Assembly (NCBI GenBank): GCA_012718915.1
Contig: JAAYBI010000012.1
Coordinates: 1-64,000, forward strand
Length of the DNA stretch: 64,000 bases
Direction: 5' to 3'
Source: Clostridiaceae bacterium
Lineage (GTDB): Bacteria; Bacillota; Clostridia; Saccharofermentanales; Saccharofermentanaceae
Positions 1-64,000 of this stretch are shown here, piece after piece. Positions within the stretch are counted from its first letter, which is position 1. Each line of letters opens with the position of its first letter. Below the pieces are notes generated by a model, which saw only the letters and a list, made by a program, of their open reading frames with translations, was not told the origin of the DNA and did no database searches. A program made the position numbers and the translations under genes.

Positions 1-373
1 CTCCTCCGTTTCTCATGAACGCTTGATTTGCCAACCAGAATACGCCAAGCATAGTACATTGACTCAAAAACATATAAAGCGTTGACACGATCATTTTGGA
101 AAAATAGTGATGGGTCGGCGGAACCGGAACCGTATGCGTCAAATACGCTGTCCTTCCGCTCATGCTGCGGTAATAATTTACGACGATCAAACCCAGGACA
201 ACAAAAGATTGCCCGAGAGATGCCAAAAACAGAAGTACCCCAGCCAGAACGGGTACGACCCCGGCTAAAATGGCGAGCAAAAATACTGCACTCATGATGA
301 GATAAACAGCGAACGTCGTCCCAATCGGGCCACCGGTCAAAATCAGTTCATTTTTTATCAGGTTGCCGAACAT
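1..373 (-). CDS. ABC-2 type transporter permease, partial (runs off the window)
   Basis: The minus-strand frame starting at the ATG at 373 stays open for 124 codons to the window edge. It encodes a hydrophobic protein: a short basic N-terminus (MFGNLIKNE), then two long membrane segments rich in Leu, Val, Ile and Phe around residues 20-65, a basic loop containing HTVPVPPTHHYFSK, and another hydrophobic stretch. The start overlaps the end of the upstream ATP-binding gene by 16 bases, so the two are translationally coupled. Permeases paired with a YtrA-type GntR regulator and a YtrB-like ATPase usually have six membrane segments; only the N-terminal part is present. The loop after the second segment resembles bacterial ABC-2 permeases by inference only. 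Substrate unknown. Confidence 0.72.
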   Translation of the reverse strand, partial: MFGNLIKNELILTGGPIGTTFAVYLIMSAVFLLAILAGVVPVLAGVLLFLASLGQSFVVLGLIVVNYYRSMSGRTAYLTHTVPVPPTHHYFSKMIVSTLYMFLSQCTMLGVFWLANQAFMRNGG

Positions 374-1056
374 GCAAACACCTCCTTGAACAAAGCATCA
401 ACACTCATATTTTTATCCATACGAATTTTTTCAACATCTTCAAACAAGGATATTTTCCCATTATCCATAAACATGACTTGATCAAAGATGTTCTCAATAT
501 CGGACACCAAATGTGTTGCGATAATCATCACGGCATCTTCACGGTATTCACCGATAATCAGATCCATGATCGCTGCTCGGGAAGCGGGATCAACGCCACC
601 GATCGGTTCGTCAAGAAGGTATATTTGGGCCTTTCTTGACAAGGTCAGTGCAAGCTGTATTTTTTCTTGCATTCCTTTAGACATGTTCTTAATTTTTTGC
701 TTGGGATCAAGCTTAAAACGTTCTGCGAGCATAAAAGCCCTTTCGGAATTAAAATCAGAAAAATAATCCGAATAGACCTTTGCAATCTGATTAAGGCTCA
801 TCCAGCCCGGCAGATATTCGCAGTCCGGCGAATACGAAGTAATTTCTTTTGTCTTCGGGCCAACCTCGAAACCTCCGACTCGGACAACACCTTTGTAGTC
901 TCCGGCGACGCCGGCAAGAATTTTCAAGAAAGTTGTCTTTCCGGCACCGTTCGGACCAAGAAGACCGATAATTTTACCGGATCTGAACGTCGCGCTAATA
1001 TCATCCAACACAACCTTTGATCCATAGTTTTTTGATAAATTTTCAATTTGAATCAT
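358..1056 (-). CDS. ABC transporter ATP-binding protein (YtrB-like)
   Basis: This 232-residue nucleotide-binding subunit energises a membrane transporter with the downstream permease. Walker A is GPNGAGKT at about residues 34-41, the signature is MSKGMQEK instead of the usual LSGGQ, and Walker B is YLLDEP followed by the D-loop GGVDP. An open frame extends 19 codons further upstream, but the ATG at 1056 is preceded by a GGGGGGAG ribosome-binding site, so it is chosen. It lies 16 bases after the GntR regulator, and the permease overlaps its 3' end. The GntR-ATPase-permease order is the standard YtrA-type arrangement, where the regulator represses its own transporter until cell-envelope or antibiotic stress. 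The substrate cannot be read from sequence. Confidence 0.9.
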   Translation of the reverse strand: MIQIENLSKNYGSKVVLDDISATFRSGKIIGLLGPNGAGKTTFLKILAGVAGDYKGVVRVGGFEVGPKTKEITSYSPDCEYLPGWMSLNQIAKVYSDYFSDFNSERAFMLAERFKLDPKQKIKNMSKGMQEKIQLALTLSRKAQIYLLDEPIGGVDPASRAAIMDLIIGEYREDAVMIIATHLVSDIENIFDQVMFMDNGKISLFEDVEKIRMDKNMSVDALFKEVFACSAT

Positions 1057-1072
1057 ATAACTCCCCCCAGTA

Positions 1073-1441
1073 TTAATTTGAAATGTGCTCTTCAAGCAAT
1101 TGCAGAATATCATCTCGGCTGTAGCCTAATTGTGTCATAGCTTTAATAAACTCCTCCAGCTCTTCTCGAGCCAGATTATGCCTTGCCCGAAGTATTGATT
1201 CTTGATCCGATGTAACATATCTTCCGCTCGTTCCCGCAGTATTCATGAGCCCCAAAGCCTCCATCTCAACTAATGCTCGCTGAACTGTATTCGGATTCAC
1301 CTTAAAGTGCATCGCCAAATCCCTTACACTGTCAACACGTTGACCGGCGACCCATTCTCCACCTGCGATCCGAACCGTAAAAATGTTTATCAGCTGTAGG
1401 TATATTGGAGATTTATCTTGAAAATGATTGTCCAAAGTCAT
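1073..1441 (-). CDS. GntR family transcriptional regulator, YtrA subfamily
   Basis: This 122-residue DNA-binding regulator has an N-terminal winged helix (residues about 12-78, containing SPIYLQLIN, the SVRDLA turn and the VNPNTVQRAL recognition helix). A short helical tail follows instead of a large effector-binding domain, which defines the YtrA subgroup. The start at 1441 is used because AAAGGAG stands five bases upstream; six extra in-frame codons upstream are unlikely to be translated. It is the first gene of a leftward operon with an ABC ATPase and permease and most likely represses it through the palindrome at 1491-1512. The effector is unknown. Confidence 0.9.
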   Translation of the reverse strand: MTLDNHFQDKSPIYLQLINIFTVRIAGGEWVAGQRVDSVRDLAMHFKVNPNTVQRALVEMEALGLMNTAGTSGRYVTSDQESILRARHNLAREELEEFIKAMTQLGYSRDDILQLLEEHISN

Positions 1442-1490
1442 CTCCTCTCCTTTCGGCATTTTTCGAAATTAGTACGCGTAAAATTTCGCT

Positions 1491-1537
1491 TTGTATTACC
1501 TGCTTAATACAATACACCCTTAATTTTTTACTGTCAA
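1491..1537 (-). promoter_or_regulatory. Promoter and palindromic operator of the GntR-ABC operon
   Basis: On the minus strand TTGACA (1537-1532) and TATTGT (1514-1509) are separated by 17 bp. A perfect inverted repeat TTGTATTA-N6-TAATACAA (1491-1512) overlaps the -10 element, the expected position for a YtrA-type repressor site. Binding by the GntR protein is inferred from position and symmetry only. Confidence 0.65.
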
Positions 1538-1631
1538 TGTCATTATGCGAAAAACATTTGTGACGAATGTGAAAATATCAATGCCACTTGCTGGATTTTT
1601 ACATAATAAAGAATGTATCATGTGCTTATAA

Positions 1632-2384
1632 ATGGGTTATTATGCGCTTTTTGAAAGGAATCCAAGAATAGTGCCACTAAGTTCACCTGTATGCGACAGT
1701 CTCGTTGTAGAAGCTAAAAAGGGCGATGCGTTTTTGCGGCAACGTCTGGTTACCGAGTGGACGTCATGGCTTCACAAGCAAGCGCGTAAATGTTCGCACA
1801 ACGGTATTTCGGACTTCGATGAAACTTATCGGCTCGTCCTGAGCGCTTTTCATTCTGCCGTTGATCGTTACGACCCGGAAAGTGGTATCCCATTCGAGTT
1901 CTACGCGGCGCAAATTATTCGAAACCATCTGACAGATTGGAGACGCCTCCACCAAACCACGCCCGTCGAAAATAACCAGACACAATCAAACATCACACTA
2001 ATCAACGCTCAGACATCCGACGACCCCAGGCAACGATTGGCGTACGGAGACAAAAATATGCAAGACAGCATTATAAAAATTGAATATCAGTTGTCTCTGT
2101 TTAATACGTCACTCGCAAAACTTGCAAATCACTTTCCAAAAAAGCCGGATGATATGCAAAAATGCATCAAGCTTGCCAAAGCACTCGGATCGTCCGAGAC
2201 ATTGTTTAACCAATCTTTACTCGAGCGCAAATTGCCGATTCAAAGTTTGTCAGAGATTTGCAACGTGCCAACTGTATCTATCAAGCGTCATCGCTATTGT
2301 GTTTTATGTCTGGCTATACTATTGAGCAGCAATCTATTGTTAATACGTTCATATGTAGAGATCATGGAAAGGGAATTATCATGA
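1632..2384 (+). CDS. sigI: RNA polymerase sigma factor SigI
   Basis: This 250-residue alternative sigma factor has the length of SigI-family proteins. Region 2 lies in the N-terminal half (RQRLVTEWTSWLHKQARK, then FDETYRLVLSAFHSAVDRYDPESGIPFEFYAAQIIRNHLTDWRR); the C-terminal half holds the SigI-type DNA-binding domain (SLSEICNVPTVSIKRHR). The last four bases (ATGA, 2381-2384) overlap the start of rsgI, so the pair is translationally coupled, as in known sigI-rsgI operons. The ATG at 1632 has no clear ribosome-binding site. A GTG at 1671 has AAAGGA 11 bases upstream, so the true start is uncertain. SigI factors answer heat or envelope stress or, in cellulolytic clostridia, extracellular polysaccharides sensed by the partner RsgI. 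Confidence 0.85.
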   Translation: MGYYALFERNPRIVPLSSPVCDSLVVEAKKGDAFLRQRLVTEWTSWLHKQARKCSHNGISDFDETYRLVLSAFHSAVDRYDPESGIPFEFYAAQIIRNHLTDWRRLHQTTPVENNQTQSNITLINAQTSDDPRQRLAYGDKNMQDSIIKIEYQLSLFNTSLAKLANHFPKKPDDMQKCIKLAKALGSSETLFNQSLLERKLPIQSLSEICNVPTVSIKRHRYCVLCLAILLSSNLLLIRSYVEIMERELS

Positions 2385-3376
2385 AAGAGCAAGGCATTGT
2401 ACTGTCGGTCAATGATCATTCTGCCGTGATCTTCACAAAGACATGCCAATTAATCGAAATTGTAGCGCCGCCGAACATCTCGGTCGGACAAGAAATTGTC
2501 TATTCCAAAGACAATTCTGCGCATTTCGACAAGCCGCGAATTAAGACCCCTTTACTTGTCGCAACAATGGCACTGGCAGCGCTCTTTATCGGCATTTTTA
2601 TGAGCCAGAGCATTTTCAATAATCGTACGTACGCAATCATTTCCGTTGATATTAATCCCAGTGTTCAATTCTTGCTCAACAAAGATTTAGTCATAACCGA
2701 AGTCAAGGCCATGAATTCCGATGCCGCTAAATTGATATCCGAAGAGGTTTATCGTGGCCTGACTTGGCAAAACGGAGTCGATCAGTGGTTTGACGTTCTC
2801 GAAAACCACGGTTATGAATCCTCAGAAAGAATTTTGGTGGCCGCTGTTCTTCCGAACGATGATGCCGAACTAAAATATCAACTTGCAGCTCTTGGAGAGA
2901 GCGGATACGAGAGCGAAGCAATGAAAGCTCAGGTTCTGGTCGTATATTCAGACGATTTCGACCTCCCTGAAAAAGCCGCGAATTCAAATCTATCTATTGG
3001 TATGCAAATTCTTAAGAACTCTTCTGAATCATCCGGCATAGAATGGGATCCATCCGTGCTGAAGAATGCTGATTCTCAGGACTGGTTATTGATTACCGAA
3101 GCTCTGGAACGTGATTACAACGTATCGGTTAATCCATCGAGGAGCAGTGTAACGTCCAACTCAAACGCGACACAGACCTCGCCTCAGACAACCGCACCGT
3201 CCAACTCAAATGCGACACAGACCTCGCCTCAGGCAACCGAACCGTCCAACTCAAATGCGACGCAAACCTCACCTCAGGCAACCGAGCCATCCAACTCAAA
3301 TGCGACGCAAACGACCCAAAAAGAAATACCTTCAAATCCGAATGCGACCAAAAATTCAAACGGCAATAAAGGTTAA
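2381..3376 (+). CDS. rsgI: Anti-sigma factor RsgI
   Basis: This 331-residue single-pass membrane protein should hold SigI inactive at the membrane. Residues 1-50 form the cytoplasmic RsgI N-terminal domain (starting MKEQGIVLSVNDHSAVIF). Residues about 56-79 are the membrane segment. The extracellular side begins with the family hallmark YAIISVDINPSVQFLLN, followed by an alpha/beta domain to about residue 255. The end is a low-complexity Ser/Asn/Thr/Gln tail with three near-perfect 15-residue repeats and a partial fourth. No carbohydrate-binding module is visible, unlike the cellulosome RsgI proteins of Clostridium thermocellum. The ATG at 2381, inside the sigI stop codon, fits the domain start; a longer open frame upstream is ignored. 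Confidence 0.88.
   Translation: MKEQGIVLSVNDHSAVIFTKTCQLIEIVAPPNISVGQEIVYSKDNSAHFDKPRIKTPLLVATMALAALFIGIFMSQSIFNNRTYAIISVDINPSVQFLLNKDLVITEVKAMNSDAAKLISEEVYRGLTWQNGVDQWFDVLENHGYESSERILVAAVLPNDDAELKYQLAALGESGYESEAMKAQVLVVYSDDFDLPEKAANSNLSIGMQILKNSSESSGIEWDPSVLKNADSQDWLLITEALERDYNVSVNPSRSSVTSNSNATQTSPQTTAPSNSNATQTSPQATEPSNSNATQTSPQATEPSNSNATQTTQKEIPSNPNATKNSNGNKG
3155..3313 (+). repeat. 45-bp in-frame tandem repeat encoding the RsgI tail
   Basis: Units start at 3155, 3200 and 3245, with a partial fourth at 3290. Each encodes SNSNATQTSPQ followed by TTAP or ATEP. Copies differ by a few synonymous or single-residue changes, indicating expansion by replication slippage or unequal crossover. This is a coding minisatellite, not a CRISPR array. 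Confidence 0.9.
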
Positions 3377-3686
3377 CCTTTGAATCTCGAACGACTCAGA
3401 TGATGACATGGGCGCTGCATCGATAAGTGTGGCGCTCTTATCATGTTGAGAAAGCTCAGTCAAAATTCAGTCCCTTTGCCATACGAGCCCTCCGATTCCT
3501 ATAGAAAATCCAGCATAGCACCACTGCACGCTTGCACATATTACATCCCGATTTTCATTTGGACTCATTTTGACACACGACTGAAACGCAAGTTTAATTG
3601 ATCTGTGCGAAAATGTTATAAGTAATGTGTTCTCTCGTGTCAAGAAGAACTCACGAGCAAGAACCAACCATTCTTCGGAGGTGCAT
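3377..3686 (+). promoter_or_regulatory. rsgI-GH31 intergenic region with a sigma-A type promoter
   Basis: The 310-base gap holds a good promoter candidate for the GH31 gene: TTGACA at 3570-3575, a 17-bp spacer and TTTAAT at 3593-3598. The leader would be about 80 bases, ending in GGAGG before the ATG at 3687. A weak imperfect inverted repeat around 3408-3440 (GGCGCT/GCGCTC) could terminate rsgI but has no T-run. No gene is visible. Confidence 0.55.
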
Positions 3687-6008
3687 ATGAATCGGTACGA
3701 AAAACTCTCCCTTGTCGAGCGTCAAGTCTCAATCGAAAGCCCGAAAGAAATCATCAAAATCGCCCACCGCGACGGCGGAATAGAATTTAGCCTCTCCGTA
3801 GGTGACTCATCTTCTGCTTCGAGCGATACATTTCGACTAATAAAGTACAAATTTTCTTCGCCATTTCCGAATGCGATATCGGTTCAAATCAGTCACCACG
3901 CTGAAGATTCAACCCAAAATAGCGGTTTTCTTCCCAAAGATCGAACAGCATCAATGGTCATCAACGAGACCGATGATGAATATCAGATTTTTTCCGGTAA
4001 GACAGAGGCTCGAGTCTCCAAAACCGGCGCATTTTGCGTCGCATTCTTTCACGATGATAAATATTTAACACAAACCGGTTCAGCCTCAGCGCTCATATGC
4101 AAAAATGACGAAACCATCATCCGCGCTTCGCACACCATGGATGTCGGAGAATACTTCTATGGTCTCGGGGCAGAAGGCGGATCATTCACCAGAAACGGAA
4201 TGCGAAGCGGCTCAGACATTTTCTCGGATTGCTATATATCCGAAACTGCGACTCCCTATTACCTGTCATCAAAATCATATGGCATTCTGGTCAATCAAAT
4301 CGAGGGTATCCGCTTTGATTTCGGTCATTCAGTTCCCGGACAAATCGCTTTCGAGTCCGATTGCAACAAAATAGAGTACATCATTATAGCCGGAGAAACG
4401 AGCAAGCAAACGATCCGCAATTTTTCAGAAATGATCGGCAGGCCATCCCTTTCACCGGCTTGGTCGTTCGGCACCACTGTTTCGACAACTTCGGAATCAG
4501 AGTATGACGAGTCGTTTATATATGAGTCGATTGAAGGTTTACTTGAAAGAAATATTAACATTTCACTTCTTCACATCGACCGCAGGTGGATGCCTGATTA
4601 TGAGTGGACCGGTTTTCTTTGGGATTCACGACGTTTTCCTGACCCTGAAGATTTGATTCGCACGCTTCACGAGCGAGGCATTCGCGTTTGTCTTTGGATC
4701 GGACCTTACATTTCCGAGCAATCCTCATTTTATTCCGAGGCTATGGCCGCGAATTATTTCCTTCGCGATGCCGAAGGAAAACTCGTTCGAAGCGATGCAA
4801 TTCAACCGGGTGCTGCCTGGATTGATTTCACCCACCCTGCCGCCAAAGGATTTTATTTAAAATGCCTCGAGGAATTAAGTCGTATTGGAGTAGATACATT
4901 TTACATTGATGACGATTCACTGTCATTTCTCGAAAATTATGCAAGGTCGAATTCTAAGGTCATCTGTTTCTCTAACGGCCACAGGTTGAGAAAACCATCC
5001 GGCTACTATGGCTCTCTATTCACTCAGTCCGTCTTTGACTGGCTCGAAAAAAGAATGTCAAAGAGCCGAACTGTCATGTTTTCCGGACACTACGGCATAG
5101 GGACCCAGCGCTGCCCGACACATATAATCGGGCGATCCACGGCAGATTATTCCGGGATGCACAACGTTCTTACCAAGGGCTTATCCTTGTCCGTCTGCGG
5201 CTTCGGTTCATGGGGTCACGACATTGGTGGCAGCGAGCCCGGGTGCAACCCTGATTTGTTTATGCGATGGACGCAATTTGCTGCGCTTTCGCCTTTTGCA
5301 AGACTTCATGGAAGACAGCAATACAAATTACCGTGGATGTACGGCGAGGACGCCGTGGAAGTGTTTGATCATTTTACTCGCCTGCGCCATGGTCTTATGC
5401 CATACATATATTCTCTTGCCGTTGAAGCCACAAGCACGGGCGTACCGATGACGCGACCGATGTTCGTTGAATTTCCCAAGGACGAGACCTGTGCCAATCT
5501 TAACCGGCAGTATATGCTCGGCGGCACTCTTTTGTGTGCGCCGATTTTTGCCGCTGACGGTTGTGTCCGCTATTACGTACCCAAGGGCGTCTGGACCAAT
5601 ATTCTCACTTACGACCGTATCGAAGGACCTTGTTGGCGAAAAGAGGAGCATGATTATTTCACTTTGCCTCTACTGGCGCGCGAAAATACAGCACTGGTCA
5701 CCGGAAAATCAGACGATGTTGCCGAATATGATTATTTAGAAGGTGTCACGGTCACACTATTCGAACTTCAAGAAAATCGCCCCGTTGCCACCGAAGTGTT
5801 CTCGGCGGACGCTCAAAAGTCCGGAATTATCCGCGCGGTTCGAAAAGATAATCACATCGTTCTTCAGATGGACGGCTTCAGGGCATCTTGCCGCCTGATG
5901 CTGCCAAATATCTTTGATGTAAAGTCCACATCCGACGGCATCTCTGAGACTCACGACTGGGGAACAAGTGTCGTTTTCAGTGGCGGACGCATCGAGATTG
6001 TTTTATAG
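3687..6008 (+). CDS. Glycoside hydrolase family 31 protein, YicI-like, with altered catalytic site
   Basis: This 773-residue protein matches the length and domain order of the GH31 alpha-xylosidase YicI: an N-terminal beta-sandwich, a catalytic barrel (about 250-600), and C-terminal beta domains with motifs such as RQYMLGGTLLCAPIF. Barrel landmarks GHDIGG and RLHG are intact. The nucleophile motif, normally KTDFGE, reads YIDDDS, keeping the key Asp as D408. At the acid/base position the usual GGD reads IGR (R483), so the second catalytic Asp is missing. It may be a non-hydrolytic homologue, use another residue, or carry local compensating indels. The start at 3687 is chosen for its GGAGG; an in-frame ATG 20 codons upstream lacks one. 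No signal peptide, so cytoplasmic. Family assignment is firm; activity is not. Confidence 0.85.
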   Translation: MNRYEKLSLVERQVSIESPKEIIKIAHRDGGIEFSLSVGDSSSASSDTFRLIKYKFSSPFPNAISVQISHHAEDSTQNSGFLPKDRTASMVINETDDEYQIFSGKTEARVSKTGAFCVAFFHDDKYLTQTGSASALICKNDETIIRASHTMDVGEYFYGLGAEGGSFTRNGMRSGSDIFSDCYISETATPYYLSSKSYGILVNQIEGIRFDFGHSVPGQIAFESDCNKIEYIIIAGETSKQTIRNFSEMIGRPSLSPAWSFGTTVSTTSESEYDESFIYESIEGLLERNINISLLHIDRRWMPDYEWTGFLWDSRRFPDPEDLIRTLHERGIRVCLWIGPYISEQSSFYSEAMAANYFLRDAEGKLVRSDAIQPGAAWIDFTHPAAKGFYLKCLEELSRIGVDTFYIDDDSLSFLENYARSNSKVICFSNGHRLRKPSGYYGSLFTQSVFDWLEKRMSKSRTVMFSGHYGIGTQRCPTHIIGRSTADYSGMHNVLTKGLSLSVCGFGSWGHDIGGSEPGCNPDLFMRWTQFAALSPFARLHGRQQYKLPWMYGEDAVEVFDHFTRLRHGLMPYIYSLAVEATSTGVPMTRPMFVEFPKDETCANLNRQYMLGGTLLCAPIFAADGCVRYYVPKGVWTNILTYDRIEGPCWRKEEHDYFTLPLLARENTALVTGKSDDVAEYDYLEGVTVTLFELQENRPVATEVFSADAQKSGIIRAVRKDNHIVLQMDGFRASCRLMLPNIFDVKSTSDGISETHDWGTSVVFSGGRIEIVL

Positions 6009-6035
6009 ACAAAATGGGATAAACGCCCATATTCC

Positions 6036-6065
6036 TTGACACCGGAATCCGGGAGATATTATAGT
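6036..6065 (+). promoter_or_regulatory. Promoter of eno
   Basis: TTGACA at 6036-6041 and TATAGT at 6060-6065 are 18 bp apart; TTATAG one base earlier would give 17. The leader is about 55 bases to the enolase ATG, which has a GAAGGAGG site. Confidence 0.65.
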
Positions 6066-6109
6066 AAATTAGTAGGTAATCATCATACGCGTTATCCCTG
6101 CTCCAATAG

Positions 6110-7435
<1,326 letters not shown>

Positions 7436-7547
7436 TGCAAGAATAATAAATTTTTGAGCCTTAATTAATATTTCCCTTGTAAAAGGCTTGGGCGCGTGTT
7501 ATTCTTACGATAGGTCATGGAACGGTATAGATGTGGTTTGAATAATA

Positions 7548-7618
7548 CTTCTTCATTTTGATTAGGTAGTTTTCAATGTCCCTAGTTTAGCCCCGTCACC
7601 TACCTAATCTTGAAGAAG
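7548..7618 (+). promoter_or_regulatory. Long 5'-UTR hairpin touching the ribosome-binding site of the zinc-ribbon gene
   Basis: A perfect 10-bp stem GATTAGGTAG (7560-7569) / CTACCTAATC (7600-7609) encloses a 30-base loop. A second 7-bp stem CTTCTTC (7548-7554) / GAAGAAG (7612-7618) extends it across a small internal loop. The right arm of the outer stem runs into the AGGAGG Shine-Dalgarno sequence (7617-7622), nine bases before the ATG. The two stacked stems are unlikely by chance. The structure could control translation, protect the message, or bind a protein or ligand. It does not match a riboswitch class I recognise. Confidence 0.6.
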
Positions 7619-7631
7619 GAGGATTTGAATC

Positions 7632-7814
7632 ATGGCAGATAAATCATTGAACTGTAAAGATTGTGGAGCAGAGTTTGTTTTCACTGAAGGTGAGCAGGCT
7701 TTCTACGCAGAAAAAGGTTTCACCAATGAGCCTGTACGTTGCCCGGATTGCCGTCGTGCTCGCAAGCAACAGCGCAACTCGGATCGCGGTTATGGCGATA
7801 GCAACAGATGGTAA
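7632..7814 (+). CDS. Small zinc-ribbon domain protein
   Basis: This 60-residue protein has two CxxC pairs (C8/C11 and C37/C40) that should bind one zinc ion as a zinc ribbon. The central segment EGEQAFYAEKGFTNEPVRCPDCR is typical of the small zinc-ribbon family common in Clostridia and Bacilli. The C-terminus is basic then polar, suggesting nucleic-acid contact, which is inference. It has a strong AGGAGG site, a structured leader and its own terminator, so it is probably an abundant single-gene transcript. Precise function is unknown. Confidence 0.88.
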   Translation: MADKSLNCKDCGAEFVFTEGEQAFYAEKGFTNEPVRCPDCRRARKQQRNSDRGYGDSNRW

Positions 7815-7836
7815 TCATCTCTTGTTAAGAGAAACT

Positions 7837-7870
7837 AAGGACCTTCGACAATTGCCGGAGGTCTTTTTTT
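7837..7870 (+). terminator. Rho-independent terminator after the zinc-ribbon gene
   Basis: GGACCT and AGGTCT arms (one G-U pair) flank a loop with a short CCTTCG/CCGGAGG extension, followed by a run of seven T bases at about 7863-7870. Confidence 0.75.
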
Positions 7871-7921
7871 GTTGAAATTGTTTTTTTATAAGCGTATATT
7901 TATTCTTCGGAGGTTAAGATC

Positions 7922-9649
7922 ATGCCAAAACTTTTGAAGTATTACAAGCCATATATTCCGCTTTTGCTGTTAATGTTTTTCTTTCTGGTGGTCCAATCTC
8001 TGTCAGACTTGTTCTTGCCGGATTTGAACGCTGACATTATCAATAACGGCGTCATGAAAAGCGACATCCCCTACATTTGGCGCACCGGCCTGCTTATGTT
8101 GATCGTAACCATTCTCCTGGCCATATCAAGTATTACCATCGGTTACCTTTCTGCTCGAAGCGCCATGGCGTTCGGTCGGGATTTGCGATCGGCACTTTTC
8201 GATAAAGTCCAATCCATGTCTCAAGGTGAATTGGATTTGATCGGGGCACCTTCCTTAATTACCCGAACCACTAACGATGTGCAACAAGTTCAACAAGGGA
8301 GCCTAATGTTTTTTCGAATGATGGTTTCTGCACCGATCATGATGGTTGGCGGAATACTGATGGCTATTCGACAAGATGCTCCTCTTTCTTTATCTATTGC
8401 ATTTATCTTGCCAATTATGCTCCTGCTGATATTCTTTTTAGCCAAGAGCGCCTTGCCGCTTTTTAAAGAAGTTCAGACTCGGACTGACCGGCTTAATTTG
8501 GTCATGCGGGAAAAATTATCCGGCATACGTGTCATTCGGGCTTTTGTTAAAACGGCTTACGAGGCTGCGCGTTTTTCGGCCGCCAATGCGGATTTGACCC
8601 AAACCAGCCTCAGGGTTCATCGTATGATGGCATTTCTCATGCCATCTTTAATGCTTATTATGAATATTTCCTCTATTGTCATCTACTGGTTTGGTGCCAG
8701 CCGTATCGACTCCGGCGAAATGCCTTTGGGAAATATGTCCGCCTTCCTTTCGTATATCATGCTAATTCTTTTTTCTCTGATGATGGCTTCGATGATGTTT
8801 GTCATGTTACCTCGTGCCTTTGCCTCAGCTGAACGTATTTGCCAGGTTTTAGATATTGAACCGAGTATAACGGATTCGGATACGACAGATACAATTATCG
8901 GTGATTTTAAGGTCTTAGACTTCAAGAACGTTTCCTTTAAATATCCCGGAGCCGAAGAATCCGTTCTTGAGAATATCTCATTCTCCGCACTCCCCGGAAA
9001 TGTCACCGCAATACTAGGAAGTACCGGGTGCGGCAAATCGACCTTAATTCAGTTAATACCTCGTTTTTACGATGTCAGTTCAGGCAGCGTCGAAATAAAC
9101 GGCATTGATATCCGCAAGTTAAGCCTGAAAAGTCTTCGGGAATACATAGGATATGTCCCTCAACGAGCTTTCTTATTTCGAGGCTCCATTGCCGATAATC
9201 TGCGTTACGGCAAAGAAGATGCTACCGAGACTGAGATCCGGGAAGCGCTTCGCACATCTCAGTCCGAAGATTTTATCAGCGCAATGCCGGAAGGTATTCT
9301 CGCACCGATTACGCAGGGCGGAACAAATGTCTCCGGCGGACAGCGCCAACGCCTTGCGATCGCACGAGCATTAATTAAGAACCCTTCAATCTATATTTTT
9401 GATGACAGTTTTTCTGCACTCGACTACAAAACTGACTCCCGGCTCCGCAAAGCTTTGTCCGAAAAGACGAAATCTTCTGCCGTGCTGATTGTCGCCCAGC
9501 GAGTCAGCACCGTATTGAATGCAGATCAAATCATTGTTCTCGAAAAAGGACAAATAGTCGGAAAGGGTACACACAAAGAGCTGATGGCTTCATGTGAAGT
9601 CTACCGTGAAATCGTCTACTCGCAAGTCACAAAGGAGGAAGTCGGATGA
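7922..9649 (+). CDS. ABC exporter half-transporter, degenerate-site subunit
   Basis: This 575-residue fusion has an N-terminal six-helix exporter domain (about 1-320) and a C-terminal nucleotide-binding domain. Seen are Walker A GSTGCGKST, Q-loop region YVPQRAFLF, signature VSGGQRQRLAIARAL, and Walker B IYIFDDSFSALD. The residue after the Walker B Asp is Asp instead of the catalytic Glu, and the H-loop region reads AQRVST instead of AHRLST. These mark the non-catalytic half of a heterodimeric exporter such as BmrCD, LmrCD or TM287/288. The stop overlaps the next start (ATGA), so the two subunits are co-translated. Multidrug or lipid export is likely by family; the substrate is unknown. Confidence 0.92.
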   Translation: MPKLLKYYKPYIPLLLLMFFFLVVQSLSDLFLPDLNADIINNGVMKSDIPYIWRTGLLMLIVTILLAISSITIGYLSARSAMAFGRDLRSALFDKVQSMSQGELDLIGAPSLITRTTNDVQQVQQGSLMFFRMMVSAPIMMVGGILMAIRQDAPLSLSIAFILPIMLLLIFFLAKSALPLFKEVQTRTDRLNLVMREKLSGIRVIRAFVKTAYEAARFSAANADLTQTSLRVHRMMAFLMPSLMLIMNISSIVIYWFGASRIDSGEMPLGNMSAFLSYIMLILFSLMMASMMFVMLPRAFASAERICQVLDIEPSITDSDTTDTIIGDFKVLDFKNVSFKYPGAEESVLENISFSALPGNVTAILGSTGCGKSTLIQLIPRFYDVSSGSVEINGIDIRKLSLKSLREYIGYVPQRAFLFRGSIADNLRYGKEDATETEIREALRTSQSEDFISAMPEGILAPITQGGTNVSGGQRQRLAIARALIKNPSIYIFDDSFSALDYKTDSRLRKALSEKTKSSAVLIVAQRVSTVLNADQIIVLEKGQIVGKGTHKELMASCEVYREIVYSQVTKEEVG

Positions 9650-11544
9650 GCCATAAAGATAATATCGCATCTAAGCCTCCTAAGCGCAGAGGTCCGATGG
9701 GCGGCGGTCATCCCGGAATGGGCGCCATGCTCCCCAGCGAAAAAGCCAGTGATTTTAAGGGCACCTTGCACCGCTTACTGAAAACCCTTCGACCACACCG
9801 CGCCATCATAATCGCAGTCTTCATCCTCGCAATTTTCAGCACAGCTTTTAGCATTCTTGCGCCAAAAGTATTGGCTCGAGCTTTTGATATTATCGGAGAT
9901 GCAGTAATGATGCGTTTTTCGACAGGTTCCGGCGATTTAGATTACAAATCTCTCTTATATATTTTGCTCGCGGTAGCCGGCATTTATATATTCTCGTCAT
10001 TTTTTAACTGGCTCACCCACTATACGATGGCCGGGGTTTCTCAGAAAATATCTTACGAACTGCGGCAGGATATCGACAATAAGCTTGCTCTTTTACCACT
10101 GAGTTACTATGACAAAACGCCTCGCGGAGAAATTTTGAGCCGTGTCAGTAATGATATGGATAATATCGCTATGACCCTCCAACAGGGGTTAACACAATTA
10201 ATCAGCTCCGTGACGATGATTATCGGCATCCTGATTATGATGCTGACGATCAGTCCGCTCTTGACGCTGGTCAGCATCGTAACTTTACCGGTTGCCGCAT
10301 TGGTTACCGCGCGTATTGCCAAACACTCGCAGAAACACTTTTCAAGACTTTGGGAGACGACCGGAACGCTTAACGGACATATTGAAGAGATGTTTACCGG
10401 CCATCAAGTGATCACGATTTTCAATCGACAGGATAAAGCGGCTGCCTTTTTCGAGGCCGAAAACGAAAAACTCTATCGGTCTTCATACAAGGCTCAATTC
10501 ATTTCAGGTATTGTCATGCCGGCAATGAATGTCCTCAATAATCTCGGCTATGTCATTCTGTGCGTCATCGGCGGCATTCGTATGGTGAATGGGCAAATGT
10601 CGATTGGCGATATTACCGCTTTCATTACATACTCTAAACAGTTCACAATGCCCATCACACAGACCTCGAGCATCCTCAACACGATGCAATCCACTATAGC
10701 ATCCGCAGAACGCGTATACAGCCTTCTAGATGAGCAGGAAGAGATTCATGATGCGCCGGCTTCGGATTTACCTGAAAAAGCCCGTGGCGAGATTGAGTTT
10801 ATTGATGTCGACTTCTCATATTTACCGGATGAACCGCTCATTACAAAAATGAACCTTCATGTCTCTCCCGGTCAAACCGTAGCGATTGTCGGGCCAACCG
10901 GCGCCGGAAAGACCACACTAGTTAATCTGTTGCTCCGTTTCTATGATATTCAAAACGGCGCCATTCTGTTGGACGGCATTGACATCCGTCAATACCCCCG
11001 CGATGTGCTGCGCTCCTATTTTGGCATGGTGCTTCAAGATACGTGGCTGTTTTCCGGTACCATTCGGGACAATCTCATGTACGGCGTAGGCGATCATGTC
11101 AGCGAGATTCCCGACGAGTCCGACATGATTGCTGCCGCCAAGGCCGCATACGTGGATCACTTTGTCAAAACCTTGCCCGACGGATATAATACACTGCTCA
11201 CGGATCAGGCCACCAGCCTGTCTCAAGGTCAAAAGCAGTTGCTTACCATTGCAAGATCCTTCCTGGCAGATCCTTCTATTCTTATTCTGGACGAGGCAAC
11301 CAGTTCCGTTGACACTCGTACTGAGCTTTTGATCCAAAAGGCCATGTCAAAACTCTCTGTCGGACGGACCAGTTTTGTCATCGCTCACAGGCTTTCAACG
11401 ATTAAGGATGCCGATACCATCTTGGTGATGAATGAGGGAAAAATCGTAGAGCAAGGCGATCATGAGTCTCTGTTAGCCGCAAATGGCTTTTATCACGACC
11501 TTTATTACAGCCAATTCAGATCAGAGCTTGACGAGGCCATTTGA
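9646..11544 (+). CDS. ABC exporter half-transporter, catalytic subunit
   Basis: This 632-residue partner of the preceding protein has a Gly/Met/Pro-rich cytoplasmic leader (RRGPMGGGHPGMGAM), six membrane helices (about 50-360) and a complete nucleotide-binding domain: Walker A GPTGAGKTT, signature LSQGQKQLLTIARSF, Walker B LILDEATSSVD with the catalytic Glu, and H-loop AHRLST. It supplies the active hydrolysis site of the heterodimer. The longer N-terminus is usual for the second subunit. No clear terminator follows. The pair closely parallels the one at 39648-43393. Confidence 0.93.
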   Translation: MSHKDNIASKPPKRRGPMGGGHPGMGAMLPSEKASDFKGTLHRLLKTLRPHRAIIIAVFILAIFSTAFSILAPKVLARAFDIIGDAVMMRFSTGSGDLDYKSLLYILLAVAGIYIFSSFFNWLTHYTMAGVSQKISYELRQDIDNKLALLPLSYYDKTPRGEILSRVSNDMDNIAMTLQQGLTQLISSVTMIIGILIMMLTISPLLTLVSIVTLPVAALVTARIAKHSQKHFSRLWETTGTLNGHIEEMFTGHQVITIFNRQDKAAAFFEAENEKLYRSSYKAQFISGIVMPAMNVLNNLGYVILCVIGGIRMVNGQMSIGDITAFITYSKQFTMPITQTSSILNTMQSTIASAERVYSLLDEQEEIHDAPASDLPEKARGEIEFIDVDFSYLPDEPLITKMNLHVSPGQTVAIVGPTGAGKTTLVNLLLRFYDIQNGAILLDGIDIRQYPRDVLRSYFGMVLQDTWLFSGTIRDNLMYGVGDHVSEIPDESDMIAAAKAAYVDHFVKTLPDGYNTLLTDQATSLSQGQKQLLTIARSFLADPSILILDEATSSVDTRTELLIQKAMSKLSVGRTSFVIAHRLSTIKDADTILVMNEGKIVEQGDHESLLAANGFYHDLYYSQFRSELDEAI

Positions 11545-11703
11545 CTAAGTATATTTTTCATATCATTAATTCTTGTGTCTCGATTATCATTCGTCGATTG
11601 TCAATTGTCCGGATAAATTTACAATTCGTTGACTTTTTTGCCTGCTATTCGAATTAGAATAGAAATACGAATTTCTAAATTTGATTTCGAGAGGTCACTG
11701 CGA

Positions 11704-13023
11704 ATGAATATCTGGGATATTTTGAATATAAAACAAACTCATCGAAATGAATTAATAAGGGATGCATTTGTTCAGGCATTTTGCTCAGTCAAACATGAAT
11801 ATTTTTCAAAAGAAGGATTTAACATCTTGTTTGAGTCATACCATCGGGCAATCATGATAGCAAACAATATCGAGAATCGACCGGACCTTTCTGAATCAGA
11901 CTCGGACTATGTCTTAGATTCGACAACCCGGGCCTATCTGGATCAGATGTTAGCAATCCGCAACCGTGTTTACGCTCAAGAGCCGACGACATCGATTCCC
12001 AAAGACATCCTGCTCCGCATTGATGACATAATTGCTTTCCTTGCCGGGATGATGGCGTTGCATCACGATTTCTATTCTCGAATTAATATTACCAATTGGA
12101 AAAAACTCTTGCAGACTGACTTGCTATGCTATCCTAAGATTGTGAATTTCCTTCGGTTGCCGGTACTATCTTGCATCTCTACTAACCCGATTTTGCCACA
12201 CGATATTTTTGTGTTTTTAGACCTTGTCTTTCACTGGACAGACTCTTCCTATAGCATTCCTCAATCCATGAGTGTCGAAAAACAAGTCGTGTCTATTGAG
12301 ACCGATCCAAGTTGGCGAGTTGATTTCTCGGCTTTTGAGGCGCCAATGAGCCACACCAATGCGCCTCGTCCTTATTCCTCACACATGCCTAATGTTTTCC
12401 GGGCGTCGCCGAACAGCAACCCGAATCATAAGATCGATTTCGAGAAATATGCAACTCATCGACATAACGCGAGAATGGCAATCATTAATGGCGAAGAGGA
12501 TCGTGCTGAAGAAGAATTTATTCTTGCTTACAAGACTTATGATCAGGATCCTGACATCTTTGTTATTTATTTTGAGTACTTGAATTCCTTGGAAGACGCT
12601 GACCACAAAAAATTTATGTGTGATATTCACCTGATGATATTGGATCGGTTGTTGTCCTTTTATCCTCAGAGTTTCTCTTTCAGACTTTCGAAAATCGAGT
12701 TGCAGTCCCTTTCAAAACCTGTCGACGAATCTATCAAAGCCTATAAGATTCTGCTCGCAGAGTACCCGGACAGTCTGAAAATTCTCTATCATATCGCCAA
12801 AGTCTACGAGCGAAATAACCAGACAAATCACGCCCGCAAGTATATTCGACAAATCGAAAAATCCTATGCATCTACGCAGATTAGGCTCAAAAGCGGGCGC
12901 GGATTTTCTACGGAACCCGGAATCGTTTCCGAGCACATTCGACTTAACGACGAAGTCTATCGTATGATATCACGAGACGCTGAACCGAACGGCAAATTCG
13001 CCAATGTGCCGCGCAAAGCATAG
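11704..13023 (+). CDS. Degenerate J-domain / TPR-like hypothetical protein
   Basis: This 439-residue protein has no confident family. Its first 55 residues (MNIWDILNIKQTHRNELIRDAF..., ending FNILFESYHRAI) resemble the divergent J-domains of Firmicutes proteins beginning WDILGIEPT, but the HPD tripeptide that activates DnaK is absent. The middle (about 230-260) is Ser/Asn/Pro-rich and probably disordered. The C-terminal half is helical with TPR-like pairs, for example EEEFILAYKTYDQDPDIFVIYF and SIKAYKILLAEYPDSLKILYHIAKVYE. No signal peptide or membrane segment. The ATG at 11704, with GAGAGG upstream, fits the WDIL motif; an open frame 25 codons longer is ignored. A scaffold or co-chaperone-like role is only a guess. 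Confidence 0.7.
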   Translation: MNIWDILNIKQTHRNELIRDAFVQAFCSVKHEYFSKEGFNILFESYHRAIMIANNIENRPDLSESDSDYVLDSTTRAYLDQMLAIRNRVYAQEPTTSIPKDILLRIDDIIAFLAGMMALHHDFYSRINITNWKKLLQTDLLCYPKIVNFLRLPVLSCISTNPILPHDIFVFLDLVFHWTDSSYSIPQSMSVEKQVVSIETDPSWRVDFSAFEAPMSHTNAPRPYSSHMPNVFRASPNSNPNHKIDFEKYATHRHNARMAIINGEEDRAEEEFILAYKTYDQDPDIFVIYFEYLNSLEDADHKKFMCDIHLMILDRLLSFYPQSFSFRLSKIELQSLSKPVDESIKAYKILLAEYPDSLKILYHIAKVYERNNQTNHARKYIRQIEKSYASTQIRLKSGRGFSTEPGIVSEHIRLNDEVYRMISRDAEPNGKFANVPRKA

Positions 13024-13079
13024 ATAGTCAGTTTCTTAGCAGAATCGTCCTGAGGATTAAGGCTATTCGATTTTGTCTA

Positions 13080-13108
13080 TTGACAATTGTACACTTGAAA
13101 AAGATAAT
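13080..13108 (+). promoter_or_regulatory. Promoter of tRNA-Ala
   Basis: TTGACA at 13080-13085 and GATAAT at 13103-13108 are separated by exactly 17 bp, 39 bases before the mature tRNA. Confidence 0.75.
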
Positions 13109-13115
13109 GATTCTT

Positions 13116-13138
13116 GTTGAGGGCATTTGGCCCTCAAC
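13116..13138 (+). promoter_or_regulatory. Perfect hairpin in the 5' leader of pre-tRNA-Ala
   Basis: GTTGAGGGC / GCCCTCAAC form a 9-bp stem with a five-base loop, ending eight bases before the tRNA and starting near the predicted transcription start. No T-run follows, so it is unlikely to terminate; it may shape RNase P processing or protect the 5' end. Confidence 0.6.
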
Positions 13139-13146
13139 TAATGTTC

Positions 13147-13223
13147 GGGGAATTAGCTCAGTCTGGGAGAGCGCTTGCTTCGCATGTAAGAGGTCGCCGG
13201 TTCGAGCCCGGTATTCTCCACCA
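13147..13223 (+). tRNA. tRNA-Ala, anticodon CGC
   Basis: The 77-base cloverleaf folds completely. Acceptor GGGGAAT/ATTCTCC carries the G3-U70 wobble that defines alanine identity. The D stem is GCTC/GAGC, the anticodon stem CTTGC/GTAAG with loop TTCGCAT (anticodon CGC, reading GCG), the T stem GCCGG/CCGGT with loop TTCGAGC, and the CCA end is encoded. A dedicated promoter and terminator make it a single-gene transcript. Confidence 0.96.
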
Positions 13224-13293
13224 TTATCGGAACGGAATACAATAGAATATTGGGGAATGAACGTCTCCCCGGCTTCTGGCCGAACCGCATTTT

Positions 13294-13334
13294 GCTGATG
13301 ACTTCTGTGTATTCACAGGAGCATCAGCTTTTTT
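13294..13334 (+). terminator. Rho-independent terminator after tRNA-Ala
   Basis: GCTGATG (13294-13300) pairs with CATCAGC (13322-13328) around an inner CTTCTGTG/CACAGGAG stem with a TATT loop; six T bases follow at 13329-13334. Confidence 0.88.
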
Positions 13335-13509
13335 ATGCGGTAATCATCAGTACACTCGGCATCCGTCATTTGTCTAAATTACTGTTGACGTATAATTCGT
13401 CACAAAACGATACAAAAATAGTATAATGAAACATATCGTTTTTTTGATTTTTTGGCGGACTTTTGACTGGCTTATCGGAGAATTTGATAAACCTCGTGCG
13501 GAGGCTTTT

Positions 13510-13977
13510 ATGAGTGATATAACCATCCGACCTCTTGAGAAGGATGAATACAATGCTGCGCTTAATCTCGTCCTTCATGTATTCATGCGTTTTCAGTCGG
13601 ATTCATTCACACCGGAAGGAGTTGATACTTTTCGACGCTTTGTTGATCCGGTTCATATGCTACCATTAATCGAATGCGGCATCATGTTCTTTCGAGGTGC
13701 GTTTGATGAGGGGCGTCTTGTCGGCGTTATTGCTACAAGAGGGTTTCCCCATATATCACTGCTATTTGTCAATCCCAGCGATCACTGCCGCGGCATCGCG
13801 ACGCTTCTTGTGCAAGATATTGTTAGTATCGCCAAAGAAAAAGCGTTTACGGCTGTTTCCGTAAACGCTTCATCCTATGCCATTCCGTTTTATCGTCGAT
13901 TGGGATTCGTATCACTCGATACCGAGAAAGTCGAGAATGGGATTCGCTTTACGCCTATGACTCTCAATATCGGTTGA
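13510..13977 (+). CDS. GNAT family N-acetyltransferase
   Basis: This 155-residue protein has the single GNAT fold that transfers acetyl from acetyl-CoA to an amine. The beta4 strand and pyrophosphate loop read LLFVNPSDHCRGIATLLV (HCRGIA in place of the usual Q/RxxGxG/A), and motif B is VNASSYAIPFYRRLGF. The start at 13510 follows GGAGG by five bases; a longer frame from 13426 lacks one. The gene converges on the SDR gene with an eight-base gap. The acceptor cannot be predicted. The coding sequence contains a perfect hairpin at 13841-13870. Confidence 0.85.
   Translation: MSDITIRPLEKDEYNAALNLVLHVFMRFQSDSFTPEGVDTFRRFVDPVHMLPLIECGIMFFRGAFDEGRLVGVIATRGFPHISLLFVNPSDHCRGIATLLVQDIVSIAKEKAFTAVSVNASSYAIPFYRRLGFVSLDTEKVENGIRFTPMTLNIG
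13841..13870 (+). repeat. Perfect 12-bp inverted repeat inside the GNAT gene
   Basis: AAGCGTTTACGG (13841-13852) and CCGTAAACGCTT (13859-13870) are exact reverse complements with a six-base loop. The stretch encodes AFTAVSVNA within the acetyl-CoA binding region, so it is coding, but a 12-bp perfect stem is rare in a gene body. Confidence 0.85.
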
Positions 13978-13985
13978 ATTTAGCT

Positions 13986-15008
13986 TCAGGCTTCCTTCTT
14001 CTCGGACTTCTTGTCTTGACGTTTAACCCACTTAACCGTATCTGCGAGGGATGCTGTGATATCACGCGGCTTATACTGTAAATCTTTTTCGGCTAAGGTA
14101 TGATTATATTTGACATTCGGGTATAACGTAAACAATGCAAATTGATCAATCGGTGCTTGCTTCTTGCTGATGCGATAGTATAAGCGTGATAATTTCGCAG
14201 TTTTTCTGGCCATCCAGAGCGGTACTACTTTCTTAAGCGGCGGGTACCCGGTAATATTCTGAAGACCATCCAGAAATTCCTTGGAACTAATGTGCTGGTT
14301 TGAAAGGATATAGCACGACCCTTTGTTTCCTTTCTCCGCTGCAGAAAGAACGCCTTGCGCCACGTCTCTGACATCTGCAAAGTCATATCCGCCGGTGACC
14401 GCCGTCGTAATATCTCCGGATAAGTATTCGCGAATGAGATCGACGACTTCGGAATTCCCGAACTCGTAAGGACCAATTATCCCCGAAGGATGTACGATAA
14501 CCGCATTGAGTCCGTTGAGTGCTACTTTGTTGAGAATGTATTGCGTCGCTTCTGCCTTGGACTTAGCGTAATCACCGGCAACCAAATCGCGGTTAAAGTG
14601 AGCTATCTCTGACACATCTTCTCCGTTTGCCTTGATCGGAATCGCATGTGCAGAACCAATATAGACCAATCGCCCATATCTCTTCTTGACGCATATATCC
14701 GTCACATTCATCGTACCCTGAACGTTGATCCGATGAATCTGAGGATCTCTTACCGTAGCAATCGCTCTCTTTTCGGCGGTATGGATGACAACCGCTTCTC
14801 TGGGATTTTCAATATCGAAGAACGGTTTAAGCGTTTCCTTGTTTAAAATGTCTCCATGGACAACTTCAACCGGTAATCCCTTCAACGGAAGCGCATCCAC
14901 ATCCGGATGAACAAGAACGCGAACGCTTTGTCCATGATCCAAGAGCAACCTCACAATCGTATTGCCTAATTGGTTGATGCCGTCTGTAACCAAATACTGA
15001 CGTGTCAT
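13986..15008 (-). CDS. NAD(P)-dependent epimerase/dehydratase family protein (extended SDR)
   Basis: This 340-residue extended short-chain dehydrogenase has an N-terminal Rossmann fold. The nucleotide-binding motif, normally TGxxGxxG, reads TDGINQLG, so the first Gly is Asp. The active-site YxxxK is YAKSK (DLVAGDYAKSKAEATQYIL), and HPSGIIGPYEFGN matches the substrate loop of NAD-dependent sugar epimerases and dihydroflavonol reductase-like proteins. The C-terminus is Lys-rich. GGGGGG precedes the ATG. The altered loop may change cofactor affinity. Substrate unknown. Confidence 0.85.
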   Translation of the reverse strand: MTRQYLVTDGINQLGNTIVRLLLDHGQSVRVLVHPDVDALPLKGLPVEVVHGDILNKETLKPFFDIENPREAVVIHTAEKRAIATVRDPQIHRINVQGTMNVTDICVKKRYGRLVYIGSAHAIPIKANGEDVSEIAHFNRDLVAGDYAKSKAEATQYILNKVALNGLNAVIVHPSGIIGPYEFGNSEVVDLIREYLSGDITTAVTGGYDFADVRDVAQGVLSAAEKGNKGSCYILSNQHISSKEFLDGLQNITGYPPLKKVVPLWMARKTAKLSRLYYRISKKQAPIDQFALFTLYPNVKYNHTLAEKDLQYKPRDITASLADTVKWVKRQDKKSEKKEA

Positions 15009-15353
15009 AATTCAACCCCCCAATCATATATTATTAATTCAGACTATCCACTTGAACTATTCGTGTTGCACTCAGAATTAGTGCATGATGATTATTTGTA
15101 TTTTCATTATGCAACGAAGTATGGACACAGTGATTGAAAAAGTGAAAACAATTTGTCGTTTTATAATATCAAATGTGAACAAATAGTTTCCAACTGTCAA
15201 TAAAAACAGAGAAAGCCCCATTTTAGGGGCTTTCTCGCAACTTTTCGTGACAATTTCTACTATGTCATAGAAAGGGAATTGCAAAGCAGTCATGACAAAT
15301 TAATGTTATTTTTTGGCTAAAATGAGATACCTTTTCGCTCGTCTATAACCGTG
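15009..15353. other. Intergenic region upstream of the SDR gene
   Basis: This 345-base stretch carries the leftward terminator at 15209-15236. On the minus strand nearer the SDR gene there is AT-rich sequence with a possible -10 (TATTAT) near 15160 but no matching -35. No gene is visible; the open frame opposite the terminator has no family features. Confidence 0.5.
15209..15236 (-). terminator. Rho-independent terminator after the ECF/DUF1893 operon
   Basis: GAGAAAGCCCC (15209-15219) and GGGGCTTTCTC (15226-15236) form a perfect 11-bp stem with a six-base loop. On the minus strand it is followed by TGTTTTTATT, so it ends transcription from the genes at 15354-16413. Confidence 0.88.
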
Positions 15354-15791
15354 TTATTCCGGAATCGGGTTTGCTCTCATCTCCCTCATTTTTCTTTGAA
15401 GCGCATCAAAAGCTTCCTGCCCATCCCGGATATTCAGTACCGTTTCTTCCATCGGGCACATGCCATCTCCTTTTCGATTAACGACATATGGAACTATCTC
15501 TTCATAAGTGACAATTACATCCGAATTCGCGAACGCGTCCAAAGCATGCCGGCTGATGGTCTTGGCATATACAAACTTAACCCCGCCAAAAATCAGAAGC
15601 AGAGCAACTGCTCGTCCGATGATTTTGTCCGCTACGGAAGCGCCTTGCATTTTATCTCGAGCATTTGAAAGACAATACATCGGAGGTGCAATCCCTCGCT
15701 CTTCCGATTCATAAACGTAATCCCCTGAGACGAGAACAAATCCGACACCGGAGTTTTCAAGCCGTCTTTTTGCTTCTTCTGAAAAATCCAT
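15354..15791 (-). CDS. DUF1893 domain protein (TM1506-like, deaminase fold)
   Basis: This 145-residue protein belongs to the DUF1893/TM1506 family, a cytidine-deaminase-like fold with no assigned reaction. Diagnostic segments are GASVADKIIGRAVALLLIFGGVKFVYAKTIS, YEEIVPYVVNRKGDGMCPMEETV and a helical end. The start at 15791 follows GGGAGG by eight bases; an ATG 11 codons earlier is less likely. Its start lies inside the end of the upstream ECF S-component gene (35-base overlap), so the two are coupled. Conserved Cys and Glu in GMCPME may bind metal or substrate (inference). Confidence 0.88.
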   Translation of the reverse strand: MDFSEEAKRRLENSGVGFVLVSGDYVYESEERGIAPPMYCLSNARDKMQGASVADKIIGRAVALLLIFGGVKFVYAKTISRHALDAFANSDVIVTYEEIVPYVVNRKGDGMCPMEETVLNIRDGQEAFDALQRKMREMRANPIPE

Positions 15792-16413
15792 CGATGATGC
15801 CTCCCTTGTGTAATGCCAGGACAATCGGCGGTATGACGATTAACTGAATGACAATACCCACAAAGCCGGTAGAAACAGCGGCCACTACGGATGCGGCGTT
15901 CGCACCCTTTATCTCAAACAATTTGGCTAATACGTAGAGCGAGCCCGCATAAACTAATCTTCCAAAAAGCATCGCGGCAATCAACGTAATGACAATGGCC
16001 TCAAGGCGCTTGACCCAGACAGAAATCGACTTGTTCGTCATTTTTTGCAGAAGCAGTGAAAGTGGAGCGAGTGGCTTATAGAAACCGAGTGTGTGATACA
16101 TCAGTCCTGAAACTCCACCATATACGGCTAATTCCATAACCATAAACGGCATAATCGGTGCCGGTGGCATTCCCGTGATCAGCGAACCAATGAAAGGCGA
16201 CAGCGCGCCCACGATCGCGCCAACTATAGGCCCGAGAATGACGCCGCCTAAAAGAACCGGAATGTGCATGGGTAAGAATACACGGCCCGTAGTCGGCCCG
16301 CCTGCTAAGTGAAAAAAGTAGGGGATAATGATGGACAAGGCCAGCATCATTCCTCCGACGGTTAATTTTAGTACATACGATCTGATTTCATTTCTCTTGA
16401 GTGATTCTTTCAC
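15757..16413 (-). CDS. ECF transporter S component
   Basis: This 218-residue integral membrane protein has about six helices. Hydrophobic blocks include GGMMLALSIIIPYFFHLAG, FLPMHIPVLLGGVILGPIVG and a GSLITGMPPAPIMPFMVMELAVYGGVSG segment typical of group II ECF substrate-binding subunits for vitamins or their precursors. It should dock onto a shared EcfA-A'-T energising module encoded elsewhere, since none is in this window. It starts with GTG (16413), preceded by AGAGG. Coupling with the DUF1893 gene suggests a shared substrate or a salvage step. Vitamin identity is not readable. Confidence 0.82.
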   Translation of the reverse strand: MKESLKRNEIRSYVLKLTVGGMMLALSIIIPYFFHLAGGPTTGRVFLPMHIPVLLGGVILGPIVGAIVGALSPFIGSLITGMPPAPIMPFMVMELAVYGGVSGLMYHTLGFYKPLAPLSLLLQKMTNKSISVWVKRLEAIVITLIAAMLFGRLVYAGSLYVLAKLFEIKGANAASVVAAVSTGFVGIVIQLIVIPPIVLALHKGGIIDGFFRRSKKTA

Positions 16414-16434
16414 AAAATACCTCTGTACGCTTAT

Positions 16435-17574
16435 TTATTTGCTCTCTGCTACTAATTGGTCAAATTCGGACTGTAGTGTTTTCAAATCTTGAATAATCGA
16501 CAGAGACTGTGGACATACCGCCTCACACGCACCGCACTCGCTGCATTTCTCGGCCTTCGAATCCGGGTTAAATTGCTGGGTCCATTGCCATATGACCTCG
16601 CCCTTATTACCGTACATTGCATAATCGTTCCATACCTTGAAATTGCCGGGTATATCGACACCAAACGGACAGGGCATGCAATAGCCACAGGCCGTGCATC
16701 CGTTCTTTATTCGGGCTCGAAGTCTTTCCTCGACGCGAATGACGGCATTCCTTTCATCTTCATCGAGCGCCTTAAAATCTGCAAACGTCTCACAGTTTTC
16801 GACCACCTGTTCCATCGTTGACATGCCGCTCAAGATGACCTTTACGTTATCCAACGTTCCGACCCATCGCATCGCCCAACGCGCAGCGGAGTCATCGGGA
16901 CGAAGCTCGGTGAACACGGAGCGAATATCATCCGGCAATTTTGCGATTGATCCGCCCTTTATCGGCTCCATGACCACCACAGGAATCCCTAAAGACGTCG
17001 CCAGCTCGTAGCCCTTTATCCCGGCCTGCTCACGAGTATCCATGTAGTTGAGCTGCAATTGGCAAAAATCCCAGTTGCAGTAATGAATGATCTCTTCAAA
17101 AACCTTGTATTCATCGTGAAAAGAGAATCCAAGATGGCGTATCTTGCCGTTCTCCTTGAGGGACATGAGATATTCGACAACGCCCAAATCACGCATGCTT
17201 GCCCAAGATGAAGCGGACAGTGCATGAAGCATATAAAAATCAACATAATCCTGTTGCAGTCGATTCAATTGATTCACAAACATCGCCTTCGCATCATCTA
17301 GAATCTTAACTTCCCAACAAGGTAACTTCGTTGCAAGATAGTACGTATCTCTTGAGTATTTCTTAAGATATTCACCCACAAAAAGTTCGCTTTCTTTATC
17401 GTGATAAGGATACGCCGTATCAAAATACGTCACGCCGTTGAGATATGCATAATCGAGCATCGCGGATGACTTGTTCCTGTCGATTCGTCCCTCTTCGGTC
17501 AATGGGAAACGCATACAGCCAAAACCGAGAAGCGAGACCTTTGCAGCAGATTTTGGGAAAACTCTTTGATTCAT
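16435..17574 (-). CDS. Aldo/keto reductase with C-terminal 4Fe-4S ferredoxin domain
   Basis: This 379-residue cytoplasmic oxidoreductase has an N-terminal aldo/keto reductase barrel with the catalytic tetrad (Asp and Tyr in FDTAYPYHDKESE, Lys in LATKLP, His in FYMLHALS). A C-terminal ferredoxin-like domain carries two cysteine clusters, CTACGYCMPCPFGVDIP and CSECGACEAVCPQS, giving eight Cys for two iron-sulfur clusters. This architecture is common in anaerobic Firmicutes; its natural substrates are mostly unknown. The start at 17574 has GGAGG. It is 21 bases from the ECF gene on the same strand. Confidence 0.93.
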   Translation of the reverse strand: MNQRVFPKSAAKVSLLGFGCMRFPLTEEGRIDRNKSSAMLDYAYLNGVTYFDTAYPYHDKESELFVGEYLKKYSRDTYYLATKLPCWEVKILDDAKAMFVNQLNRLQQDYVDFYMLHALSASSWASMRDLGVVEYLMSLKENGKIRHLGFSFHDEYKVFEEIIHYCNWDFCQLQLNYMDTREQAGIKGYELATSLGIPVVVMEPIKGGSIAKLPDDIRSVFTELRPDDSAARWAMRWVGTLDNVKVILSGMSTMEQVVENCETFADFKALDEDERNAVIRVEERLRARIKNGCTACGYCMPCPFGVDIPGNFKVWNDYAMYGNKGEVIWQWTQQFNPDSKAEKCSECGACEAVCPQSLSIIQDLKTLQSEFDQLVAESK

Positions 17575-17601
17575 GGGGCACCTCCATCGGAACCTTATTG
17601 A

Positions 17602-17650
17602 TGTCGCCTGTTATGGAATGCATTCTCTATACTTCATGCCTCAGGCGACA
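17602..17650 (-). repeat. Inverted repeat spanning the stop of the NERD-like gene
   Basis: TGTCGCCTG (17602-17610) and CAGGCGACA (17642-17650) are perfect 9-bp arms, and the loop contains the palindrome GAATGCATTC. The right arm lies in the last codons of the upstream gene. Without a T-run it may be a weak terminator or a processing/attenuation site before the aldo/keto reductase. Confidence 0.5.
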
Positions 17651-18374
17651 CTTCTTCGGAATACACTGACAGCCACTCTGCCATTGCGTATTGCTGCTTG
17701 ACTCGAAACAGCGGTTTTTCATCTTTCTCATAAAGTGATTTGAGAACGCCGGAGAGATCAGATGATACAACTCCTACTGATTGACGAATCTCATTATATA
17801 TTAAACTGTTTTCACTGAAGTCGCGAGGGGTGCCGTCAAAATAATCCGACGAACGCGAAACAACAAAAGTATACACTCTGCCGAGAACTTTTGAAGGAAT
17901 TTTTCGAGATTCTCGCATCGCTTTCCACAATATATACGTCGATTGCTGGGCCTGAGCCAACGCACGAAGATTCTCGTCAAAATCTCTGGGGATATCGGGC
18001 GTTACGACTGATCTTTGCTTCTCGTCTGCAGAATAGACGGCTACAACGGATCGATTCATGAGCATAAGAAAATCAATTCTCGCTGATTCGCCGCCGTGTT
18101 GGACATAAACGTCATGAAGTATCAGCGCAGGAATGCGACTGTTCTTAATTTCGACTTCGATGGCTTTGTGTAATTCTGACTTGGCCGTCAGAGACTCGAT
18201 GGCGTCTCTGAAGAGATACTTAAATTCTGATGGCGCACTTTGAAGGCGAACCTCAAGACGCGATATAGAAAGAGTGTAATCTGAGAGCGGTTTGAAAAAT
18301 ACCGGCCCCGGCAATTGTTTTTCTTTCCTATAGTCGGGCTCCGCTCCTTGGTATTGGATCTTATGGTTATTCAT
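17634..18374 (-). CDS. Hypothetical protein with possible NERD-like nuclease fold
   Basis: This 246-residue protein is not confidently recognised. The middle (about 70-115) reads EIKNSRIPALILHDVYVQHG then ARIDFLMLMNRSVVAVY. That spacing and the IDxLMLxxxxVxxVY pattern recall NERD/PD-(D/E)XK-like domains, which read IDHLLVS...VFVIE. The usual Glu-x-Lys after the last strand is missing (YSADEKQ), so any nuclease activity is doubtful. The rest is helical with no membrane segment or signal peptide. It has its own promoter at 18429-18456. Confidence 0.6.
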   Translation of the reverse strand: MNNHKIQYQGAEPDYRKEKQLPGPVFFKPLSDYTLSISRLEVRLQSAPSEFKYLFRDAIESLTAKSELHKAIEVEIKNSRIPALILHDVYVQHGGESARIDFLMLMNRSVVAVYSADEKQRSVVTPDIPRDFDENLRALAQAQQSTYILWKAMRESRKIPSKVLGRVYTFVVSRSSDYFDGTPRDFSENSLIYNEIRQSVGVVSSDLSGVLKSLYEKDEKPLFRVKQQYAMAEWLSVYSEEVSPEA

Positions 18375-18428
18375 TCACACCTCGATGAAGATTCATTCGG
18401 CACAAGGCTGAATAAAACGGATAAAGTT

Positions 18429-18456
18429 ATTATATCATCGAAGTTTCTATTGTCAC
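18429..18456 (-). promoter_or_regulatory. Promoter of the NERD-like gene
   Basis: On the minus strand GTGACA (18456-18451), a 16-bp spacer and TATAAT (18434-18429) with an upstream TG form an extended -10 promoter, about 55 bases before the start. Confidence 0.65.
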
Positions 18457-18493
18457 GAGCACGGTTACCGGCGCACTATGGGAAATTCTACAT

Positions 18494-19753
18494 CTATGCG
18501 ACTGCAGTGCTTTCTTTTTCTATTTCATGAATTCGTATGGTTTTGCTATGTATAATGGGTTGCCATGTCACATTTGCAAAAAGTGCACAAAGCGAAATCG
18601 GAATATACGTCATCATGAAGATGGGGAAAGTAAAGACAGAGGCTATCTTTCGTGATGCAGGTGCACGAATCGAGCGCCATTCGGCAATCGACGTCACCAC
18701 GCCAATCAAAAACAGAAACCCATAAGTATTTAGAAGCATTTGAAGCATAGAACCGACTAAGACCATCACCGTATCCGCAGTCACGAGAGCATAGATTCCT
18801 CCAGCTACATTTACAGTGACTCCAACGATAGTCAGAACGATTGCAGGCATTATGGTCAGAATCATATCCAAACATGCAAAGTGTTTTTTGCTCATGAGCC
18901 GCTCGAATAGTCTAATTCCATAGCGCCGGAATACCTGAAGATAACCTTTGGCCCATCTTAGTCGTTGATGCCATGACTGCGAAAACGACGTCGGCTGTTC
19001 ATCGTACAATACAGCCGTCGAGCAATATGTAATCGCCTCACCATTCAAGATCAGATCCGCCGTGAATTCTATGTCTTCGGTCAACAAAAAATGCTTCCAC
19101 CCTCCGTTTTTTGCCAAGATATCATGGTGGACGAGAAATCCGGTACCTGAAACGGCACAAGACGTCTGAAGCGAGTAACGAGGCTGATTAAGAAAGCGTG
19201 ACTCACGCAAGAACCATAGCGAATATCCTGACGAGATCCAGTTGTCAGCATAATTCTTTGAATTGCGATAACCGGTAATGACGCGTTGCCCCTGATCGAA
19301 ATGATGATTCATTTCTCGGACATAATTTGCATCTATTAAGTTATCCGCGTCAAAAACGAAATAACCTTCGTACGTTTGACCGGATGCCCACACATATCGA
19401 ACCAGCGCTTCAAGCGCATAGCCTTTCCCGATTTTTTCTTTCGAGTGACGTTCGAATACGACTGCACCCGCTTCCCTTGCGATTTCGGCGGTTCTGTCGC
19501 TGCAGTTGTCCGCAATGACATAGATATCAACGAGCTCGCTTGGATAATCTTGTCGTTGAATGCTCTGAATTAATGCGGCAATGACATTTTCTTCATTCCG
19601 AGCCGCTATCAAGACAGCATAGCGGTGATTATTGGTCGCAGAAACTTTTTTTGGTTTTTTCAAGCATCCAACGACGATGTAGACGATCTGATACAAATAA
19701 CACACGATAAATGTTGCTGCAATTCCATAATTAATCCATTTGACTGCTTCCAT
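18494..19753 (-). CDS. Family 2 processive glycosyltransferase, membrane-bound
   Basis: This 419-residue protein has an N-terminal membrane helix (about 8-33), a GT-A domain and three or four C-terminal membrane helices (from about 285), the layout of processive synthases that polymerise and export polysaccharide. Catalytic landmarks are the nucleotide site VLIAARNEENVI, DxD in FDADNLID, the acceptor-site LTEDIEF and the QxxRW motif QRLRWAKGY. The start at 19753 has GGAGG; five upstream codons in frame are ignored. It lies 93 bases downstream of the histidine kinase on the same strand, so surface polysaccharide production may answer that two-component system (inference). Confidence 0.9.
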   Translation of the reverse strand: MEAVKWINYGIAATFIVCYLYQIVYIVVGCLKKPKKVSATNNHRYAVLIAARNEENVIAALIQSIQRQDYPSELVDIYVIADNCSDRTAEIAREAGAVVFERHSKEKIGKGYALEALVRYVWASGQTYEGYFVFDADNLIDANYVREMNHHFDQGQRVITGYRNSKNYADNWISSGYSLWFLRESRFLNQPRYSLQTSCAVSGTGFLVHHDILAKNGGWKHFLLTEDIEFTADLILNGEAITYCSTAVLYDEQPTSFSQSWHQRLRWAKGYLQVFRRYGIRLFERLMSKKHFACLDMILTIMPAIVLTIVGVTVNVAGGIYALVTADTVMVLVGSMLQMLLNTYGFLFLIGVVTSIAEWRSIRAPASRKIASVFTFPIFMMTYIPISLCALFANVTWQPIIHSKTIRIHEIEKESTAVA

Positions 19754-19846
19754 GATGTACCTCCGCAAGTATTGTCTTTGCTCGAAAAAGGCCGCACAAA
19801 ACCAAGCCCTCCGTATTGGCAGAAAGATTTCTCGAGAACAGGATTA

Positions 19847-21967
19847 TTAGTCTTGTGCAGGCGTTCGTTGCGACGGCTCCGACTCGTTACCGTTTTCTTC
19901 GCGATAATTAAATATTGCGCGAGCAGTAAATAAATCGGCGTCGATCGACAGTTCGAGTTTTCCGCCCATCGCACGCATTAGGCTGTCGGCAATCGACAAT
20001 CCTAATCCGCTTCCGTCGGTTGAGCGAGAGGTGTCCGCGCGCACAAAGCGCTCAAGCAGCTCTTGGGGAGCTATGTTCAGCGGCGTTTTTGAAATATTGC
20101 GCACGCGGACTTCAACGCGGTCTTGATTCACAATCATATCCACATATACCCTTGAATTCGGCATGCTGTATTTTAAAGCATTACCAAGCAGATTATCCAG
20201 AACCCGGCCGGCCATACGGGCATCCGACATCACATTGATTCTTTCAGACACATATGCCGTCACTAACTCGATGCCTTCGCGCTCAAATCGCTCTTCAAAT
20301 TCGCCGCAGACCTGACGAACAAGCTCCGTCAGATTGAATTTGCCAATCTGAGGGATATGTACGCCTGAACTGAGTTTGGCGGCATCAATGACATCATCCG
20401 TCAGTTTCTTAAGCTTTTGGCTGTTTCGCGAAATGACCTCTATATATTCCTTCGCAGTATCGTCTCCGGAAATATGTTTTTCGAGCAGGTCCGTGTAGTT
20501 GACGATGGACGTAAGCGGCGTCTTGATATCATGGGACACATTGGTGATCAATTCCGTCTTGAATCGCTCGCTCTTAAGTTGCTCGTCGACCGCAATGCCG
20601 ATGGATTGCCGAATCTGCGAGATGTGACGCGCGGGGACTTTGAAAAAACCTTTCTTCAAAGATTCATGCATCGGATAGTCAAGCTGCCCCTCAGCGATTT
20701 TCTGAGACAATTCACATAGCCGTTGGTATTTCACCGCAATCCACGAGCCGCCAATAATGCTACATGCAGCGACGAAGAAGAGCCCCAACACAATGCTTGA
20801 TTCGTATGGCGCAAAAATGAGGACAACACAAATTTCTATCACCATCAAAGAAATAATGATTAGTACAAGCTTCCAAACGGCATGAAGATTTTCAATAATT
20901 TCGCGAAGCATCTGGAAGATTGCTCTGGTAATAGAATAGTGCAATATACCTCTGGAGGATTTTTTAAGTGCGATAAGACACAGCATTCCGACATCTATAG
21001 CGATAATAATTGACATGAGAGTCAAGGATGATGCATTGATCGGCACGTAAGTCATGTATGAGTACCATTCGGAAACATCAATGGCAAATGTCGAAACAAG
21101 AACACAACCAAGCAATAACATTTCCATCGGAACATAATCCAGAAAACGAAGATATGACGGTAGCGCTTTTCGCTTAGTAGCCATCCCGGAGAGCAACAGG
21201 CGCAGACATACTATAAAAGCGATTACCGAAGCTACGACAATGAATGGAATCCAGTGCCCATAGTTGTAAATGAGCGATAAATGTCGACTCGCCTGAGAGA
21301 AATAGAAATCACTTTCGAGATATAGACGGTCAACAAATATTTCCACAATATAGGTCATTTCATCAACGTCATAATAACCGGACTGCGGAGCATGATATTT
21401 GGTAATAAAATATGAATCCGAGTAGTCCGAGGTCGCATAAACATACAACTTATCTACAGCACGATACAGGTATTCGTCTCCGGATTCTGCGGGCTGAATA
21501 TCTGCTGAATCAATCTGATTCATCTCATCCGGGCTTAATGAGCCCATCGCGGATGAAGTCAAAAGCGCTCCGTCTTCGTTGTATATGTTGTATTTGATAT
21601 ACTTTATTCTATCACTGTTAAATGTGGTATAAGATTGCTCAAATGTGATCTGCTCTGTTGATTTTAGATAATTTGCAAGAAAATGACTACACTCAGCCTC
21701 AACGTCCTCAGCCATAAGCAAGTGGTAATAGGCATACCGAGTATCTTCGGGCAAGGACTGCACGATCGATTGGTTAATATCAATGTCCCAAAAAAAGCGT
21801 GGATCGTAAATAGATGACTCCATGCTGTTGTACTGTTGTCGATCAAAATAAAAACCCATCTGCATTATGGAAAAGAAGAACGTCATAATCAAAGCGACAC
21901 TAAGCATGAATAGTAATAGCTTTGCGCCAAACATTTCTCTGATCCGCTTTTTATCCGTAAGACTCAT
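19847..21967 (-). CDS. Multi-TM sensor histidine kinase
   Basis: This 706-residue sensor has one N-terminal membrane helix (about 15-37), an extracellular region of about 180 residues, then a block of five or six helices (about 240-430), a HAMP-like linker (LCELSQKIAEGQLDYP) and a kinase core. The phospho-accepting His is H479 in NVSHDIKTPLTS. The ATP-binding domain shows the N box (DNLLGNALKYS), RADTSRST and the G box GSGLGLSIA. GGAGG precedes the ATG at 21967, 16 bases after the response regulator stop. Ligand unknown. Confidence 0.93.
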   Translation of the reverse strand: MSLTDKKRIREMFGAKLLLFMLSVALIMTFFFSIMQMGFYFDRQQYNSMESSIYDPRFFWDIDINQSIVQSLPEDTRYAYYHLLMAEDVEAECSHFLANYLKSTEQITFEQSYTTFNSDRIKYIKYNIYNEDGALLTSSAMGSLSPDEMNQIDSADIQPAESGDEYLYRAVDKLYVYATSDYSDSYFITKYHAPQSGYYDVDEMTYIVEIFVDRLYLESDFYFSQASRHLSLIYNYGHWIPFIVVASVIAFIVCLRLLLSGMATKRKALPSYLRFLDYVPMEMLLLGCVLVSTFAIDVSEWYSYMTYVPINASSLTLMSIIIAIDVGMLCLIALKKSSRGILHYSITRAIFQMLREIIENLHAVWKLVLIIISLMVIEICVVLIFAPYESSIVLGLFFVAACSIIGGSWIAVKYQRLCELSQKIAEGQLDYPMHESLKKGFFKVPARHISQIRQSIGIAVDEQLKSERFKTELITNVSHDIKTPLTSIVNYTDLLEKHISGDDTAKEYIEVISRNSQKLKKLTDDVIDAAKLSSGVHIPQIGKFNLTELVRQVCGEFEERFEREGIELVTAYVSERINVMSDARMAGRVLDNLLGNALKYSMPNSRVYVDMIVNQDRVEVRVRNISKTPLNIAPQELLERFVRADTSRSTDGSGLGLSIADSLMRAMGGKLELSIDADLFTARAIFNYREENGNESEPSQRTPAQD

Positions 21968-21983
21968 ACCGGCGACCTCCTTC

Positions 21984-22682
21984 TTATTTATGGTCAAATT
22001 TGTATCCTTGACCCCAAACCACCTTGAGATATCTCGGATCGGCAGGGTCATATTCCAGTTTTTCTCTCAGATGGCGGATATGTACCGCAATCGTGTTATC
22101 CGCACCCAGTGCTGTTTCTCCCCAAACGCCGCTATAAATCTGTGATGAAGAAAAAACCTTGCCGGGCTGACGCATAAGAAAATACAGTATTTGATATTCC
22201 GTAGGTGTCAGGAAAATAAGCTCTCCATCTCTCGACACACTTTTCGCGTCGTCATCGACCTCTATGCCGCCGATAGAAATACGCGAACTGCTATCTGTTG
22301 TTGTTACGACTCCGCCCAAGCTGACATATCGTCTGATGGCCGAGCGTACGCGCGCCAGAAGTTCGATTGGGTTAAACGGCTTCGTAATATAATCATCGGC
22401 GCCGACAGTCAGCCCGAGAATTTTATCGGCGTCTTCACTTTTTGCCGTTAAGAATATCACCGGAACGTTGCTCGATCGCCTGATCTCGGCAACGGTGCTC
22501 ACTCCATCTTTAATCGGCATCATAATGTCCATAAGAACGAGATGAAAGGACTGACCTTTAAGCGCAGCCAACGCCTGCTCTCCGTTTTTTGTTAAACAAA
22601 CATTGTATCCTTCAGCCTCTAAGTAGATTTGCAACGCTGAAAGAATATCTTCTTGATCATCACAGACGAGAACGTTATACAT
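21984..22682 (-). CDS. OmpR-family response regulator
   Basis: This 232-residue regulator has a receiver domain (acidic DDQED, phosphorylatable D52 in VLMDIMMPIKDG, and Lys in LTAKSED) and a C-terminal winged helix (LTPTEYQILYFLMRQPGKVFSS, then VAVHIRHLREKLE-like motifs). It should be phosphorylated by the kinase encoded 16 bases downstream and bind DNA near its targets. GGGGG precedes the ATG. An AT-rich palindrome TTTCTTAAGAAA lies about 70 bases upstream in the gap shared with the V-ATPase operon; its role is unknown. Confidence 0.95.
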   Translation of the reverse strand: MYNVLVCDDQEDILSALQIYLEAEGYNVCLTKNGEQALAALKGQSFHLVLMDIMMPIKDGVSTVAEIRRSSNVPVIFLTAKSEDADKILGLTVGADDYITKPFNPIELLARVRSAIRRYVSLGGVVTTTDSSSRISIGGIEVDDDAKSVSRDGELIFLTPTEYQILYFLMRQPGKVFSSSQIYSGVWGETALGADNTIAVHIRHLREKLEYDPADPRYLKVVWGQGYKFDHK

Positions 22683-22799
22683 AAAGGATCCCCCTACAAT
22701 TCAAATGTAATCGAAATCATCTTAACAAACCAGTGCGCAAATCTTTAATTCTTTCTTAAGAAAAACGTTTAGAGCACCTTGTTTTTTCAAGTATTTTAC

Positions 22800-22828
22800 T
22801 TGTCAAGGCATACATTACGTGTGAGAAT
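22800..22828 (+). promoter_or_regulatory. Candidate promoter of the V-ATPase operon
   Basis: TTGTCA at 22800-22805 and GAGAAT at 22823-22828 are 17 bp apart, leaving a leader of about 40 bases to the first gene. The -10 matches the consensus at four of six positions. Confidence 0.5.
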
Positions 22829-22875
22829 GGTAGATAGGTTTTTTATCGATTCATATTTTACTGCGGAGGGCAATC

Positions 22876-23193
22876 ATGGCGTCTGATCGGATCAACATTA
22901 TACTGGAGGCAGAAAGCCGTGCTCAGAACATTGATCTGCAAGCCAAGCAGAAAGCCGATCAGATTATAGCGGCTGCCGGCGAAGCGGCGGCCGAAGACTA
23001 CGAGTCTCGGATTTCGCAAATGAACGATTCCATCAGAGATGATTTGGCCGCATTTGCGGAACAGGATCAGCTATATTTGGCCGAGGCAAGTCACGCTGCC
23101 GAAGTCGAAGCCAATGCACTTCGCAAACGCGTTGAGCCCAAAATTAACATAGCGGCCCGGCGGGTTGCAGATATTTTATCAGGAAAAGGGTAA
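22876..23193 (+). CDS. V-type ATPase subunit G/H-like (peripheral stalk)
   Basis: This 105-residue protein is almost entirely alpha-helical and charged, with a coiled-coil pattern of Ala, Glu, Gln and Lys (for example AKQKADQIIAAAGEAAAEDYE). It is the first gene of the operon, before subunit I. In Ntp operons this position holds the small peripheral-stalk subunit that pairs with subunit E. Sequence similarity in this family is low, so the call rests on position, size and coiled coil. GCGGAGGG precedes the ATG. Confidence 0.8.
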   Translation: MASDRINIILEAESRAQNIDLQAKQKADQIIAAAGEAAAEDYESRISQMNDSIRDDLAAFAEQDQLYLAEASHAAEVEANALRKRVEPKINIAARRVADILSGKG

Positions 23194-23195
23194 TT

Positions 23196-25704
<2,509 letters not shown>

Positions 25705-25716
25705 TTGGAGATAAAG

Positions 25717-26337
25717 ATGTCATCACTGGATCTGATCACCAACAAAATCATTAGCGATGCCAATGCGTCCGCCGCATCACGGATTGAGCGTGCCAACGAA
25801 GAGGCTCGACTCATTTTCGAGCGAAAAGCAGCTGCTGCGACTTTAGAGTGCGAGCGACTCCGTGCTGAAGCCGATATTAATTTGGAGCGACTCCGTTTCA
25901 AAAGTGAATCCGCCGCCAAAGCCCTCTCCGGAAAGCGCATGCTTACCGAGAAGGGGCGTCTGATCGATGATTGTATCCTTAAGGCGAGAGAGATCATTGT
26001 GAATATGTCGACGGAAGAAGCGTTTCATATGATTTCGAAATTTGTCGGTCAGTCACTTATCGGCGTCCACCAGCCGGCAACGCTTATCCTTTCCGAAAAT
26101 GACTTAAAACGAATGCCTTCAAACTTCATTGAGAAGCTTGCTTCCGACATCGGTACTGCGATCATGCTCTCCGATCAGCCGGGTAATTTTGACGCCGGTT
26201 GTATCGTGAAGTGCGAACTCGTGGAGTATAACGGTACTCCGGACGCGCTAATCCGTGAACACCTCGACCAACTTAGTGATACCATCGGAGCAATACTCTT
26301 CTCCGATGAATCAAAAAGCAAATTAACCACCACTTGA
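25717..26337 (+). CDS. ntpE: V-type ATPase subunit E
   Basis: This 206-residue peripheral-stalk subunit has an N-terminal half of long charged helices (NASAASRIERANEEARLIFERKAAAATLECERLR) that pair with the small stalk protein and a globular C-terminal half that contacts subunit B. The ATG at 25717, behind TTGGAGA, is preferred to an in-frame TTG four codons upstream. Gap to K is 12 bases. Confidence 0.93.
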   Translation: MSSLDLITNKIISDANASAASRIERANEEARLIFERKAAAATLECERLRAEADINLERLRFKSESAAKALSGKRMLTEKGRLIDDCILKAREIIVNMSTEEAFHMISKFVGQSLIGVHQPATLILSENDLKRMPSNFIEKLASDIGTAIMLSDQPGNFDAGCIVKCELVEYNGTPDALIREHLDQLSDTIGAILFSDESKSKLTTT

Positions 26338-26351
26338 AAAGGAGTCAACTG

Positions 26352-27335
26352 TTGAAAGGTAAAGTCAGCGAGTCTCATTATGCATATTCGGTAACCGCCG
26401 CGCGAATTATGCAGCGCGCCTTGCTAAGCGACGCTGATTACTCACTACTCATCTCTGCGCCGGATGCTATTGCGGCATTGGCTGTGCTTTCTTCAAAGGG
26501 CTGGAAGACCCCGGCAGACATATCGCTCATTCCCCAAATGCTTGATGACGCGATGCAGGAAGTGTGGGATTTTTTGGTCGAATTTGCCCCTGATATCAAC
26601 ATCTTCAAGCCGTTCATACTTCGCAACGACTATCACAATCTCAAGGCGGGACTAAAGTGTTCGTTGAGCGAGCTTCAAGTGGATCGCTATTTTATTCGGC
26701 CGGCGCTAATTCCCCGGAAACTCATGAAAGAAGCATTTTTTGAAAATCATTTTTCTCTTCTCCCCGAGCCGTTTTCAACAGTTCTCAAACAAGCATATGA
26801 TGCATTGAGTGAGACTCGCGACGGCCAATTAGCGGACATCATTATCGATCGTGCCGCGATTGACGGCATGAATGGTGCAGCAAATGAAGTAAGAGAGCCA
26901 CTGGTTCGACATATTGTAGATACGCTCTGCGCTCTGTCTAATATCAAAATCGCTTTTCGCAGCGCCATGCTCGGCAAGAATAAGGACTTTCTAAATGCCG
27001 CCATAGGCAATTGCTCATCTTTAGATCGTAATTCATTAATTGAGTCCTCCGCAAAAGGATTTAATGAATTATTCCGATACCTGAAAACAACGCGGTATGC
27101 AGCACAAGTGGATATTCTTAAGACTTCCCCGATTGATTTCGAACGGCATTTTGAGGATCGAATCCTATCGTCGCTCGAGCCGATTCGCTTCGAAGCACTC
27201 GGTGCGAACCCTCTCATTGCATTTTTCCTTTTTAAGGAGGCAGAAATCAAAAATATCCGCTTAATTCTGGCCGGCAAACTGGCGCAAAGTTCACAAGAAG
27301 AGATTCGACAGAGGCTAAGGAGAATTTATGTATAA
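26352..27335 (+). CDS. ntpC: V-type ATPase subunit C (d-type)
   Basis: This 327-residue protein is the central-stalk foot that connects subunits D/F to the proteolipid ring. It is all-helical, with family segments ESHYAYSVTAARIMQRALLSDADYSLL near the start, ILRNDYHNLKAGLKC, and NPLIAFFLFKEAEIKNIRLILAGKL near the end. The likely start is TTG at 26352, seven bases after GGAG. The end overlaps the subunit F start by eight bases. Confidence 0.93.
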   Translation: MKGKVSESHYAYSVTAARIMQRALLSDADYSLLISAPDAIAALAVLSSKGWKTPADISLIPQMLDDAMQEVWDFLVEFAPDINIFKPFILRNDYHNLKAGLKCSLSELQVDRYFIRPALIPRKLMKEAFFENHFSLLPEPFSTVLKQAYDALSETRDGQLADIIIDRAAIDGMNGAANEVREPLVRHIVDTLCALSNIKIAFRSAMLGKNKDFLNAAIGNCSSLDRNSLIESSAKGFNELFRYLKTTRYAAQVDILKTSPIDFERHFEDRILSSLEPIRFEALGANPLIAFFLFKEAEIKNIRLILAGKLAQSSQEEIRQRLRRIYV

Positions 27336-27645
27336 GATTGCCGCAATGGGTGACCGCGACAGTATATCCGGATTTGCATCCGTCGGACTTGAGCTTTTCA
27401 CGTTGGATCAGATGCCTGACCCTTCTGAGACGCTTCACAACCTGGCTTCCAATCAATATGCAATTATATTGATTACCGAGGCTCTTGCCATATCCCTTAA
27501 GGATGATATTGACCGGTATAAAGACCGTCAGTTACCCGTAATTGTTCCGATTCCGGGTGTGTCCGGCGATTTCAATATTGGTATGAAAGCCATTTCCGAT
27601 GCCGTCGAGCGAGCGGTCGGAAGCGATATATTAAAAGATACATAA
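27328..27645 (+). CDS. ntpG: V-type ATPase subunit F
   Basis: This 105-residue protein is the small rotor subunit that binds subunit D. The sequence starts [16 protein letters not shown], with the central IILITEALA strand and the C-terminal helix [10 protein letters not shown] of the family. It overlaps the subunit C gene by eight bases, so it is translationally coupled. Confidence 0.95.
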
Positions 27646-27698
27646 TAGTCCGAAATTCTGAATTGCGGACATCTAAGAATGATATGAGGAGCAGACAA

Positions 27699-29468
27699 AT
27701 GAGTAATGGTACGATTCTGAAAATATCCGGTCCTTTGGTCGTTGCCCAAGGCATGCGGGACGCCAACATGTTTGATGTGGTTCGAGTCAGCAATCAGCGT
27801 CTGATTGGCGAGATTATCGAAATCCACGATGACCGCGCGTCGATTCAGGTATATGAAGAAACCTCCGGCCTTCGTCCCGGCGAGCCGGTTGAATCGACCG
27901 GTGTACCACTCTCGGTCGAACTCGGCCCGGGATTAATCGGCGGTATTTTTGACGGTATCCAAAGACCTCTGGAAGAGATTATGGCCGTCAGCGGCAATAA
28001 TCTTGAACGAGGTGTCGAAGTGCCTTCTCTGAACCGCGACAGAATCTGGAACTTTATTGCGACGGCAAACGCCGGCGATACGGTGACCGGAGGCGACACG
28101 CTCGGATATGTCAATGAAACCAATATTGTGAAGCACAAAATTCTTGTTCCGCCTGGTCTTTCCGGAACGCTTGTGCGTATCCAAGACGGCGAACACAAGC
28201 TCGATGATGTCATCGCAGATCTGGAAGATGCAAAAGGCCAAATCCATAGCCTTAATCTATATCAGCGTTGGCCGGTTCGTATCGGTCGTCCTTACAAGAA
28301 AAAATTCGCTCCGACCATGCCGCTCATTACCGGACAGCGTGTTATTGATAGTCTATTCCCTTTGGCTAAGGGCGGCGTCGCCGCGATTCCGGGTCCTTTC
28401 GGAAGCGGTAAAACCGTCACACAACATCAGTTAGCCAAGTGGGCGCAAGCCGATATTATTGTTTATATAGGATGCGGAGAACGCGGCAATGAGATGACCG
28501 ATGTTCTTAACGAATTCCCAGAGCTGATAGACCCCAATACCGGGGAATCACTGATGAAGCGCACGGTACTGATTGCAAACACTTCAGACATGCCGGTTGC
28601 CGCTCGAGAGGCTTCCATATATACAGGAATCACTATTGCCGAATACTTCCGCGACATGGGCTTTTCCGTCGCGCTCATGGCCGACTCGACTTCGCGTTGG
28701 GCTGAAGCCTTGCGAGAGATGTCGGGTCGCCTCGAGGAAATGCCCGGCGAAGAAGGATACCCTGCGTACCTGGCCAGCCGCTTGGCTCAGTTCTACGAGC
28801 GGGCAGGGCGTGTCAGCATATTGGGAAGCGAGGACCGAGAAGGTTCACTGTCCGCTATCGGCGCCGTATCGCCGCCGGGTGGTGATATTTCCGAACCGGT
28901 TTCACAGGCGACGCTTCGAATAGTCAAGGTCTTCTGGGGGCTTGATGCGCAGCTCGCTTACAAGCGCCATTTCCCGGCAATTAACTGGCTGACGAGTTAC
29001 TCCTTATATTCAGACTCATTGTCATCGTGGTTTAACGAAAATGTCGCCGCCGATTGGAATGCTTTCCGCGCTCGAATTCTTCTCATCTTGCAGGAAGAAG
29101 CCGAGCTTGAAGAAATTGTAAAACTGGTCGGAATGGACGCCCTGTCGCCTGCAGATCGTTTAAAGATGGAAGTCGCAAGGTCTATCCGCGAGGACTTTTT
29201 GCATCAACTGGCTTTTCACGAAATCGATACACACACTTCGCCATATAAGCAGTTTTTGATGATGAAGTTGATTTTACTATATTACGATAAAGCATCCGGA
29301 GCACTCGAGTTTGGGGCCGACATTGAAAATATTGTCAACTTGCCGATTCGCGAAAAAATCGGGCGTTTCAAATATGTTTCAGAGGACCTCATCCGTGAAG
29401 AAGCGGATTCCATCGAATCCGAGTTAGTTCACGAAATTGCCGAGACGATCGAGAAGGAGGGTTTTTGA
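27699..29468 (+). CDS. ntpA: V-type ATPase catalytic subunit A
   Basis: This 589-residue catalytic ATPase subunit contains the N-terminal barrel ([14 protein letters not shown]), the long A-subunit-specific insertion, P-loop GPFGSGKT (residues 232-239), CGERGNEM with the catalytic Glu, and the [27 protein letters not shown] signature. GAGGAG lies before the ATG at 27699; twelve upstream in-frame codons are ignored. Its TGA overlaps the subunit B start by one base. Confidence 0.97.
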
Positions 29469-30839
29469 TGCCAAAGGAGTATCGTACCATTAAAGAAGTC
29501 GCCGGTCCGCTGATGTTAGTCCAATCTGTCACGGATGTCAGCTATAACGAACTCGGAGAAATTGAATTGGCAAACGGTGAAGTCCGCCGTTGCCGAGTGT
29601 TGGAAATCAACGGTGAAGATGCATTGGTTCAGCTGTTCGAAAGCGGCGCGGGTATTAACCTATCTGACAGTAAGGTTCGCTTTCTGGGAAGACAACTTGA
29701 ACTTCCGGTGTCTTCGGATATGCTCGGTCGAATTTTCGACGGTATGGGCAAGCCCATTGACGACGGTCCCGCAATTATCCCCGAGGCGCGTCTGGACATC
29801 AACGGCACACCGATGAACCCGGCCGCTCGTAATTTCCCAATGGAGTTTATACAAACCGGCGTCTCTGCCATCGATGGACTGAACACCCTTGTACGTGGTC
29901 AAAAACTCCCGATTTTTTTCCGGAAGCGGTCTCCCGCACGCGAATCTTGCTGCTCAGACTGCTCGTCAGGCAAAAGTTCTGGGTACGAAGGAGCCTTTTG
30001 CGGTTGTCTTTGCCGCCATCGGCATCACCTTCGAGGAAGCCAATTTCTTTATGGAAAGCTTTCGCGAGACCGGTGCGATTGATCGTACCGTCTTATTCAT
30101 TAATCTGGCTAATGATCCGGCCATCGAGCGTATTGCAACGCCTCGAATGGCTCTGACTGCCGCTGAGTATCTTGCTTTCACTATGAACATGCATGTGCTG
30201 GTTATCATGACCGACATCACTAACTATGCAGATGCCCTTCGAGAGGTTTCCGCCGCTCGTAAGGAAGTGCCGGGAAGACGCGGTTATCCGGGTTACATGT
30301 ATACCGACTTGGCTTCTTTATACGAAAGAGCCGGTCGTCAAAAAGGTAAAGACGGCAGCATCACTTTGATTCCGATCCTGTCGATGCCGGAAGATGATAA
30401 GACCCATCCGATTCCTGATTTGACGGGATATATCACGGAGGGCCAGATCATTTTGAGCCGCGAGCTATATCGAAAGAGCATTATGCCACCAATCGACGTA
30501 CTTCCTTCTCTGTCTCGTCTCAAAGATAAAGGAATCGGTGACGGCAAGACCCGCGAGGATCATTCAAACACCATGAACCAGCTTTTCTCGGCATATGCCC
30601 GAGGTAAGGACGCCAAAGAGTTGATGGTCATCCTCGGCGAAGCGGCGCTGACCGATATGGACAAACTATATGCCAAGTTTGCCGATACTTTCGAGAAAGA
30701 ATATATTTCTCAAGGCTTTGCCACTGATCGGAGTATTGAAGAGACTCTGGACTTGGGTTGGAAGCTCTTGCGTATTTTACCTCGAAGCGAGCACAAGCGC
30801 ATCAGCGACAAGATTTTGGATCAGTATTACGACGCATAA
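29468..30839 (+). pseudogene. ntpB: V-type ATPase subunit B, frameshifted in this sequence
   Basis: Subunit B is the non-catalytic nucleotide-binding partner of subunit A. Here the frame is interrupted at a T7 run (29913-29919). The upstream frame reads through [10 protein letters not shown] and then becomes nonsense; one base later the other frame continues [20 protein letters not shown] to the normal end [10 protein letters not shown]. Removing one T restores a 456-residue protein of normal family length with conserved [11 protein letters not shown]. Downstream parts such as [23 protein letters not shown] are intact. It could be a sequencing or assembly error, a real mutation, or a slippage site rescued during transcription. 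Since A, D and all other subunits are intact, error or rescue is more likely than loss. Confidence 0.93.
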
Positions 30840-30886
30840 ATATACCGGAGAGACACCGGTGATCCGCAAGGGAGATAGAATCCGTT

Positions 30887-31555
30887 ATGGCCGGAATGAC
30901 CTTTAACCCAACTCGAATGGAATTGACACGGCTCAAAAAGCGTCTTACCACCGCAAGACGCGGGCATAAGCTGCTCAAAGACAAGCGCGACGAGTTGATG
31001 CGTCAATTTATGGAAGCGATTTCCGAGAACAAGAGGCTTCGTGTCGCGCTCGAAGATAAAATCCGCAGCGCTAATCGCCACATGTCGTTGGCAAGGTCGA
31101 TGATTCGAGATGAAGTTATTGCGACCTCGCTTCTGTTTCCAAAGCAATCCATGAGCCTCACAATTGAAGAAAAAAACATTATGAGCGTTCGTGTGCCGCA
31201 GTTCACTGCTCAGTTTCGTTCATCGGACCCGGGCGACATCTACTCTTATGGATTTGCGTTTACCAATGCCGAGTTGGACGATACTATTGCATCCATATCC
31301 GATATTATGCCTGATATCATACGCCTGGCGGAACTTGAGAAATCCTGTCAACTAATGGCTTCCGAAATTGAAAAAACCCGCCGTCGCGTCAATGCACTCG
31401 AACACGTCATGATACCCAAATATCAAGAGGCCATACGCTTCATCACCATGAAACTTGACGAAAGTGAACGAAGTGCCATTACACGTCTGATGAAAGTTAA
31501 AGATATGATGATCGAAAAGGCCATTACCGAGCGGCAAAACAAAGAAAAGTCGTGA
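30887..31555 (+). CDS. ntpD: V-type ATPase subunit D
   Basis: This 222-residue central rotor shaft has two long antiparallel helices at the ends: NPTRMELTRLKKRLTTARRGHKLLKDKRDELMRQF at the start and RRVNALEHVMIPKYQEAIRFITMKLDESERS at the end. It is the last gene of the operon, 47 bases after B, with GGGAGA before the ATG. A second in-frame ATG three codons later is possible. Its stop lies inside the terminator stem. Confidence 0.96.
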   Translation: MAGMTFNPTRMELTRLKKRLTTARRGHKLLKDKRDELMRQFMEAISENKRLRVALEDKIRSANRHMSLARSMIRDEVIATSLLFPKQSMSLTIEEKNIMSVRVPQFTAQFRSSDPGDIYSYGFAFTNAELDDTIASISDIMPDIIRLAELEKSCQLMASEIEKTRRRVNALEHVMIPKYQEAIRFITMKLDESERSAITRLMKVKDMMIEKAITERQNKEKS

Positions 31556-31573
31556 GCTGAGCACACGACTTTT
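31545..31573 (+). terminator. Terminator of the V-ATPase operon
   Basis: AAAAGTCGTG (31545-31554) and CACGACTTTT (31564-31573) form a perfect 10-bp stem with a nine-base loop, then AAATT. The symmetrical A/T flanks mean it could also stop leftward transcripts. Confidence 0.8.
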
Positions 31574-31600
31574 AAATTGATATTGAACCACCTAATGCGA

Positions 31601-32125
31601 CTATAGTGCCCCGCGAGGCTTCAATCCCAATGAGGAAATAATCGTCTCGACTACTTCTTCCGGTGTCTTCCCTTCAACCGGCACGATTATGTCGGCATAC
31701 TGCCGATAAAGCGGCTCTCTCACTCTATACATATCCTGAATCGATTGATTTTTTTCTAATAAGATTCCGCGTGTCTTGATGTTCCAGAGACGTTTTTCAA
31801 TCAGCGTCAGGGGAGCTTGGAGGTAAACGATCCGGCCGATCTTTTTGAGATGCGCCATGGCCTCCGGCAGCAATACGGCACTACCTCCGGTCGCGATGAC
31901 CAGCGTCCGTCCCGTTATGGATCGAACGACTTCGTTTTCCCGGTTTTCAAAATATGCCTGTCCGCTCTCATTGATAATAGCCTGGAGCGATCTCTTTTCA
32001 ATATCTCGAATCATCATATCCGTGTCTATAAAACGCACGAAAAGCGTCTTGGCCAAAGACAGACCAATTGTGCTTTTCCCTGATCCCGGCATGCCGATCA
32101 ATACGATGTTCTTTTTTTTTGACAC
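31601..32125 (-). CDS. aroK: Shikimate kinase
   Basis: This 174-residue enzyme phosphorylates shikimate at O3 in aromatic amino-acid synthesis. Walker A is GMPGSGKST near the N-terminus, shikimate-binding Asp and Arg lie in FIDTDMMIRDIE and FENRENEVV, GGSAVL is the third substrate loop, and RxxLY (REPLYRQYAD) is the lid region. The start is GTG at 32125 with GGAGG nine bases upstream. Codons 2-5 contain a nine-A run, a possible slippage site. It stands alone, converging on the V-ATPase operon. Confidence 0.95.
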   Translation of the reverse strand: MSKKKNIVLIGMPGSGKSTIGLSLAKTLFVRFIDTDMMIRDIEKRSLQAIINESGQAYFENRENEVVRSITGRTLVIATGGSAVLLPEAMAHLKKIGRIVYLQAPLTLIEKRLWNIKTRGILLEKNQSIQDMYRVREPLYRQYADIIVPVEGKTPEEVVETIISSLGLKPRGAL

Positions 32126-32189
32126 TGAAAAAGCCCTCCAAAATACTGTTCTAAGTATATCACGCTTTTAGATGTTCAAAAATCAAACC

Positions 32190-32936
32190 TCATTGAAATT
32201 CTGTCAGGTTTTTCCAATATCTCTTGGGCATCATATTCATCTGACATCCGGGATTACGGCGCTCCTCAATCGCAATCGTTTCATGAAAACGCTGCCAAAG
32301 TAATTGATATACTTTTTCACTATCATCGACCGGCGGCAAATCAAACGCCTCCATCGCAGTCAAAACGCAGCCTTCATGGTTATGGACCAAAGCCATGTGG
32401 TGCGTCTTGTCGTATATCATAAATACCTCTCCCGGATATCGATCGGCAAAGTGATTTGCAATCAAGGGCAGCACCTGATTCTTCGGCGTAATACAAGCCA
32501 CCATAACCTTATCGTACACGTGGAAGCGAATTAATCCCATGAGTAGGTGGGCCTCTCTCTTGAGGTGCAAAATCCCCTTGTTGATCGTGCACATCGGTTC
32601 ATCCGTCAAGCAACCCAAAATCTTGCGCCCATGCCGGTAAGCCATTCGAATAAATCGGAATATGAGCATCTCTTTATCCGGCATGCAAGTCAGAAATGCC
32701 TCCCGAACATAATCCTGCGCTTCCGGTCCGACTTTCAGCCCAATCGAATCATAGACTTTGCCCGCATGAGAAAAATCGGTCTTAATCCATTCCGTATCCT
32801 CAAAAAGCTGTGATTGCCCCCGAGTCGTCGCTATCCGAGAAGGCATCTGCTTATAGGCGTAACTACTGTATACACAGCAAAGGAAACCTTCCAAACTACC
32901 ATCATATATATATACCAAATTCACTTCTTCTTTCAT
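32190..32936 (-). CDS. TIGR03915/DUF4130 family DNA metabolism protein
   Basis: This 248-residue protein matches the family found next to a radical SAM protein in many Firmicutes and annotated only as a probable DNA metabolism protein. Recognisable pieces are the start VYIYDGSLEGFLCCVYSSY, the middle RFIRMAYRHGRKILGCLTDEPM and GLIRFH, HFADRYPGEVFMIYDKTH and the end PGCQMNMMPKRYWKNLTEF. Its start overlaps the radical SAM gene by 35 bases, so both are made together. AGAGGAG precedes the ATG. The family resembles uracil-DNA glycosylase-associated modules (established but uncharacterised); the reaction is unknown. Confidence 0.9.
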   Translation of the reverse strand: MKEEVNLVYIYDGSLEGFLCCVYSSYAYKQMPSRIATTRGQSQLFEDTEWIKTDFSHAGKVYDSIGLKVGPEAQDYVREAFLTCMPDKEMLIFRFIRMAYRHGRKILGCLTDEPMCTINKGILHLKREAHLLMGLIRFHVYDKVMVACITPKNQVLPLIANHFADRYPGEVFMIYDKTHHMALVHNHEGCVLTAMEAFDLPPVDDSEKVYQLLWQRFHETIAIEERRNPGCQMNMMPKRYWKNLTEFQ

Positions 32937-34302
32937 ACGATGCTCCTCTCGGTACCGGTGCGGGAAGTGCCGCCTGGGGGTACCCTTCTGTCAGAAAACG
33001 AAAATCATCCGTGTCGATCTTAGTTATCTTCGGTTCAGGCAATCCCAATTCGCCGATCTGTATTTGTCTACTGTCAATCTTGGTCCGCTTCTCGATTTCT
33101 CGCAAAGAGAGCAAACCCTGTAGGACTGCGTCCGGCTCCATAATCACATATTCATCTGTCCTGCCGGCGCACGTGATAAAGTAGCGCGCACGCTTCAGCA
33201 CGACACCGATCTTCTTCAACCCTTCGAACGTCAATCTTGTGTGAGCCCGGGTCTCGATAATGCGCTGTGCGCTCTTGACTCCGATTCCCGGCACTCTCAA
33301 AAGAACACCATACGGTGCCGTCAGAACCTCAACCGGAAACTCTTCCATGTGATTCACGGCCCAGTGACACTTCGGATCTATGGCAAGATTCATATTCGGT
33401 CGATCGGGAGAAACCAATTCCTCCGCCTTAAACCCGTAAAACCGCATCAGCCAATCTGCCTGATATAAGCGGTGCTCTCGTAACAGAGGCGGTGCCGAAC
33501 GCACACTCGGAAGGTGGTTGTCCTCTACAATCGGTGTATATGCCGAAAAGAACACACGCTTCAGCTGATATGTCCTGTAAAGCCCCTGTGATAGCCTGAG
33601 AATTTGATAGTCGCTCTCCGGCGTCGCCCCAACAATCATCTGCGTACTTTGACCCGCCGGAGCGAATTTCGGCGCGTGTCGATACAACGCGAGCTCCGAT
33701 CGATTCTGCGTCACGCCTTGGCTGATCTGTGCCATCGGTCGCATGATGGCCGATGCACTCTTCTGTGGTGCAAGAAGCGCCAACCCGGACTCGGTCGGCA
33801 ACTCGATATTTACACTCATTCGATCTACCACAAAACCCATGCGGCGAACCAATTCTTCACCTGCTCCGGGAATCGTCTTCACGTGAATGTAGCCATTAAA
33901 ACGATATTCTTCTCGCAACAATGTAATGGCCTCAAGCATATGCTCCATAGTATAATCCGGATCCCTCAACACACCCGAACTCAAAAAGAGCCCCTCAATA
34001 TAGTTGCGCCGATAGAATGCCATCGTCAGGTCCGCAAGCTCTCTCGGCGCAAACGATGTTCGCGGTGTATCACGAGAAACTCGGTTCACGCAATACTTAC
34101 AATCATAAACGCAGGCATTGCTCATCAAGACCTTAAGCAAAGAGATACATCTGCCGTCAGCGGCAAAACTATGACAAATTCCTGCTGCGGTTGCATTACC
34201 CGTCATCCCTGGGCGGCCACTACGATTCACACCGCTCGAGGTACAAGCGACATCGTACTTCGCCGCATCCGACAATATCGTCAACTTCTCGTAAATATCC
34301 AT
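32902..34302 (-). CDS. Putative DNA modification/repair radical SAM protein (TIGR03916)
   Basis: This 466-residue enzyme has an N-terminal radical SAM barrel with the cluster-binding CxxxCxxC in NACVYDCKYCVNR and a C-terminal helix-hairpin-helix DNA-binding motif (LLRVPGIGVKSAQRIIETR). It is the partner of the TIGR03915 gene, which overlaps its end. A radical SAM core with a helix-hairpin-helix points to chemistry on DNA, for instance repair of a modified base, but no substrate is known. The start at 34302, nine bases after GAGG, fits the family N-terminus (MDIYEKLTILSDAAKYDVACTSS); an upstream ATG gives an unsupported extension. Confidence 0.93.
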   Translation of the reverse strand: MDIYEKLTILSDAAKYDVACTSSGVNRSGRPGMTGNATAAGICHSFAADGRCISLLKVLMSNACVYDCKYCVNRVSRDTPRTSFAPRELADLTMAFYRRNYIEGLFLSSGVLRDPDYTMEHMLEAITLLREEYRFNGYIHVKTIPGAGEELVRRMGFVVDRMSVNIELPTESGLALLAPQKSASAIMRPMAQISQGVTQNRSELALYRHAPKFAPAGQSTQMIVGATPESDYQILRLSQGLYRTYQLKRVFFSAYTPIVEDNHLPSVRSAPPLLREHRLYQADWLMRFYGFKAEELVSPDRPNMNLAIDPKCHWAVNHMEEFPVEVLTAPYGVLLRVPGIGVKSAQRIIETRAHTRLTFEGLKKIGVVLKRARYFITCAGRTDEYVIMEPDAVLQGLLSLREIEKRTKIDSRQIQIGELGLPEPKITKIDTDDFRFLTEGYPQAALPAPVPRGASYERRSEFGIYI

Positions 34303-34388
34303 ACCATTGCGCCTCGCCCATCTTTTAAACCGAACGTTTGTTCTAATTCTACATCGCAAAAGGCATCATGTAAAGTGGCTGGACCGAA

Positions 34389-34412
34389 AAATGTCGGCAC
34401 AGGCCGACATTT
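34389..34412 (-). terminator. Terminator downstream of the PfkB kinase gene
   Basis: AAATGTCGGC (34389-34398) and GCCGACATTT (34403-34412) form a perfect 10-bp stem with a four-base loop. On the minus strand it continues into TTTTTC. It lies 75 bases past the kinase stop and isolates the radical SAM operon. Confidence 0.8.
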
Positions 34413-34487
34413 GAATTAATGCATCAACAATCTCATTGAGAAATCTTTCAAAATCCAGCGCGCGCATCGCACCCGACGGAATAATCT

Positions 34488-35426
34488 CTAGTATAAGGTT
34501 TCGATCTCTAAATTTTCAGCAATTTCAGAAGCCGCCGCGATGGTCAAACTCTCATACTGTGATGAAGCAACCGTCGCGATTGCATAGGCACTCCCGATAC
34601 GAAGAAGTTGCTCCGAGTTCGATCGATCATGGATGCCCATCGCCAATGCCGCCGTCATCGCATCCCCGGCACCAACCGTATTCACGACATCAACATGAAA
34701 TGGCCGTGCATAATAAGCATGCTCTTTATCAATGAGAACCGCACCGTTCTTACCCAATGATACCATCTGATACTTCACGCCTTTTTTAGCATACAGCGCG
34801 CCCATTCGAGCAATGTCCAACGGCGCGATAATTGAGTTGTCTTGAGAAAACAAGCGCTTCCATTCGTATATATTCGGCTTCACCGCTCTCGGTACAGCCT
34901 GAATGCCAAGACGCAACGCCTCGCCATCCGCATCGAGAATAACACGAACCTTAAGATTCTTGAGCACTAAAATCCATTTCTGGTAAATATCATCGCTGAC
35001 TCCCGACGGGAGACTTCCCGAGAGAACAACGACGTCCTTTTCTCGGACCAACTTCAGCATTTTATTCTCAAGCATCAACAAATCGGTCGATGTAATCGCG
35101 GGCCCGGGCTCGTTGACCTCCGTACAGCAAGAATCCAGCTCATCGATAATTTTCGTATTCGTCCTTGTCTCTCCGGTGGTATGCACAAAATCGAACCGCA
35201 CGCCTTTGCGTGCCAACGCGTCTTCCACAAAACGTCCGGCCGTACCGGATACAAAGCCAAGCGCCATCACTTGGCCGCCCATTTGATGGATCACTTGAGC
35301 CACATTGTTTCCCTTGCCGCCCGGATAAGAGACTGTTCTTTCAGCGCGATTCATGCCCTTAGCAATAAATCCCTTAAGAAAAATGACTTTATCAATCGCC
35401 GGATTCAATGTCACAGTATATATCAT
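34488..35426 (-). CDS. fruK: 1-phosphofructokinase / PfkB-type sugar-phosphate kinase
   Basis: This 312-residue PfkB-family kinase has the N-terminal signature PGGKGNNVAQVIHQMGG and the C-terminal VNTVGAGDAMTAALAMG carrying the anion hole and catalytic Asp. The start MIYTVTLNPAIDKVIFLKGF and the middle LSGSLPSGV are typical of 1-phosphofructokinase and tagatose-6-phosphate kinase. No fructose phosphotransferase or aldolase gene is beside it, so the exact sugar is uncertain and the symbol is provisional. It is a single gene with its own terminator. Confidence 0.85.
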   Translation of the reverse strand: MIYTVTLNPAIDKVIFLKGFIAKGMNRAERTVSYPGGKGNNVAQVIHQMGGQVMALGFVSGTAGRFVEDALARKGVRFDFVHTTGETRTNTKIIDELDSCCTEVNEPGPAITSTDLLMLENKMLKLVREKDVVVLSGSLPSGVSDDIYQKWILVLKNLKVRVILDADGEALRLGIQAVPRAVKPNIYEWKRLFSQDNSIIAPLDIARMGALYAKKGVKYQMVSLGKNGAVLIDKEHAYYARPFHVDVVNTVGAGDAMTAALAMGIHDRSNSEQLLRIGSAYAIATVASSQYESLTIAAASEIAENLEIETLY

Positions 35427-35517
35427 AAATAAACACCTCTTGTAAATTCTTCAGACCGTTCCATATTACCAAAAATAAAGAATTCTTGTACGCACAATTC
35501 AGGTTTCGTCAAAGAAA

Positions 35518-35545
35518 AAATCCGCCCCAAAAATCAGGCGGATTT
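35518..35545 (-). terminator. Terminator after the first lipoprotein gene
   Basis: AAATCCGCC (35518-35526) and GGCGGATTT (35537-35545) form a 9-bp stem with a 10-base loop; on the minus strand TTTCTTT follows. It ends transcription of the gene at 35580-36257. Confidence 0.85.
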
Positions 35546-35579
35546 CTATTAGTAACATTAATAACATGGATCAAAAGAA

Positions 35580-36257
35580 TCAGTACCCGACGATCTCCAG
35601 AATGCCCTCTGCCGTAGTCGCATCCATTGCCATGACTACAAAAATGGACTTAGTCTTTACATCTTTACAGAAATAGATAACTTGTCCTTGCATCTCGACC
35701 GTTTGGAATTCGATATCGCCACGTGTGACCGTGCCCATTTCAGTGTTAACGTCTCCTTCCGACATTCCCATTCCCATGCCTTCCGTAAACTCTGCAAACG
35801 CCGCGTCAAGCGTCGATACATCCTCTACCTGAAAGTACATTGCGATCTGATCGAAAGTCTTTGACATGCCGTAGAAACCTTCGACCAAAACAATGCCCGA
35901 ACCGACCAAATCCTCAGCAGGAATACTTTCGATCAAAAAACCCGCATCTGCCAAAGGCTGATAAAGAGCCATGCCCGATTCGGAAAGACTAATTTCACCC
36001 GTGCCAAAATCGCCCAACAATCCTTCAGAACTCTCATCTGAAACGGACTCAGAAGTATCAACAGATTCTTCTGTTGCTTCTGTCGTTGACTCGGTAGTTG
36101 CCTCGGTGGTTGCCTCGGTGGTTGCTTGAGTGGTCTCTTCGGTCGTCTCTTCGATGGTCGTTTCTGACTTCTTGTCGGATTTCTTGTCATCGTTATCGCA
36201 TCCGACGATTGCAAACATCATGAGAGCACTCATAATCAGTGCTATTAATTTTTTCAT
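35580..36257 (-). CDS. Surface lipoprotein with Thr/Glu-rich linker (lipoprotein array member 1)
   Basis: This 225-residue lipoprotein has a signal peptide ending in the lipobox AIVGC, an Asp/Lys stretch, then about 45 residues of Thr/Glu-rich low complexity (TTEETTQATTEATTEATTE) that probably spans the cell wall. The globular domain (about 75-225) contains ADAGFLIESIPAEDLVGSG and ends ATTAEGILEIVGY. The C-terminal GY ending is shared with its neighbours. No known domain is recognised. It belongs to a five-gene leftward array of small lipoproteins and has its own terminator. Confidence 0.83.
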   Translation of the reverse strand: MKKLIALIMSALMMFAIVGCDNDDKKSDKKSETTIEETTEETTQATTEATTEATTESTTEATEESVDTSESVSDESSEGLLGDFGTGEISLSESGMALYQPLADAGFLIESIPAEDLVGSGIVLVEGFYGMSKTFDQIAMYFQVEDVSTLDAAFAEFTEGMGMGMSEGDVNTEMGTVTRGDIEFQTVEMQGQVIYFCKDVKTKSIFVVMAMDATTAEGILEIVGY

Positions 36258-36441
36258 TTACTTACCTCTTTCAAATATATTGTATGGTTCGTGTAACACA
36301 ACAGGACTATTTATAACACATACAAATTCGTAAGTAAACGCAATCAGGCAAAAATTGTCAAAAATACCAAATATTGTGAGATTAATTGACCATTCTTAGT
36401 CATATTTAATCCGTGAGTTTCAGCGAATCAATGCTTGATAC

Positions 36442-36960
36442 TTAATAATAGTATCCTAAATCCTTAAGTATTCCGTCAATCTTTTCTATGGCCGTCAAGT
36501 CGTTGGCGTTTGCCGCCATATCGATCAAAACATCGTCAAACAAAACTGTCGCCGCGTATACACCTTTATCCTGACCGTACTCATCGGTATAACTTACTGA
36601 TATGACCATCCGTTGCATACTGTCTTGATCCGTAGAAATGAGCGTCATATCCTGATCGGAGGCAATATCATCCATCAACAACTTATACCCATCACGGATA
36701 GAATCATACTTTGCCTGCGCCGCGTCAGCGGTCACATAGCGTACATACTGAAGTGTATATGTATCCGTCGTACCCCTCGAGAATTCAGCAATTTCATACT
36801 CTTCTGAACCGACCATATTGACGACCTGGTCAATGCCGTTTTTATCAGAAATATCAACAAACTCGTCCAAAGAAAAACTCTTGCGCTGACAAGCAGTTAT
36901 CGAAAAACTCAAACTCAATAAAAGTATAACCGTGATGACTCTGGTCCATGTCGTTTTCAT
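36442..36960 (-). CDS. Small lipoprotein (array member 2)
   Basis: This 172-residue lipoprotein has signal MKTTWTRVITVILLLSLSFS and lipobox ITAC. The promoter, leader and signal-peptide DNA are nearly identical to member 3, but the mature part (FSLDEFVDISDKNGIDQVVN, ending KIDGILKDLGYYY) has diverged widely. Shared pattern with the others: an N-terminal DxFxxI helix, a VxYxxxxDAxxxYDxI segment and the C-terminal LGY. Function unknown. Confidence 0.83.
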   Translation of the reverse strand: MKTTWTRVITVILLLSLSFSITACQRKSFSLDEFVDISDKNGIDQVVNMVGSEEYEIAEFSRGTTDTYTLQYVRYVTADAAQAKYDSIRDGYKLLMDDIASDQDMTLISTDQDSMQRMVISVSYTDEYGQDKGVYAATVLFDDVLIDMAANANDLTAIEKIDGILKDLGYYY

Positions 36961-37141
36961 AGAAAGCCTCCATGTTTATTATTATTGACTCGGAAATAAT
37001 TACAAGAGTCAAAGTGGTTGACGCAACGGCATCAAACAGATGAATTATATCACAATCACAGCGACGATGAAATGCACAATCACCGCTTTCCAATTACAGA
37101 AATTCCCATGCCGATGGAACTCCGGAGCAAAGAAAAACGAG
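36936..37141 (-). repeat. Duplicated promoter-leader-signal cassette, copy 1
   Basis: This segment is closely similar to 38047-38247. It covers the first codons of array member 2, its leader (conserved CCTCCATG and TTGACTCGG), and an extended -10 promoter TG-A-TATAAT on the minus strand (37052-37044). It ends at AAAAACGAG, where the insertion at 37142 begins. Confidence 0.8.
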
Positions 37142-37483
37142 GTTGCCTCAAAAGAGTTGTAACAAAGTTGAATGAGGAACGTTCCAGATAGATTAGAGTA
37201 AGTATGAACGCAAGAAGACGTGGAAATACCGGCAAAAGTGTCGCGTGGACGAGGTTTTGCCGGTAGTTTCGGCATTAAACAGTCCTTGAGAGGAAGAATT
37301 TACCGGCAAGAAAACTTAATTTCGGTGGATTTGCCGTTATTTTTCCATTTCCGGACCTTGGCTGAAGCGAGGCAATCTCTCTTCTGAGCCTTCCGCCGGC
37401 GCAGCAATGCAATCTGAATTCGAGTCTTGACGTGCACCTCAATGATTAAAAGCTGACACTAAAACGTGGCCATTGTATTGAGA
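37142..37483. mobile_element. 342-bp insertion with short terminal inverted repeats (MITE-like or IS remnant)
   Basis: Comparing the two duplicated intergenic regions shows this block is extra in the gap between array members 3 and 2. It splits the sequence that forms the terminator stem in the other copy (AAAAACGAG on the left, CGGGCTCGCATGAG on the right). Ends are imperfect inverted repeats: GCCTCAAAA within the left end and GTCTCAATA read inward from the right. The first 36 bases match 52761-52796 at 31 positions. The ends resemble the GTCTCAAAA termini seen in some IS families. No transposase frame. Confidence 0.6.
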
Positions 37484-37525
37484 CGGGCTCGCATGAGTCA
37501 TAATACAACGTGAATACGGATACTA

Positions 37526-38071
37526 TTAATATCCAAGTTCCTCTACGACCTTATCGACTTCCTTGATATAAGATTTGCCGGTGTCTTGAGCAAAGACCAT
37601 GAGAATCATTTCATCCGAACGGATGATGACGACATACATCTCACCATAGAAATTATCCACATAATCTTCAAATTCACCGTTAACGACGATCTTCTTATAA
37701 TTTCCCTTGCCACTCTTCTTGATGGAGCCCTCGAAGTCCTCGTCTCTCTTTGCTTCATCAAGTTCTTTGATCATATCATTGATTTCATCTTTGGCATCGC
37801 TCTTCTCATCATAATACTCAACCATGACAACATATTTATAATCTTCACTGTATGCGTAATACGCTTCATCAACATTTTCGCCCGCGTAATTTTTATACAT
37901 ACCATAACCCAAATCGTCCATGATATCTACGAAGTCATCAAAATCAATCGGCTCGACAACCTGGTCATTATCGTCTTCATCAGAAGAATGCTCGCGTTGG
38001 CACGCACTTGCAGAAAAAATCAGACTCATCAAAAGAATTCCGGAAATGACTCTGGTCCATGTCGTTTTCAT
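37526..38071 (-). CDS. Small acidic lipoprotein (array member 3)
   Basis: This 181-residue lipoprotein has signal MKTTWTRVISGILLMSLIFS, lipobox ASAC, and a short acidic linker (HSSDEDDND). The domain starts DFDDFVDIMDDLGYGMYKN and continues with VMVEYYDEKSDAKDEINDMI, NYKKIVVNGEFEDYVDNFYGEMYVVIIRSDEMILMVFA and the end KVVEELGY. It is strikingly similar to member 4 in the mature part, while its signal peptide matches member 2. The protein is rich in Asp, Glu, Tyr and Lys. No known domain. The terminator seen after member 4 is interrupted here by the insertion. Confidence 0.84.
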   Translation of the reverse strand: MKTTWTRVISGILLMSLIFSASACQREHSSDEDDNDQVVEPIDFDDFVDIMDDLGYGMYKNYAGENVDEAYYAYSEDYKYVVMVEYYDEKSDAKDEINDMIKELDEAKRDEDFEGSIKKSGKGNYKKIVVNGEFEDYVDNFYGEMYVVIIRSDEMILMVFAQDTGKSYIKEVDKVVEELGY

Positions 38072-38247
38072 AGAAAGCCTCCATGTTTATTATTATTGAC
38101 TCGGAAATAATTACAAGACTCAAGGCGGTTGACACAGCGGCATCAAACAAGTGAATTATATCACTACGATGATGAAATAAAAAATCACCGCTTTCCAATT
38201 CCGAAATTCTCATGCCGATGAAACTCCGGAGCAAAGAAAAACGAGCC
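38047..38247 (-). repeat. Duplicated promoter-leader-signal cassette, copy 2
   Basis: This is the second copy of the 36936-37141 cassette, serving array member 3. The extended -10 TG-A-TATAAT lies at 38163-38155 on the minus strand. It runs into the intact terminator at 38242-38265. Confidence 0.8.
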
Positions 38248-38265
38248 CGGCATGTGCCGGGCTCG
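38242..38265 (-). terminator. Terminator after lipoprotein array member 4
   Basis: CGAGCCCGGC (38242-38251) and GCCGGGCTCG (38256-38265) form a perfect GC-rich 10-bp stem with a four-base loop; on the minus strand TTTTTCTTT follows. Confidence 0.88.
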
Positions 38266-38299
38266 CATGAGTCATAATACATCGTGAATACGGAAAAGA

Positions 38300-38806
38300 T
38301 TAATAACCAAGTTCCTTAACGACTTTATCGACTTCCTTAATATCAGACTTGCCGGTGTCTTGAGCAGCGACCATGAGAATCATTTCATCCGAACGGATGA
38401 TGACGGCATACATTTCACCATAGAAATCATCCACATCATCTTCAAACTCGCCGTTAACGACGATCTTCTTATAACTGCCCATACCACTCTTCTTGATTTT
38501 GCCGTCGAAGTCCTTTTCTTTCTTAGCCTCTTCGATATCTTCGATCATATCGTCGATTTCATCTTTGGCATCATCCTTGTCCTCATAATACTGAAGCATG
38601 ACGACATACTCATAGTCGTCATCATAGGCATACCATGCTTCATCAATCTTCTTGCCGGGATCGGACTCTTCATAGACATTGTAATCCAGATCATCCATGA
38701 TATCCTCGAAGTCATCCGAATCAATCGGCTTCTTTCCGCAAGCTGCCAACGAAAAACCCATCACCAAAACCAGAACTAATGCGAATAATTTCTTTGCTTT
38801 CTGCAT
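38300..38806 (-). CDS. Small acidic lipoprotein (array member 4)
   Basis: This 168-residue lipoprotein has signal MQKAKKLFALVLVLVMGFS and lipobox LAAC. The mature domain parallels member 3 almost residue for residue (DSDDFEDIMDDLDYNVYEE, YVVMLQYYEDKDDAKDEIDDMI, YKKIVVNGEFEDDVDDFYGEMY, KVVKELGY). The first residues after the lipid Cys (GKKPI) match member 5 instead. An extended -10 TG-A-TATAAT lies at 38863-38855. Function unknown. Confidence 0.85.
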   Translation of the reverse strand: MQKAKKLFALVLVLVMGFSLAACGKKPIDSDDFEDIMDDLDYNVYEESDPGKKIDEAWYAYDDDYEYVVMLQYYEDKDDAKDEIDDMIEDIEEAKKEKDFDGKIKKSGMGSYKKIVVNGEFEDDVDDFYGEMYAVIIRSDEMILMVAAQDTGKSDIKEVDKVVKELGY

Positions 38807-38940
38807 ATTACACCTCTTCCTTACTTAAAACGTGACAAACACATATTTTATTCAATTATATCATAATTTCTTGAATCTGAAACAATTTGCTTGCGTTTTT
38901 ATGTCATTTTCAGGTAACGCATCCGTATGATAATAAAACG

Positions 38941-38972
38941 CATCACGACAACCTCAAGAAAACAGAGTGATG
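38941..38972 (-). terminator. Possible terminator after lipoprotein array member 5
   Basis: CATCAC (38941-38946) and GTGATG (38967-38972) form a 6-bp stem with a 20-base loop; on the minus strand CGTTTTATTATC follows. The stem is short, so this is weak. Confidence 0.4.
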
Positions 38973-38983
38973 ACACACCCGGA

Positions 38984-39496
38984 TCAGTATCCTAATTTTT
39001 CTACCAAGTCATCAACTAATTTGGTTCCACCCTCACCCTCAGAAAATGCATGAACCAAAATAAGCATGTTATCGACCTGAATGATGACGACCTTATCATA
39101 TCCGTATCCGGCATCCTCGGAGCCCATACTCGCAGTCAGTTTGTTGACCCCGGATGACTCGGACGTCTCCACCTTGAAATTTGCAGCGACACCGTCAGCC
39201 GAAGCATTAATCTCCGCCTCCATATCCTTCATATCTTTTAAGGCGTCATCAAATTTCTCCTTCGCAGCGTCCTTGGATTCATAGAATTCCAGATAGCTTA
39301 ACCGGGTTAAATCAGAAGCCAGATAATAGGATTCGACGCCCTCCTGCATGTCCTCGCCGACTTCAACCGTCAATCCGGCATCAGTCATCACCTTCTGATA
39401 TTTTTCGGCGGTGATCGGCTTCTTTCCGCAAGCGGAAAGAGATAACATCAAGGATACAACGAAAATTACAGCGATGGCGTTAAGTTTGATTCTCAT
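38984..39496 (-). CDS. Small lipoprotein (array member 5)
   Basis: This 170-residue lipoprotein has signal MRIKLNAIAVIFVVSLMLS, lipobox LSAC and mature start GKKPITAEKYQKVMTDAG. It keeps the family pattern: a YYLASDLTRLSYLEFYESKDAAKEKFDDAL segment, a hydrophobic VVIIQVDNMLILVHAF strand pair and the end DDLVEKLGY. It is the most upstream member of the leftward array. The ATG at 39496, behind AGAAGG, is preferred to a TTG two codons earlier. Confidence 0.82.
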   Translation of the reverse strand: MRIKLNAIAVIFVVSLMLSLSACGKKPITAEKYQKVMTDAGLTVEVGEDMQEGVESYYLASDLTRLSYLEFYESKDAAKEKFDDALKDMKDMEAEINASADGVAANFKVETSESSGVNKLTASMGSEDAGYGYDKVVIIQVDNMLILVHAFSEGEGGTKLVDDLVEKLGY

Positions 39497-39647
39497 AATC
39501 AATACCTTCTATAATGCAAAAGCATTACTATTTCCTTTCTTAATTCTGTTTTGGAAGCGTAGCTTTTGGCTTTTTATATGGACTCACATTGCTTGATTCT
39601 ACCATAACAGCGCCATTATCTGTGAATTCAGTCTAACAATAAGGGTT

Positions 39648-41540
39648 TTATGTCCGTGCCCCTTGTATTTTTTCGAATCCGTTCATCGCGGCATATACAC
39701 CTCTCTTTTCTATTAGTTCTTCATGCGTACCGTTTTCGACAATATTACCGTTTTGCATGACAATAATGAGGTCCGCATTGCGAATAGTTGACAGTCGATG
39801 TGCGATAACAAAGCTGGTTCGACCGCGCATGAGCACCTCAAACGCATCTCGCACACGATGTTCCGTCAGCGAATCCACCGAACTGGTTGCTTCATCCAGT
39901 ATGAGTATCGACGGCTCGGCGAGTATGACTCTCGCAATCGCAAGCAACTGCTTTTGGCCTTCTGAAATACCCGTTCCCGAACCCTCAATAACAGTGTCGT
40001 ATCCATCGGGCAGACGCTTAATGAATCCGTGCGCATGTGCCGCTTTTGAGGCTTTAATCATCGCATCGTCTGTTGCTTCGGGGCATCCGAATTTAATGTT
40101 GTCACGAATCGTTCCCGAAAAAAGCCATGTATCCTGGAGTACCATACCAAACCGGCGACGCAAATCGATTTTGCTCATTTGCATCGTATCTTGGCCGTCA
40201 ATGCGGATGACTCCGGACTGGACATCATAGAAGCGTAACAATAAATTGATCAAAGTCGTCTTTCCGGCTCCGGTCGGCCCGACCACGGCAACGGTCTGAC
40301 CGGGCTGAACCTCCAAAGATACGTCCGATATCAATGGTTTATCGGGAGTATATGAAAAATATATGTGTTCAAAGACAACATGCCCGGCAACTGGATTCGA
40401 CGATTGTCTCTCCGTGAGCGGCGCAAAATCTTCCTCGCGCAATGGGCCTCGCGAGCCGTTTCCCACGGCATCGGGCATATCGATAACACGAAAAACACGC
40501 TCAGCCGATGCAAACGCCGCCATAATTTGAGCAGTGACATTTGTAAAGTCATTAATCGGTTTCGAAAAATTATTCCAGTAGAGAATAAACGCAGAAATCT
40601 GTCCGACAGAAAGCCCGCCAAAAATAACACCGACCGTTGCGATTAGTATATAGACCAAATAATTCATGAAGCGTGTGGTCGGATTCGGAAGCGATGAGTA
40701 AAACTGCGCTTTCTGAGCCACACGATACAAGTCGGAACTCAAAGCATTAAATCGCGTCTCAATCAACTCCCTGTAATTGAATAGCTTGATTTCTCTTTGC
40801 CCGGTGAACGCTTCATCAGACAAGCTGTTCAATTCCCCGACCAAAGCCTGCTGACGGGAGAATTGCTTCGAAGTGCGCTTGGCCAACTGAGTCGCGATGA
40901 TAACGGTCATTACGGCCAGAGGGATAATAATAAGCGTCATTCGAAAACTAAGCGCAAACATAAATCCGAGTGTTCCGGCAATAATAATGATCAGCGAAAA
41001 TAGCTGGACTAAGCCCTGAAGCATCCCTTCTGATATCGCATCGATATCGTATACGAAGCGTGTCTCCAATTCGCCGTCACGCGAACGATCAAAAAATCCA
41101 ATCGGTAAACGGTCCGATTTCTCATAAAGTTGTTTGCGCAAAGAGGAAGCGACCGAAGCCGCAATATATGCAGCCATCGTATTCATCAGCCACAGCATGA
41201 AAAAACTCAAGGTATAGATCACGACCAGAAATAAAAGATGCTTTGTAATCCGACTCATATTAAGGTTGACTCGCACCGAGAAATCATTACCAATGATTAC
41301 ACGATCTGCCTGGGTCATAAGATCAATCGTACGCCGAACAAAATATGGCGCATAAACTTGAAGACCGCATCCAATCAAAGAAAAAAACGTAATCATCGAT
41401 AATAATATCTTTGAACGTTCAGATGAACTCAGTATTCGCAAAAATACCTTCAGCGAAGGTTTTGCATTGACTTGAGACAATGTATCGGCATCCGGAGACA
41501 AATTCCCCATCCCCTGAAGAAGCGAAGCGTTTTTGGCCAT
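39648..41540 (-). CDS. ABC exporter half-transporter, catalytic subunit (second pair)
   Basis: This 630-residue fusion has six membrane helices (about 50-330) and a nucleotide-binding domain with Walker A GPTGAGKTT, signature ISEGQKQLLAIARVI, Walker B LILDEATSSVD with the catalytic Glu, and AHRLST. Its ATG at 41540, behind AGGTGAG, overlaps the stop of the upstream partner by one base; 20 extra codons upstream are ignored. The architecture and variant signature (SEGQ, compared with SQGQ at 9646-11544) make it a paralogue of the first exporter pair. Substrate unknown. Confidence 0.93.
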   Translation of the reverse strand: MAKNASLLQGMGNLSPDADTLSQVNAKPSLKVFLRILSSSERSKILLSMITFFSLIGCGLQVYAPYFVRRTIDLMTQADRVIIGNDFSVRVNLNMSRITKHLLFLVVIYTLSFFMLWLMNTMAAYIAASVASSLRKQLYEKSDRLPIGFFDRSRDGELETRFVYDIDAISEGMLQGLVQLFSLIIIIAGTLGFMFALSFRMTLIIIPLAVMTVIIATQLAKRTSKQFSRQQALVGELNSLSDEAFTGQREIKLFNYRELIETRFNALSSDLYRVAQKAQFYSSLPNPTTRFMNYLVYILIATVGVIFGGLSVGQISAFILYWNNFSKPINDFTNVTAQIMAAFASAERVFRVIDMPDAVGNGSRGPLREEDFAPLTERQSSNPVAGHVVFEHIYFSYTPDKPLISDVSLEVQPGQTVAVVGPTGAGKTTLINLLLRFYDVQSGVIRIDGQDTMQMSKIDLRRRFGMVLQDTWLFSGTIRDNIKFGCPEATDDAMIKASKAAHAHGFIKRLPDGYDTVIEGSGTGISEGQKQLLAIARVILAEPSILILDEATSSVDSLTEHRVRDAFEVLMRGRTSFVIAHRLSTIRNADLIIVMQNGNIVENGTHEELIEKRGVYAAMNGFEKIQGART

Positions 41541-43393
41541 TATCTCACCTGCCTTTCGACATGCTGAGATTCTGCCATTTCGCGGTATGGAGCGCAGCAA
41601 TCAAATAATTCCTCGTGGGTTCCCAATCCGACCTGCGCACCGTCGTCCAAAACCAGAATTATATCTGCCTTAACCACCGCGGCAATACGAGAAGATACCA
41701 GAACCAGCGTTCTTTTACTCAGTTTTACATCTTCAAGCAAGGCTTCATAAAGCGCGAATTCAGTTAATCGGTCCAGGGCTGAGGCGGCATCATCCAGCGC
41801 AAGAATCGGCGAGTTTTTCGCTATGGCTCTCGCTATGGCTATTCGCTGTTTTTGACCGCCCGAAAAATTCCGGCCGTTTGTATCAACCTTTGATTCAAGA
41901 TGATCCGGCAATTGCTTAATAAACTCCCAGGCCTGTGCAGTTTTTGCTGCCCCCTTCAAGAGATCATTGTCCGCCTCGCTGTTTCCGAACCGAAGATTGT
42001 CTGCTACGGATCCGGCAAAAAGTTTTGGGCTTTGCGGCACTACACCGATACTATCGCGAATTTGCTCGACCGGAAGATATGACGAGTCTTGTCCCATAAT
42101 TCTGATCTCCCCGGATGATGGACGATATAAACCGGCGGCTAATGCCAAAACGGTAGATTTTCCTGATCCGGTCGTACCCACAATACCGAGGACTTGTCCC
42201 TTGCTTATTCGAAAATCAATATCCGAAAGCGTCATGGTTGCTTTGTCTTTATTTTTCAAAGCACCATACGAGAAGCAAACTTTTTCAAAAGCCAGAACTT
42301 CATCGTGCGCCGACGAAGCCGCTATGACCCGATTTTCTCCCGGGCGCAATGCGGAAGCAGGACACGGACCGTCGGTCATGGATTCAGCGATGTGACCATC
42401 TTCTGTTAAGTCTTCGTGAAGCGTCAGAACGCCCTCCGGAGAATCGTCCATCGGCAACGCATATATTTCTTCAACACGCTTTTTTGAAACTGAAGCTCGT
42501 GTGAAAATAACCACCAGATTGGCAACTACCACTAGTGCCGACAGAATTTGCACGACATAGTTGAAGACCGCTACTAACTCTCCGTCCGTCAGCAGCCCGG
42601 CATCAATACGAAGTGCGCCCGTAAAAAGCAATACACAAATCGACAAATTCATGACCCACTGTGTGACCGGGCTCATAATCGACGACCATTTAGCGACCTG
42701 CTTGACGGCCCTTTCATGTTCATCTACGGCATTGAAAACTTTTCGGCGTTGCCGCGGCTTCTGACCGAATGAGCGAATAACACGGACTCCGGATACACTC
42801 TCCTTAACAATAACGCCTACGTGGTCCAGTTGATCTTGAACCCGGTCAAATAAGGGAAATGAATTTCGGATGACTATTGTCATAATTAGCGCGAATATTA
42901 AAGCGCCTACGAGAAGAATTAATGCTAAAGTTCGATCAATGATGAATGTCGCGCCCACGCTTCCGATAATTACAAACGGAATTCTGGAACCCAGTCTGAT
43001 GAGCATTGATACGCCCAACTGCAAAGAATTGACATCCGATGTCATACGTACAATAAGTGATTCTGCTCCGATTCGTGATTGACTACTTATGGATGCCGAC
43101 TGAACATGTTTCAAGATATCACGACGAACCCGATCTCCAAAACCCTGAGCCGCGACTGAAGCAAAATACTGGCAAATAATTGCATTAATTAAGCCGGCAA
43201 AAATGACCGCCAGCATAATTAATCCTGTGTGAATGATAAATGAATGGTCCCTTTCAGCAATCCCCCGATCAATGATTCGAGCTAAGAAAATAGGCAAACT
43301 CAACTCCAGAGCGGCCTCAAAGAGCTTGAAGGTCGGTCCGAGTATAGTCTCTTTTAAGTAAGGACGCAAAGCGCTTTTCAGGGAGGGTTGCAA
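41540..43393 (-). CDS. ABC exporter half-transporter, degenerate-site subunit (second pair)
   Basis: This roughly 617-residue partner has an N-terminal six-helix domain and a nucleotide-binding domain with Walker A GTTGSGKST, signature FSGGQKQRIAIARAI, and Walker B ILALDDAASALD, where Asp replaces the catalytic Glu. The H-loop His is also lost (SSRIAA). A charged insertion of about 50 residues (MTDGPCPASALRPGENRVIAA) lies between the halves. The likely start is TTG at 43393, six bases after AGGAGA. The degenerate subunit comes first, as in the 7922-11544 pair. Confidence 0.9.
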   Translation of the reverse strand: MQPSLKSALRPYLKETILGPTFKLFEAALELSLPIFLARIIDRGIAERDHSFIIHTGLIMLAVIFAGLINAIICQYFASVAAQGFGDRVRRDILKHVQSASISSQSRIGAESLIVRMTSDVNSLQLGVSMLIRLGSRIPFVIIGSVGATFIIDRTLALILLVGALIFALIMTIVIRNSFPLFDRVQDQLDHVGVIVKESVSGVRVIRSFGQKPRQRRKVFNAVDEHERAVKQVAKWSSIMSPVTQWVMNLSICVLLFTGALRIDAGLLTDGELVAVFNYVVQILSALVVVANLVVIFTRASVSKKRVEEIYALPMDDSPEGVLTLHEDLTEDGHIAESMTDGPCPASALRPGENRVIAASSAHDEVLAFEKVCFSYGALKNKDKATMTLSDIDFRISKGQVLGIVGTTGSGKSTVLALAAGLYRPSSGEIRIMGQDSSYLPVEQIRDSIGVVPQSPKLFAGSVADNLRFGNSEADNDLLKGAAKTAQAWEFIKQLPDHLESKVDTNGRNFSGGQKQRIAIARAIAKNSPILALDDAASALDRLTEFALYEALLEDVKLSKRTLVLVSSRIAAVVKADIILVLDDGAQVGLGTHEELFDCCAPYREMAESQHVERQVR

Positions 43394-43453
43394 GTCATTT
43401 CTCCTAAATTGCAAATGAGGCGAACTGTCGTCCGCCTCATCATTCTATCATGC

Positions 43454-45238
43454 TTATTCGCAATCGCCAATTTTACGGAAACGCTGATATCGGGCTTCCA
43501 AGGCGCTATCCTTATCCTTTTGATACGCTTTTTCGATGCGTTCAACTGCGCCGAGCAAATAGGTCTTGATTGTCATACCCATTCGCTCAGGACCGGAGTG
43601 CGCGCCGCCGTCCGGCTCGGGTAATATGACATCGCAGATTCCCAGATTTTTGAGATCTATCGCAGTAATGTGAGCCGTATCGGCAGCTTCACTCTCTCGG
43701 GATGGGTCTTTCCATACCAGTGACGCAAAACCGCGAGGTGAGATAACCGAGTAGATGGCATTTGATGTCATTGCCAGTTCATCCGCCACCGCAATTCCGA
43801 GCGCACCGCCACTGCCGCCTTCTCCGATGACCAAACTGATAATCGGCACACGAATCGGCATCATTTCCATGAGGTTGCGTGCAATGGCTTCTCCCTGCCC
43901 GCGCTCCTCGGCGCCTACGCCGCAATACGCACCGGGGGTATCAATAAATGTGATAATCGGGCGATTGAATTTTTCGGCCTGTTTCATCGCTCTGAGCGCT
44001 TTTCGATAGCCTTCCGGATGTGGCATGCCGTAATTGCATGCTTGATTCTCAAGTAATGTCTTACCCTTGCGATGACCGATCACGGTCACCGGTTTGCCGT
44101 TGAGTCGGGCTACGCCGGTAAACATCGCGGTATCGTCCGCAAAATATCGATCGCCGTGAACTTCATGAATATCCGTGAAAATCATCGGCAGATAGTCCGT
44201 CAGCGTCGGGCGATCCTTCTGACGAATGATTGCCAAGCACTCCGAACCCGAACTGCGATGTTTTGATGATGCGGGCATCCGTCCGCGTGGTGCATTAGCT
44301 TCGGCACTTTTGATTTTTTCACCGGAATGCAAGGACAATATCGAGGTCAGGCGACTTCTCATTTCATCTCGGGGGACAATCATATCAAGGAACCCGTGCT
44401 TCTGCAGAAATTCTGACCTCTGGAAATCGTCCGGCAAAGCCTGTGCGATGGTTCCTTCAATAACGCGCCTGCCCGCAAATCCGATCAACGTATCCGGCTC
44501 CGAGAGTATTATGTCGCCGAGCGAGGCAAAACTAGCCGTCACGCCGCCGGTGGTCGGATCAGTTAACACACTGATATAGAGGAGTCCGGCACGGCTGTGC
44601 CTTTCGACTGCAGCAGCGGTCTTGGCCATCTGCATCAGAGACACAATGCCTTCTTGCATACGCGCACCGCCGGATGCCGCAAATAAGACGACCGGCAATT
44701 TTTTAGCCGTTGCCGTTTCAAAAAGACGAGTAATTTTCTCGCCCACCGCGGAGCCCATTGAGCCCATCAGAAAATTCGAGTCCATCGCTCCGACCATGCA
44801 TGAATAGCCGCCGATTTGAGCCTCACCGACGATTACGGCTTCGGTCATGCCGGTTTTTTCGCGCAATTTGCGCAAACGATGATCATAGCGGGGGAAGGAA
44901 ATCGGGTCTTTTCCGAATAGGTGTTCCCACAGCTCTTCGAAGGAATTTTCGTCAACCGTCATTGCGAGTCGCTCGCGAGCGTTTACACGAAAACCATGTC
45001 CGCAATGCAAGCAAACATTGCGATTCATCTCGAAATCCTCGCGCAGCATTACCCCTTGGCAAGACGTACAGCGAACCCAAAGATCATCGGGGATGGGCTT
45101 CATGTAACTGAATTGATCCTTTATCCCCGTTTGTCCGACTTCGCCCTTGACGCTGTTCGGCTCGGATGCCTGTATATCGTGCATAAATTTGCGATTATCC
45201 TGCACTCGTTTTTTGATCAATGAAAATGTATCTTCCAT
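43454..45238 (-). CDS. accDA: Acetyl-CoA carboxylase carboxyltransferase, fused beta-alpha (AccD-AccA)
   Basis: This 594-residue protein transfers carboxyl from biotin to acetyl-CoA, making malonyl-CoA. The N-terminal half is AccD with a four-Cys zinc finger (C57, C60, C76, C79), PISFPRYDHRL and GGARMQEGIVSLMQMAKT. A low-complexity linker (NAPRGRMPASSKHRSSGS) joins it to the AccA half with TDIHEVHGDRYFADD, FIDTPGAYCGVGAEERGQGEAIARNL and IGEGGSGGALGIA. Most bacteria encode the two as separate genes. The start at 45238 follows GAGGG. Last gene of the leftward fab operon. Confidence 0.96.
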   Translation of the reverse strand: MEDTFSLIKKRVQDNRKFMHDIQASEPNSVKGEVGQTGIKDQFSYMKPIPDDLWVRCTSCQGVMLREDFEMNRNVCLHCGHGFRVNARERLAMTVDENSFEELWEHLFGKDPISFPRYDHRLRKLREKTGMTEAVIVGEAQIGGYSCMVGAMDSNFLMGSMGSAVGEKITRLFETATAKKLPVVLFAASGGARMQEGIVSLMQMAKTAAAVERHSRAGLLYISVLTDPTTGGVTASFASLGDIILSEPDTLIGFAGRRVIEGTIAQALPDDFQRSEFLQKHGFLDMIVPRDEMRSRLTSILSLHSGEKIKSAEANAPRGRMPASSKHRSSGSECLAIIRQKDRPTLTDYLPMIFTDIHEVHGDRYFADDTAMFTGVARLNGKPVTVIGHRKGKTLLENQACNYGMPHPEGYRKALRAMKQAEKFNRPIITFIDTPGAYCGVGAEERGQGEAIARNLMEMMPIRVPIISLVIGEGGSGGALGIAVADELAMTSNAIYSVISPRGFASLVWKDPSRESEAADTAHITAIDLKNLGICDVILPEPDGGAHSGPERMGMTIKTYLLGAVERIEKAYQKDKDSALEARYQRFRKIGDCE

Positions 45239-45268
45239 GAATTTTCCCTCTAATCTCAAAGTAGCGAT

Positions 45269-46636
45269 TTATTCCGCCGATGTTTTTTCGAAAAGCACAT
45301 CTTTTTTTCTATCAATATAGGTATTGTCATAATGACCGAGAATAAAGTCCTTTTCTCTTAATATGGCCAGATGAAAATCGATGTTGGTCTTGACGCCGAC
45401 AATAATAAATTCCATTAGTGCGCGACGCATCCGCATAATTGCTTCCTCGCGAGTCGGTGCCCATACAATGACCTTGGCCAGCAGTGAATCATAGAACGGC
45501 GGTATGGTGTAGCCCTGATAAATAGCGCTGTCGATGCGAATACCCTGACCGCCCGGCATATGTAGTGTACTGATGGTACCGGGACAGGGGCGGAAGTCAA
45601 AACCCGGGTCTTCCGCATTAATTCGACACTCGATAGAGTGGCCGCGGAAAACAATATCCCTCTGCGAAAACCTCAGGATTTCTCCTGCGGCGACGCGGAT
45701 CTGCTCTTGAATCAGATTGACACCTGTAATGGCTTCGCTGATCGGATGCTCAACCTGTATGCGGGTATTCATTTCCATAAAATAAAAATTACGGTCTTTG
45801 TCAACTAAAAACTCAATCGTTCCGACGCCTTGGTAGCCGATTTTTCTCGCGAGGCACACCGCGGCCTGCCCCATTCGCATCCTTAACTCGTCGGTCATGA
45901 AAGGTGATGATGCCTCTTCTATAATCTTCTGATTGCGTCGTTGGACCGAGCAATCGCGGTCTCCGAGATGGACGACATGCCCATACTCGTCGCACAAGAG
46001 CTGAATCTCAATGTGACGCGGTTCGATGATGAGCTTTTCGATATAGACTTCATCGTCTCCGAAACATGCCTTTGCTTCGGTCTTGGCCATCTGAAAGGCG
46101 CTCTTGAAATCGGCTTCGCAATACGCCGCGCGCATACCCCGACCGCCACCGCCCTGAGATGCTTTGATCAGGACCGGATAACCGATTCTTTCGGCATCAC
46201 GCATTGCAGCTGTAAGTTCTTTTGCGGCGCCTTGAGATCCGGGAATAACCGGTATCCCGGCTTGCTCGGCCGTTTTTCTTGCATTGGCCTTATTGCCCAT
46301 CATATCCATAATCTTGGCATCGGGACCGATGAATTTAATTTGGCATTTTTCACACAGTCTCGCGAAAACGGCATTTTCGGATAGAAATCCGAAGCCGGGG
46401 TGAATCGCCTCAGCGCCGGTGGTCAGACACGCCGACAGAATGGCTTGCATATTAAGATAGCTATCCTTAGAGGCATCCGGACCGATACAGACACACTCGT
46501 CCGCCAGTTGAGCATGAAGTGCGTTACGGTCAATTTCGGAACAGACCGCGACGGTCTGTACCCCCATTTCACGACATGCGCGAATCACAGTAACGGCGAT
46601 TTCGCCACGGTTGGCGATCAGTATTTTACGAAACAT
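45269..46636 (-). CDS. accC: Biotin carboxylase (AccC)
   Basis: This 455-residue ATP-grasp enzyme carboxylates biotin on AccB using bicarbonate. It starts MFRKILIANRGEIAVTVIRACRE; other features are the glycine loop KASQGGGGRGMR, HIEIQLLCDEYGHVVHLGDRDCSVQRRNQKIIEEASS and MEMNTRIQVEHPISEAITGVNLI. Length is normal. AAAAGGAG precedes the ATG. It lies between fabZ and accDA in the fab operon. Confidence 0.97.
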   Translation of the reverse strand: MFRKILIANRGEIAVTVIRACREMGVQTVAVCSEIDRNALHAQLADECVCIGPDASKDSYLNMQAILSACLTTGAEAIHPGFGFLSENAVFARLCEKCQIKFIGPDAKIMDMMGNKANARKTAEQAGIPVIPGSQGAAKELTAAMRDAERIGYPVLIKASQGGGGRGMRAAYCEADFKSAFQMAKTEAKACFGDDEVYIEKLIIEPRHIEIQLLCDEYGHVVHLGDRDCSVQRRNQKIIEEASSPFMTDELRMRMGQAAVCLARKIGYQGVGTIEFLVDKDRNFYFMEMNTRIQVEHPISEAITGVNLIQEQIRVAAGEILRFSQRDIVFRGHSIECRINAEDPGFDFRPCPGTISTLHMPGGQGIRIDSAIYQGYTIPPFYDSLLAKVIVWAPTREEAIMRMRRALMEFIIVGVKTNIDFHLAILREKDFILGHYDNTYIDRKKDVLFEKTSAE

Positions 46637-46664
46637 AATCGTCTCCTTTTGTCACGCTGTCGAA

Positions 46665-47114
46665 TTAATCTTTTTTTGCATCACCGATGGCAAACATTAT
46701 TTCCCCGCTGACGCAGAGCTTGCCGTTGACGAAAGCTTTACCTTCACCGAAGCCGATCGGCCCGCGCTGACGCGTCATCGTCACTTCCAGTCTTAATGTA
46801 TCTCCGGGAAAAACACTTTGTTTGAAGCGCACTTTGTCGATACCTGCAAAAAATGCAATTTTGCCTTTGTTCTCGGGCTTCGACAAAGCGACAATCGCAC
46901 CGGCCTGAGCCATAGCTTCGACAATGAGTACACCAGGCATGACCGGCATATCCGGAAAGTGGCCGCGAAAATAGTCTTCATCTACACGAACGTGCTTGAG
47001 CGCAACGATATGCGCATCGTCTTTTTCGAGCACTTCATCAACGAGAATAAAAGGCTCTCTGTGCGGGATAATCCCCTTGATATCTTCTTGATTCATTATA
47101 GCTATATCGCTCAT
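46665..47114 (-). CDS. fabZ: (3R)-hydroxyacyl-ACP dehydratase
   Basis: This 149-residue hot-dog fold enzyme removes water from 3-hydroxyacyl-ACP in elongation. Active-site His and Glu are in [32 protein letters not shown] is the N-terminal signature. AAAGGGGT precedes the ATG. It is three bases from accB. Confidence 0.97.
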
Positions 47115-47117
47115 GCT

Positions 47118-47648
47118 TTACCCCTTTGTGGCGCCCGGCTCGATGATGAATAAGGCTTGTCCAAATTCAACCCGACATGCGCGGTCTGCAAGAATTTCAG
47201 TGACTACTCCGGATACCGGGCTGGTCACTTCGTTCATTAGCTTCATGGCCTCAACGATACAGAGGACGTCGCCTTTCTGGACGTAATCACCGATGGATAC
47301 ATAAGGGTCTTGGTCCGGCGCCGGCGAATCATAAAACACACCGACCACCGGAGATGTGACAGGGTGTCCGGTCGATGGTGCGGGCTTCTCAGAAGGCTCA
47401 GTATCTGTGAATGGTCTGCGATCCGATCCGCAAGTATTATTTGAAGTATATGAATTTTGAGACATCGGAGACGCTTCGAAAATTTCGCATTCGCGGAAAA
47501 TGGCGATTTTGTTTTCGCCGCTTCCCATACGGAATTCGCTGACGCCTTCTTTTCGCATGACCGCCATTAGTTCTTTGAGCTGTTCAAAAGTTAGTCCGGC
47601 GGTTATCGATTTGTCGGATATATGTTCTGTCGGATTGGTTGAAGCCAT
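47118..47648 (-). CDS. accB: Biotin carboxyl carrier protein
   Basis: This 176-residue carrier holds biotin on Lys136 in the EAMKLM motif at its C-terminus. The N-terminal helix (FEQLKELMAVMRKEGVSEFRM) docks the carboxylase, and a Ser/Thr/Pro-rich linker (about 60-100) joins it to the biotinyl domain beginning TSPVVGVFYDSPAPDQDPYVSIGD. One base separates its start from the fabF stop. Confidence 0.97.
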   Translation of the reverse strand: MASTNPTEHISDKSITAGLTFEQLKELMAVMRKEGVSEFRMGSGENKIAIFRECEIFEASPMSQNSYTSNNTCGSDRRPFTDTEPSEKPAPSTGHPVTSPVVGVFYDSPAPDQDPYVSIGDYVQKGDVLCIVEAMKLMNEVTSPVSGVVTEILADRACRVEFGQALFIIEPGATKG

Positions 47649-47649
47649 A

Positions 47650-48939
47650 TTATTGTCCTACCTTTCTGAATAAGAGCGAGCCGTTTTGTCCTCCGAATCC
47701 GAGCGAATTCGATATGGCAGCACGTATATTTTTCTTGACTGCGATGTTCGGCGTATAGTTGAGATCGCATTCCGGGTCCGGTTCAGAGAGCCCAATAGTC
47801 GGTGGCACCACGCCGTCGCGAATGGCGAGTATTGCCGCAATGGCCTCAACCCCGCCGGCGGCGCCGAGAAGGTGTCCGGTGACAGATTTGGTTGAGCTAA
47901 TCGAAACCGTACGTGCCAGTTCTTCACCCATGGCAAACTTGACGGCTAATGTCTCGTATTTATCATTGAGTGGTGTACCGGTGCCGTGTGCATTAATATA
48001 GTCGACTTCGTCTGCAGAAATGCCACCTTCTCGCATCGCCAATTTCATGGCCATGCCGGCACCTTTTCCTTCGGGATCCGGGCTCGTAATATGATAAGCA
48101 TCCGCCGTCGCACCGTAACCGGAGACCTCAGCGTAAATATGCGCGCCGCGCTCAAGTGCGTGCTCCATCGTTTCCATAAAGACAATACCTGCACCCTCAC
48201 CCATGACAAATCCGCCGCGACGGGCATCGAATGGAAGTGAGCCCATATTCGGGTCGTCGGTCATATTCAGGGCCTTCATGTTTGTAAAACCGGCCAACGC
48301 AATTCTAGTAATCGGCGCTTCGGCACCACCGGCCACAGCGGCCTTCAGGTAACCGAGTTTAATTTTGTGAAACGCTTCACCGATGGCGTGGGTTCCCGAT
48401 GCACAAGCCGTGGTAACACAATAATTCGCGCCTTTGAGATGATGAATCATCGATACATGCCCGGCAGCTAGATTGCTAATCATCATCGGGATAAACAACG
48501 GTGATATACGATCCGGACCTCTGCCGACCAGAAGTTCTTCAAATTGATCTTGAAGCGTAGACAATCCACCGACGCCCGAGCCAATAATGACTCCTGTATC
48601 GAAAGGGTCCATAGTTGAAAAGTCGATTTTAGACATCTCAATGGCTTCTTGAGCCGCCGCTACTGCGAAGTGGCAGTAACGATCCATCCGACGAGCTTCT
48701 TTGCGATCCAAAAAATTGCCGGGATCAAAATCCTTGACCTGTGCAGCCAGTCGAACCCGTGTACCCGGATACGCTTCAGAATCGATTAATCCGATACCGT
48801 GACGGCCGTTCACAACGGCGTCCCAAAATGAATCAACGGTATTGCCGACAGGTGTGACGGCTCCCATTCCGGTAATAACGACTCTCGGACGACCTTGCTG
48901 ATCGAAACATTCGTTTTTGTTAGTGGGCATACTAGCCAT
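47650..48939 (-). CDS. fabF: 3-oxoacyl-ACP synthase II
   Basis: This 429-residue condensing enzyme adds two carbons from malonyl-ACP to growing acyl-ACP. The catalytic triad is Cys179 (TTACASGTHAIGEA), His in NAHGTGTPLNDKYE and His in TGHLLGAAGG; GFGGQNGSLLFRK is the C-terminal signature. The ATG at 48939 follows GGAGG; a 22-codon longer frame is ignored. It is in the usual place between fabG and accB. Confidence 0.97.
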   Translation of the reverse strand: MASMPTNKNECFDQQGRPRVVITGMGAVTPVGNTVDSFWDAVVNGRHGIGLIDSEAYPGTRVRLAAQVKDFDPGNFLDRKEARRMDRYCHFAVAAAQEAIEMSKIDFSTMDPFDTGVIIGSGVGGLSTLQDQFEELLVGRGPDRISPLFIPMMISNLAAGHVSMIHHLKGANYCVTTACASGTHAIGEAFHKIKLGYLKAAVAGGAEAPITRIALAGFTNMKALNMTDDPNMGSLPFDARRGGFVMGEGAGIVFMETMEHALERGAHIYAEVSGYGATADAYHITSPDPEGKGAGMAMKLAMREGGISADEVDYINAHGTGTPLNDKYETLAVKFAMGEELARTVSISSTKSVTGHLLGAAGGVEAIAAILAIRDGVVPPTIGLSEPDPECDLNYTPNIAVKKNIRAAISNSLGFGGQNGSLLFRKVGQ

Positions 48940-48976
48940 GTTAAAACCTCCTGAGACTATTGCTGTTGTTCTGATA

Positions 48977-49732
48977 TCAAATAACCAGTCCGCCGGAGAC
49001 CTCAATCACCTGTCCGGTGACATAAGCACTCTCGTCAGAAGCCAAAAATGCAACGACATTCGCTACATCTTCCGGCTTTCCGAAGCGAGCCATCGGAATC
49101 CGCTCCATTGCGGCTTTCTTTGTCTCTTCTCCGAGCGCATCGGTCATGTCGGTCTCTATAAATCCCGGGGCAACGGCATTCACCGTAATATTGCGCTTGG
49201 CCATTTCTTTTGCCATGCTTTTCGTCATACCGATCAATCCGGCTTTCGACGCAGAGTAGTTCGCCTGACCCGCGTTGCCATAAACACCTGACACAGATGA
49301 AATATTGATAATTCGACCTTTTCTCTGCTTGACCATGATCGGCAGACAAAGAGAAGATGTGCTGAAAGCACCGGTCAAATTCGTATCAATAACCGATGTA
49401 AATTGCTCCCGGCTCATACGCATCGCCAATCCGTCACGGGTCATTCCGGCGTTGTTGACCAAGACATCCACACGACCGAAGGTCTCTTTGGCGACATCGA
49501 TAATTCTTTTGCAATCGGCCTCGAGCGAAATATCAGCTGCGACCAATACGACTTGAATGTTTGAAAAGGCCGCCTCGCATTGTGATTTGACCATTTCTGC
49601 CTCTGAAGCACCGGAACGATACGTCAAGACCAGATTATAGCCTTTGGAAGCGAGTACTCGAGCAATCGCGGCACCCAATCCTCTGGATGCACCGGTCACA
49701 ATGGCAACGGGACTGATAATGCTCTCTGTCAT
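48977..49732 (-). CDS. fabG: 3-oxoacyl-ACP reductase
   Basis: This 251-residue short-chain dehydrogenase reduces 3-oxoacyl-ACP with NADPH. Motifs are TGASRGLG, NNAGMTRD, catalytic Ser in NISSVSGVYGN and YSASK. AGGAGG precedes the ATG at 49732, which overlaps the fabK stop by one base, so the two are coupled. Normal length and order. Confidence 0.97.
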   Translation of the reverse strand: MTESIISPVAIVTGASRGLGAAIARVLASKGYNLVLTYRSGASEAEMVKSQCEAAFSNIQVVLVAADISLEADCKRIIDVAKETFGRVDVLVNNAGMTRDGLAMRMSREQFTSVIDTNLTGAFSTSSLCLPIMVKQRKGRIINISSVSGVYGNAGQANYSASKAGLIGMTKSMAKEMAKRNITVNAVAPGFIETDMTDALGEETKKAAMERIPMARFGKPEDVANVVAFLASDESAYVTGQVIEVSGGLVI

Positions 49733-50667
49733 CAGATCGATCCTCCTACTTTGATGCAAGCCTCATACTCGGCAAACATTTCTTCAATGATATCTTTGAC
49801 CGGCATGATCTCTTTGACTAGCCCGGCGATTTGTCCGGCCATGAAAGAACCTTCCTTTAGATCGCCTTCTTTAACGGCTTTGCGAAGAGAACCAAGAGTC
49901 ACGGCCTCCATCTCTTCGAACGTCGCGCCGGCCTTTTCCATTTTGTCGAGTTCAAGTGTCAATGCATTCTTTATGCAGCGTACCGGATGTCCGCCGCTTC
50001 TTCCCGTCACCCGAGAATCAATATCTCGGGACTTGACGACCAACTCCTTGTAATTCTGATGAATCGTACATTCGCAAGAAGCCAAGAAGCGCGTTCCAAC
50101 CTGGACACCGGATGCGCCCAGCATGCTGACTGCAGCGATACCGCGGCCATCAGCGATACCACCCGCGGCGATGACCGGAATCCGGACCGAATCGACGACC
50201 TGGGGAATCAAAGTCATCGTGGTCAATTCACCGATGTGCCCACCGGCCTCTGTGCCTTCAGCGACAATCGCGTCCGCTCCCAGCCCTTCCATTCGTTTAG
50301 CCAATCCTGTGGATGCAACGACCGGAACCACTTTGATCCCTGCGCTTTTCCAGGCCTCAATATATTTTCCAGGGGAACCCGCACCGGTGGTGACGACGGC
50401 CACCTCTTCCTCGATGACGACTTGGGCTAAATCCGGTGTATGTGGGTTCATCAACATGATGTTGACGCCAAACGGCTTATCGGTCAGTGATTTCGCCTTC
50501 CGAATCTCTGCGCGCAATAATTCTTTGTCCATTGAGCCTGCGGCAATCAATCCGAGGCCGCCCGCATCCGAAACGGCCGAAGCCAGATTAGCATCAGCCA
50601 CCCATGCCATGCCGCCCTGTATGATCGGATATTTTATGCCTAATAGTACTGTAAGAGTTGTTTTCAT
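49732..50667 (-). CDS. fabK: Enoyl-ACP reductase II (FabK)
   Basis: This 311-residue flavoenzyme reduces enoyl-ACP; FMN-dependent FabK takes the place of FabI, so the organism may be insensitive to FabI-targeted triclosan (inference). The TIM-barrel motifs are IIQGGMAWVADANLASAVSDAGGLGLIAAG, FGVNIMLMNP, VAEGTEAGGHIGE and VIAAGGIADGRGIAAVSMLGASGVQVGTRFLASCE. Second gene of the leftward fab operon. Confidence 0.96.
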   Translation of the reverse strand: MKTTLTVLLGIKYPIIQGGMAWVADANLASAVSDAGGLGLIAAGSMDKELLRAEIRKAKSLTDKPFGVNIMLMNPHTPDLAQVVIEEEVAVVTTGAGSPGKYIEAWKSAGIKVVPVVASTGLAKRMEGLGADAIVAEGTEAGGHIGELTTMTLIPQVVDSVRIPVIAAGGIADGRGIAAVSMLGASGVQVGTRFLASCECTIHQNYKELVVKSRDIDSRVTGRSGGHPVRCIKNALTLELDKMEKAGATFEEMEAVTLGSLRKAVKEGDLKEGSFMAGQIAGLVKEIMPVKDIIEEMFAEYEACIKVGGSI

Positions 50668-50710
50668 TTGATCCTCCTCGCCGAGACCGGCTTTTCGAAA
50701 TGAATGTCTA

Positions 50711-51736
50711 TTAAAATATACAAACGCAGGCGCCGTATGTCAGTCCACCGCCGAATCCGGTAAATACCAATGTATGACCGCGACGAATATGCCCGGAACG
50801 AACTTCTTTATCAAGACAAATCGGAATGGAGGCCGACGACGTATTGCCGGTCTCCGCTATATAAGAAATCATCTTTTCTGTCGGAATGCCCAATCGCTTG
50901 GCAGACGCTTGTAGGATGCGGTCATTGGCTTGATGCGGCACAATAAAATCAATGGCTTCTAGCGGCAGATTTGCTCTCTCAACGGCTTTTTCTACGGCCA
51001 AAGGCATCGCTGTCGTCGCAAAACGATATACTTCCGGGCCTTTCATGGATAAATATTTACCGGTCTCATGCCCAAAACGATCCGGCTCGAAAACCATATC
51101 CTCGGGAATGAACGGGTGATTTGCGCGCTCAAACGCTTTTCCGGTCATGAACTCACCCCCGGTACCGTCCGCACCTATGAAGGATTCGTAGATATTCGCC
51201 TCAGGCAAGTCCGAGCCATCCGCTTGACGATTGGACACAATGGCTGCACCTGCGCCGTCTCCGAATAACACGCAAGTTCTGCGATCTTCAAAATCGACAA
51301 GCTTGGTCAGGCTCTCCGACGATACAATGAGCCCAGTCTTTCTTTCATCCGTGTTTAGATATCGCATAGCAATATCTAATGCCTGCACAAAGCCCGTACA
51401 TGCCGCATTGAGATCAAAGCAAAATGCATTCTTGGCACCCACCTGCGCCTGGACGATAGACGCCATATTCGGCGTCGTATAATCCGCCGATAAAGTCGTA
51501 GCGATAATGAAATCAATATTATCCGGATCCATCTCTGCCATTTCTATGGCATTACTTGCCGCATGAATCGCCATGTCCGACGTCGTTTCTGTGACACAAT
51601 AATGTCGTTTCGAAATTCCCGTCCGTGAGGTAATCCACTCGTCACTGGTGTCCATAATCTTGGCGAGCATCTCGTTATCCACAACCAGTTCCGGCAAAAA
51701 GGAGCCGGTGCCCAATATTTTATAAGGTATTTCCAA
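50711..51736 (-). CDS. fabH: 3-oxoacyl-ACP synthase III
   Basis: This 341-residue enzyme starts fatty-acid synthesis by joining acetyl-CoA and malonyl-ACP. The catalytic Cys is C113 in NAACTGFVQAL, His in VPHQANDRI and Asn in TGNTSSASIP. The start is TTG at 51736, eight bases after GGAGG, giving the normal N-terminus MEIPYKILGTGSFLPE. First gene of the leftward operon, downstream of the FabT-like boxes. Confidence 0.96.
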   Translation of the reverse strand: MEIPYKILGTGSFLPELVVDNEMLAKIMDTSDEWITSRTGISKRHYCVTETTSDMAIHAASNAIEMAEMDPDNIDFIIATTLSADYTTPNMASIVQAQVGAKNAFCFDLNAACTGFVQALDIAMRYLNTDERKTGLIVSSESLTKLVDFEDRRTCVLFGDGAGAAIVSNRQADGSDLPEANIYESFIGADGTGGEFMTGKAFERANHPFIPEDMVFEPDRFGHETGKYLSMKGPEVYRFATTAMPLAVEKAVERANLPLEAIDFIVPHQANDRILQASAKRLGIPTEKMISYIAETGNTSSASIPICLDKEVRSGHIRRGHTLVFTGFGGGLTYGACVCIF

Positions 51737-51799
51737 ATCTTAATCCTCCGATAAATCGGCATTCGGTTATTAATAGAAATCAATAGCCCCTTGCAATTC

Positions 51800-51831
51800 T
51801 TTTGAAAATCAATTATTTTGATTATCAAAGT
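51800..51831. promoter_or_regulatory. FabT-like operator boxes between fabH and fabD
   Basis: The palindrome TTTGATTATCAAA (51817-51829) matches the published FabT recognition core, and a second imperfect box TTTGAAAATCAA starts near 51801. They lie in the divergent gap (51737-51895), so one MarR-type FabT protein could control both fabD and the fab/acc operon. No fabT gene is in the window. Confidence 0.7.
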
Positions 51832-51895
51832 GTCGACGTCATTTTACTCTCTTTCATTCGACACGTCAACAATGCAAAAAGGCAGGTATTGATAG

Positions 51896-52738
51896 ATGAA
51901 TGCATTCCTTTTCCCCGGACAAGGCGCCCAATCTGCGGTTATGGCCCAAAGTATGCTCAGTGAATATCCCGAGGCCAAGGCCTTCTACGATAGTGCTCGA
52001 GAGATTTGCGGCTATGACCTCACGACACTGGGCGATGCGGAACTCGGTATGACGCGATACTCGCAACCCGCCATCACGGTTCACAGTGTCTGTGCATTTG
52101 AAAAAGCGCGCTCGGAATCCGAAGACATTGCTTCAACGGCTATGGCCGGTTTCTCGCTCGGTGAATATTCGGCACTGTATGCGGCAGGGGTCATCTCCTT
52201 TTCCGACTTGCTGAAATTGGTCAACAAGCGTTCCGAACTCATGCAGGAAGCCGCTGAAACGTCCCCTGGCGCAATGTTTGCGATTATTGGTCTTGAGGAC
52301 GCAGCGATTGAGCAAGTCCTCGAACACTATAATGAAGTATATGCGGTCAATTACAACTGCAGCGGGCAACTGGTCATAGCCGGAGCGATTGATCCAACCG
52401 AAAAAGCAGCAGCAGAACTGTTGGCAAATGGCGCACGTCGCGCCCATCGTCTGGCGGTCAACGGTGCATTTCACACGCCGTTCATGTCATCGGCGGCGGA
52501 GAAGCTAAAGGCGTTTGCCTCGGAGATATCATTTTCGGCACCTAAAAGTCCGATCTACTCTAACGCCACCGGTCTTCCGGTGGCTGCAAATACCGAATTT
52601 CCGGAATACCTTCGCACGCACATGATTTCGCCCGTCCGCTTTACCGACGAGATTCGACGTATGCGCGCGGACGGTTATGAGAACTTCATTGAGCTCGGAC
52701 CGGGCAAGGTATTAACAGGATTATTGAGAAAGATATAG
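51896..52738 (+). CDS. fabD: Malonyl-CoA-ACP transacylase
   Basis: This 280-residue enzyme loads malonate onto ACP. FPGQGAQ is at the start, the catalytic Ser87 is in GFSLGEYSALYAAG, and His is in VNGAFHTPFM. It stands divergently from the rest of the fab cluster; in streptococci and clostridia it usually sits between fabK and fabG. AGGCAGG precedes the ATG. Confidence 0.96.
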   Translation: MNAFLFPGQGAQSAVMAQSMLSEYPEAKAFYDSAREICGYDLTTLGDAELGMTRYSQPAITVHSVCAFEKARSESEDIASTAMAGFSLGEYSALYAAGVISFSDLLKLVNKRSELMQEAAETSPGAMFAIIGLEDAAIEQVLEHYNEVYAVNYNCSGQLVIAGAIDPTEKAAAELLANGARRAHRLAVNGAFHTPFMSSAAEKLKAFASEISFSAPKSPIYSNATGLPVAANTEFPEYLRTHMISPVRFTDEIRRMRADGYENFIELGPGKVLTGLLRKI

Positions 52739-52760
52739 ACAAGATTGAACGATAAAAGGG

Positions 52761-52796
52761 GCTGTCTCAAAAGACTTGTAACAAAGTCGGATGAGG
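52761..52796 (+). repeat. Second copy of a 36-bp repeat (IS-terminus-like)
   Basis: This sequence matches 37142-37177 at 31 of 36 positions, including GTCTCAAAAG and TTGTAACAAAGT, and is preceded by GGGG. It sits between fabD and a broken gene. The matching left end of the 342-bp insertion suggests a dispersed element whose remainder here is lost or diverged. Confidence 0.6.
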
Positions 52797-52837
52797 CCGC
52801 CTTATTTATTTATGCCTTACTGAAAAATATCAAGTCG

Positions 52838-53250
52838 CTATTCTTGTAATCGATATTCAAACTCCGTATGATCTTCACGAACACAGCTTAAAACAAATGC
52901 TCCATCCTCTTGATTTATGGAAACAACAGCAAAGGCCTCATGCAAACCTAGAATTCTGTTATCCGAGAGGTCAAAATCTGTGTCTCTTTTCATCTACATG
53001 ACTCCAATGGTAATCTCGCCTTCCGGATATCCATCGACGGCACGATCTGCACCGCTCATGCCGAAAAAGCGGAATCCGCCGTTACTTCGGCTCGACTCGT
53101 ATGTCGGATCTACATAGTAAAATTGATCGTCCATACATAATATATTCCAGGCGTGCGAAGCCTCTGCGTCACTGCCGAGCGCAATGCTTGCGTCCACGTC
53201 GACCTGGAGGCACAATTGTCCGGTATTGCTTTGAAAAATGAATGATGGTT
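52838..53250 (-). pseudogene. Remnant of a transglutaminase-like protein
   Basis: One minus-strand frame holds HAWNILCMDDQFYYVDPTY with the His and Asp of the transglutaminase-like catalytic site and downstream beta-rich sequence to GEITIGVM. A TAG at 52994-52996 interrupts it. The same frame continues MKRDTDFDLSDNRILGLHEAFAVVSINQ to a final TAG at 52838. The N-terminal half with the catalytic Cys is missing, cut off at the tyrS stop. Truncation plus nonsense mutation mark a dead gene. Confidence 0.7.
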
Positions 53251-53253
53251 CCT

Positions 53254-54483
53254 TTAACCTTGAATCAAGCGATGAAAGACTTTTTTGCCCTTCTTAATAA
53301 TTGCCTCTCCATCGGCAAAATCAGATGCTGTGATCTTGTAGAAAATATCATCGACCACGTCGCCGTTCAGGTAAATGCCCTTCTGCGTAATCATACGGCG
53401 TGCCTCGCCCTTACTCGTCAACAGCTTGGTCTCTACGAGAAGATCCAACAACGCCACGCCCGCTTCAAGCTGGCCCGCAGACAGTGTGGTCGTCGGCATA
53501 TCCTCAGAGATACCGCTTCCCTCGAAAAGCGCTTCAGCCTGCTTCTTGACGGCATCGGCAGTCTCTGAGCCGTGAACAATTGCTGTGACTTCATACGCCA
53601 GGCGCTTCTTGGCTTCGTTAATGGCCGAGTCCTGAAGCTTGCCGTACTCTTCGATCTCTTCCAGCGGAAGGAAAGTCAGAAGCTTCATGCACTTAATCAC
53701 ATCGGCGTCATCCACATTGCGCCAGTACTGATAAAAATCGAAAGGCGTCGTCTTCTCCGGATCCAGCCAGACCGCTCCCTTTGCGGTCTTTCCCATCTTC
53801 TTGCCTTCGCTGTTGGTCAATAGCGTAAACGTCAGGCCGAAAGCCTCGCCCTGCTCTTTACGTCGAATCAACTCCACGCCGCCGATGATATTCGACCATT
53901 GGTCGTCACCGCCGAGCTCTAACGTACAATTGTAATTCTTATACAAGTACAGAAAATCATAGCTCTGCATGAGCATGTAATTGAACTCTAGGAAAGTCAG
54001 TCCTTTTTCGAGACGCTGCTTATAGCAATCGGCCGTCAGCATACGATTGACCGAAAAGTGCGGTCCGATCTCCCTTATAAATTCAATGTAATTCAAATCC
54101 AACAGCCAGTCTGCATTGTTAACAATAGTCGCCTTACCGTCGCTAAAATCAACGACCTTACCCATCTGCTTCATAAAGCAACTGACGTTATGCGCGATAT
54201 CATCCACAGTCAGCATCTGGCGCATATCCGAGCGGCCGCTCGGATCACCGATCATGCCGGTCCCGCCACCCATTAAAGCAATAGGGTGATGTCCTGCCTG
54301 CTGCATGTGGCTCATGACCATCATCTGCACAAAATGTCCTACATGAAGACTATCCGCCGTCGGATCAAAGCCGATATAGAAAGAGACCCCGGGCTTACCA
54401 AGCAATTCATAGATTTCATCTCTGTGTGTCGCCTGAGAAACGTAGCCTCTGGCCTCGAGAACATCAAATACATTTTCGCCCAT
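53254..54483 (-). CDS. tyrS: Tyrosyl-tRNA synthetase
   Basis: This 409-residue class I synthetase has the HIGH-like HVGH (residues 47-50), a KMSKS-like KMGKT near residue 230 and a C-terminal S4 RNA-binding domain. Tyrosine-site pieces include [15 protein letters not shown] and [22 protein letters not shown] precedes the ATG. The leader is too short for a T-box. It has a good promoter of its own. Confidence 0.97.
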
Positions 54484-54517
54484 AAATCGTGCCTCCTAAA
54501 CGTCAAATCATCGGATT

Positions 54518-54546
54518 ATTCTACTCGCAGGTCGTAAAAATGTCAA
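54518..54546 (-). promoter_or_regulatory. Promoter of tyrS
   Basis: On the minus strand TTGACA (54546-54541) and TAGAAT (54523-54518) are separated by 17 bp, about 35 bases before the start codon. Confidence 0.75.
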
Positions 54547-54665
54547 TTTTGAGCCTTCTTGTGAATCCTCTTCAATATACATGATACATAAAATAATGAC
54601 CTGAGAATGCAAAGCGTGTATGATATAGAAATTAATCACGCAACATTCTATAAGGAGTACCTCGT

Positions 54666-55664
54666 ATGCGAACGATCATCGAAACCCCTCGCCTGAAATT
54701 AAGAGAATTGACACCGGATGATCTGCCCGCGCTTCGGACAATCCTTCAAGATGACGATGTTATGTACGCCTACGGTGGGGCATTCAGCGACGAGGAGGTT
54801 AATACCTGGTTATCCAATCGATTAGCCTCTTACCGATCCGGCGGATACAGTCTTTGGGCCGTTGTCCTGAAAGAGAACGGTGAGTTGATCGGCCAATGTG
54901 GGTTGACGGACCAGACACCTCTCTCAGAAACGATACTTGAAGTCGGCTATCTTTTTGCGAAAAAGCATTGGGGACAAGGATATGCGACCGAAGCCGCGGA
55001 CGCCGTCAAGACCTACGCTTTTGAGACGCTCGATACGGATTCCCTCTATGCCATCATACGTGCAACAAACCACCCGTCGAGAAATGTCGCGAAGCGATTA
55101 GGGATGCATTGCATCAAATATTTCATCAAACATTACCGTGGTATTGATATGCCCCATTTTTTATATCGTATCCGGCGGGATGAAAGCACCCGAATTCTTC
55201 GTCTTGATGAGCATCCGGAGTACATTCCTGTCTGTGCCGCTTGGATATATGCCCAATGGGGATCTCAGTCCGACGGAACGCCGGATGGTGCTTTACGTAA
55301 ATTTTGCGAAAAGGCAGCTCCCGGACAACTTCCGATCTCACTCATCGCTATTCACGACAATAAGCCCGCCGGCACCATCAGTCTCTGGACTTCAGATCAT
55401 CACATGGATGATATCGGGCCTTGGCTTGCGGCGTTATATGTCCACCCGTTCCATCGCAATGAGGGCATTGCCCTGACATTAATCGATCTCGTGATTGACG
55501 AGGCCTGTAAACGCGGTGATGCCTCGATATATCTTGTTACAGAAGATGCCGGAGAGTTATATCGCAGATTTGGTTTCGAGGACGTTCGAAAACTGGTATC
55601 CGATTACGGCGAAGCGACTTTGATGAAGTTAACACTGATGGGATACAAAAAGTCCGGGGTTTGA
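54666..55664 (+). CDS. Tandem GNAT acetyltransferase
   Basis: This 332-residue protein has two acetyltransferase domains. Residues 1-165 are RimJ/RimL-like (RLKLRELTPDDLPALRTIL, YLFAKKHWGQGYATEAADAV with the Q/RxxGxG/A loop). Residues 180-325 form a second GNAT fold (AALYVHPFHRNEGIALTLIDLVIDEA, DAGELYRRFGFEDV). Two fused domains are less common than one. AAGGAG precedes the ATG. Acceptors unknown. It points away from tyrS. Confidence 0.88.
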   Translation: MRTIIETPRLKLRELTPDDLPALRTILQDDDVMYAYGGAFSDEEVNTWLSNRLASYRSGGYSLWAVVLKENGELIGQCGLTDQTPLSETILEVGYLFAKKHWGQGYATEAADAVKTYAFETLDTDSLYAIIRATNHPSRNVAKRLGMHCIKYFIKHYRGIDMPHFLYRIRRDESTRILRLDEHPEYIPVCAAWIYAQWGSQSDGTPDGALRKFCEKAAPGQLPISLIAIHDNKPAGTISLWTSDHHMDDIGPWLAALYVHPFHRNEGIALTLIDLVIDEACKRGDASIYLVTEDAGELYRRFGFEDVRKLVSDYGEATLMKLTLMGYKKSGV

Positions 55665-55717
55665 TAATACTTACCGCACGATCTCATCCGGTTCCACTGA
55701 ACTCATGTCCTTCTTAA

Positions 55718-56347
55718 CTATTTGTAAAAAGCCTCGCGCAATACTTCGAAATCTTGAAATAATTGTCTGGAGTAATCTTCGAGGAACGCGACAGCCTCCT
55801 CCGGCGTCAATGCATTATTCTTTTCGATGTATTCTGCAAAAATACCTCGCATGTAGGCCATCAGTATTTTTATGGCTTTGTCCTTTCCTACCGAAGGCTT
55901 GAAAAGCGAATCGTCGACTAAGTCGGCGATTCGGGCCTCAGAATTAACGAAAAGACCGGAGAAGCGCGCCTTCATATCTTCTTCAAGACCTTTAGGGGTG
56001 TGCATAAACGCTTCGTATATTAGTCTGTAACCCTTTGGGTCCTCGACAGCGATACGAAGTTTTTCGACCGATATCACGCGCAACAGCTCGAACAGCTCGG
56101 CCTGACTCGGCAAATGAATGTGCATCAATCGTTCAGTCATCTGCTTGACCGTCTCATCCAACAAAAGCAAATACAGATTCTTCTTGCTCCCGAAATAGTG
56201 AAAAAGCAGCCCCTTGGAAATCTCCGCCAGGGCTGCAATTTCATTGGTGTTAGCGCGAAGGTAACCCTCACGGGAGAAAACCTCCAACGCCGCCGCCAAA
56301 ACTCGCTTCTGTTTATCGATATCGATTTTGAAAAAGTTCTCGAACAC
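55718..56347 (-). CDS. TetR family transcriptional regulator
   Basis: This 209-residue regulator has an N-terminal helix-turn-helix (KRVLAAALEVFSREGYLRANTNEIAALAEISKGLLFHYFGSKKNLY) and a helical ligand-binding domain. It is the last gene of a leftward ABC operon and probably represses it through the palindrome at 58126-58141. The inducer is unknown but is likely the exported substrate. Confidence 0.92.
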   Translation of the reverse strand: MFENFFKIDIDKQKRVLAAALEVFSREGYLRANTNEIAALAEISKGLLFHYFGSKKNLYLLLLDETVKQMTERLMHIHLPSQAELFELLRVISVEKLRIAVEDPKGYRLIYEAFMHTPKGLEEDMKARFSGLFVNSEARIADLVDDSLFKPSVGKDKAIKILMAYMRGIFAEYIEKNNALTPEEAVAFLEDYSRQLFQDFEVLREAFYK

Positions 56348-56357
56348 TGATTACCCC

Positions 56358-57146
56358 TTATGTGAAATCTTTTCGCAAATACAATTTCCCGGCACCTGCC
56401 AATCCGATAACGATGACGGCTAACGTCGCAATCAATGCCCATCCGGAGATCCCATTACGCACCAGGTGCATCGCTTCAAACCAGCGATAAGGCGTAATGT
56501 ACTTTAACGCATCCATTTTATCATTTATGTTCGATAATATCGCAGTGAAAAACAGGACAAATACAATACCCAGACCGATCGGCAATCGTCGCGCCGGCTT
56601 TATAACAAAGTGACCGAGAACAACGCCTACTGCAAAAAAGAACAACATAAAAAGCAACAGACCAACGCTCAGTATGATCATTTCCTTAACCGGCGAGGCT
56701 TCGGATACTGCCATCAATACTCCGAGACACCCGACAAAAAATGCCACCGAGGTAATAATAACAGAAATCACGCTGTGGGCTATTTTTGAACTGTAAATGT
56801 AGAGACGGGTCACAGGTCGCCCGTACAAGAAGTCAATGGTGTGCTCTGACTCCTCTTTGCTGACGCTGCTTCCGCCTAACAGAACGGCATAAGCTGCCAG
56901 TGCGACCAGCACATATTGGAACATGTATGATAAATACTGGATCGGATCTCCAAAATCGATCATATAGAAGCCAAGGGCTTTTCGCATTTCAGGAGGGAAC
57001 CCATCCATCATCACGTCCAAATCCGCCCCCATCTCCGCAAATGAAGGAAACATCGACATGGCCAGAGCCAGAAACCCCACTACCGATATATTCCAGATCA
57101 GCAGCGACTTCCATTGCGTGCGCCACTCAAACTTAAAGAGTCTCAT
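56358..57146 (-). CDS. ABC-2 type transporter permease
   Basis: This 262-residue membrane protein has about six helices (for example LIWNISVVGFLALAMSMF, YVLVALAAYAVLLGGSSVS and GWALIATLAVIVIGLAGAGKLYL). EEEHTIDFLYGRPVTR-like loop text (ESEHTIDFLYGRPVTRLYIYSSK) is typical of ABC-2 permeases. It overlaps the ATPase gene by four bases and precedes the TetR gene by 10. Confidence 0.9.
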   Translation of the reverse strand: MRLFKFEWRTQWKSLLIWNISVVGFLALAMSMFPSFAEMGADLDVMMDGFPPEMRKALGFYMIDFGDPIQYLSYMFQYVLVALAAYAVLLGGSSVSKEESEHTIDFLYGRPVTRLYIYSSKIAHSVISVIITSVAFFVGCLGVLMAVSEASPVKEMIILSVGLLLFMLFFFAVGVVLGHFVIKPARRLPIGLGIVFVLFFTAILSNINDKMDALKYITPYRWFEAMHLVRNGISGWALIATLAVIVIGLAGAGKLYLRKDFT

Positions 57147-58039
57147 TTTGATTCCCCCTCTCCATAGTAATGCATGAATATTTCTTCGAGTTCTGGTTCT
57201 TCCACCGAAAAATCCAGAAGTGCCTGCTTCGAAAGAATCTCAGTCAGCTTATCTGCCGTACCGTGATAATGGAAGCGGACCCGTCGGTCTTCTTGCGAAA
57301 ATTCCGCCATTCCGATTGCCTGACCGTTCTCCGGCTTCTCAAACGTCGCTCCCTCGGCTAAAGTCATGGTCACAAGCTTGTAAGTCGTGGCGCGAAGCTC
57401 TCGAATATCTTTCTCTTCAATCAAGCGGCCTTCCTTGATAATTCCCACTCGATCACAAAGCCTCTGAACTTCCGACAGAATGTGCGATGAGAAGAAAATA
57501 GTGCAACCCCGCGCTTTTTCCTCACGAAGCAAGTCATAGAATCGGTTCTGCATCAAGGGATCCAATCCCACCGTCGGCTCATCCAAAATTAACAGATCCG
57601 GCTCATGCATAAGCGCCTGAACGATACCGACTTTTTTCTTGTTACCGAATGACAGATCTTCGATCACTCTCTTCTTGTCGAGCGAAAGAAGCTCACACAA
57701 ATTGTCCATCCTTTTGCGACAATCCTTCTTGTAATAAGATGCGCCATAATTAAGAAGGTCTCCAACCGTCAGACGATCATAGTAATAATTTTCAGAAGGA
57801 AGATATCCAATTCGTGGTTTGAGTTGTGCCAGATTATGATCGTTGACGCTGGTATCGAAAAGCTTGATGCTGCCGGAGTCCGGAATCAACAAGCCGAGTA
57901 TCGTGCGGATCGTTGTTGACTTGCCGGCGCCGTTCGGGCCGACAAAGCCATAAATCTGACCGGCCGTCACAGACAACGACAGATCCTCGACACCGCGATT
58001 CTTGCCGTAGTACTTTCGTAAATTATTAATTTCAATCAT
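57143..58039 (-). CDS. ABC transporter ATP-binding protein
   Basis: This 298-residue ATPase has Walker A GPNGAGKST, signature DLSFGNKKKVGIVQAL (SFGN variant), Walker B LLILDEPTVGLDP and the H-loop SSHILSE, plus a C-terminal extension of about 80 residues. It drives the permease encoded next. GGAGGCAGC precedes the ATG. First gene of the TetR-regulated operon; drug or peptide efflux is likely by family. Confidence 0.94.
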   Translation of the reverse strand: MIEINNLRKYYGKNRGVEDLSLSVTAGQIYGFVGPNGAGKSTTIRTILGLLIPDSGSIKLFDTSVNDHNLAQLKPRIGYLPSENYYYDRLTVGDLLNYGASYYKKDCRKRMDNLCELLSLDKKRVIEDLSFGNKKKVGIVQALMHEPDLLILDEPTVGLDPLMQNRFYDLLREEKARGCTIFFSSHILSEVQRLCDRVGIIKEGRLIEEKDIRELRATTYKLVTMTLAEGATFEKPENGQAIGMAEFSQEDRRVRFHYHGTADKLTEILSKQALLDFSVEEPELEEIFMHYYGEGESK

Positions 58040-58420
58040 AGCTGCCTCCGTTGGTTCATATCAGTCGAACGATTGACGCTCGAAAATCAAATTCTTTCTC
58101 TGGGTCTATTTCAATATATCACCCGTTGACCCGTTGGTCAATCGTCGACTTTTGGGGATTGAATCCAGGTGCACATCTATGGGTTCATCATTTTCAATCT
58201 TAATGAAGTGCGTGTCCGGTGGTTGTGGACCGGTCCAATTCGATAAGCATTTGAAGCCAACGTATGCCAAACTTTTTTTCTTGTGATATGCTAAAATAAC
58301 ATGTCGCGTGCGAACGCATTACGCGAGAAGCCGTTCAGAATAACTGTAGAGGAAATGTGCAAAGTGAAGTGTCATCGAACGGCGATCTATTCCGGGTTAT
58401 CTCACTTTGCGCCAGCTGCA
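58040..58420. other. Divergent control region between the TetR-ABC operon and the nuclease gene
   Basis: The 381-base gap holds the TetR-operon promoter on the left. Near the nuclease there is an inverted repeat around the palindrome GGACCGGTCC (about 58228-58237) and an AT-rich TGTGATATGCTAAAAT near 58280 that may be a -10. Open frames in the gap (from 58301) are too basic and lack ribosome-binding sites. Confidence 0.4.
58113..58141 (-). promoter_or_regulatory. Promoter and palindromic operator of the TetR-ABC operon
   Basis: On the minus strand TTGACC (58141-58136), a 17-bp spacer and TATATT (58118-58113) form a promoter. The perfect palindrome TTGACCCGTTGGTCAA (58126-58141) includes the -35 hexamer, the expected place for TetR-type repression. 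Confidence 0.65.
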
Positions 58421-59032
58421 ATGAAGAAAGCAACATCACTCATTTTATCCGTAATCCTGATATTGAGTCTCTCCGGCTGCATCGACGCCTTTGTCGAAGG
58501 TTTTAAAGAAGGATATAACGAAGGTTATAATGCCGCCGCAAAAGATTCGGACTCGATTTCTGCGTCTCTATCCACTACTATTGCCGAAGATGCCCCCGTT
58601 ACCGAAAAAGTCACGGTCGAGTCCGTGGTTGACGGCGATACGATCTGGGTGCTGGATGAAGATCACAACCGTCTGAAAATCCGCATCATCGGCGTCGACG
58701 CTCCGGAGACACCCAAGGCGGACCACGAAGGTGAGCCTTACGCCGAAGAAGCGCAGGCATTTGCCGAGCAATGTCTGGATGGTCAGGTTATTTATCTGGA
58801 ACGCGACGTATCGGACACAGATCAATACGACCGCACCTTGCGCTATGTCTGGCTCGACAAGCCGACCGACAACGATTCTTCAACTTTTGAAAGATTGAAT
58901 TTCAGCGCATTACTCGTCCGTGGCGGGTATGCGAGTGTTGTCGTATATGGCGATGACGATAAATATTACGATGCACTTAAGACGCTCGAAAATTCAGCAA
59001 AAACCGATCAATTAGGTATGTGGATGGACTAA
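58421..59032 (+). CDS. Secreted thermonuclease-like lipoprotein (SNase family)
   Basis: This 203-residue protein has a signal peptide with lipobox LSGC, a Gly/Tyr repeat (EGFKEGYNEGYNAA), then a staphylococcal-nuclease fold (about 65-203). Catalytic residues are visible: Arg in IRIIGVDAPET, Glu in GEPYAEEA and Arg in QYDRTLRYVWL, with Ca-binding Asp in SVVDGDTIWV. It should cut DNA or RNA outside the cell. The ATG at 58421 begins the signal peptide but lacks a ribosome-binding site; GTG 58364 is an alternative. Confidence 0.88.
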   Translation: MKKATSLILSVILILSLSGCIDAFVEGFKEGYNEGYNAAAKDSDSISASLSTTIAEDAPVTEKVTVESVVDGDTIWVLDEDHNRLKIRIIGVDAPETPKADHEGEPYAEEAQAFAEQCLDGQVIYLERDVSDTDQYDRTLRYVWLDKPTDNDSSTFERLNFSALLVRGGYASVVVYGDDDKYYDALKTLENSAKTDQLGMWMD

Positions 59033-59179
59033 TCCGCGCTTACGGACATCTATGACTCTTCCATTCCTCTATATACTTCAAGAGCCGTGAAACTCAATCA
59101 AAAAGGTGTTACAATAACTGTATCTCATAACAATTTTAGTTTTTCCACTGGCTCGATACATCGTTTACTGGAGGTTATC

Positions 59180-60256
59180 ATGAGCAAGAAGAAGTCTAAG
59201 GACCGTTCCGCTAAAACTACAATCAACAATATCGAATACGAGCCCTTCAATCTGCATGGCAAGAAAGTCTTATGCATCACAGATAAAGCATACGAGAAAG
59301 AACTCGAGCGTCTTCAGTTGGAGCTCGTCAAGCTCCAGGAGTGGGTCAAAGCCAAAGGGCTCAAAGTCGTTGTCATCTTTGAAGGCCGGGATGCTGCCGG
59401 AAAAGGCGGCGTAATCAAGCGCATTACCGAAGCCATGAATCCGCGTATTTGCCGCGTCGAAGCCTTGCCTGCTCCGACCCCGAAAGAATCCTCTCAATGG
59501 TATTTCCAACGTTATGTGGCCAAGCTTCCTTCCGCCGGAGAGATTGTTCTTTTCGACCGCAGCTGGTACAATCGCGCCGGCGTTGAGCGTGTCATGGGCT
59601 TTTGCAACGAAGAAGAACTCCGTGAATTCTTGCGCGCTTGTCCCGAATTCGAAAAAATGCTCATCCGATCCGGAATCATACTCATCAAGTACTGGTTTTC
59701 CGTGTCCGATGAAGAGCAAGAGAAACGATTTAATGATCGCATTAATGACCCCGCGAAGCGTTGGAAGCTCAGCCCGATGGACCTTGCGGCGCGAAGTCGT
59801 TGGAGCGACTATTCCCGAGCCAAGGACGAGATGTTCTCATACACGGATACCAAACAATCCCCGTGGTACGTGGTTGATGCCGACATTAAGAAGCATGCTC
59901 GTCTCAATTGCATATCCCATCTGCTGTCTCTGATTCCTTACGAGGATTTAACACCTGAAAAGATAAAGCTCCCACCCCGCCAAGATGACGACGCTTACGT
60001 TCGCCCGCCACTGGAGGAACAGTCCTTCGTGCCTGAGGTATACGGTGGTGACTTCAAGGCCTCTGATACCAATGACATTAGTCCAACGGATAGTTCTAAA
60101 GACAATAACGTTGGCGAAGTCGATAATAAATCAAAGAACACGGACGACAAACCCGGCGCCCTTAACGAAAAACCCAAAAAGGCCGGTCAGAAGAAATCTA
60201 AAAAGAAAGAGGAGACAACGAACAACGCTTCTGCTAAAAAGAGTTCGAAGAATTAG
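59180..60256 (+). CDS. ppk2: Polyphosphate kinase 2
   Basis: This 358-residue PPK2-family kinase moves phosphate between polyphosphate and nucleotides. Walker A is GRDAAGKGG (69-77), Walker B DRSWYNRAG (126-134), and the lid contains RINDPAKRWKLSPMD. It has one catalytic domain (class I type). The last 90 residues are a Lys/Ser/Asn/Pro-rich tail, possibly for polyphosphate binding or localisation (inference). The ATG at 59180 follows GGAGG; a 31-codon upstream extension is ignored. Confidence 0.93.
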   Translation: MSKKKSKDRSAKTTINNIEYEPFNLHGKKVLCITDKAYEKELERLQLELVKLQEWVKAKGLKVVVIFEGRDAAGKGGVIKRITEAMNPRICRVEALPAPTPKESSQWYFQRYVAKLPSAGEIVLFDRSWYNRAGVERVMGFCNEEELREFLRACPEFEKMLIRSGIILIKYWFSVSDEEQEKRFNDRINDPAKRWKLSPMDLAARSRWSDYSRAKDEMFSYTDTKQSPWYVVDADIKKHARLNCISHLLSLIPYEDLTPEKIKLPPRQDDDAYVRPPLEEQSFVPEVYGGDFKASDTNDISPTDSSKDNNVGEVDNKSKNTDDKPGALNEKPKKAGQKKSKKKEETTNNASAKKSSKN

Positions 60257-60379
60257 TCAATTGTATTGCTGCGATGCGGTTATATGAAATGAGTCGCTAG
60301 CGTTCATTATTCCGTATGATTTTTCGACTGATTCATTATAAGCAGACAGACGCCGTTGTTGCAGAGGCAAGATTATCTC

Positions 60380-60991
60380 GTGAAAAAATACCTGCTGATG
60401 GTTCCGTTAATTCTATTTCCCTACATATACTTATTTGGATTAATCGGCATAAATTTGTTGTTATCAGTCTTTGAAGGACCGATTGAATCTCAAATCGCTT
60501 ATTATTCATGGATTAGCATTAATATCGCATATTTGGCATATATTATTATAATACCATTCTACAATACCGTCGTTTCAGCACGCGGGAAATATACCGCTTA
60601 CCAATCCGCCAAAATTAACCTTATCATAAAGGGACTACAGATACCTGCTTATATATTTCATTTCATAATCGGCACGTTGGGAATTCTTGCCAGTGTGTGG
60701 GGTATAGGTATCATTCTGGTAGCGGTTGTGATTGATTTGATAACGATTACGTTGTCCGGAATCAGTTCAATTGGCTGCAGCATTCGAATGAGAAAAGACA
60801 AAATCTTAAGTCTTCCGGCATCCATACTGATGGGAATCGGATGTTTCGTATATTGTGTGGATGTGGTCATTGCCGCCGTCTATTTTTTCATGGCAAGGCG
60901 CAAGAATAAGAAATCCATAACACAATCCACTTCTGACGTATCCGGTAATTTACCAAGTGATATATACCTTAATAGCGCTGATCCATCATAA
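60380..60991 (+). CDS. Hypothetical multi-spanning membrane protein
   Basis: This roughly 203-residue protein has about five hydrophobic helices (LLMVPLILFPYIYLFGLIGI, WISINIAYLAYIIIIPF, IIGTLGILASVWGIGIILVAVVIDLITI, SILMGIGCFVYCVDVVIAAVYFF) and a basic, polar tail. No known family is recognised. The start is probably GTG at 60380, with GAGG about 12 bases upstream. It converges on the ligase fusion gene. Confidence 0.65.
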   Translation: MKKYLLMVPLILFPYIYLFGLIGINLLLSVFEGPIESQIAYYSWISINIAYLAYIIIIPFYNTVVSARGKYTAYQSAKINLIIKGLQIPAYIFHFIIGTLGILASVWGIGIILVAVVIDLITITLSGISSIGCSIRMRKDKILSLPASILMGIGCFVYCVDVVIAAVYFFMARRKNKKSITQSTSDVSGNLPSDIYLNSADPS

Positions 60992-61008
60992 ATGCACGGC
61001 ATCCCATA

Positions 61009-63564
61009 TCACACAATCGGTCGAGATGACGCTGCCAGTTTGAGTTGCTGGATTGCCTCTTTGACCTGCGCAATCAATTCGTCCGCGTTTTGACCACTCG
61101 GAACAATCGGATTACCGTAGAACACCTTTACCGCATATTTCTTCATTCGACGGAAGTTAAACAGCCTCGGTAACTTGATGTGATTGGGGAAAATATCGTA
61201 GGCGCCGTGAATATATGCCGGAATGATCGGCACACCGGACTCGATGGCAAGGACCGCCGCACCTTTTTTGAATTCACCCAGTTCGCCGTCGGCACTTCTC
61301 GTGCCCTCGGGATGAATCAGAAGCCCCCATTTTTCACGAAGCTTATTTTCGCAACACTTCATCGTATCGGAGTGAAAATTCACGCGATCCACAGGAATCA
61401 TGCCACAGATTTTAGATAGTGTCCGGCTAATGCCGCCTTTCTCGAAAAGCTCCTTCTTGGCCATGCAACAGAATTTCTCGAACCGCTTCCGGTTGAATTT
61501 GGCGGCGAGCCAGAGGTAATCAAAGTTCGATACATGGTTTGCGCAAAGGATATATCCACTGTCCTCAGGCAACACGGATTCATTGACAAACCGAATGGAA
61601 TAGACGAACCTGGCCAGATTGCTGATCTGTCGAAAAACGAAATAATCCCGAAAGTTTTTGCTGCGGGGGTAAAGCGACAGATCAACCACATCCGGTATAA
61701 CGCCTTCTCTATTTTCGATGAGAGAAAGCACATCAAGAACAGTCGTGCCACGCGAAAATGACTTGTCGACCGGAAATCCAAAACGCTCTTCGAGCGCAAT
61801 CGCGAGCTCGATGGATTGAAGCGAATCCAATCCCAAATCCGTATACAGTCCGAAGTCCAATTGAATTCTTGATGTCTCCCATCCGACAGTTTGGGCAATG
61901 ATGCGAACAAGTTCTTCTTCGACCGTAAGCTGCGTGCGGCCGGCATCGTCCATGTTTGCGGCTCGACTCACTTCTTCCTCAGCGGCTTTCCTTAAGAGAT
62001 ATCGTTTGGGTTTTTGAAGCGATGTTTTCGGGATTTCATCGACAAAATGGATTGAAGTGATTCGCATATGAGCCGGCAGCGTGGTCCCGATCTCTCGCAA
62101 ACGAGCCTCGATGATTTCGCGGACGCCGTAGTCAGATGCAACAATAAATGCATGAACTTCGTCGTATCCTTTTCCGGCCACCATCACGCCGGCTATAATC
62201 AATTCTTTAACTCCGGGTACCGAAGTATAGGCAGATTCAACTTCTTCGGGCGTCACTTTTTTGCCGGAAGCCAGTACGATATTTTCTTTTCTCCGACCGG
62301 TGATGACATAGTGGCCTTTGCGATCGACGCGACCGAGGTCCCCGGTCTTGAACCAACCGTCTTCAAAGGCTTCCGCCGTCAACTCCGGCTCGCCGAAATA
62401 GCCCTTCATCATATATTCTGAACGGATCATTAGCTCTCCGTTATCGCTGATTTTTACCGATACATCCGGGTAACGGCGTCCGCAAGAGTCCGCTGTGAGT
62501 TTTTTCCCGTAATTTCCGATGGTCGGGATATTGGTCTCGGTCGCTCCATATGTAATCAGCATATTAAATCCGGTTCCGAGATAAAATTCAGCCGTCCTCT
62601 GGTCCATCGGCGCGCCGGCCGAACAAAACACTTCGATTCTCCCACCAAAGCCCTTGTGAATCGCCTTGAAAAGCACTTTGCCCAAGTTGATGCCGGTACT
62701 TCGACGTAGCTTTAAGCAGATTGGGAAAAAGATTCTGAACAGTTTGGCTGTCTTGGGATCAGATGCGATTTTCTTCTCAATTTCCGTTCGGAACAGCTCG
62801 AAAACCCGAGGCACGCAAGGGAAAATCGTCGGTCGATATTCGGCAAATGCTTTCATAAGCTGCGCCGGCGTATTCTCTGAGATAAAAAACACATCGCCGC
62901 GCATGAGCATCGGACCTAACACAAGACAAATCAGTCCGTAAATATGGCTGTTCGGGACAACAGAAAGATACTTGCCGGTCTCATTGAGATTATTGCACTC
63001 GGCGCACATCAGCGTCGAACGAATCAGCGCTTCGTGCGTGTGCATGATGCCTGCGGGCGTTCGGGTCGTTCCCGAGGAATATATAATCGCAGCAATTGTC
63101 TCGTCTCCTGCGAGTACCGTGTCCCGTATTTTTCCCAAAAAGCCCTTGTCCGTGTATAGTCTCCCGCCTTCAGTGATATCCGCGCACGGAATGTCAGAAA
63201 AAGAGATACCATCATAACCATTCTTGACTTGAGGCGACATCAGTATCAGTCGAAGGTCGGATTTTTCGATATAGCGCTTTAGATCCGTATAAGTAAGCGA
63301 AGAGTCTATAAGAACCGCAGTACACCGGATTTTCGCAAGCGCTAGAAATGAGATGATCCACTCGGGGCTATTCTCAGAAATCAGAGCAACGCGGTCTCCC
63401 GGCCGCATACCAAGTTGAACCAGCGCTTCCGCCATTCGGTCAACCTCTAAAAACATCGCTGAGTAAGTTATGGAACGGACTTCCTGATTCGCCGGCGCCA
63501 TGGAAAGCGCTACTTTCTCGCCGTTGCTCTTGTTGTTTGAAAGGACCGTGTCGTAAATATTCAT
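61009..63564 (-). CDS. AMP-dependent acyl ligase - ACP - acyltransferase fusion (Aas-like)
   Basis: This 851-residue protein has three domains. Residues 1-510 are an AMP-forming ligase (FKTGDLGRVDRKGHYVITGRRKENIV, final Lys in IPKTSLQKPKRYLL), though the P-loop reads YSSGTTRTPAGIMHTH instead of SGTTGxPKG. Residues 540-615 are an acyl carrier domain with phosphopantetheine Ser581 (LGLDSLQS). Residues 650-851 are a PlsC-type acyltransferase with HVSNFD (H677, D682) and HPEGTRS. It could activate a fatty acid, hold it on its own ACP and acylate a lysophospholipid. E. coli Aas has the acyltransferase first and no ACP. AGAGGAT lies before the ATG. Confidence 0.9.
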   Translation of the reverse strand: MNIYDTVLSNNKSNGEKVALSMAPANQEVRSITYSAMFLEVDRMAEALVQLGMRPGDRVALISENSPEWIISFLALAKIRCTAVLIDSSLTYTDLKRYIEKSDLRLILMSPQVKNGYDGISFSDIPCADITEGGRLYTDKGFLGKIRDTVLAGDETIAAIIYSSGTTRTPAGIMHTHEALIRSTLMCAECNNLNETGKYLSVVPNSHIYGLICLVLGPMLMRGDVFFISENTPAQLMKAFAEYRPTIFPCVPRVFELFRTEIEKKIASDPKTAKLFRIFFPICLKLRRSTGINLGKVLFKAIHKGFGGRIEVFCSAGAPMDQRTAEFYLGTGFNMLITYGATETNIPTIGNYGKKLTADSCGRRYPDVSVKISDNGELMIRSEYMMKGYFGEPELTAEAFEDGWFKTGDLGRVDRKGHYVITGRRKENIVLASGKKVTPEEVESAYTSVPGVKELIIAGVMVAGKGYDEVHAFIVASDYGVREIIEARLREIGTTLPAHMRITSIHFVDEIPKTSLQKPKRYLLRKAAEEEVSRAANMDDAGRTQLTVEEELVRIIAQTVGWETSRIQLDFGLYTDLGLDSLQSIELAIALEERFGFPVDKSFSRGTTVLDVLSLIENREGVIPDVVDLSLYPRSKNFRDYFVFRQISNLARFVYSIRFVNESVLPEDSGYILCANHVSNFDYLWLAAKFNRKRFEKFCCMAKKELFEKGGISRTLSKICGMIPVDRVNFHSDTMKCCENKLREKWGLLIHPEGTRSADGELGEFKKGAAVLAIESGVPIIPAYIHGAYDIFPNHIKLPRLFNFRRMKKYAVKVFYGNPIVPSGQNADELIAQVKEAIQQLKLAASSRPIV

Positions 63565-63882
63565 AGATGATTATCCTCTGATGCTGAATTACACGGTGAA
63601 GACACTTCGATCGAATGAAAACCATCCTGACTCAGAGCCAACGCGGACTTTTATGACAAGATCTAAATTCATTCTACCCGATAGAATCCCATCGCGGTGA
63701 TATGAATATTTTTACATAAGGCGAACGAATTTCTACAGCTATCAAAAGTTAAAAGAGAGTCCGTTAATGCCTCGTTTTCAAAAATATCCGGATCCGTTCG
63801 ATGATCCACCCTAATATTAATGCCGACAGTGATTATTCTGTCGGCACTATTATCGAATCATAAGATGGACGCCATCACTTTC
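63565..63882. other. Intergenic region before the ligase fusion
   Basis: The 318-base gap holds the terminator-like stem at 63821-63846 and AT-rich sequence. A ribosome-binding site (AGAGGAT) belongs to the ligase gene. No coding frame or promoter stands out. Confidence 0.4.
63821..63846 (-). terminator. Terminator-like hairpin after the YugP-like gene
   Basis: TGCCGACAG (63821-63829) and CTGTCGGCA (63838-63846) form a 9-bp stem with an eight-base loop. The minus strand continues TTAATATTAG instead of a pure T-run, so efficiency is uncertain. Confidence 0.65.
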
Positions 63883-64000
63883 TCATCTGCGTCGTCTCGA
63901 AATCGCAATCAAGCGAAGCAAGGTAATCAGCGAAGACGCCGCTGCCGCTACATAAGTCATCGCAGCCGCGTTGAGAACGCGTTTTGCACCGCGCAGCTCT
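63883..64000 (-). CDS. YugP-like zinc metallopeptidase, C-terminal part (runs off the window)
   Basis: The last 38 codons on the minus strand contain GAKRVLNAAAMTYVAAA followed by LLRLIAISRRRR, matching the C-terminal membrane helix of YugP-type membrane proteases (DUF/PF04298). The HExxH motif would be in the part outside the window. Short fragment, so family assignment is likely but not certain. Confidence 0.7.
   Translation of the reverse strand, partial: ELRGAKRVLNAAAMTYVAAAASSLITLLRLIAISRRRR

Follow-up and report, generated by a model that had tools for sequence, protein, structure and literature searches.

A bacterial YicI-type GH31 gene that has lost its acid/base aspartate and probably encodes a pseudoenzyme

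The GH31 gene at 3687-6008 of the window (the whole stretch of 64,000 nucleotides that was analyzed) encodes a protein of the YicI type from which the general acid/base aspartate is missing. We propose that it is probably a pseudoenzyme of GH31 descent, retained for a role other than hydrolysis. As read from the sequences, the loss reaches far beyond two motifs and beyond the window genome: proteins of the same clade lacking this aspartate were found in 81 of the 115 genomes searched in a family that is probably Saccharofermentanaceae. The gene and its relevant features are the following.

3687..6008, + strand: GH31 (YicI-type) gene, 773 aa, without the acid/base Asp
3677..3683, + strand: Shine-Dalgarno-like GGAGGTG ahead of the ATG at 3687, from sequence reading
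4578..4580, + strand: Asp corresponding to YicI D306, retained in the window protein and gone from the other two defective genera
4902..4919, + strand: YIDDDS, the nucleophile motif, whose Asp at 4908-4910 corresponds by alignment to YicI D416
5085..5087, + strand: Gly codon at the position of YicI R466
5124..5135, + strand: IIGR, with Ile for W479 and Arg (5133-5135) for the acid/base D482
5145..5147, + strand: Asp of STAD, opposite YicI N486; candidate relocated acid, not kept in the other defective genera
5217..5231, + strand: HDIGG, kept
5292..5294, + strand: Pro at the position of YicI S535, a derived residue of the defective rows
5301..5312, + strand: RLHG (YicI R538-G541), kept
5931..5966, + strand: distal C-terminal segment around STSDGISETHDWGT, from alignment columns

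The ATG at 3687, with its GGAGGTG, is the more likely start of the gene; an alternative ORF of 793 aa (3627-6008) begins with GTG at 3627. Using phmmer, the protein matched E. coli YicI (PDB 1we5) over residues 70-791 of the 793-aa ORF with an E value of 5e-133, and the next kind of solved GH31 structure trailed at 9e-58. This alignment confirmed the full-length likeness to YicI, with HDIGG and RLHG kept, that the original prediction had described. In Pfam, PF01055 matched with 224.8 bits and the two flanking GH31 domains, PF21365 and PF13802, with 67.9 and 30.4 bits, all above cut-off. By sequence and fold, the window protein is thus a GH31 member, with the PF01055 TIM barrel and its flanking N- and C-terminal domains. 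By catalytic residues, it has the nucleophile Asp and lacks the general acid/base Asp. A search of its own 2.2-Mb genome returned this gene as the single GH31 barrel match.

The AlphaFold2 model of the window protein (pLDDT 76, pTM 0.79), which rests on an alignment of 14 sequences, had YicI as its best match (TM 0.88, VIA Z 46.5), and the best Foldseek and VIA matches were GH31 structures. A model of one protein from another defective genus (g2), resting on an alignment of 16 sequences (pLDDT 83, pTM 0.84), also matched YicI best, with a TM of 0.85-0.87. Structure prediction shows the defective proteins keeping the GH31 fold.

The active site is where the window protein departs from YicI. HIIGRSTADY aligned gap-free on HWGGDCYANY, placing R483 (CGA, 5133-5135) opposite YicI D482, which bears out the earlier claim that an arginine stands in place of the proton donor. 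YIDDDS aligned on KTDFGE, also as claimed, and the nucleophile Asp is still present there as D408 (4908-4910). FSGHYG aligned on FARSAS; the R-S-x-S segment, rightly described as altered, reads G-H-Y-G, with R466 changed to Gly. The other pocket positions compared are those generally attributed to YicI. Here C307 is replaced by Arg, W380 by Ile, K414 by Tyr, W479 by Ile and F515 by Ser, and in all at least seven compared positions, D482 included, are replaced. D306, W345, D416, H510, D511, R538 and H540 are kept. In the window protein, the F417 and D185 columns depend on the alignment used and were kept out of the argument.

We searched 115 genomes of the family and 188 of the order, collected the GH31 proteins around the matches and added relatives; collapsing duplicates reduced 207 hits to 163 rows. 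Asp was found at position 482 in all 64 canonical rows and in all 13 active-type g2 paralogues, and in none of the 81 defective rows. The residue is Arg or His in the window genus (g1; 2/2 genomes) and Asn in 22/22 rows of genus g4 (22 of its 23 genomes); the 57 g2 rows (57/85 genomes) vary, with Thr, Asn, Lys, gaps and other states. Intact sister copies, three rows from g5 and one from g3 (4 genomes; L004-L007), keep the Asp, as does one further row from another GH31 subgroup. Twelve further GH31 proteins, drawn from other subgroups within this family and order, all kept D416, R466, D482, D511 and H540 (12/12). That the defective copies are confined to one clade holds for the rows examined, which are a subset of the order's GH31 proteins. 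The nucleophile D416 is kept in 2/2 rows of g1, 22/22 of g4 and 27/57 of g2, and each of the two larger genera has its own invariant residues: H466, N482 and N511 in g4, and E414, D511 and R538 in g2.

Carriers of close relatives include Candidatus Scatonaster coprocaballi (Saccharofermentanaceae according to NCBI), several rumen/biogas MAGs and two labelled Mageeibacillus; g2 is presumably Saccharofermentans. Among the 49 g2 genomes of at least 90% completeness, 38 have the defective copy and 11 are without the gene, which is therefore not essential everywhere. The genomes G029 (g4, 98% complete) and G003 (g3, 86% complete) yielded no copy of this GH31. The g2 proteins L080-L090 (without L089) are active-type YicI paralogues of ~670 aa, in which the distal C-terminal domain is missing. 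By a hand count in which the paralogue status of some fragments is uncertain, 18 of 27 paralogue-bearing g2 genomes also carry the defective copy.

In a tree of 66 rows, which long branches may distort, all proteins of the family locus grouped together (SH-aLRT 100). The intact g3 and g5 copies branched first and the defective copies of g4, g1 and g2 fell together (SH-aLRT 98); g1 and g4 still grouped (SH-aLRT 97) after removal of the pocket columns and the long-branched g2. The stem branches of the defective groups measured 0.44-1.05, compared with 0.10 for the intact sister genus. Constraining g1 to group with g5 gave an AU p of 0.062 on the full tree and of 0.0495, a borderline rejection, without the pocket columns and g2; a separate loss in the window genus is rejected only weakly by these trees. 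Two derived residues bear on the same question. S535P occurs in 81/81 defective rows, 0/4 intact family rows and 0/77 canonical or paralogue rows, and G531A in 71/81 defective rows and in none of the 4 intact family or 77 canonical and paralogue rows. Because both are shared by defective rows only, they argue for a single origin of the loss.

Gene order agrees in part with one shared locus. The comparison took in 60 loci, 14 of them with wide flanks, and not all neighbors appear in each locus. A CCA-adding enzyme gene adjoins the GH31 gene, or lies one gene off, in most of the g2 and g4 loci examined, and lies some genes away in g5. On the upstream side, the window and g5 both carry an ABC-transporter gene, a regulator, and the sigma and RsgI genes; on the downstream side, both carry enolase. 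The neighbors in the g3 locus are unrelated. As clues to function, the CCA-adding enzyme, an iron-type alcohol dehydrogenase, an alpha/beta-hydrolase, a pilin-like protein and the sigma/RsgI pair point nowhere clear, and the neighbors of the active-type paralogues offered no useful contrast.

The sigma/RsgI pair of the window, at 1632-3376 directly upstream of the GH31 gene, consists of a sigma-70-region-2 protein and an RsgI-like anti-sigma factor (PF23750, PF12791), and also occurs in the intact sister genus. At 3153-3306, in the tail of the anti-sigma gene, a 45-base unit is repeated 3.4 times (92% matches) and yields SNSNATQTSPQATEP repeats. Further along the window, reading of the ORFs suggested a V-type ATPase gene cluster (23196-30839), a fatty-acid synthesis cluster (43454-52738) that includes an acetyl-CoA carboxyltransferase protein, apparently a fusion, at 43454-45259, and an 851-aa fusion of an acyl-activating enzyme, a carrier domain and an acyltransferase (61009-63564).

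We calculated dN/dS by the Nei-Gojobori method for the closest non-overlapping pairs, at most 10 per group, out of 100 (g4), 133 (g2) and 8 (paralogues) usable pairs. Values were 0.034-0.146 in g4 (ten pairs), 0.033-0.098 in g2 (ten) and 0.046-0.087 in the active-type paralogues (three), indicating purifying selection in the two larger defective genera. For the barrel they were 0.04-0.13, 0.02-0.12 and 0.03-0.04, respectively; the barrel is therefore somewhat relaxed yet still constrained. In the window pair, formed with the only other genome of the genus compared (the sibling, whose protein is 78% identical), dS is saturated, and selection was read from the codon-position pattern: over 767 codons, differences fell at 122 first, 70 second and 406 third positions. 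ORFs are intact in almost all copies and split in 2 of the 57 g2 copies (G138, G146).

Selection appears to have left the sugar pocket itself. For a set of fifteen pocket positions, we compared the mean entropy with that of the barrel and of random sets. Canonical rows gave 0.01 bit for the pocket versus 0.94 for the barrel. The g4 pocket reached 1.32 versus 0.84, a variability matched by 0.7% of random sets, and the g2 pocket 1.51 versus 1.85, which is about average, 6% of random sets being as conserved. Consequently, the sugar pocket is no longer the target of selection, apart from the few invariant polar residues of each genus.

At the other end of the protein, several distal C-terminal columns are common to intact and defective family members and are mostly gaps in canonical YicI-like rows. 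Identity of the distal C-terminal domain exceeded that of the barrel in 2/241 canonical, 144/231 g4 and 237/238 g2 pairs, in samples of at most 250 pairs from which pairs with a domain under 40 residues were dropped and in which the canonical C-termini were trimmed (mean 80 versus ~107 residues). We rejected this shift as proof of a functional site, as a faster barrel alone would suffice to produce it. Nor does dN/dS show the C-terminal domain to be more constrained, and the conservation shift remains a hint.

Our model suggests that the acid/base Asp disappeared from a cytoplasmic YicI-type alpha-glycosidase in the ancestor of three or more genera. These would then have diverged, g1 acquiring Arg or His, g4 acquiring Asn and losing D306, R466 and H540, and g2 replacing nearly all catalytic positions. 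The case for a pseudoenzyme is that a catalytic residue has been lost within a lineage of intact homologues while the gene is under purifying selection. As the predicted fold is kept under this selection, the protein would have a function with no need for glycoside hydrolysis, and with no general acid it should cleave ordinary glycosides very poorly. We judge a non-catalytic role most likely, because the pocket is largely replaced and the relatives have decayed further. This role would most likely be binding, either of a ligand in the remodelled mouth of the barrel or of a partner through the beta-sandwich domains. Among the options in the original prediction, the inactive protein is the best supported, since the active site decays further in relatives while the gene is kept; the acid/base loss on which that prediction was built stood, and its indel explanation did not. 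The loss of most pocket residues speaks against its other enzymatic options, a transglycosidase or phosphorolytic enzyme, and a carbohydrate sensor, the remaining option, is conceivable.

One objection to a pseudoenzyme is that the nucleophile Asp persists in every row of g1 and g4. If any chemistry, residual or new, takes place, the window genus is its likeliest setting: the acid has been lost there, and D306, D416 and H540, part of the pocket's polar floor, remain. A repurposed catalyst, phosphorylase- or transferase-like, would use D408 as nucleophile, with Arg or His favoring an anionic leaving group or acceptor, for example a sugar phosphate, for which protonation is unnecessary. In its favor, the window genus retains the equivalents of D416, D306, R538 and H540, and Arg and His, the two substitutes, are basic; moreover, the YicI D482A mutant is reported in a review to form aryl xylosides from activated donors still (PMC4693232). 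The invariant polar residues of g4 and g2 could likewise belong to a new active site. However, R466, W479, K414, W380, F515 and C307 are replaced, the related genera carry Asn or a variety of residues at this position and lose D306, and no sugar-phosphate or sugar-transport genes were seen among the neighbors read. We consider such a catalyst unlikely. Arg as a conserved new catalytic residue was rejected, since the sibling has His; orthologues with the same Arg, for which the original prediction had called, did not appear, the sole close one having His and other genera Asn or various residues.

Two further readings are distinctly less probable than the repurposed catalyst. One holds that the protein is still a glycosidase whose acid/base role has moved to D487, the Asp of STAD, or to another acid. 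D487 is common to both members of the window genus, but it lies four residues further on, opposite YicI N486 rather than D482, and does not occur in the other defective genera; the substrate pocket has changed as well. The other, to which we give equally little weight, is a decaying gene on its way to loss and without present function. The long stem branches and the g2 genomes without the gene are consistent with decay, but the ORFs are intact in almost all copies, dN/dS is low throughout and the window pair carries the codon-position pattern of selection.

Least of all, at a probability close to nil, the missing Asp might be a sequencing or assembly artefact, for which the out-of-frame GGCGAT at 5131-5136 had suggested two compensating indels around 5110-5150; this is refuted by the separately assembled sibling, which aligns codon for codon over 5058-5183 with no indel and has GGA CAT (Gly-His) in the same frame opposite the window's GGG CGA. 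With Asp in every canonical and paralogue row and Gly-His in the sibling, the sequences exclude both chance and artefact.

The pseudoenzyme reading has consequences for annotation. Against the NCBIfam model NF007940 (YicI alpha-xylosidase equivalog), the window protein scored 649 with a cut-off of 606. The window protein, its sibling and three sampled g4 proteins all lie above the cut-off (649-788), so they would be counted as active xylosidases despite the missing acid; four g2 proteins tested lie below it (329-446). For the window protein, the name alpha-xylosidase is probably wrong as a function, and such miscounting would affect genome and metagenome annotation. More broadly, a natural series of intact and progressively disarmed orthologues is a direct test of the change from enzyme to non-enzyme. 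It is conceivable, though we hold this only tentatively, that a single GH31 locus within this one family records every stage of the change from enzyme to pseudoenzyme, from intact copies through loss of the acid/base residue and then of the pocket to loss of every catalytic residue, with a second, non-catalytic job, perhaps performed through the distal C-terminal domain, predating the loss of catalysis.

GH31 enzymes in general work by a two-Asp mechanism (PMC8063059), and in YicI D482 is the acid/base (PMC4693232). The window protein shares with YicI (PDB 1we5, 1xsi) the full-length domain architecture, the nucleophile Asp, HDIGG and RLHG, at ~30% identity and a predicted-fold TM of 0.86-0.89; it differs in the Arg at D482 and in the replacement of R466, W479, K414, W380, C307 and F515. 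According to PMC4693232, GH31 acid/base mutants, YicI D482A among them, serve as ligases with activated donors; PMC9061262 describes D394A, an acid/base mutant made in another GH31 enzyme, as inactive, and reports a hexamer for YicI. The engineered, thioglycoligase-type D482A resembles the window protein in lacking the acid/base Asp and keeping the nucleophile (PMC4693232), but it was made in the laboratory and its pocket is otherwise intact, whereas the window protein has lost most of its pocket. A literature search covering few subscription journals found no report of a bacterial GH31 pseudoenzyme. In insects, GH31 proteins that lack catalytic residues have been described, namely NET37 clade IV and mosquito and sandfly lysosomal-type proteins (PMC8063059), so the kind is already known. 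Like the window protein, these are natural homologues with a catalytic Asp replaced; unlike it, they are eukaryotic and of other subgroups, whereas the present case is a bacterial clade with intact sisters and graded loss. Those intact sister copies (L004-L007) share with the window protein the clade, the distal C-terminal columns and, for one genus, the flanking genes, and differ from it in that the acid/base Asp is present and the YicI pocket almost complete.

Follow-up and report, generated by a model that had tools for sequence, protein, structure and literature searches.

A chimeric gene in an array of related lipoprotein genes from a Clostridiaceae bacterium, most probably formed by a single tandem duplication

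Introduction

The Mog1p/PsbP-like superfamily of SCOP has the topology alpha-beta3-alpha-beta4-alpha. Members of the superfamily are thought to act by contacts with other proteins, in many cases next to membrane complexes (PMC7716261, PMC4524185), and DcrB (DUF1795) is a membrane-anchored lipoprotein (PMC7716261). The mycobacterial lipoprotein LpqN has been reported to interact with MmpL3/MmpL11 and was proposed to assist MmpL transporters (PMC7458404). Arrays of phase- or antigen-variable surface lipoproteins provide a different point of comparison: the locus described here resembles them in its tandem paralogs and in one chimera with a shared leader, but differs in that no repeated cassette exchange was found. 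No relevant work on mosaic lipoproteins in Clostridia came up in a literature search.

The locus lies in a stretch of 64,000 nucleotides of contig JAAYBI010000012.1 (hereafter the window). An earlier note, made from the sequence alone, had described five consecutive leftward genes for small lipoproteins, and their ORFs, signal peptides and lipobox cysteines were all seen in our analysis. The best reading of the array is that of an ordinary, slowly evolving paralog cluster containing one chimera. We put the probability that a single tandem duplication made the mosaic, with all of its mosaic features explained, at about 0.85.

Results

Four of the five array genes belong to one family

The array comprises five consecutive minus-strand ORFs (225, 172, 181, 168 and about 170 aa for the earlier note's members 1 to 5, here E, D, C, B and A). 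The letters A to E follow the order of transcription, from right to left. A signal peptide and lipobox cysteine could be read from the sequence at the N-terminus of all five.

38984-39496, minus strand: gene A (member 5), family lipoprotein, 170 aa, lipobox LSAC-GKKPI
38300-38806, minus strand: gene B (member 4), family lipoprotein, 168 aa
37526-38071, minus strand: gene C (member 3), lipoprotein of 181 aa, chimeric by alignment, absent in the sister species
36442-36960, minus strand: gene D (member 2), family lipoprotein, 172 aa
35580-36257, minus strand: gene E (member 1), acidic lipoprotein, 225 aa, with a Thr/Glu-rich linker

Judged by protein sequence, A-D are paralogs within one homologous lipoprotein family. 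Their homology is far beyond chance, with blastp E-values from 7e-8 for the A-D pair, through 1e-20 for A and B, to 3e-71 for B and C. The family profile recovers each of the four at about 6e-28 or better (3.2e-29 for A, 6.1e-28 for D); because A-D are part of that profile, independent evidence of homology comes from the blastp values. The idea that all five genes form one family is supported for A-D and not for E, which shares with them only signal-peptide similarity and the final GY. A and B have an identical 20-nt block encoding their CGKKPI start, in agreement with the shared GKKPI start noted earlier; as evidence of a swapped cassette this fails, because similar starts (CSKKPI, CAKKPI, CGKKAI, CGKKVT) are widespread in the family.

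No match between the mature part of E and A-D was found by blastp, and profile comparison with the family gave a weak match (P 0.014, probability 3%), although in the expected register. Searches with full-length E returned many matches, nearly all to the signal peptide and the Thr/Glu-rich linker, whereas the mature part alone found no homologue in 115 genomes of the window's bacterial family; the contig of the sister species G001 stops inside the E linker. A single-sequence AlphaFold model of E is of low confidence (pLDDT 53), and a fold search with it gave no significant match, but its order of elements, H-EE-H-EEEE-H, is nearly that of the family. With the order of elements and the register of the profile match on one side, and the poor model, the lack of any significant profile or fold match and the lack of homologues in the 115 genomes on the other, the chances that E is a strongly diverged member of the same fold family as A-D are about even.

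The mature domain is probably Mog1p/PsbP-like

The mature domain of B was modelled by AlphaFold with high confidence (pLDDT 95.6, pTM 0.90) as H-EEE-H-EEEE-H, with elements H8-17, E21-24, E32-39, E45-52, H55-74, E78-85, E90-103, E106-117, E120-126 and H131-143. This predicted structure shows the alpha-beta3-alpha-beta4-alpha topology of the Mog1p/PsbP-like superfamily. The top Foldseek matches in the PDB are mostly to members of that superfamily (TM1622 (1vr8), PsbP, EagT6/PA0094 and DcrB), with a probability of 0.9-1.0 for most of the top ten, a best E-value of 1.8e-3 and TM-scores of 0.45-0.48, below 0.5. No Mog1p/PsbP-like Pfam or NCBIfam family was among the matches of 45 family members, no PDB sequence match was found for them, and a viral fold library gave no significant match. 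On the strength of the model, the mature domain of A-D is probably a single Mog1p/PsbP-like domain.

The closest likeness is to DcrB and TM1622, which share the predicted order of elements and lead the Foldseek matches; DcrB is, like the family described here, a membrane-anchored lipoprotein. The DcrB group differs in that its Pfam and NCBIfam models find no sequence match here, the TM-score is below 0.5, and DcrB is a Gram-negative protein. LpqN-type mycobacterial lipoproteins resemble the family as lipoproteins with a weak fold match (6e5d), but the match has a probability of 0.23 and a TM-score of 0.27, there is no sequence similarity, and the phylum is a different one.

The family is near-universal in one bacterial family and lacks a domain model

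The family was found in 110 of the 115 genomes of the window's bacterial family, at 1-10 copies per genome, and in 3 of 399 genomes drawn from the phylum. Neither the single proteins nor the 45-member alignment gave a credible Pfam, NCBIfam or PDB sequence match. The suspicion that the domain is undescribed was thus borne out, in that the A-D family has no Pfam or NCBIfam model. Two checks had been proposed with it, a profile built from the five mature domains and structure predictions for a common fold. A profile of the family recovered A-D, and its comparison with E gave a probability of 3%; structure prediction gave a confident model for B and a low-confidence one for E.

Most homologues have a signal peptide and lipobox, read from sequence. 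In Ser/Thr kinases that carry a transmembrane segment (L061-L063; Pkinase E 2.9e-29) the domain also forms the C-terminal, extracytoplasmic end, as it does in larger lipoproteins (L064-L066). Each of the three kinases has a single copy of it; another domain, roughly 170 residues long and unmatched in Pfam, comes before this copy. The window's own genome encodes a membrane protein with weak similarity to PMT_2 (L097:7-1947) that ends in the family domain, which there follows repeated SMSAEE/SMTVEA-type motifs. A family that is near-universal in one bacterial family, is fused to Ser/Thr kinases and lacks a model would merit a curated entry and a ligand search, which could aid the annotation of many hypothetical surface proteins.

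Role of the lipoproteins and their ABC transporter neighbours

Across the 45 members there is no invariant polar residue, and only F11, A58 and G145 reach 90% conservation, which argues against an enzyme. We somewhat favour a non-enzymatic extracytoplasmic binding or adaptor module, a role that we infer. The N-terminal lipid of the family lipoproteins would tether them to the outer side of the cytoplasmic membrane, and each paralog would have a partner or ligand of its own. Fusion to kinases points to some members of the family as sensors of extracytoplasmic signals. A more specific proposal, that this is an unnamed lineage-specific extracytoplasmic binding domain that occurs in free lipoproteins and also serves Ser/Thr kinases as their sensor end, with paralog clusters supplying competing or complementary binders of one surface signal, is speculative and rather unlikely.

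It is similarly doubtful that the array and the adjacent ABC exporter pair form a functional unit, in which the lipoproteins would be the extracytoplasmic partners of the exporter, as has been proposed for LpqN and the MmpL transporters. The ABC-ABC-lipoprotein order is conserved in genera g1 and g5, and LpqN, with its reported MmpL interactions, is among the weak fold matches; but each gene of the window array has an upstream region of its own, one or more strong terminators are present, and in genera g2 and g4 the family sits away from the exporter, for example downstream of a tyrosyl-tRNA synthetase gene, which makes the ABC-transporter neighbourhood weak evidence of function. The g2/g4 loci L068, L071, L076 and L077 are lipoprotein pairs downstream of that synthetase gene. 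At L068 and L071 a 273-aa gene, with no Pfam match where tested, lies between the two.

Gene C joins the front of D to the body of B

The features that bear on the origin of gene C are the following.

38241-38266, minus strand: intrinsic terminator of B, strong, with an 11-bp stem and a T tail
38072-38252, minus strand: C upstream region (promoter, leader), about 85% identical to that of D
37953/37954, minus strand: inferred duplication joint in C, from the repeat-unit alignment; its counterparts lie near 36820 in D and near 38730 in B
37143-37483, strand not given: insertion of about 340 bp in the C-D spacer, a dispersed element that splits the duplicated terminator
36961-37141, minus strand: D upstream region (promoter, leader), which barely aligns to that of the D orthologue in the sister species

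The earlier note had reported that C and D are nearly identical in promoter, leader and signal-peptide DNA, and that C and B have similar mature domains. Both likenesses are real: a 271-bp alignment of C and D, which takes in the upstream region and the signal peptide, has 84% DNA identity, and one of C and B, 473 bp long and spanning the mature domain together with the 3' UTR, has 82%. In the protein, residues 1 to about 39 of C match D and residues about 40-181 match B. On these alignments C is a real chimera, with its front from D and its body and 3' UTR from B. Misassembly was considered as a source of C and rejected, as the B and C sequences disagree at 17-18% of sites.

When the B-to-C stretch is aligned with the C-to-D stretch, the two appear as copies of one unit that differ by one large insertion. 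The unit runs from the mature domain through the 3' UTR, terminator, promoter and leader to the signal peptide, its two ends falling near codon 26 of B and near codon 47 of D; at the joint C has a 24-nt deletion relative to D. We propose that a tandem duplication of about 0.8 kb ran from about codon 26 of B, through the B terminator and the D promoter, to about codon 47 of D. This would have placed a second copy of the D promoter, leader and signal peptide before a second B mature domain, giving gene C. The dispersed repeat would then have been inserted between C and D, and C would have lost 24 nt near the joint. One duplication with these end points yields a D front on a B body with no further assumption. 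Recombination had been expected at the signal-peptide/mature junction, and the joint does lie close by, though a few codons past the lipobox and not at the exact boundary.

The duplication most likely followed the split from the sister species

The sister species G001 (record DUPM01000123.1) has no C: behind two ABC transporter genes come A, B and D, and then the beginning of E. Its gene in slot 1 is the orthologue of A (73% identity), B is the best conserved member, with 88-89% identity between the two species, and D has an orthologue there and is related to slot 3 of genus g5. The B-D spacer in G001 is 240 bp long and contains a terminator resembling that of the B-C spacer in the window (38266-38241). 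All cross-genome comparisons used one genome per species.

The dS between B and C is 0.58, against 0.81 between B and its sister orthologue and 1.2-2.3 between window and sister for A, D and the ABC gene. Upstream of the genes, C and D align at about 85%; the same region of D barely aligns between the species. The C/D upstream likeness, the low B-C dS and the absence of C from G001 together indicate that C is most likely younger than the species split, and that the sister species keeps the ancestral state of the array. Genus g5 (G005, G009) has the same locus, where two ABC genes are followed by three lipoproteins of the family, then pfkB and a radical SAM gene, and the slot 3 lipoproteins of g1 and g5 group together in the tree with 96/86 support. 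The kept synteny and the slot 3 grouping point to slow birth and death of genes at a stable place.

The sequences also favour duplication when the alternative is spelled out: C would be old and lost in the sister species, and the window copies would have been kept alike by gene conversion. Distances among three sequences alone cannot root the comparison, and the tree leaves the branching of B, C and sister B undecided. Against this history stand the upstream likeness of C and D, where D's own upstream hardly aligns between species, a B-C dS below that of B and its orthologue, the presence of three genes rather than four in the g5 arrays, and the need for independent conversion in both halves of the gene. 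We regard it as improbable.

The array offers a clean example, with relative dating, of how a chimeric gene can borrow its neighbour's promoter and signal peptide, most probably here through one tandem duplication. In 27 other arrays every pair of genes was compared for similarity of upstream region and signal peptide against similarity of mature part and 3' region, and a promoter and signal peptide shared over unlike mature domains, comparable to the swap in C, was found in 0 of 27. The pair L118/L119 has signal peptides more alike than the mature parts; it was rejected as a second swap, as the signal peptides of orthologues are just as alike and there is no common upstream DNA. That the array is a set of interchangeable signal-peptide and mature cassettes, actively recombining to give variable surface proteins, is very improbable: it does contain one genuine chimera, and copy numbers in the family differ between genomes, but one event covers every mosaic feature, the other arrays have no like swap, the L118/L119 bias reflects conservation, and the locus is syntenic across two genera. 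Of the repeated duplication plus recombination read earlier from the mosaic, the making of one chimeric gene survives; "repeated" finds no support, since one event suffices and G001 has the pre-duplication array. The suggested likeness to variable surface proteins is not supported either, and the array is most probably no new variation system. No recombination site or recombinase was seen in the array or in the neighbouring genes covered by a scan that was not exhaustive, and Rfam found no RNA element in the array.

The element between C and D is repeated elsewhere in the genome

A second copy of the C-D spacer element, 78% identical, is present elsewhere in the genome (G000:C72). The insert includes a palindromic unit of about 45 bp with inverted ends (accggcaaaa...ttttgccggt), which may be a dispersed palindromic repeat. 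Elsewhere in the genome this unit is repeated in tandem about every 74 bp (G000:C93:4831-5320, C7:42-232 and C87:4687-5098); the copies in these arrays vary, unlike those of a usual CRISPR array.
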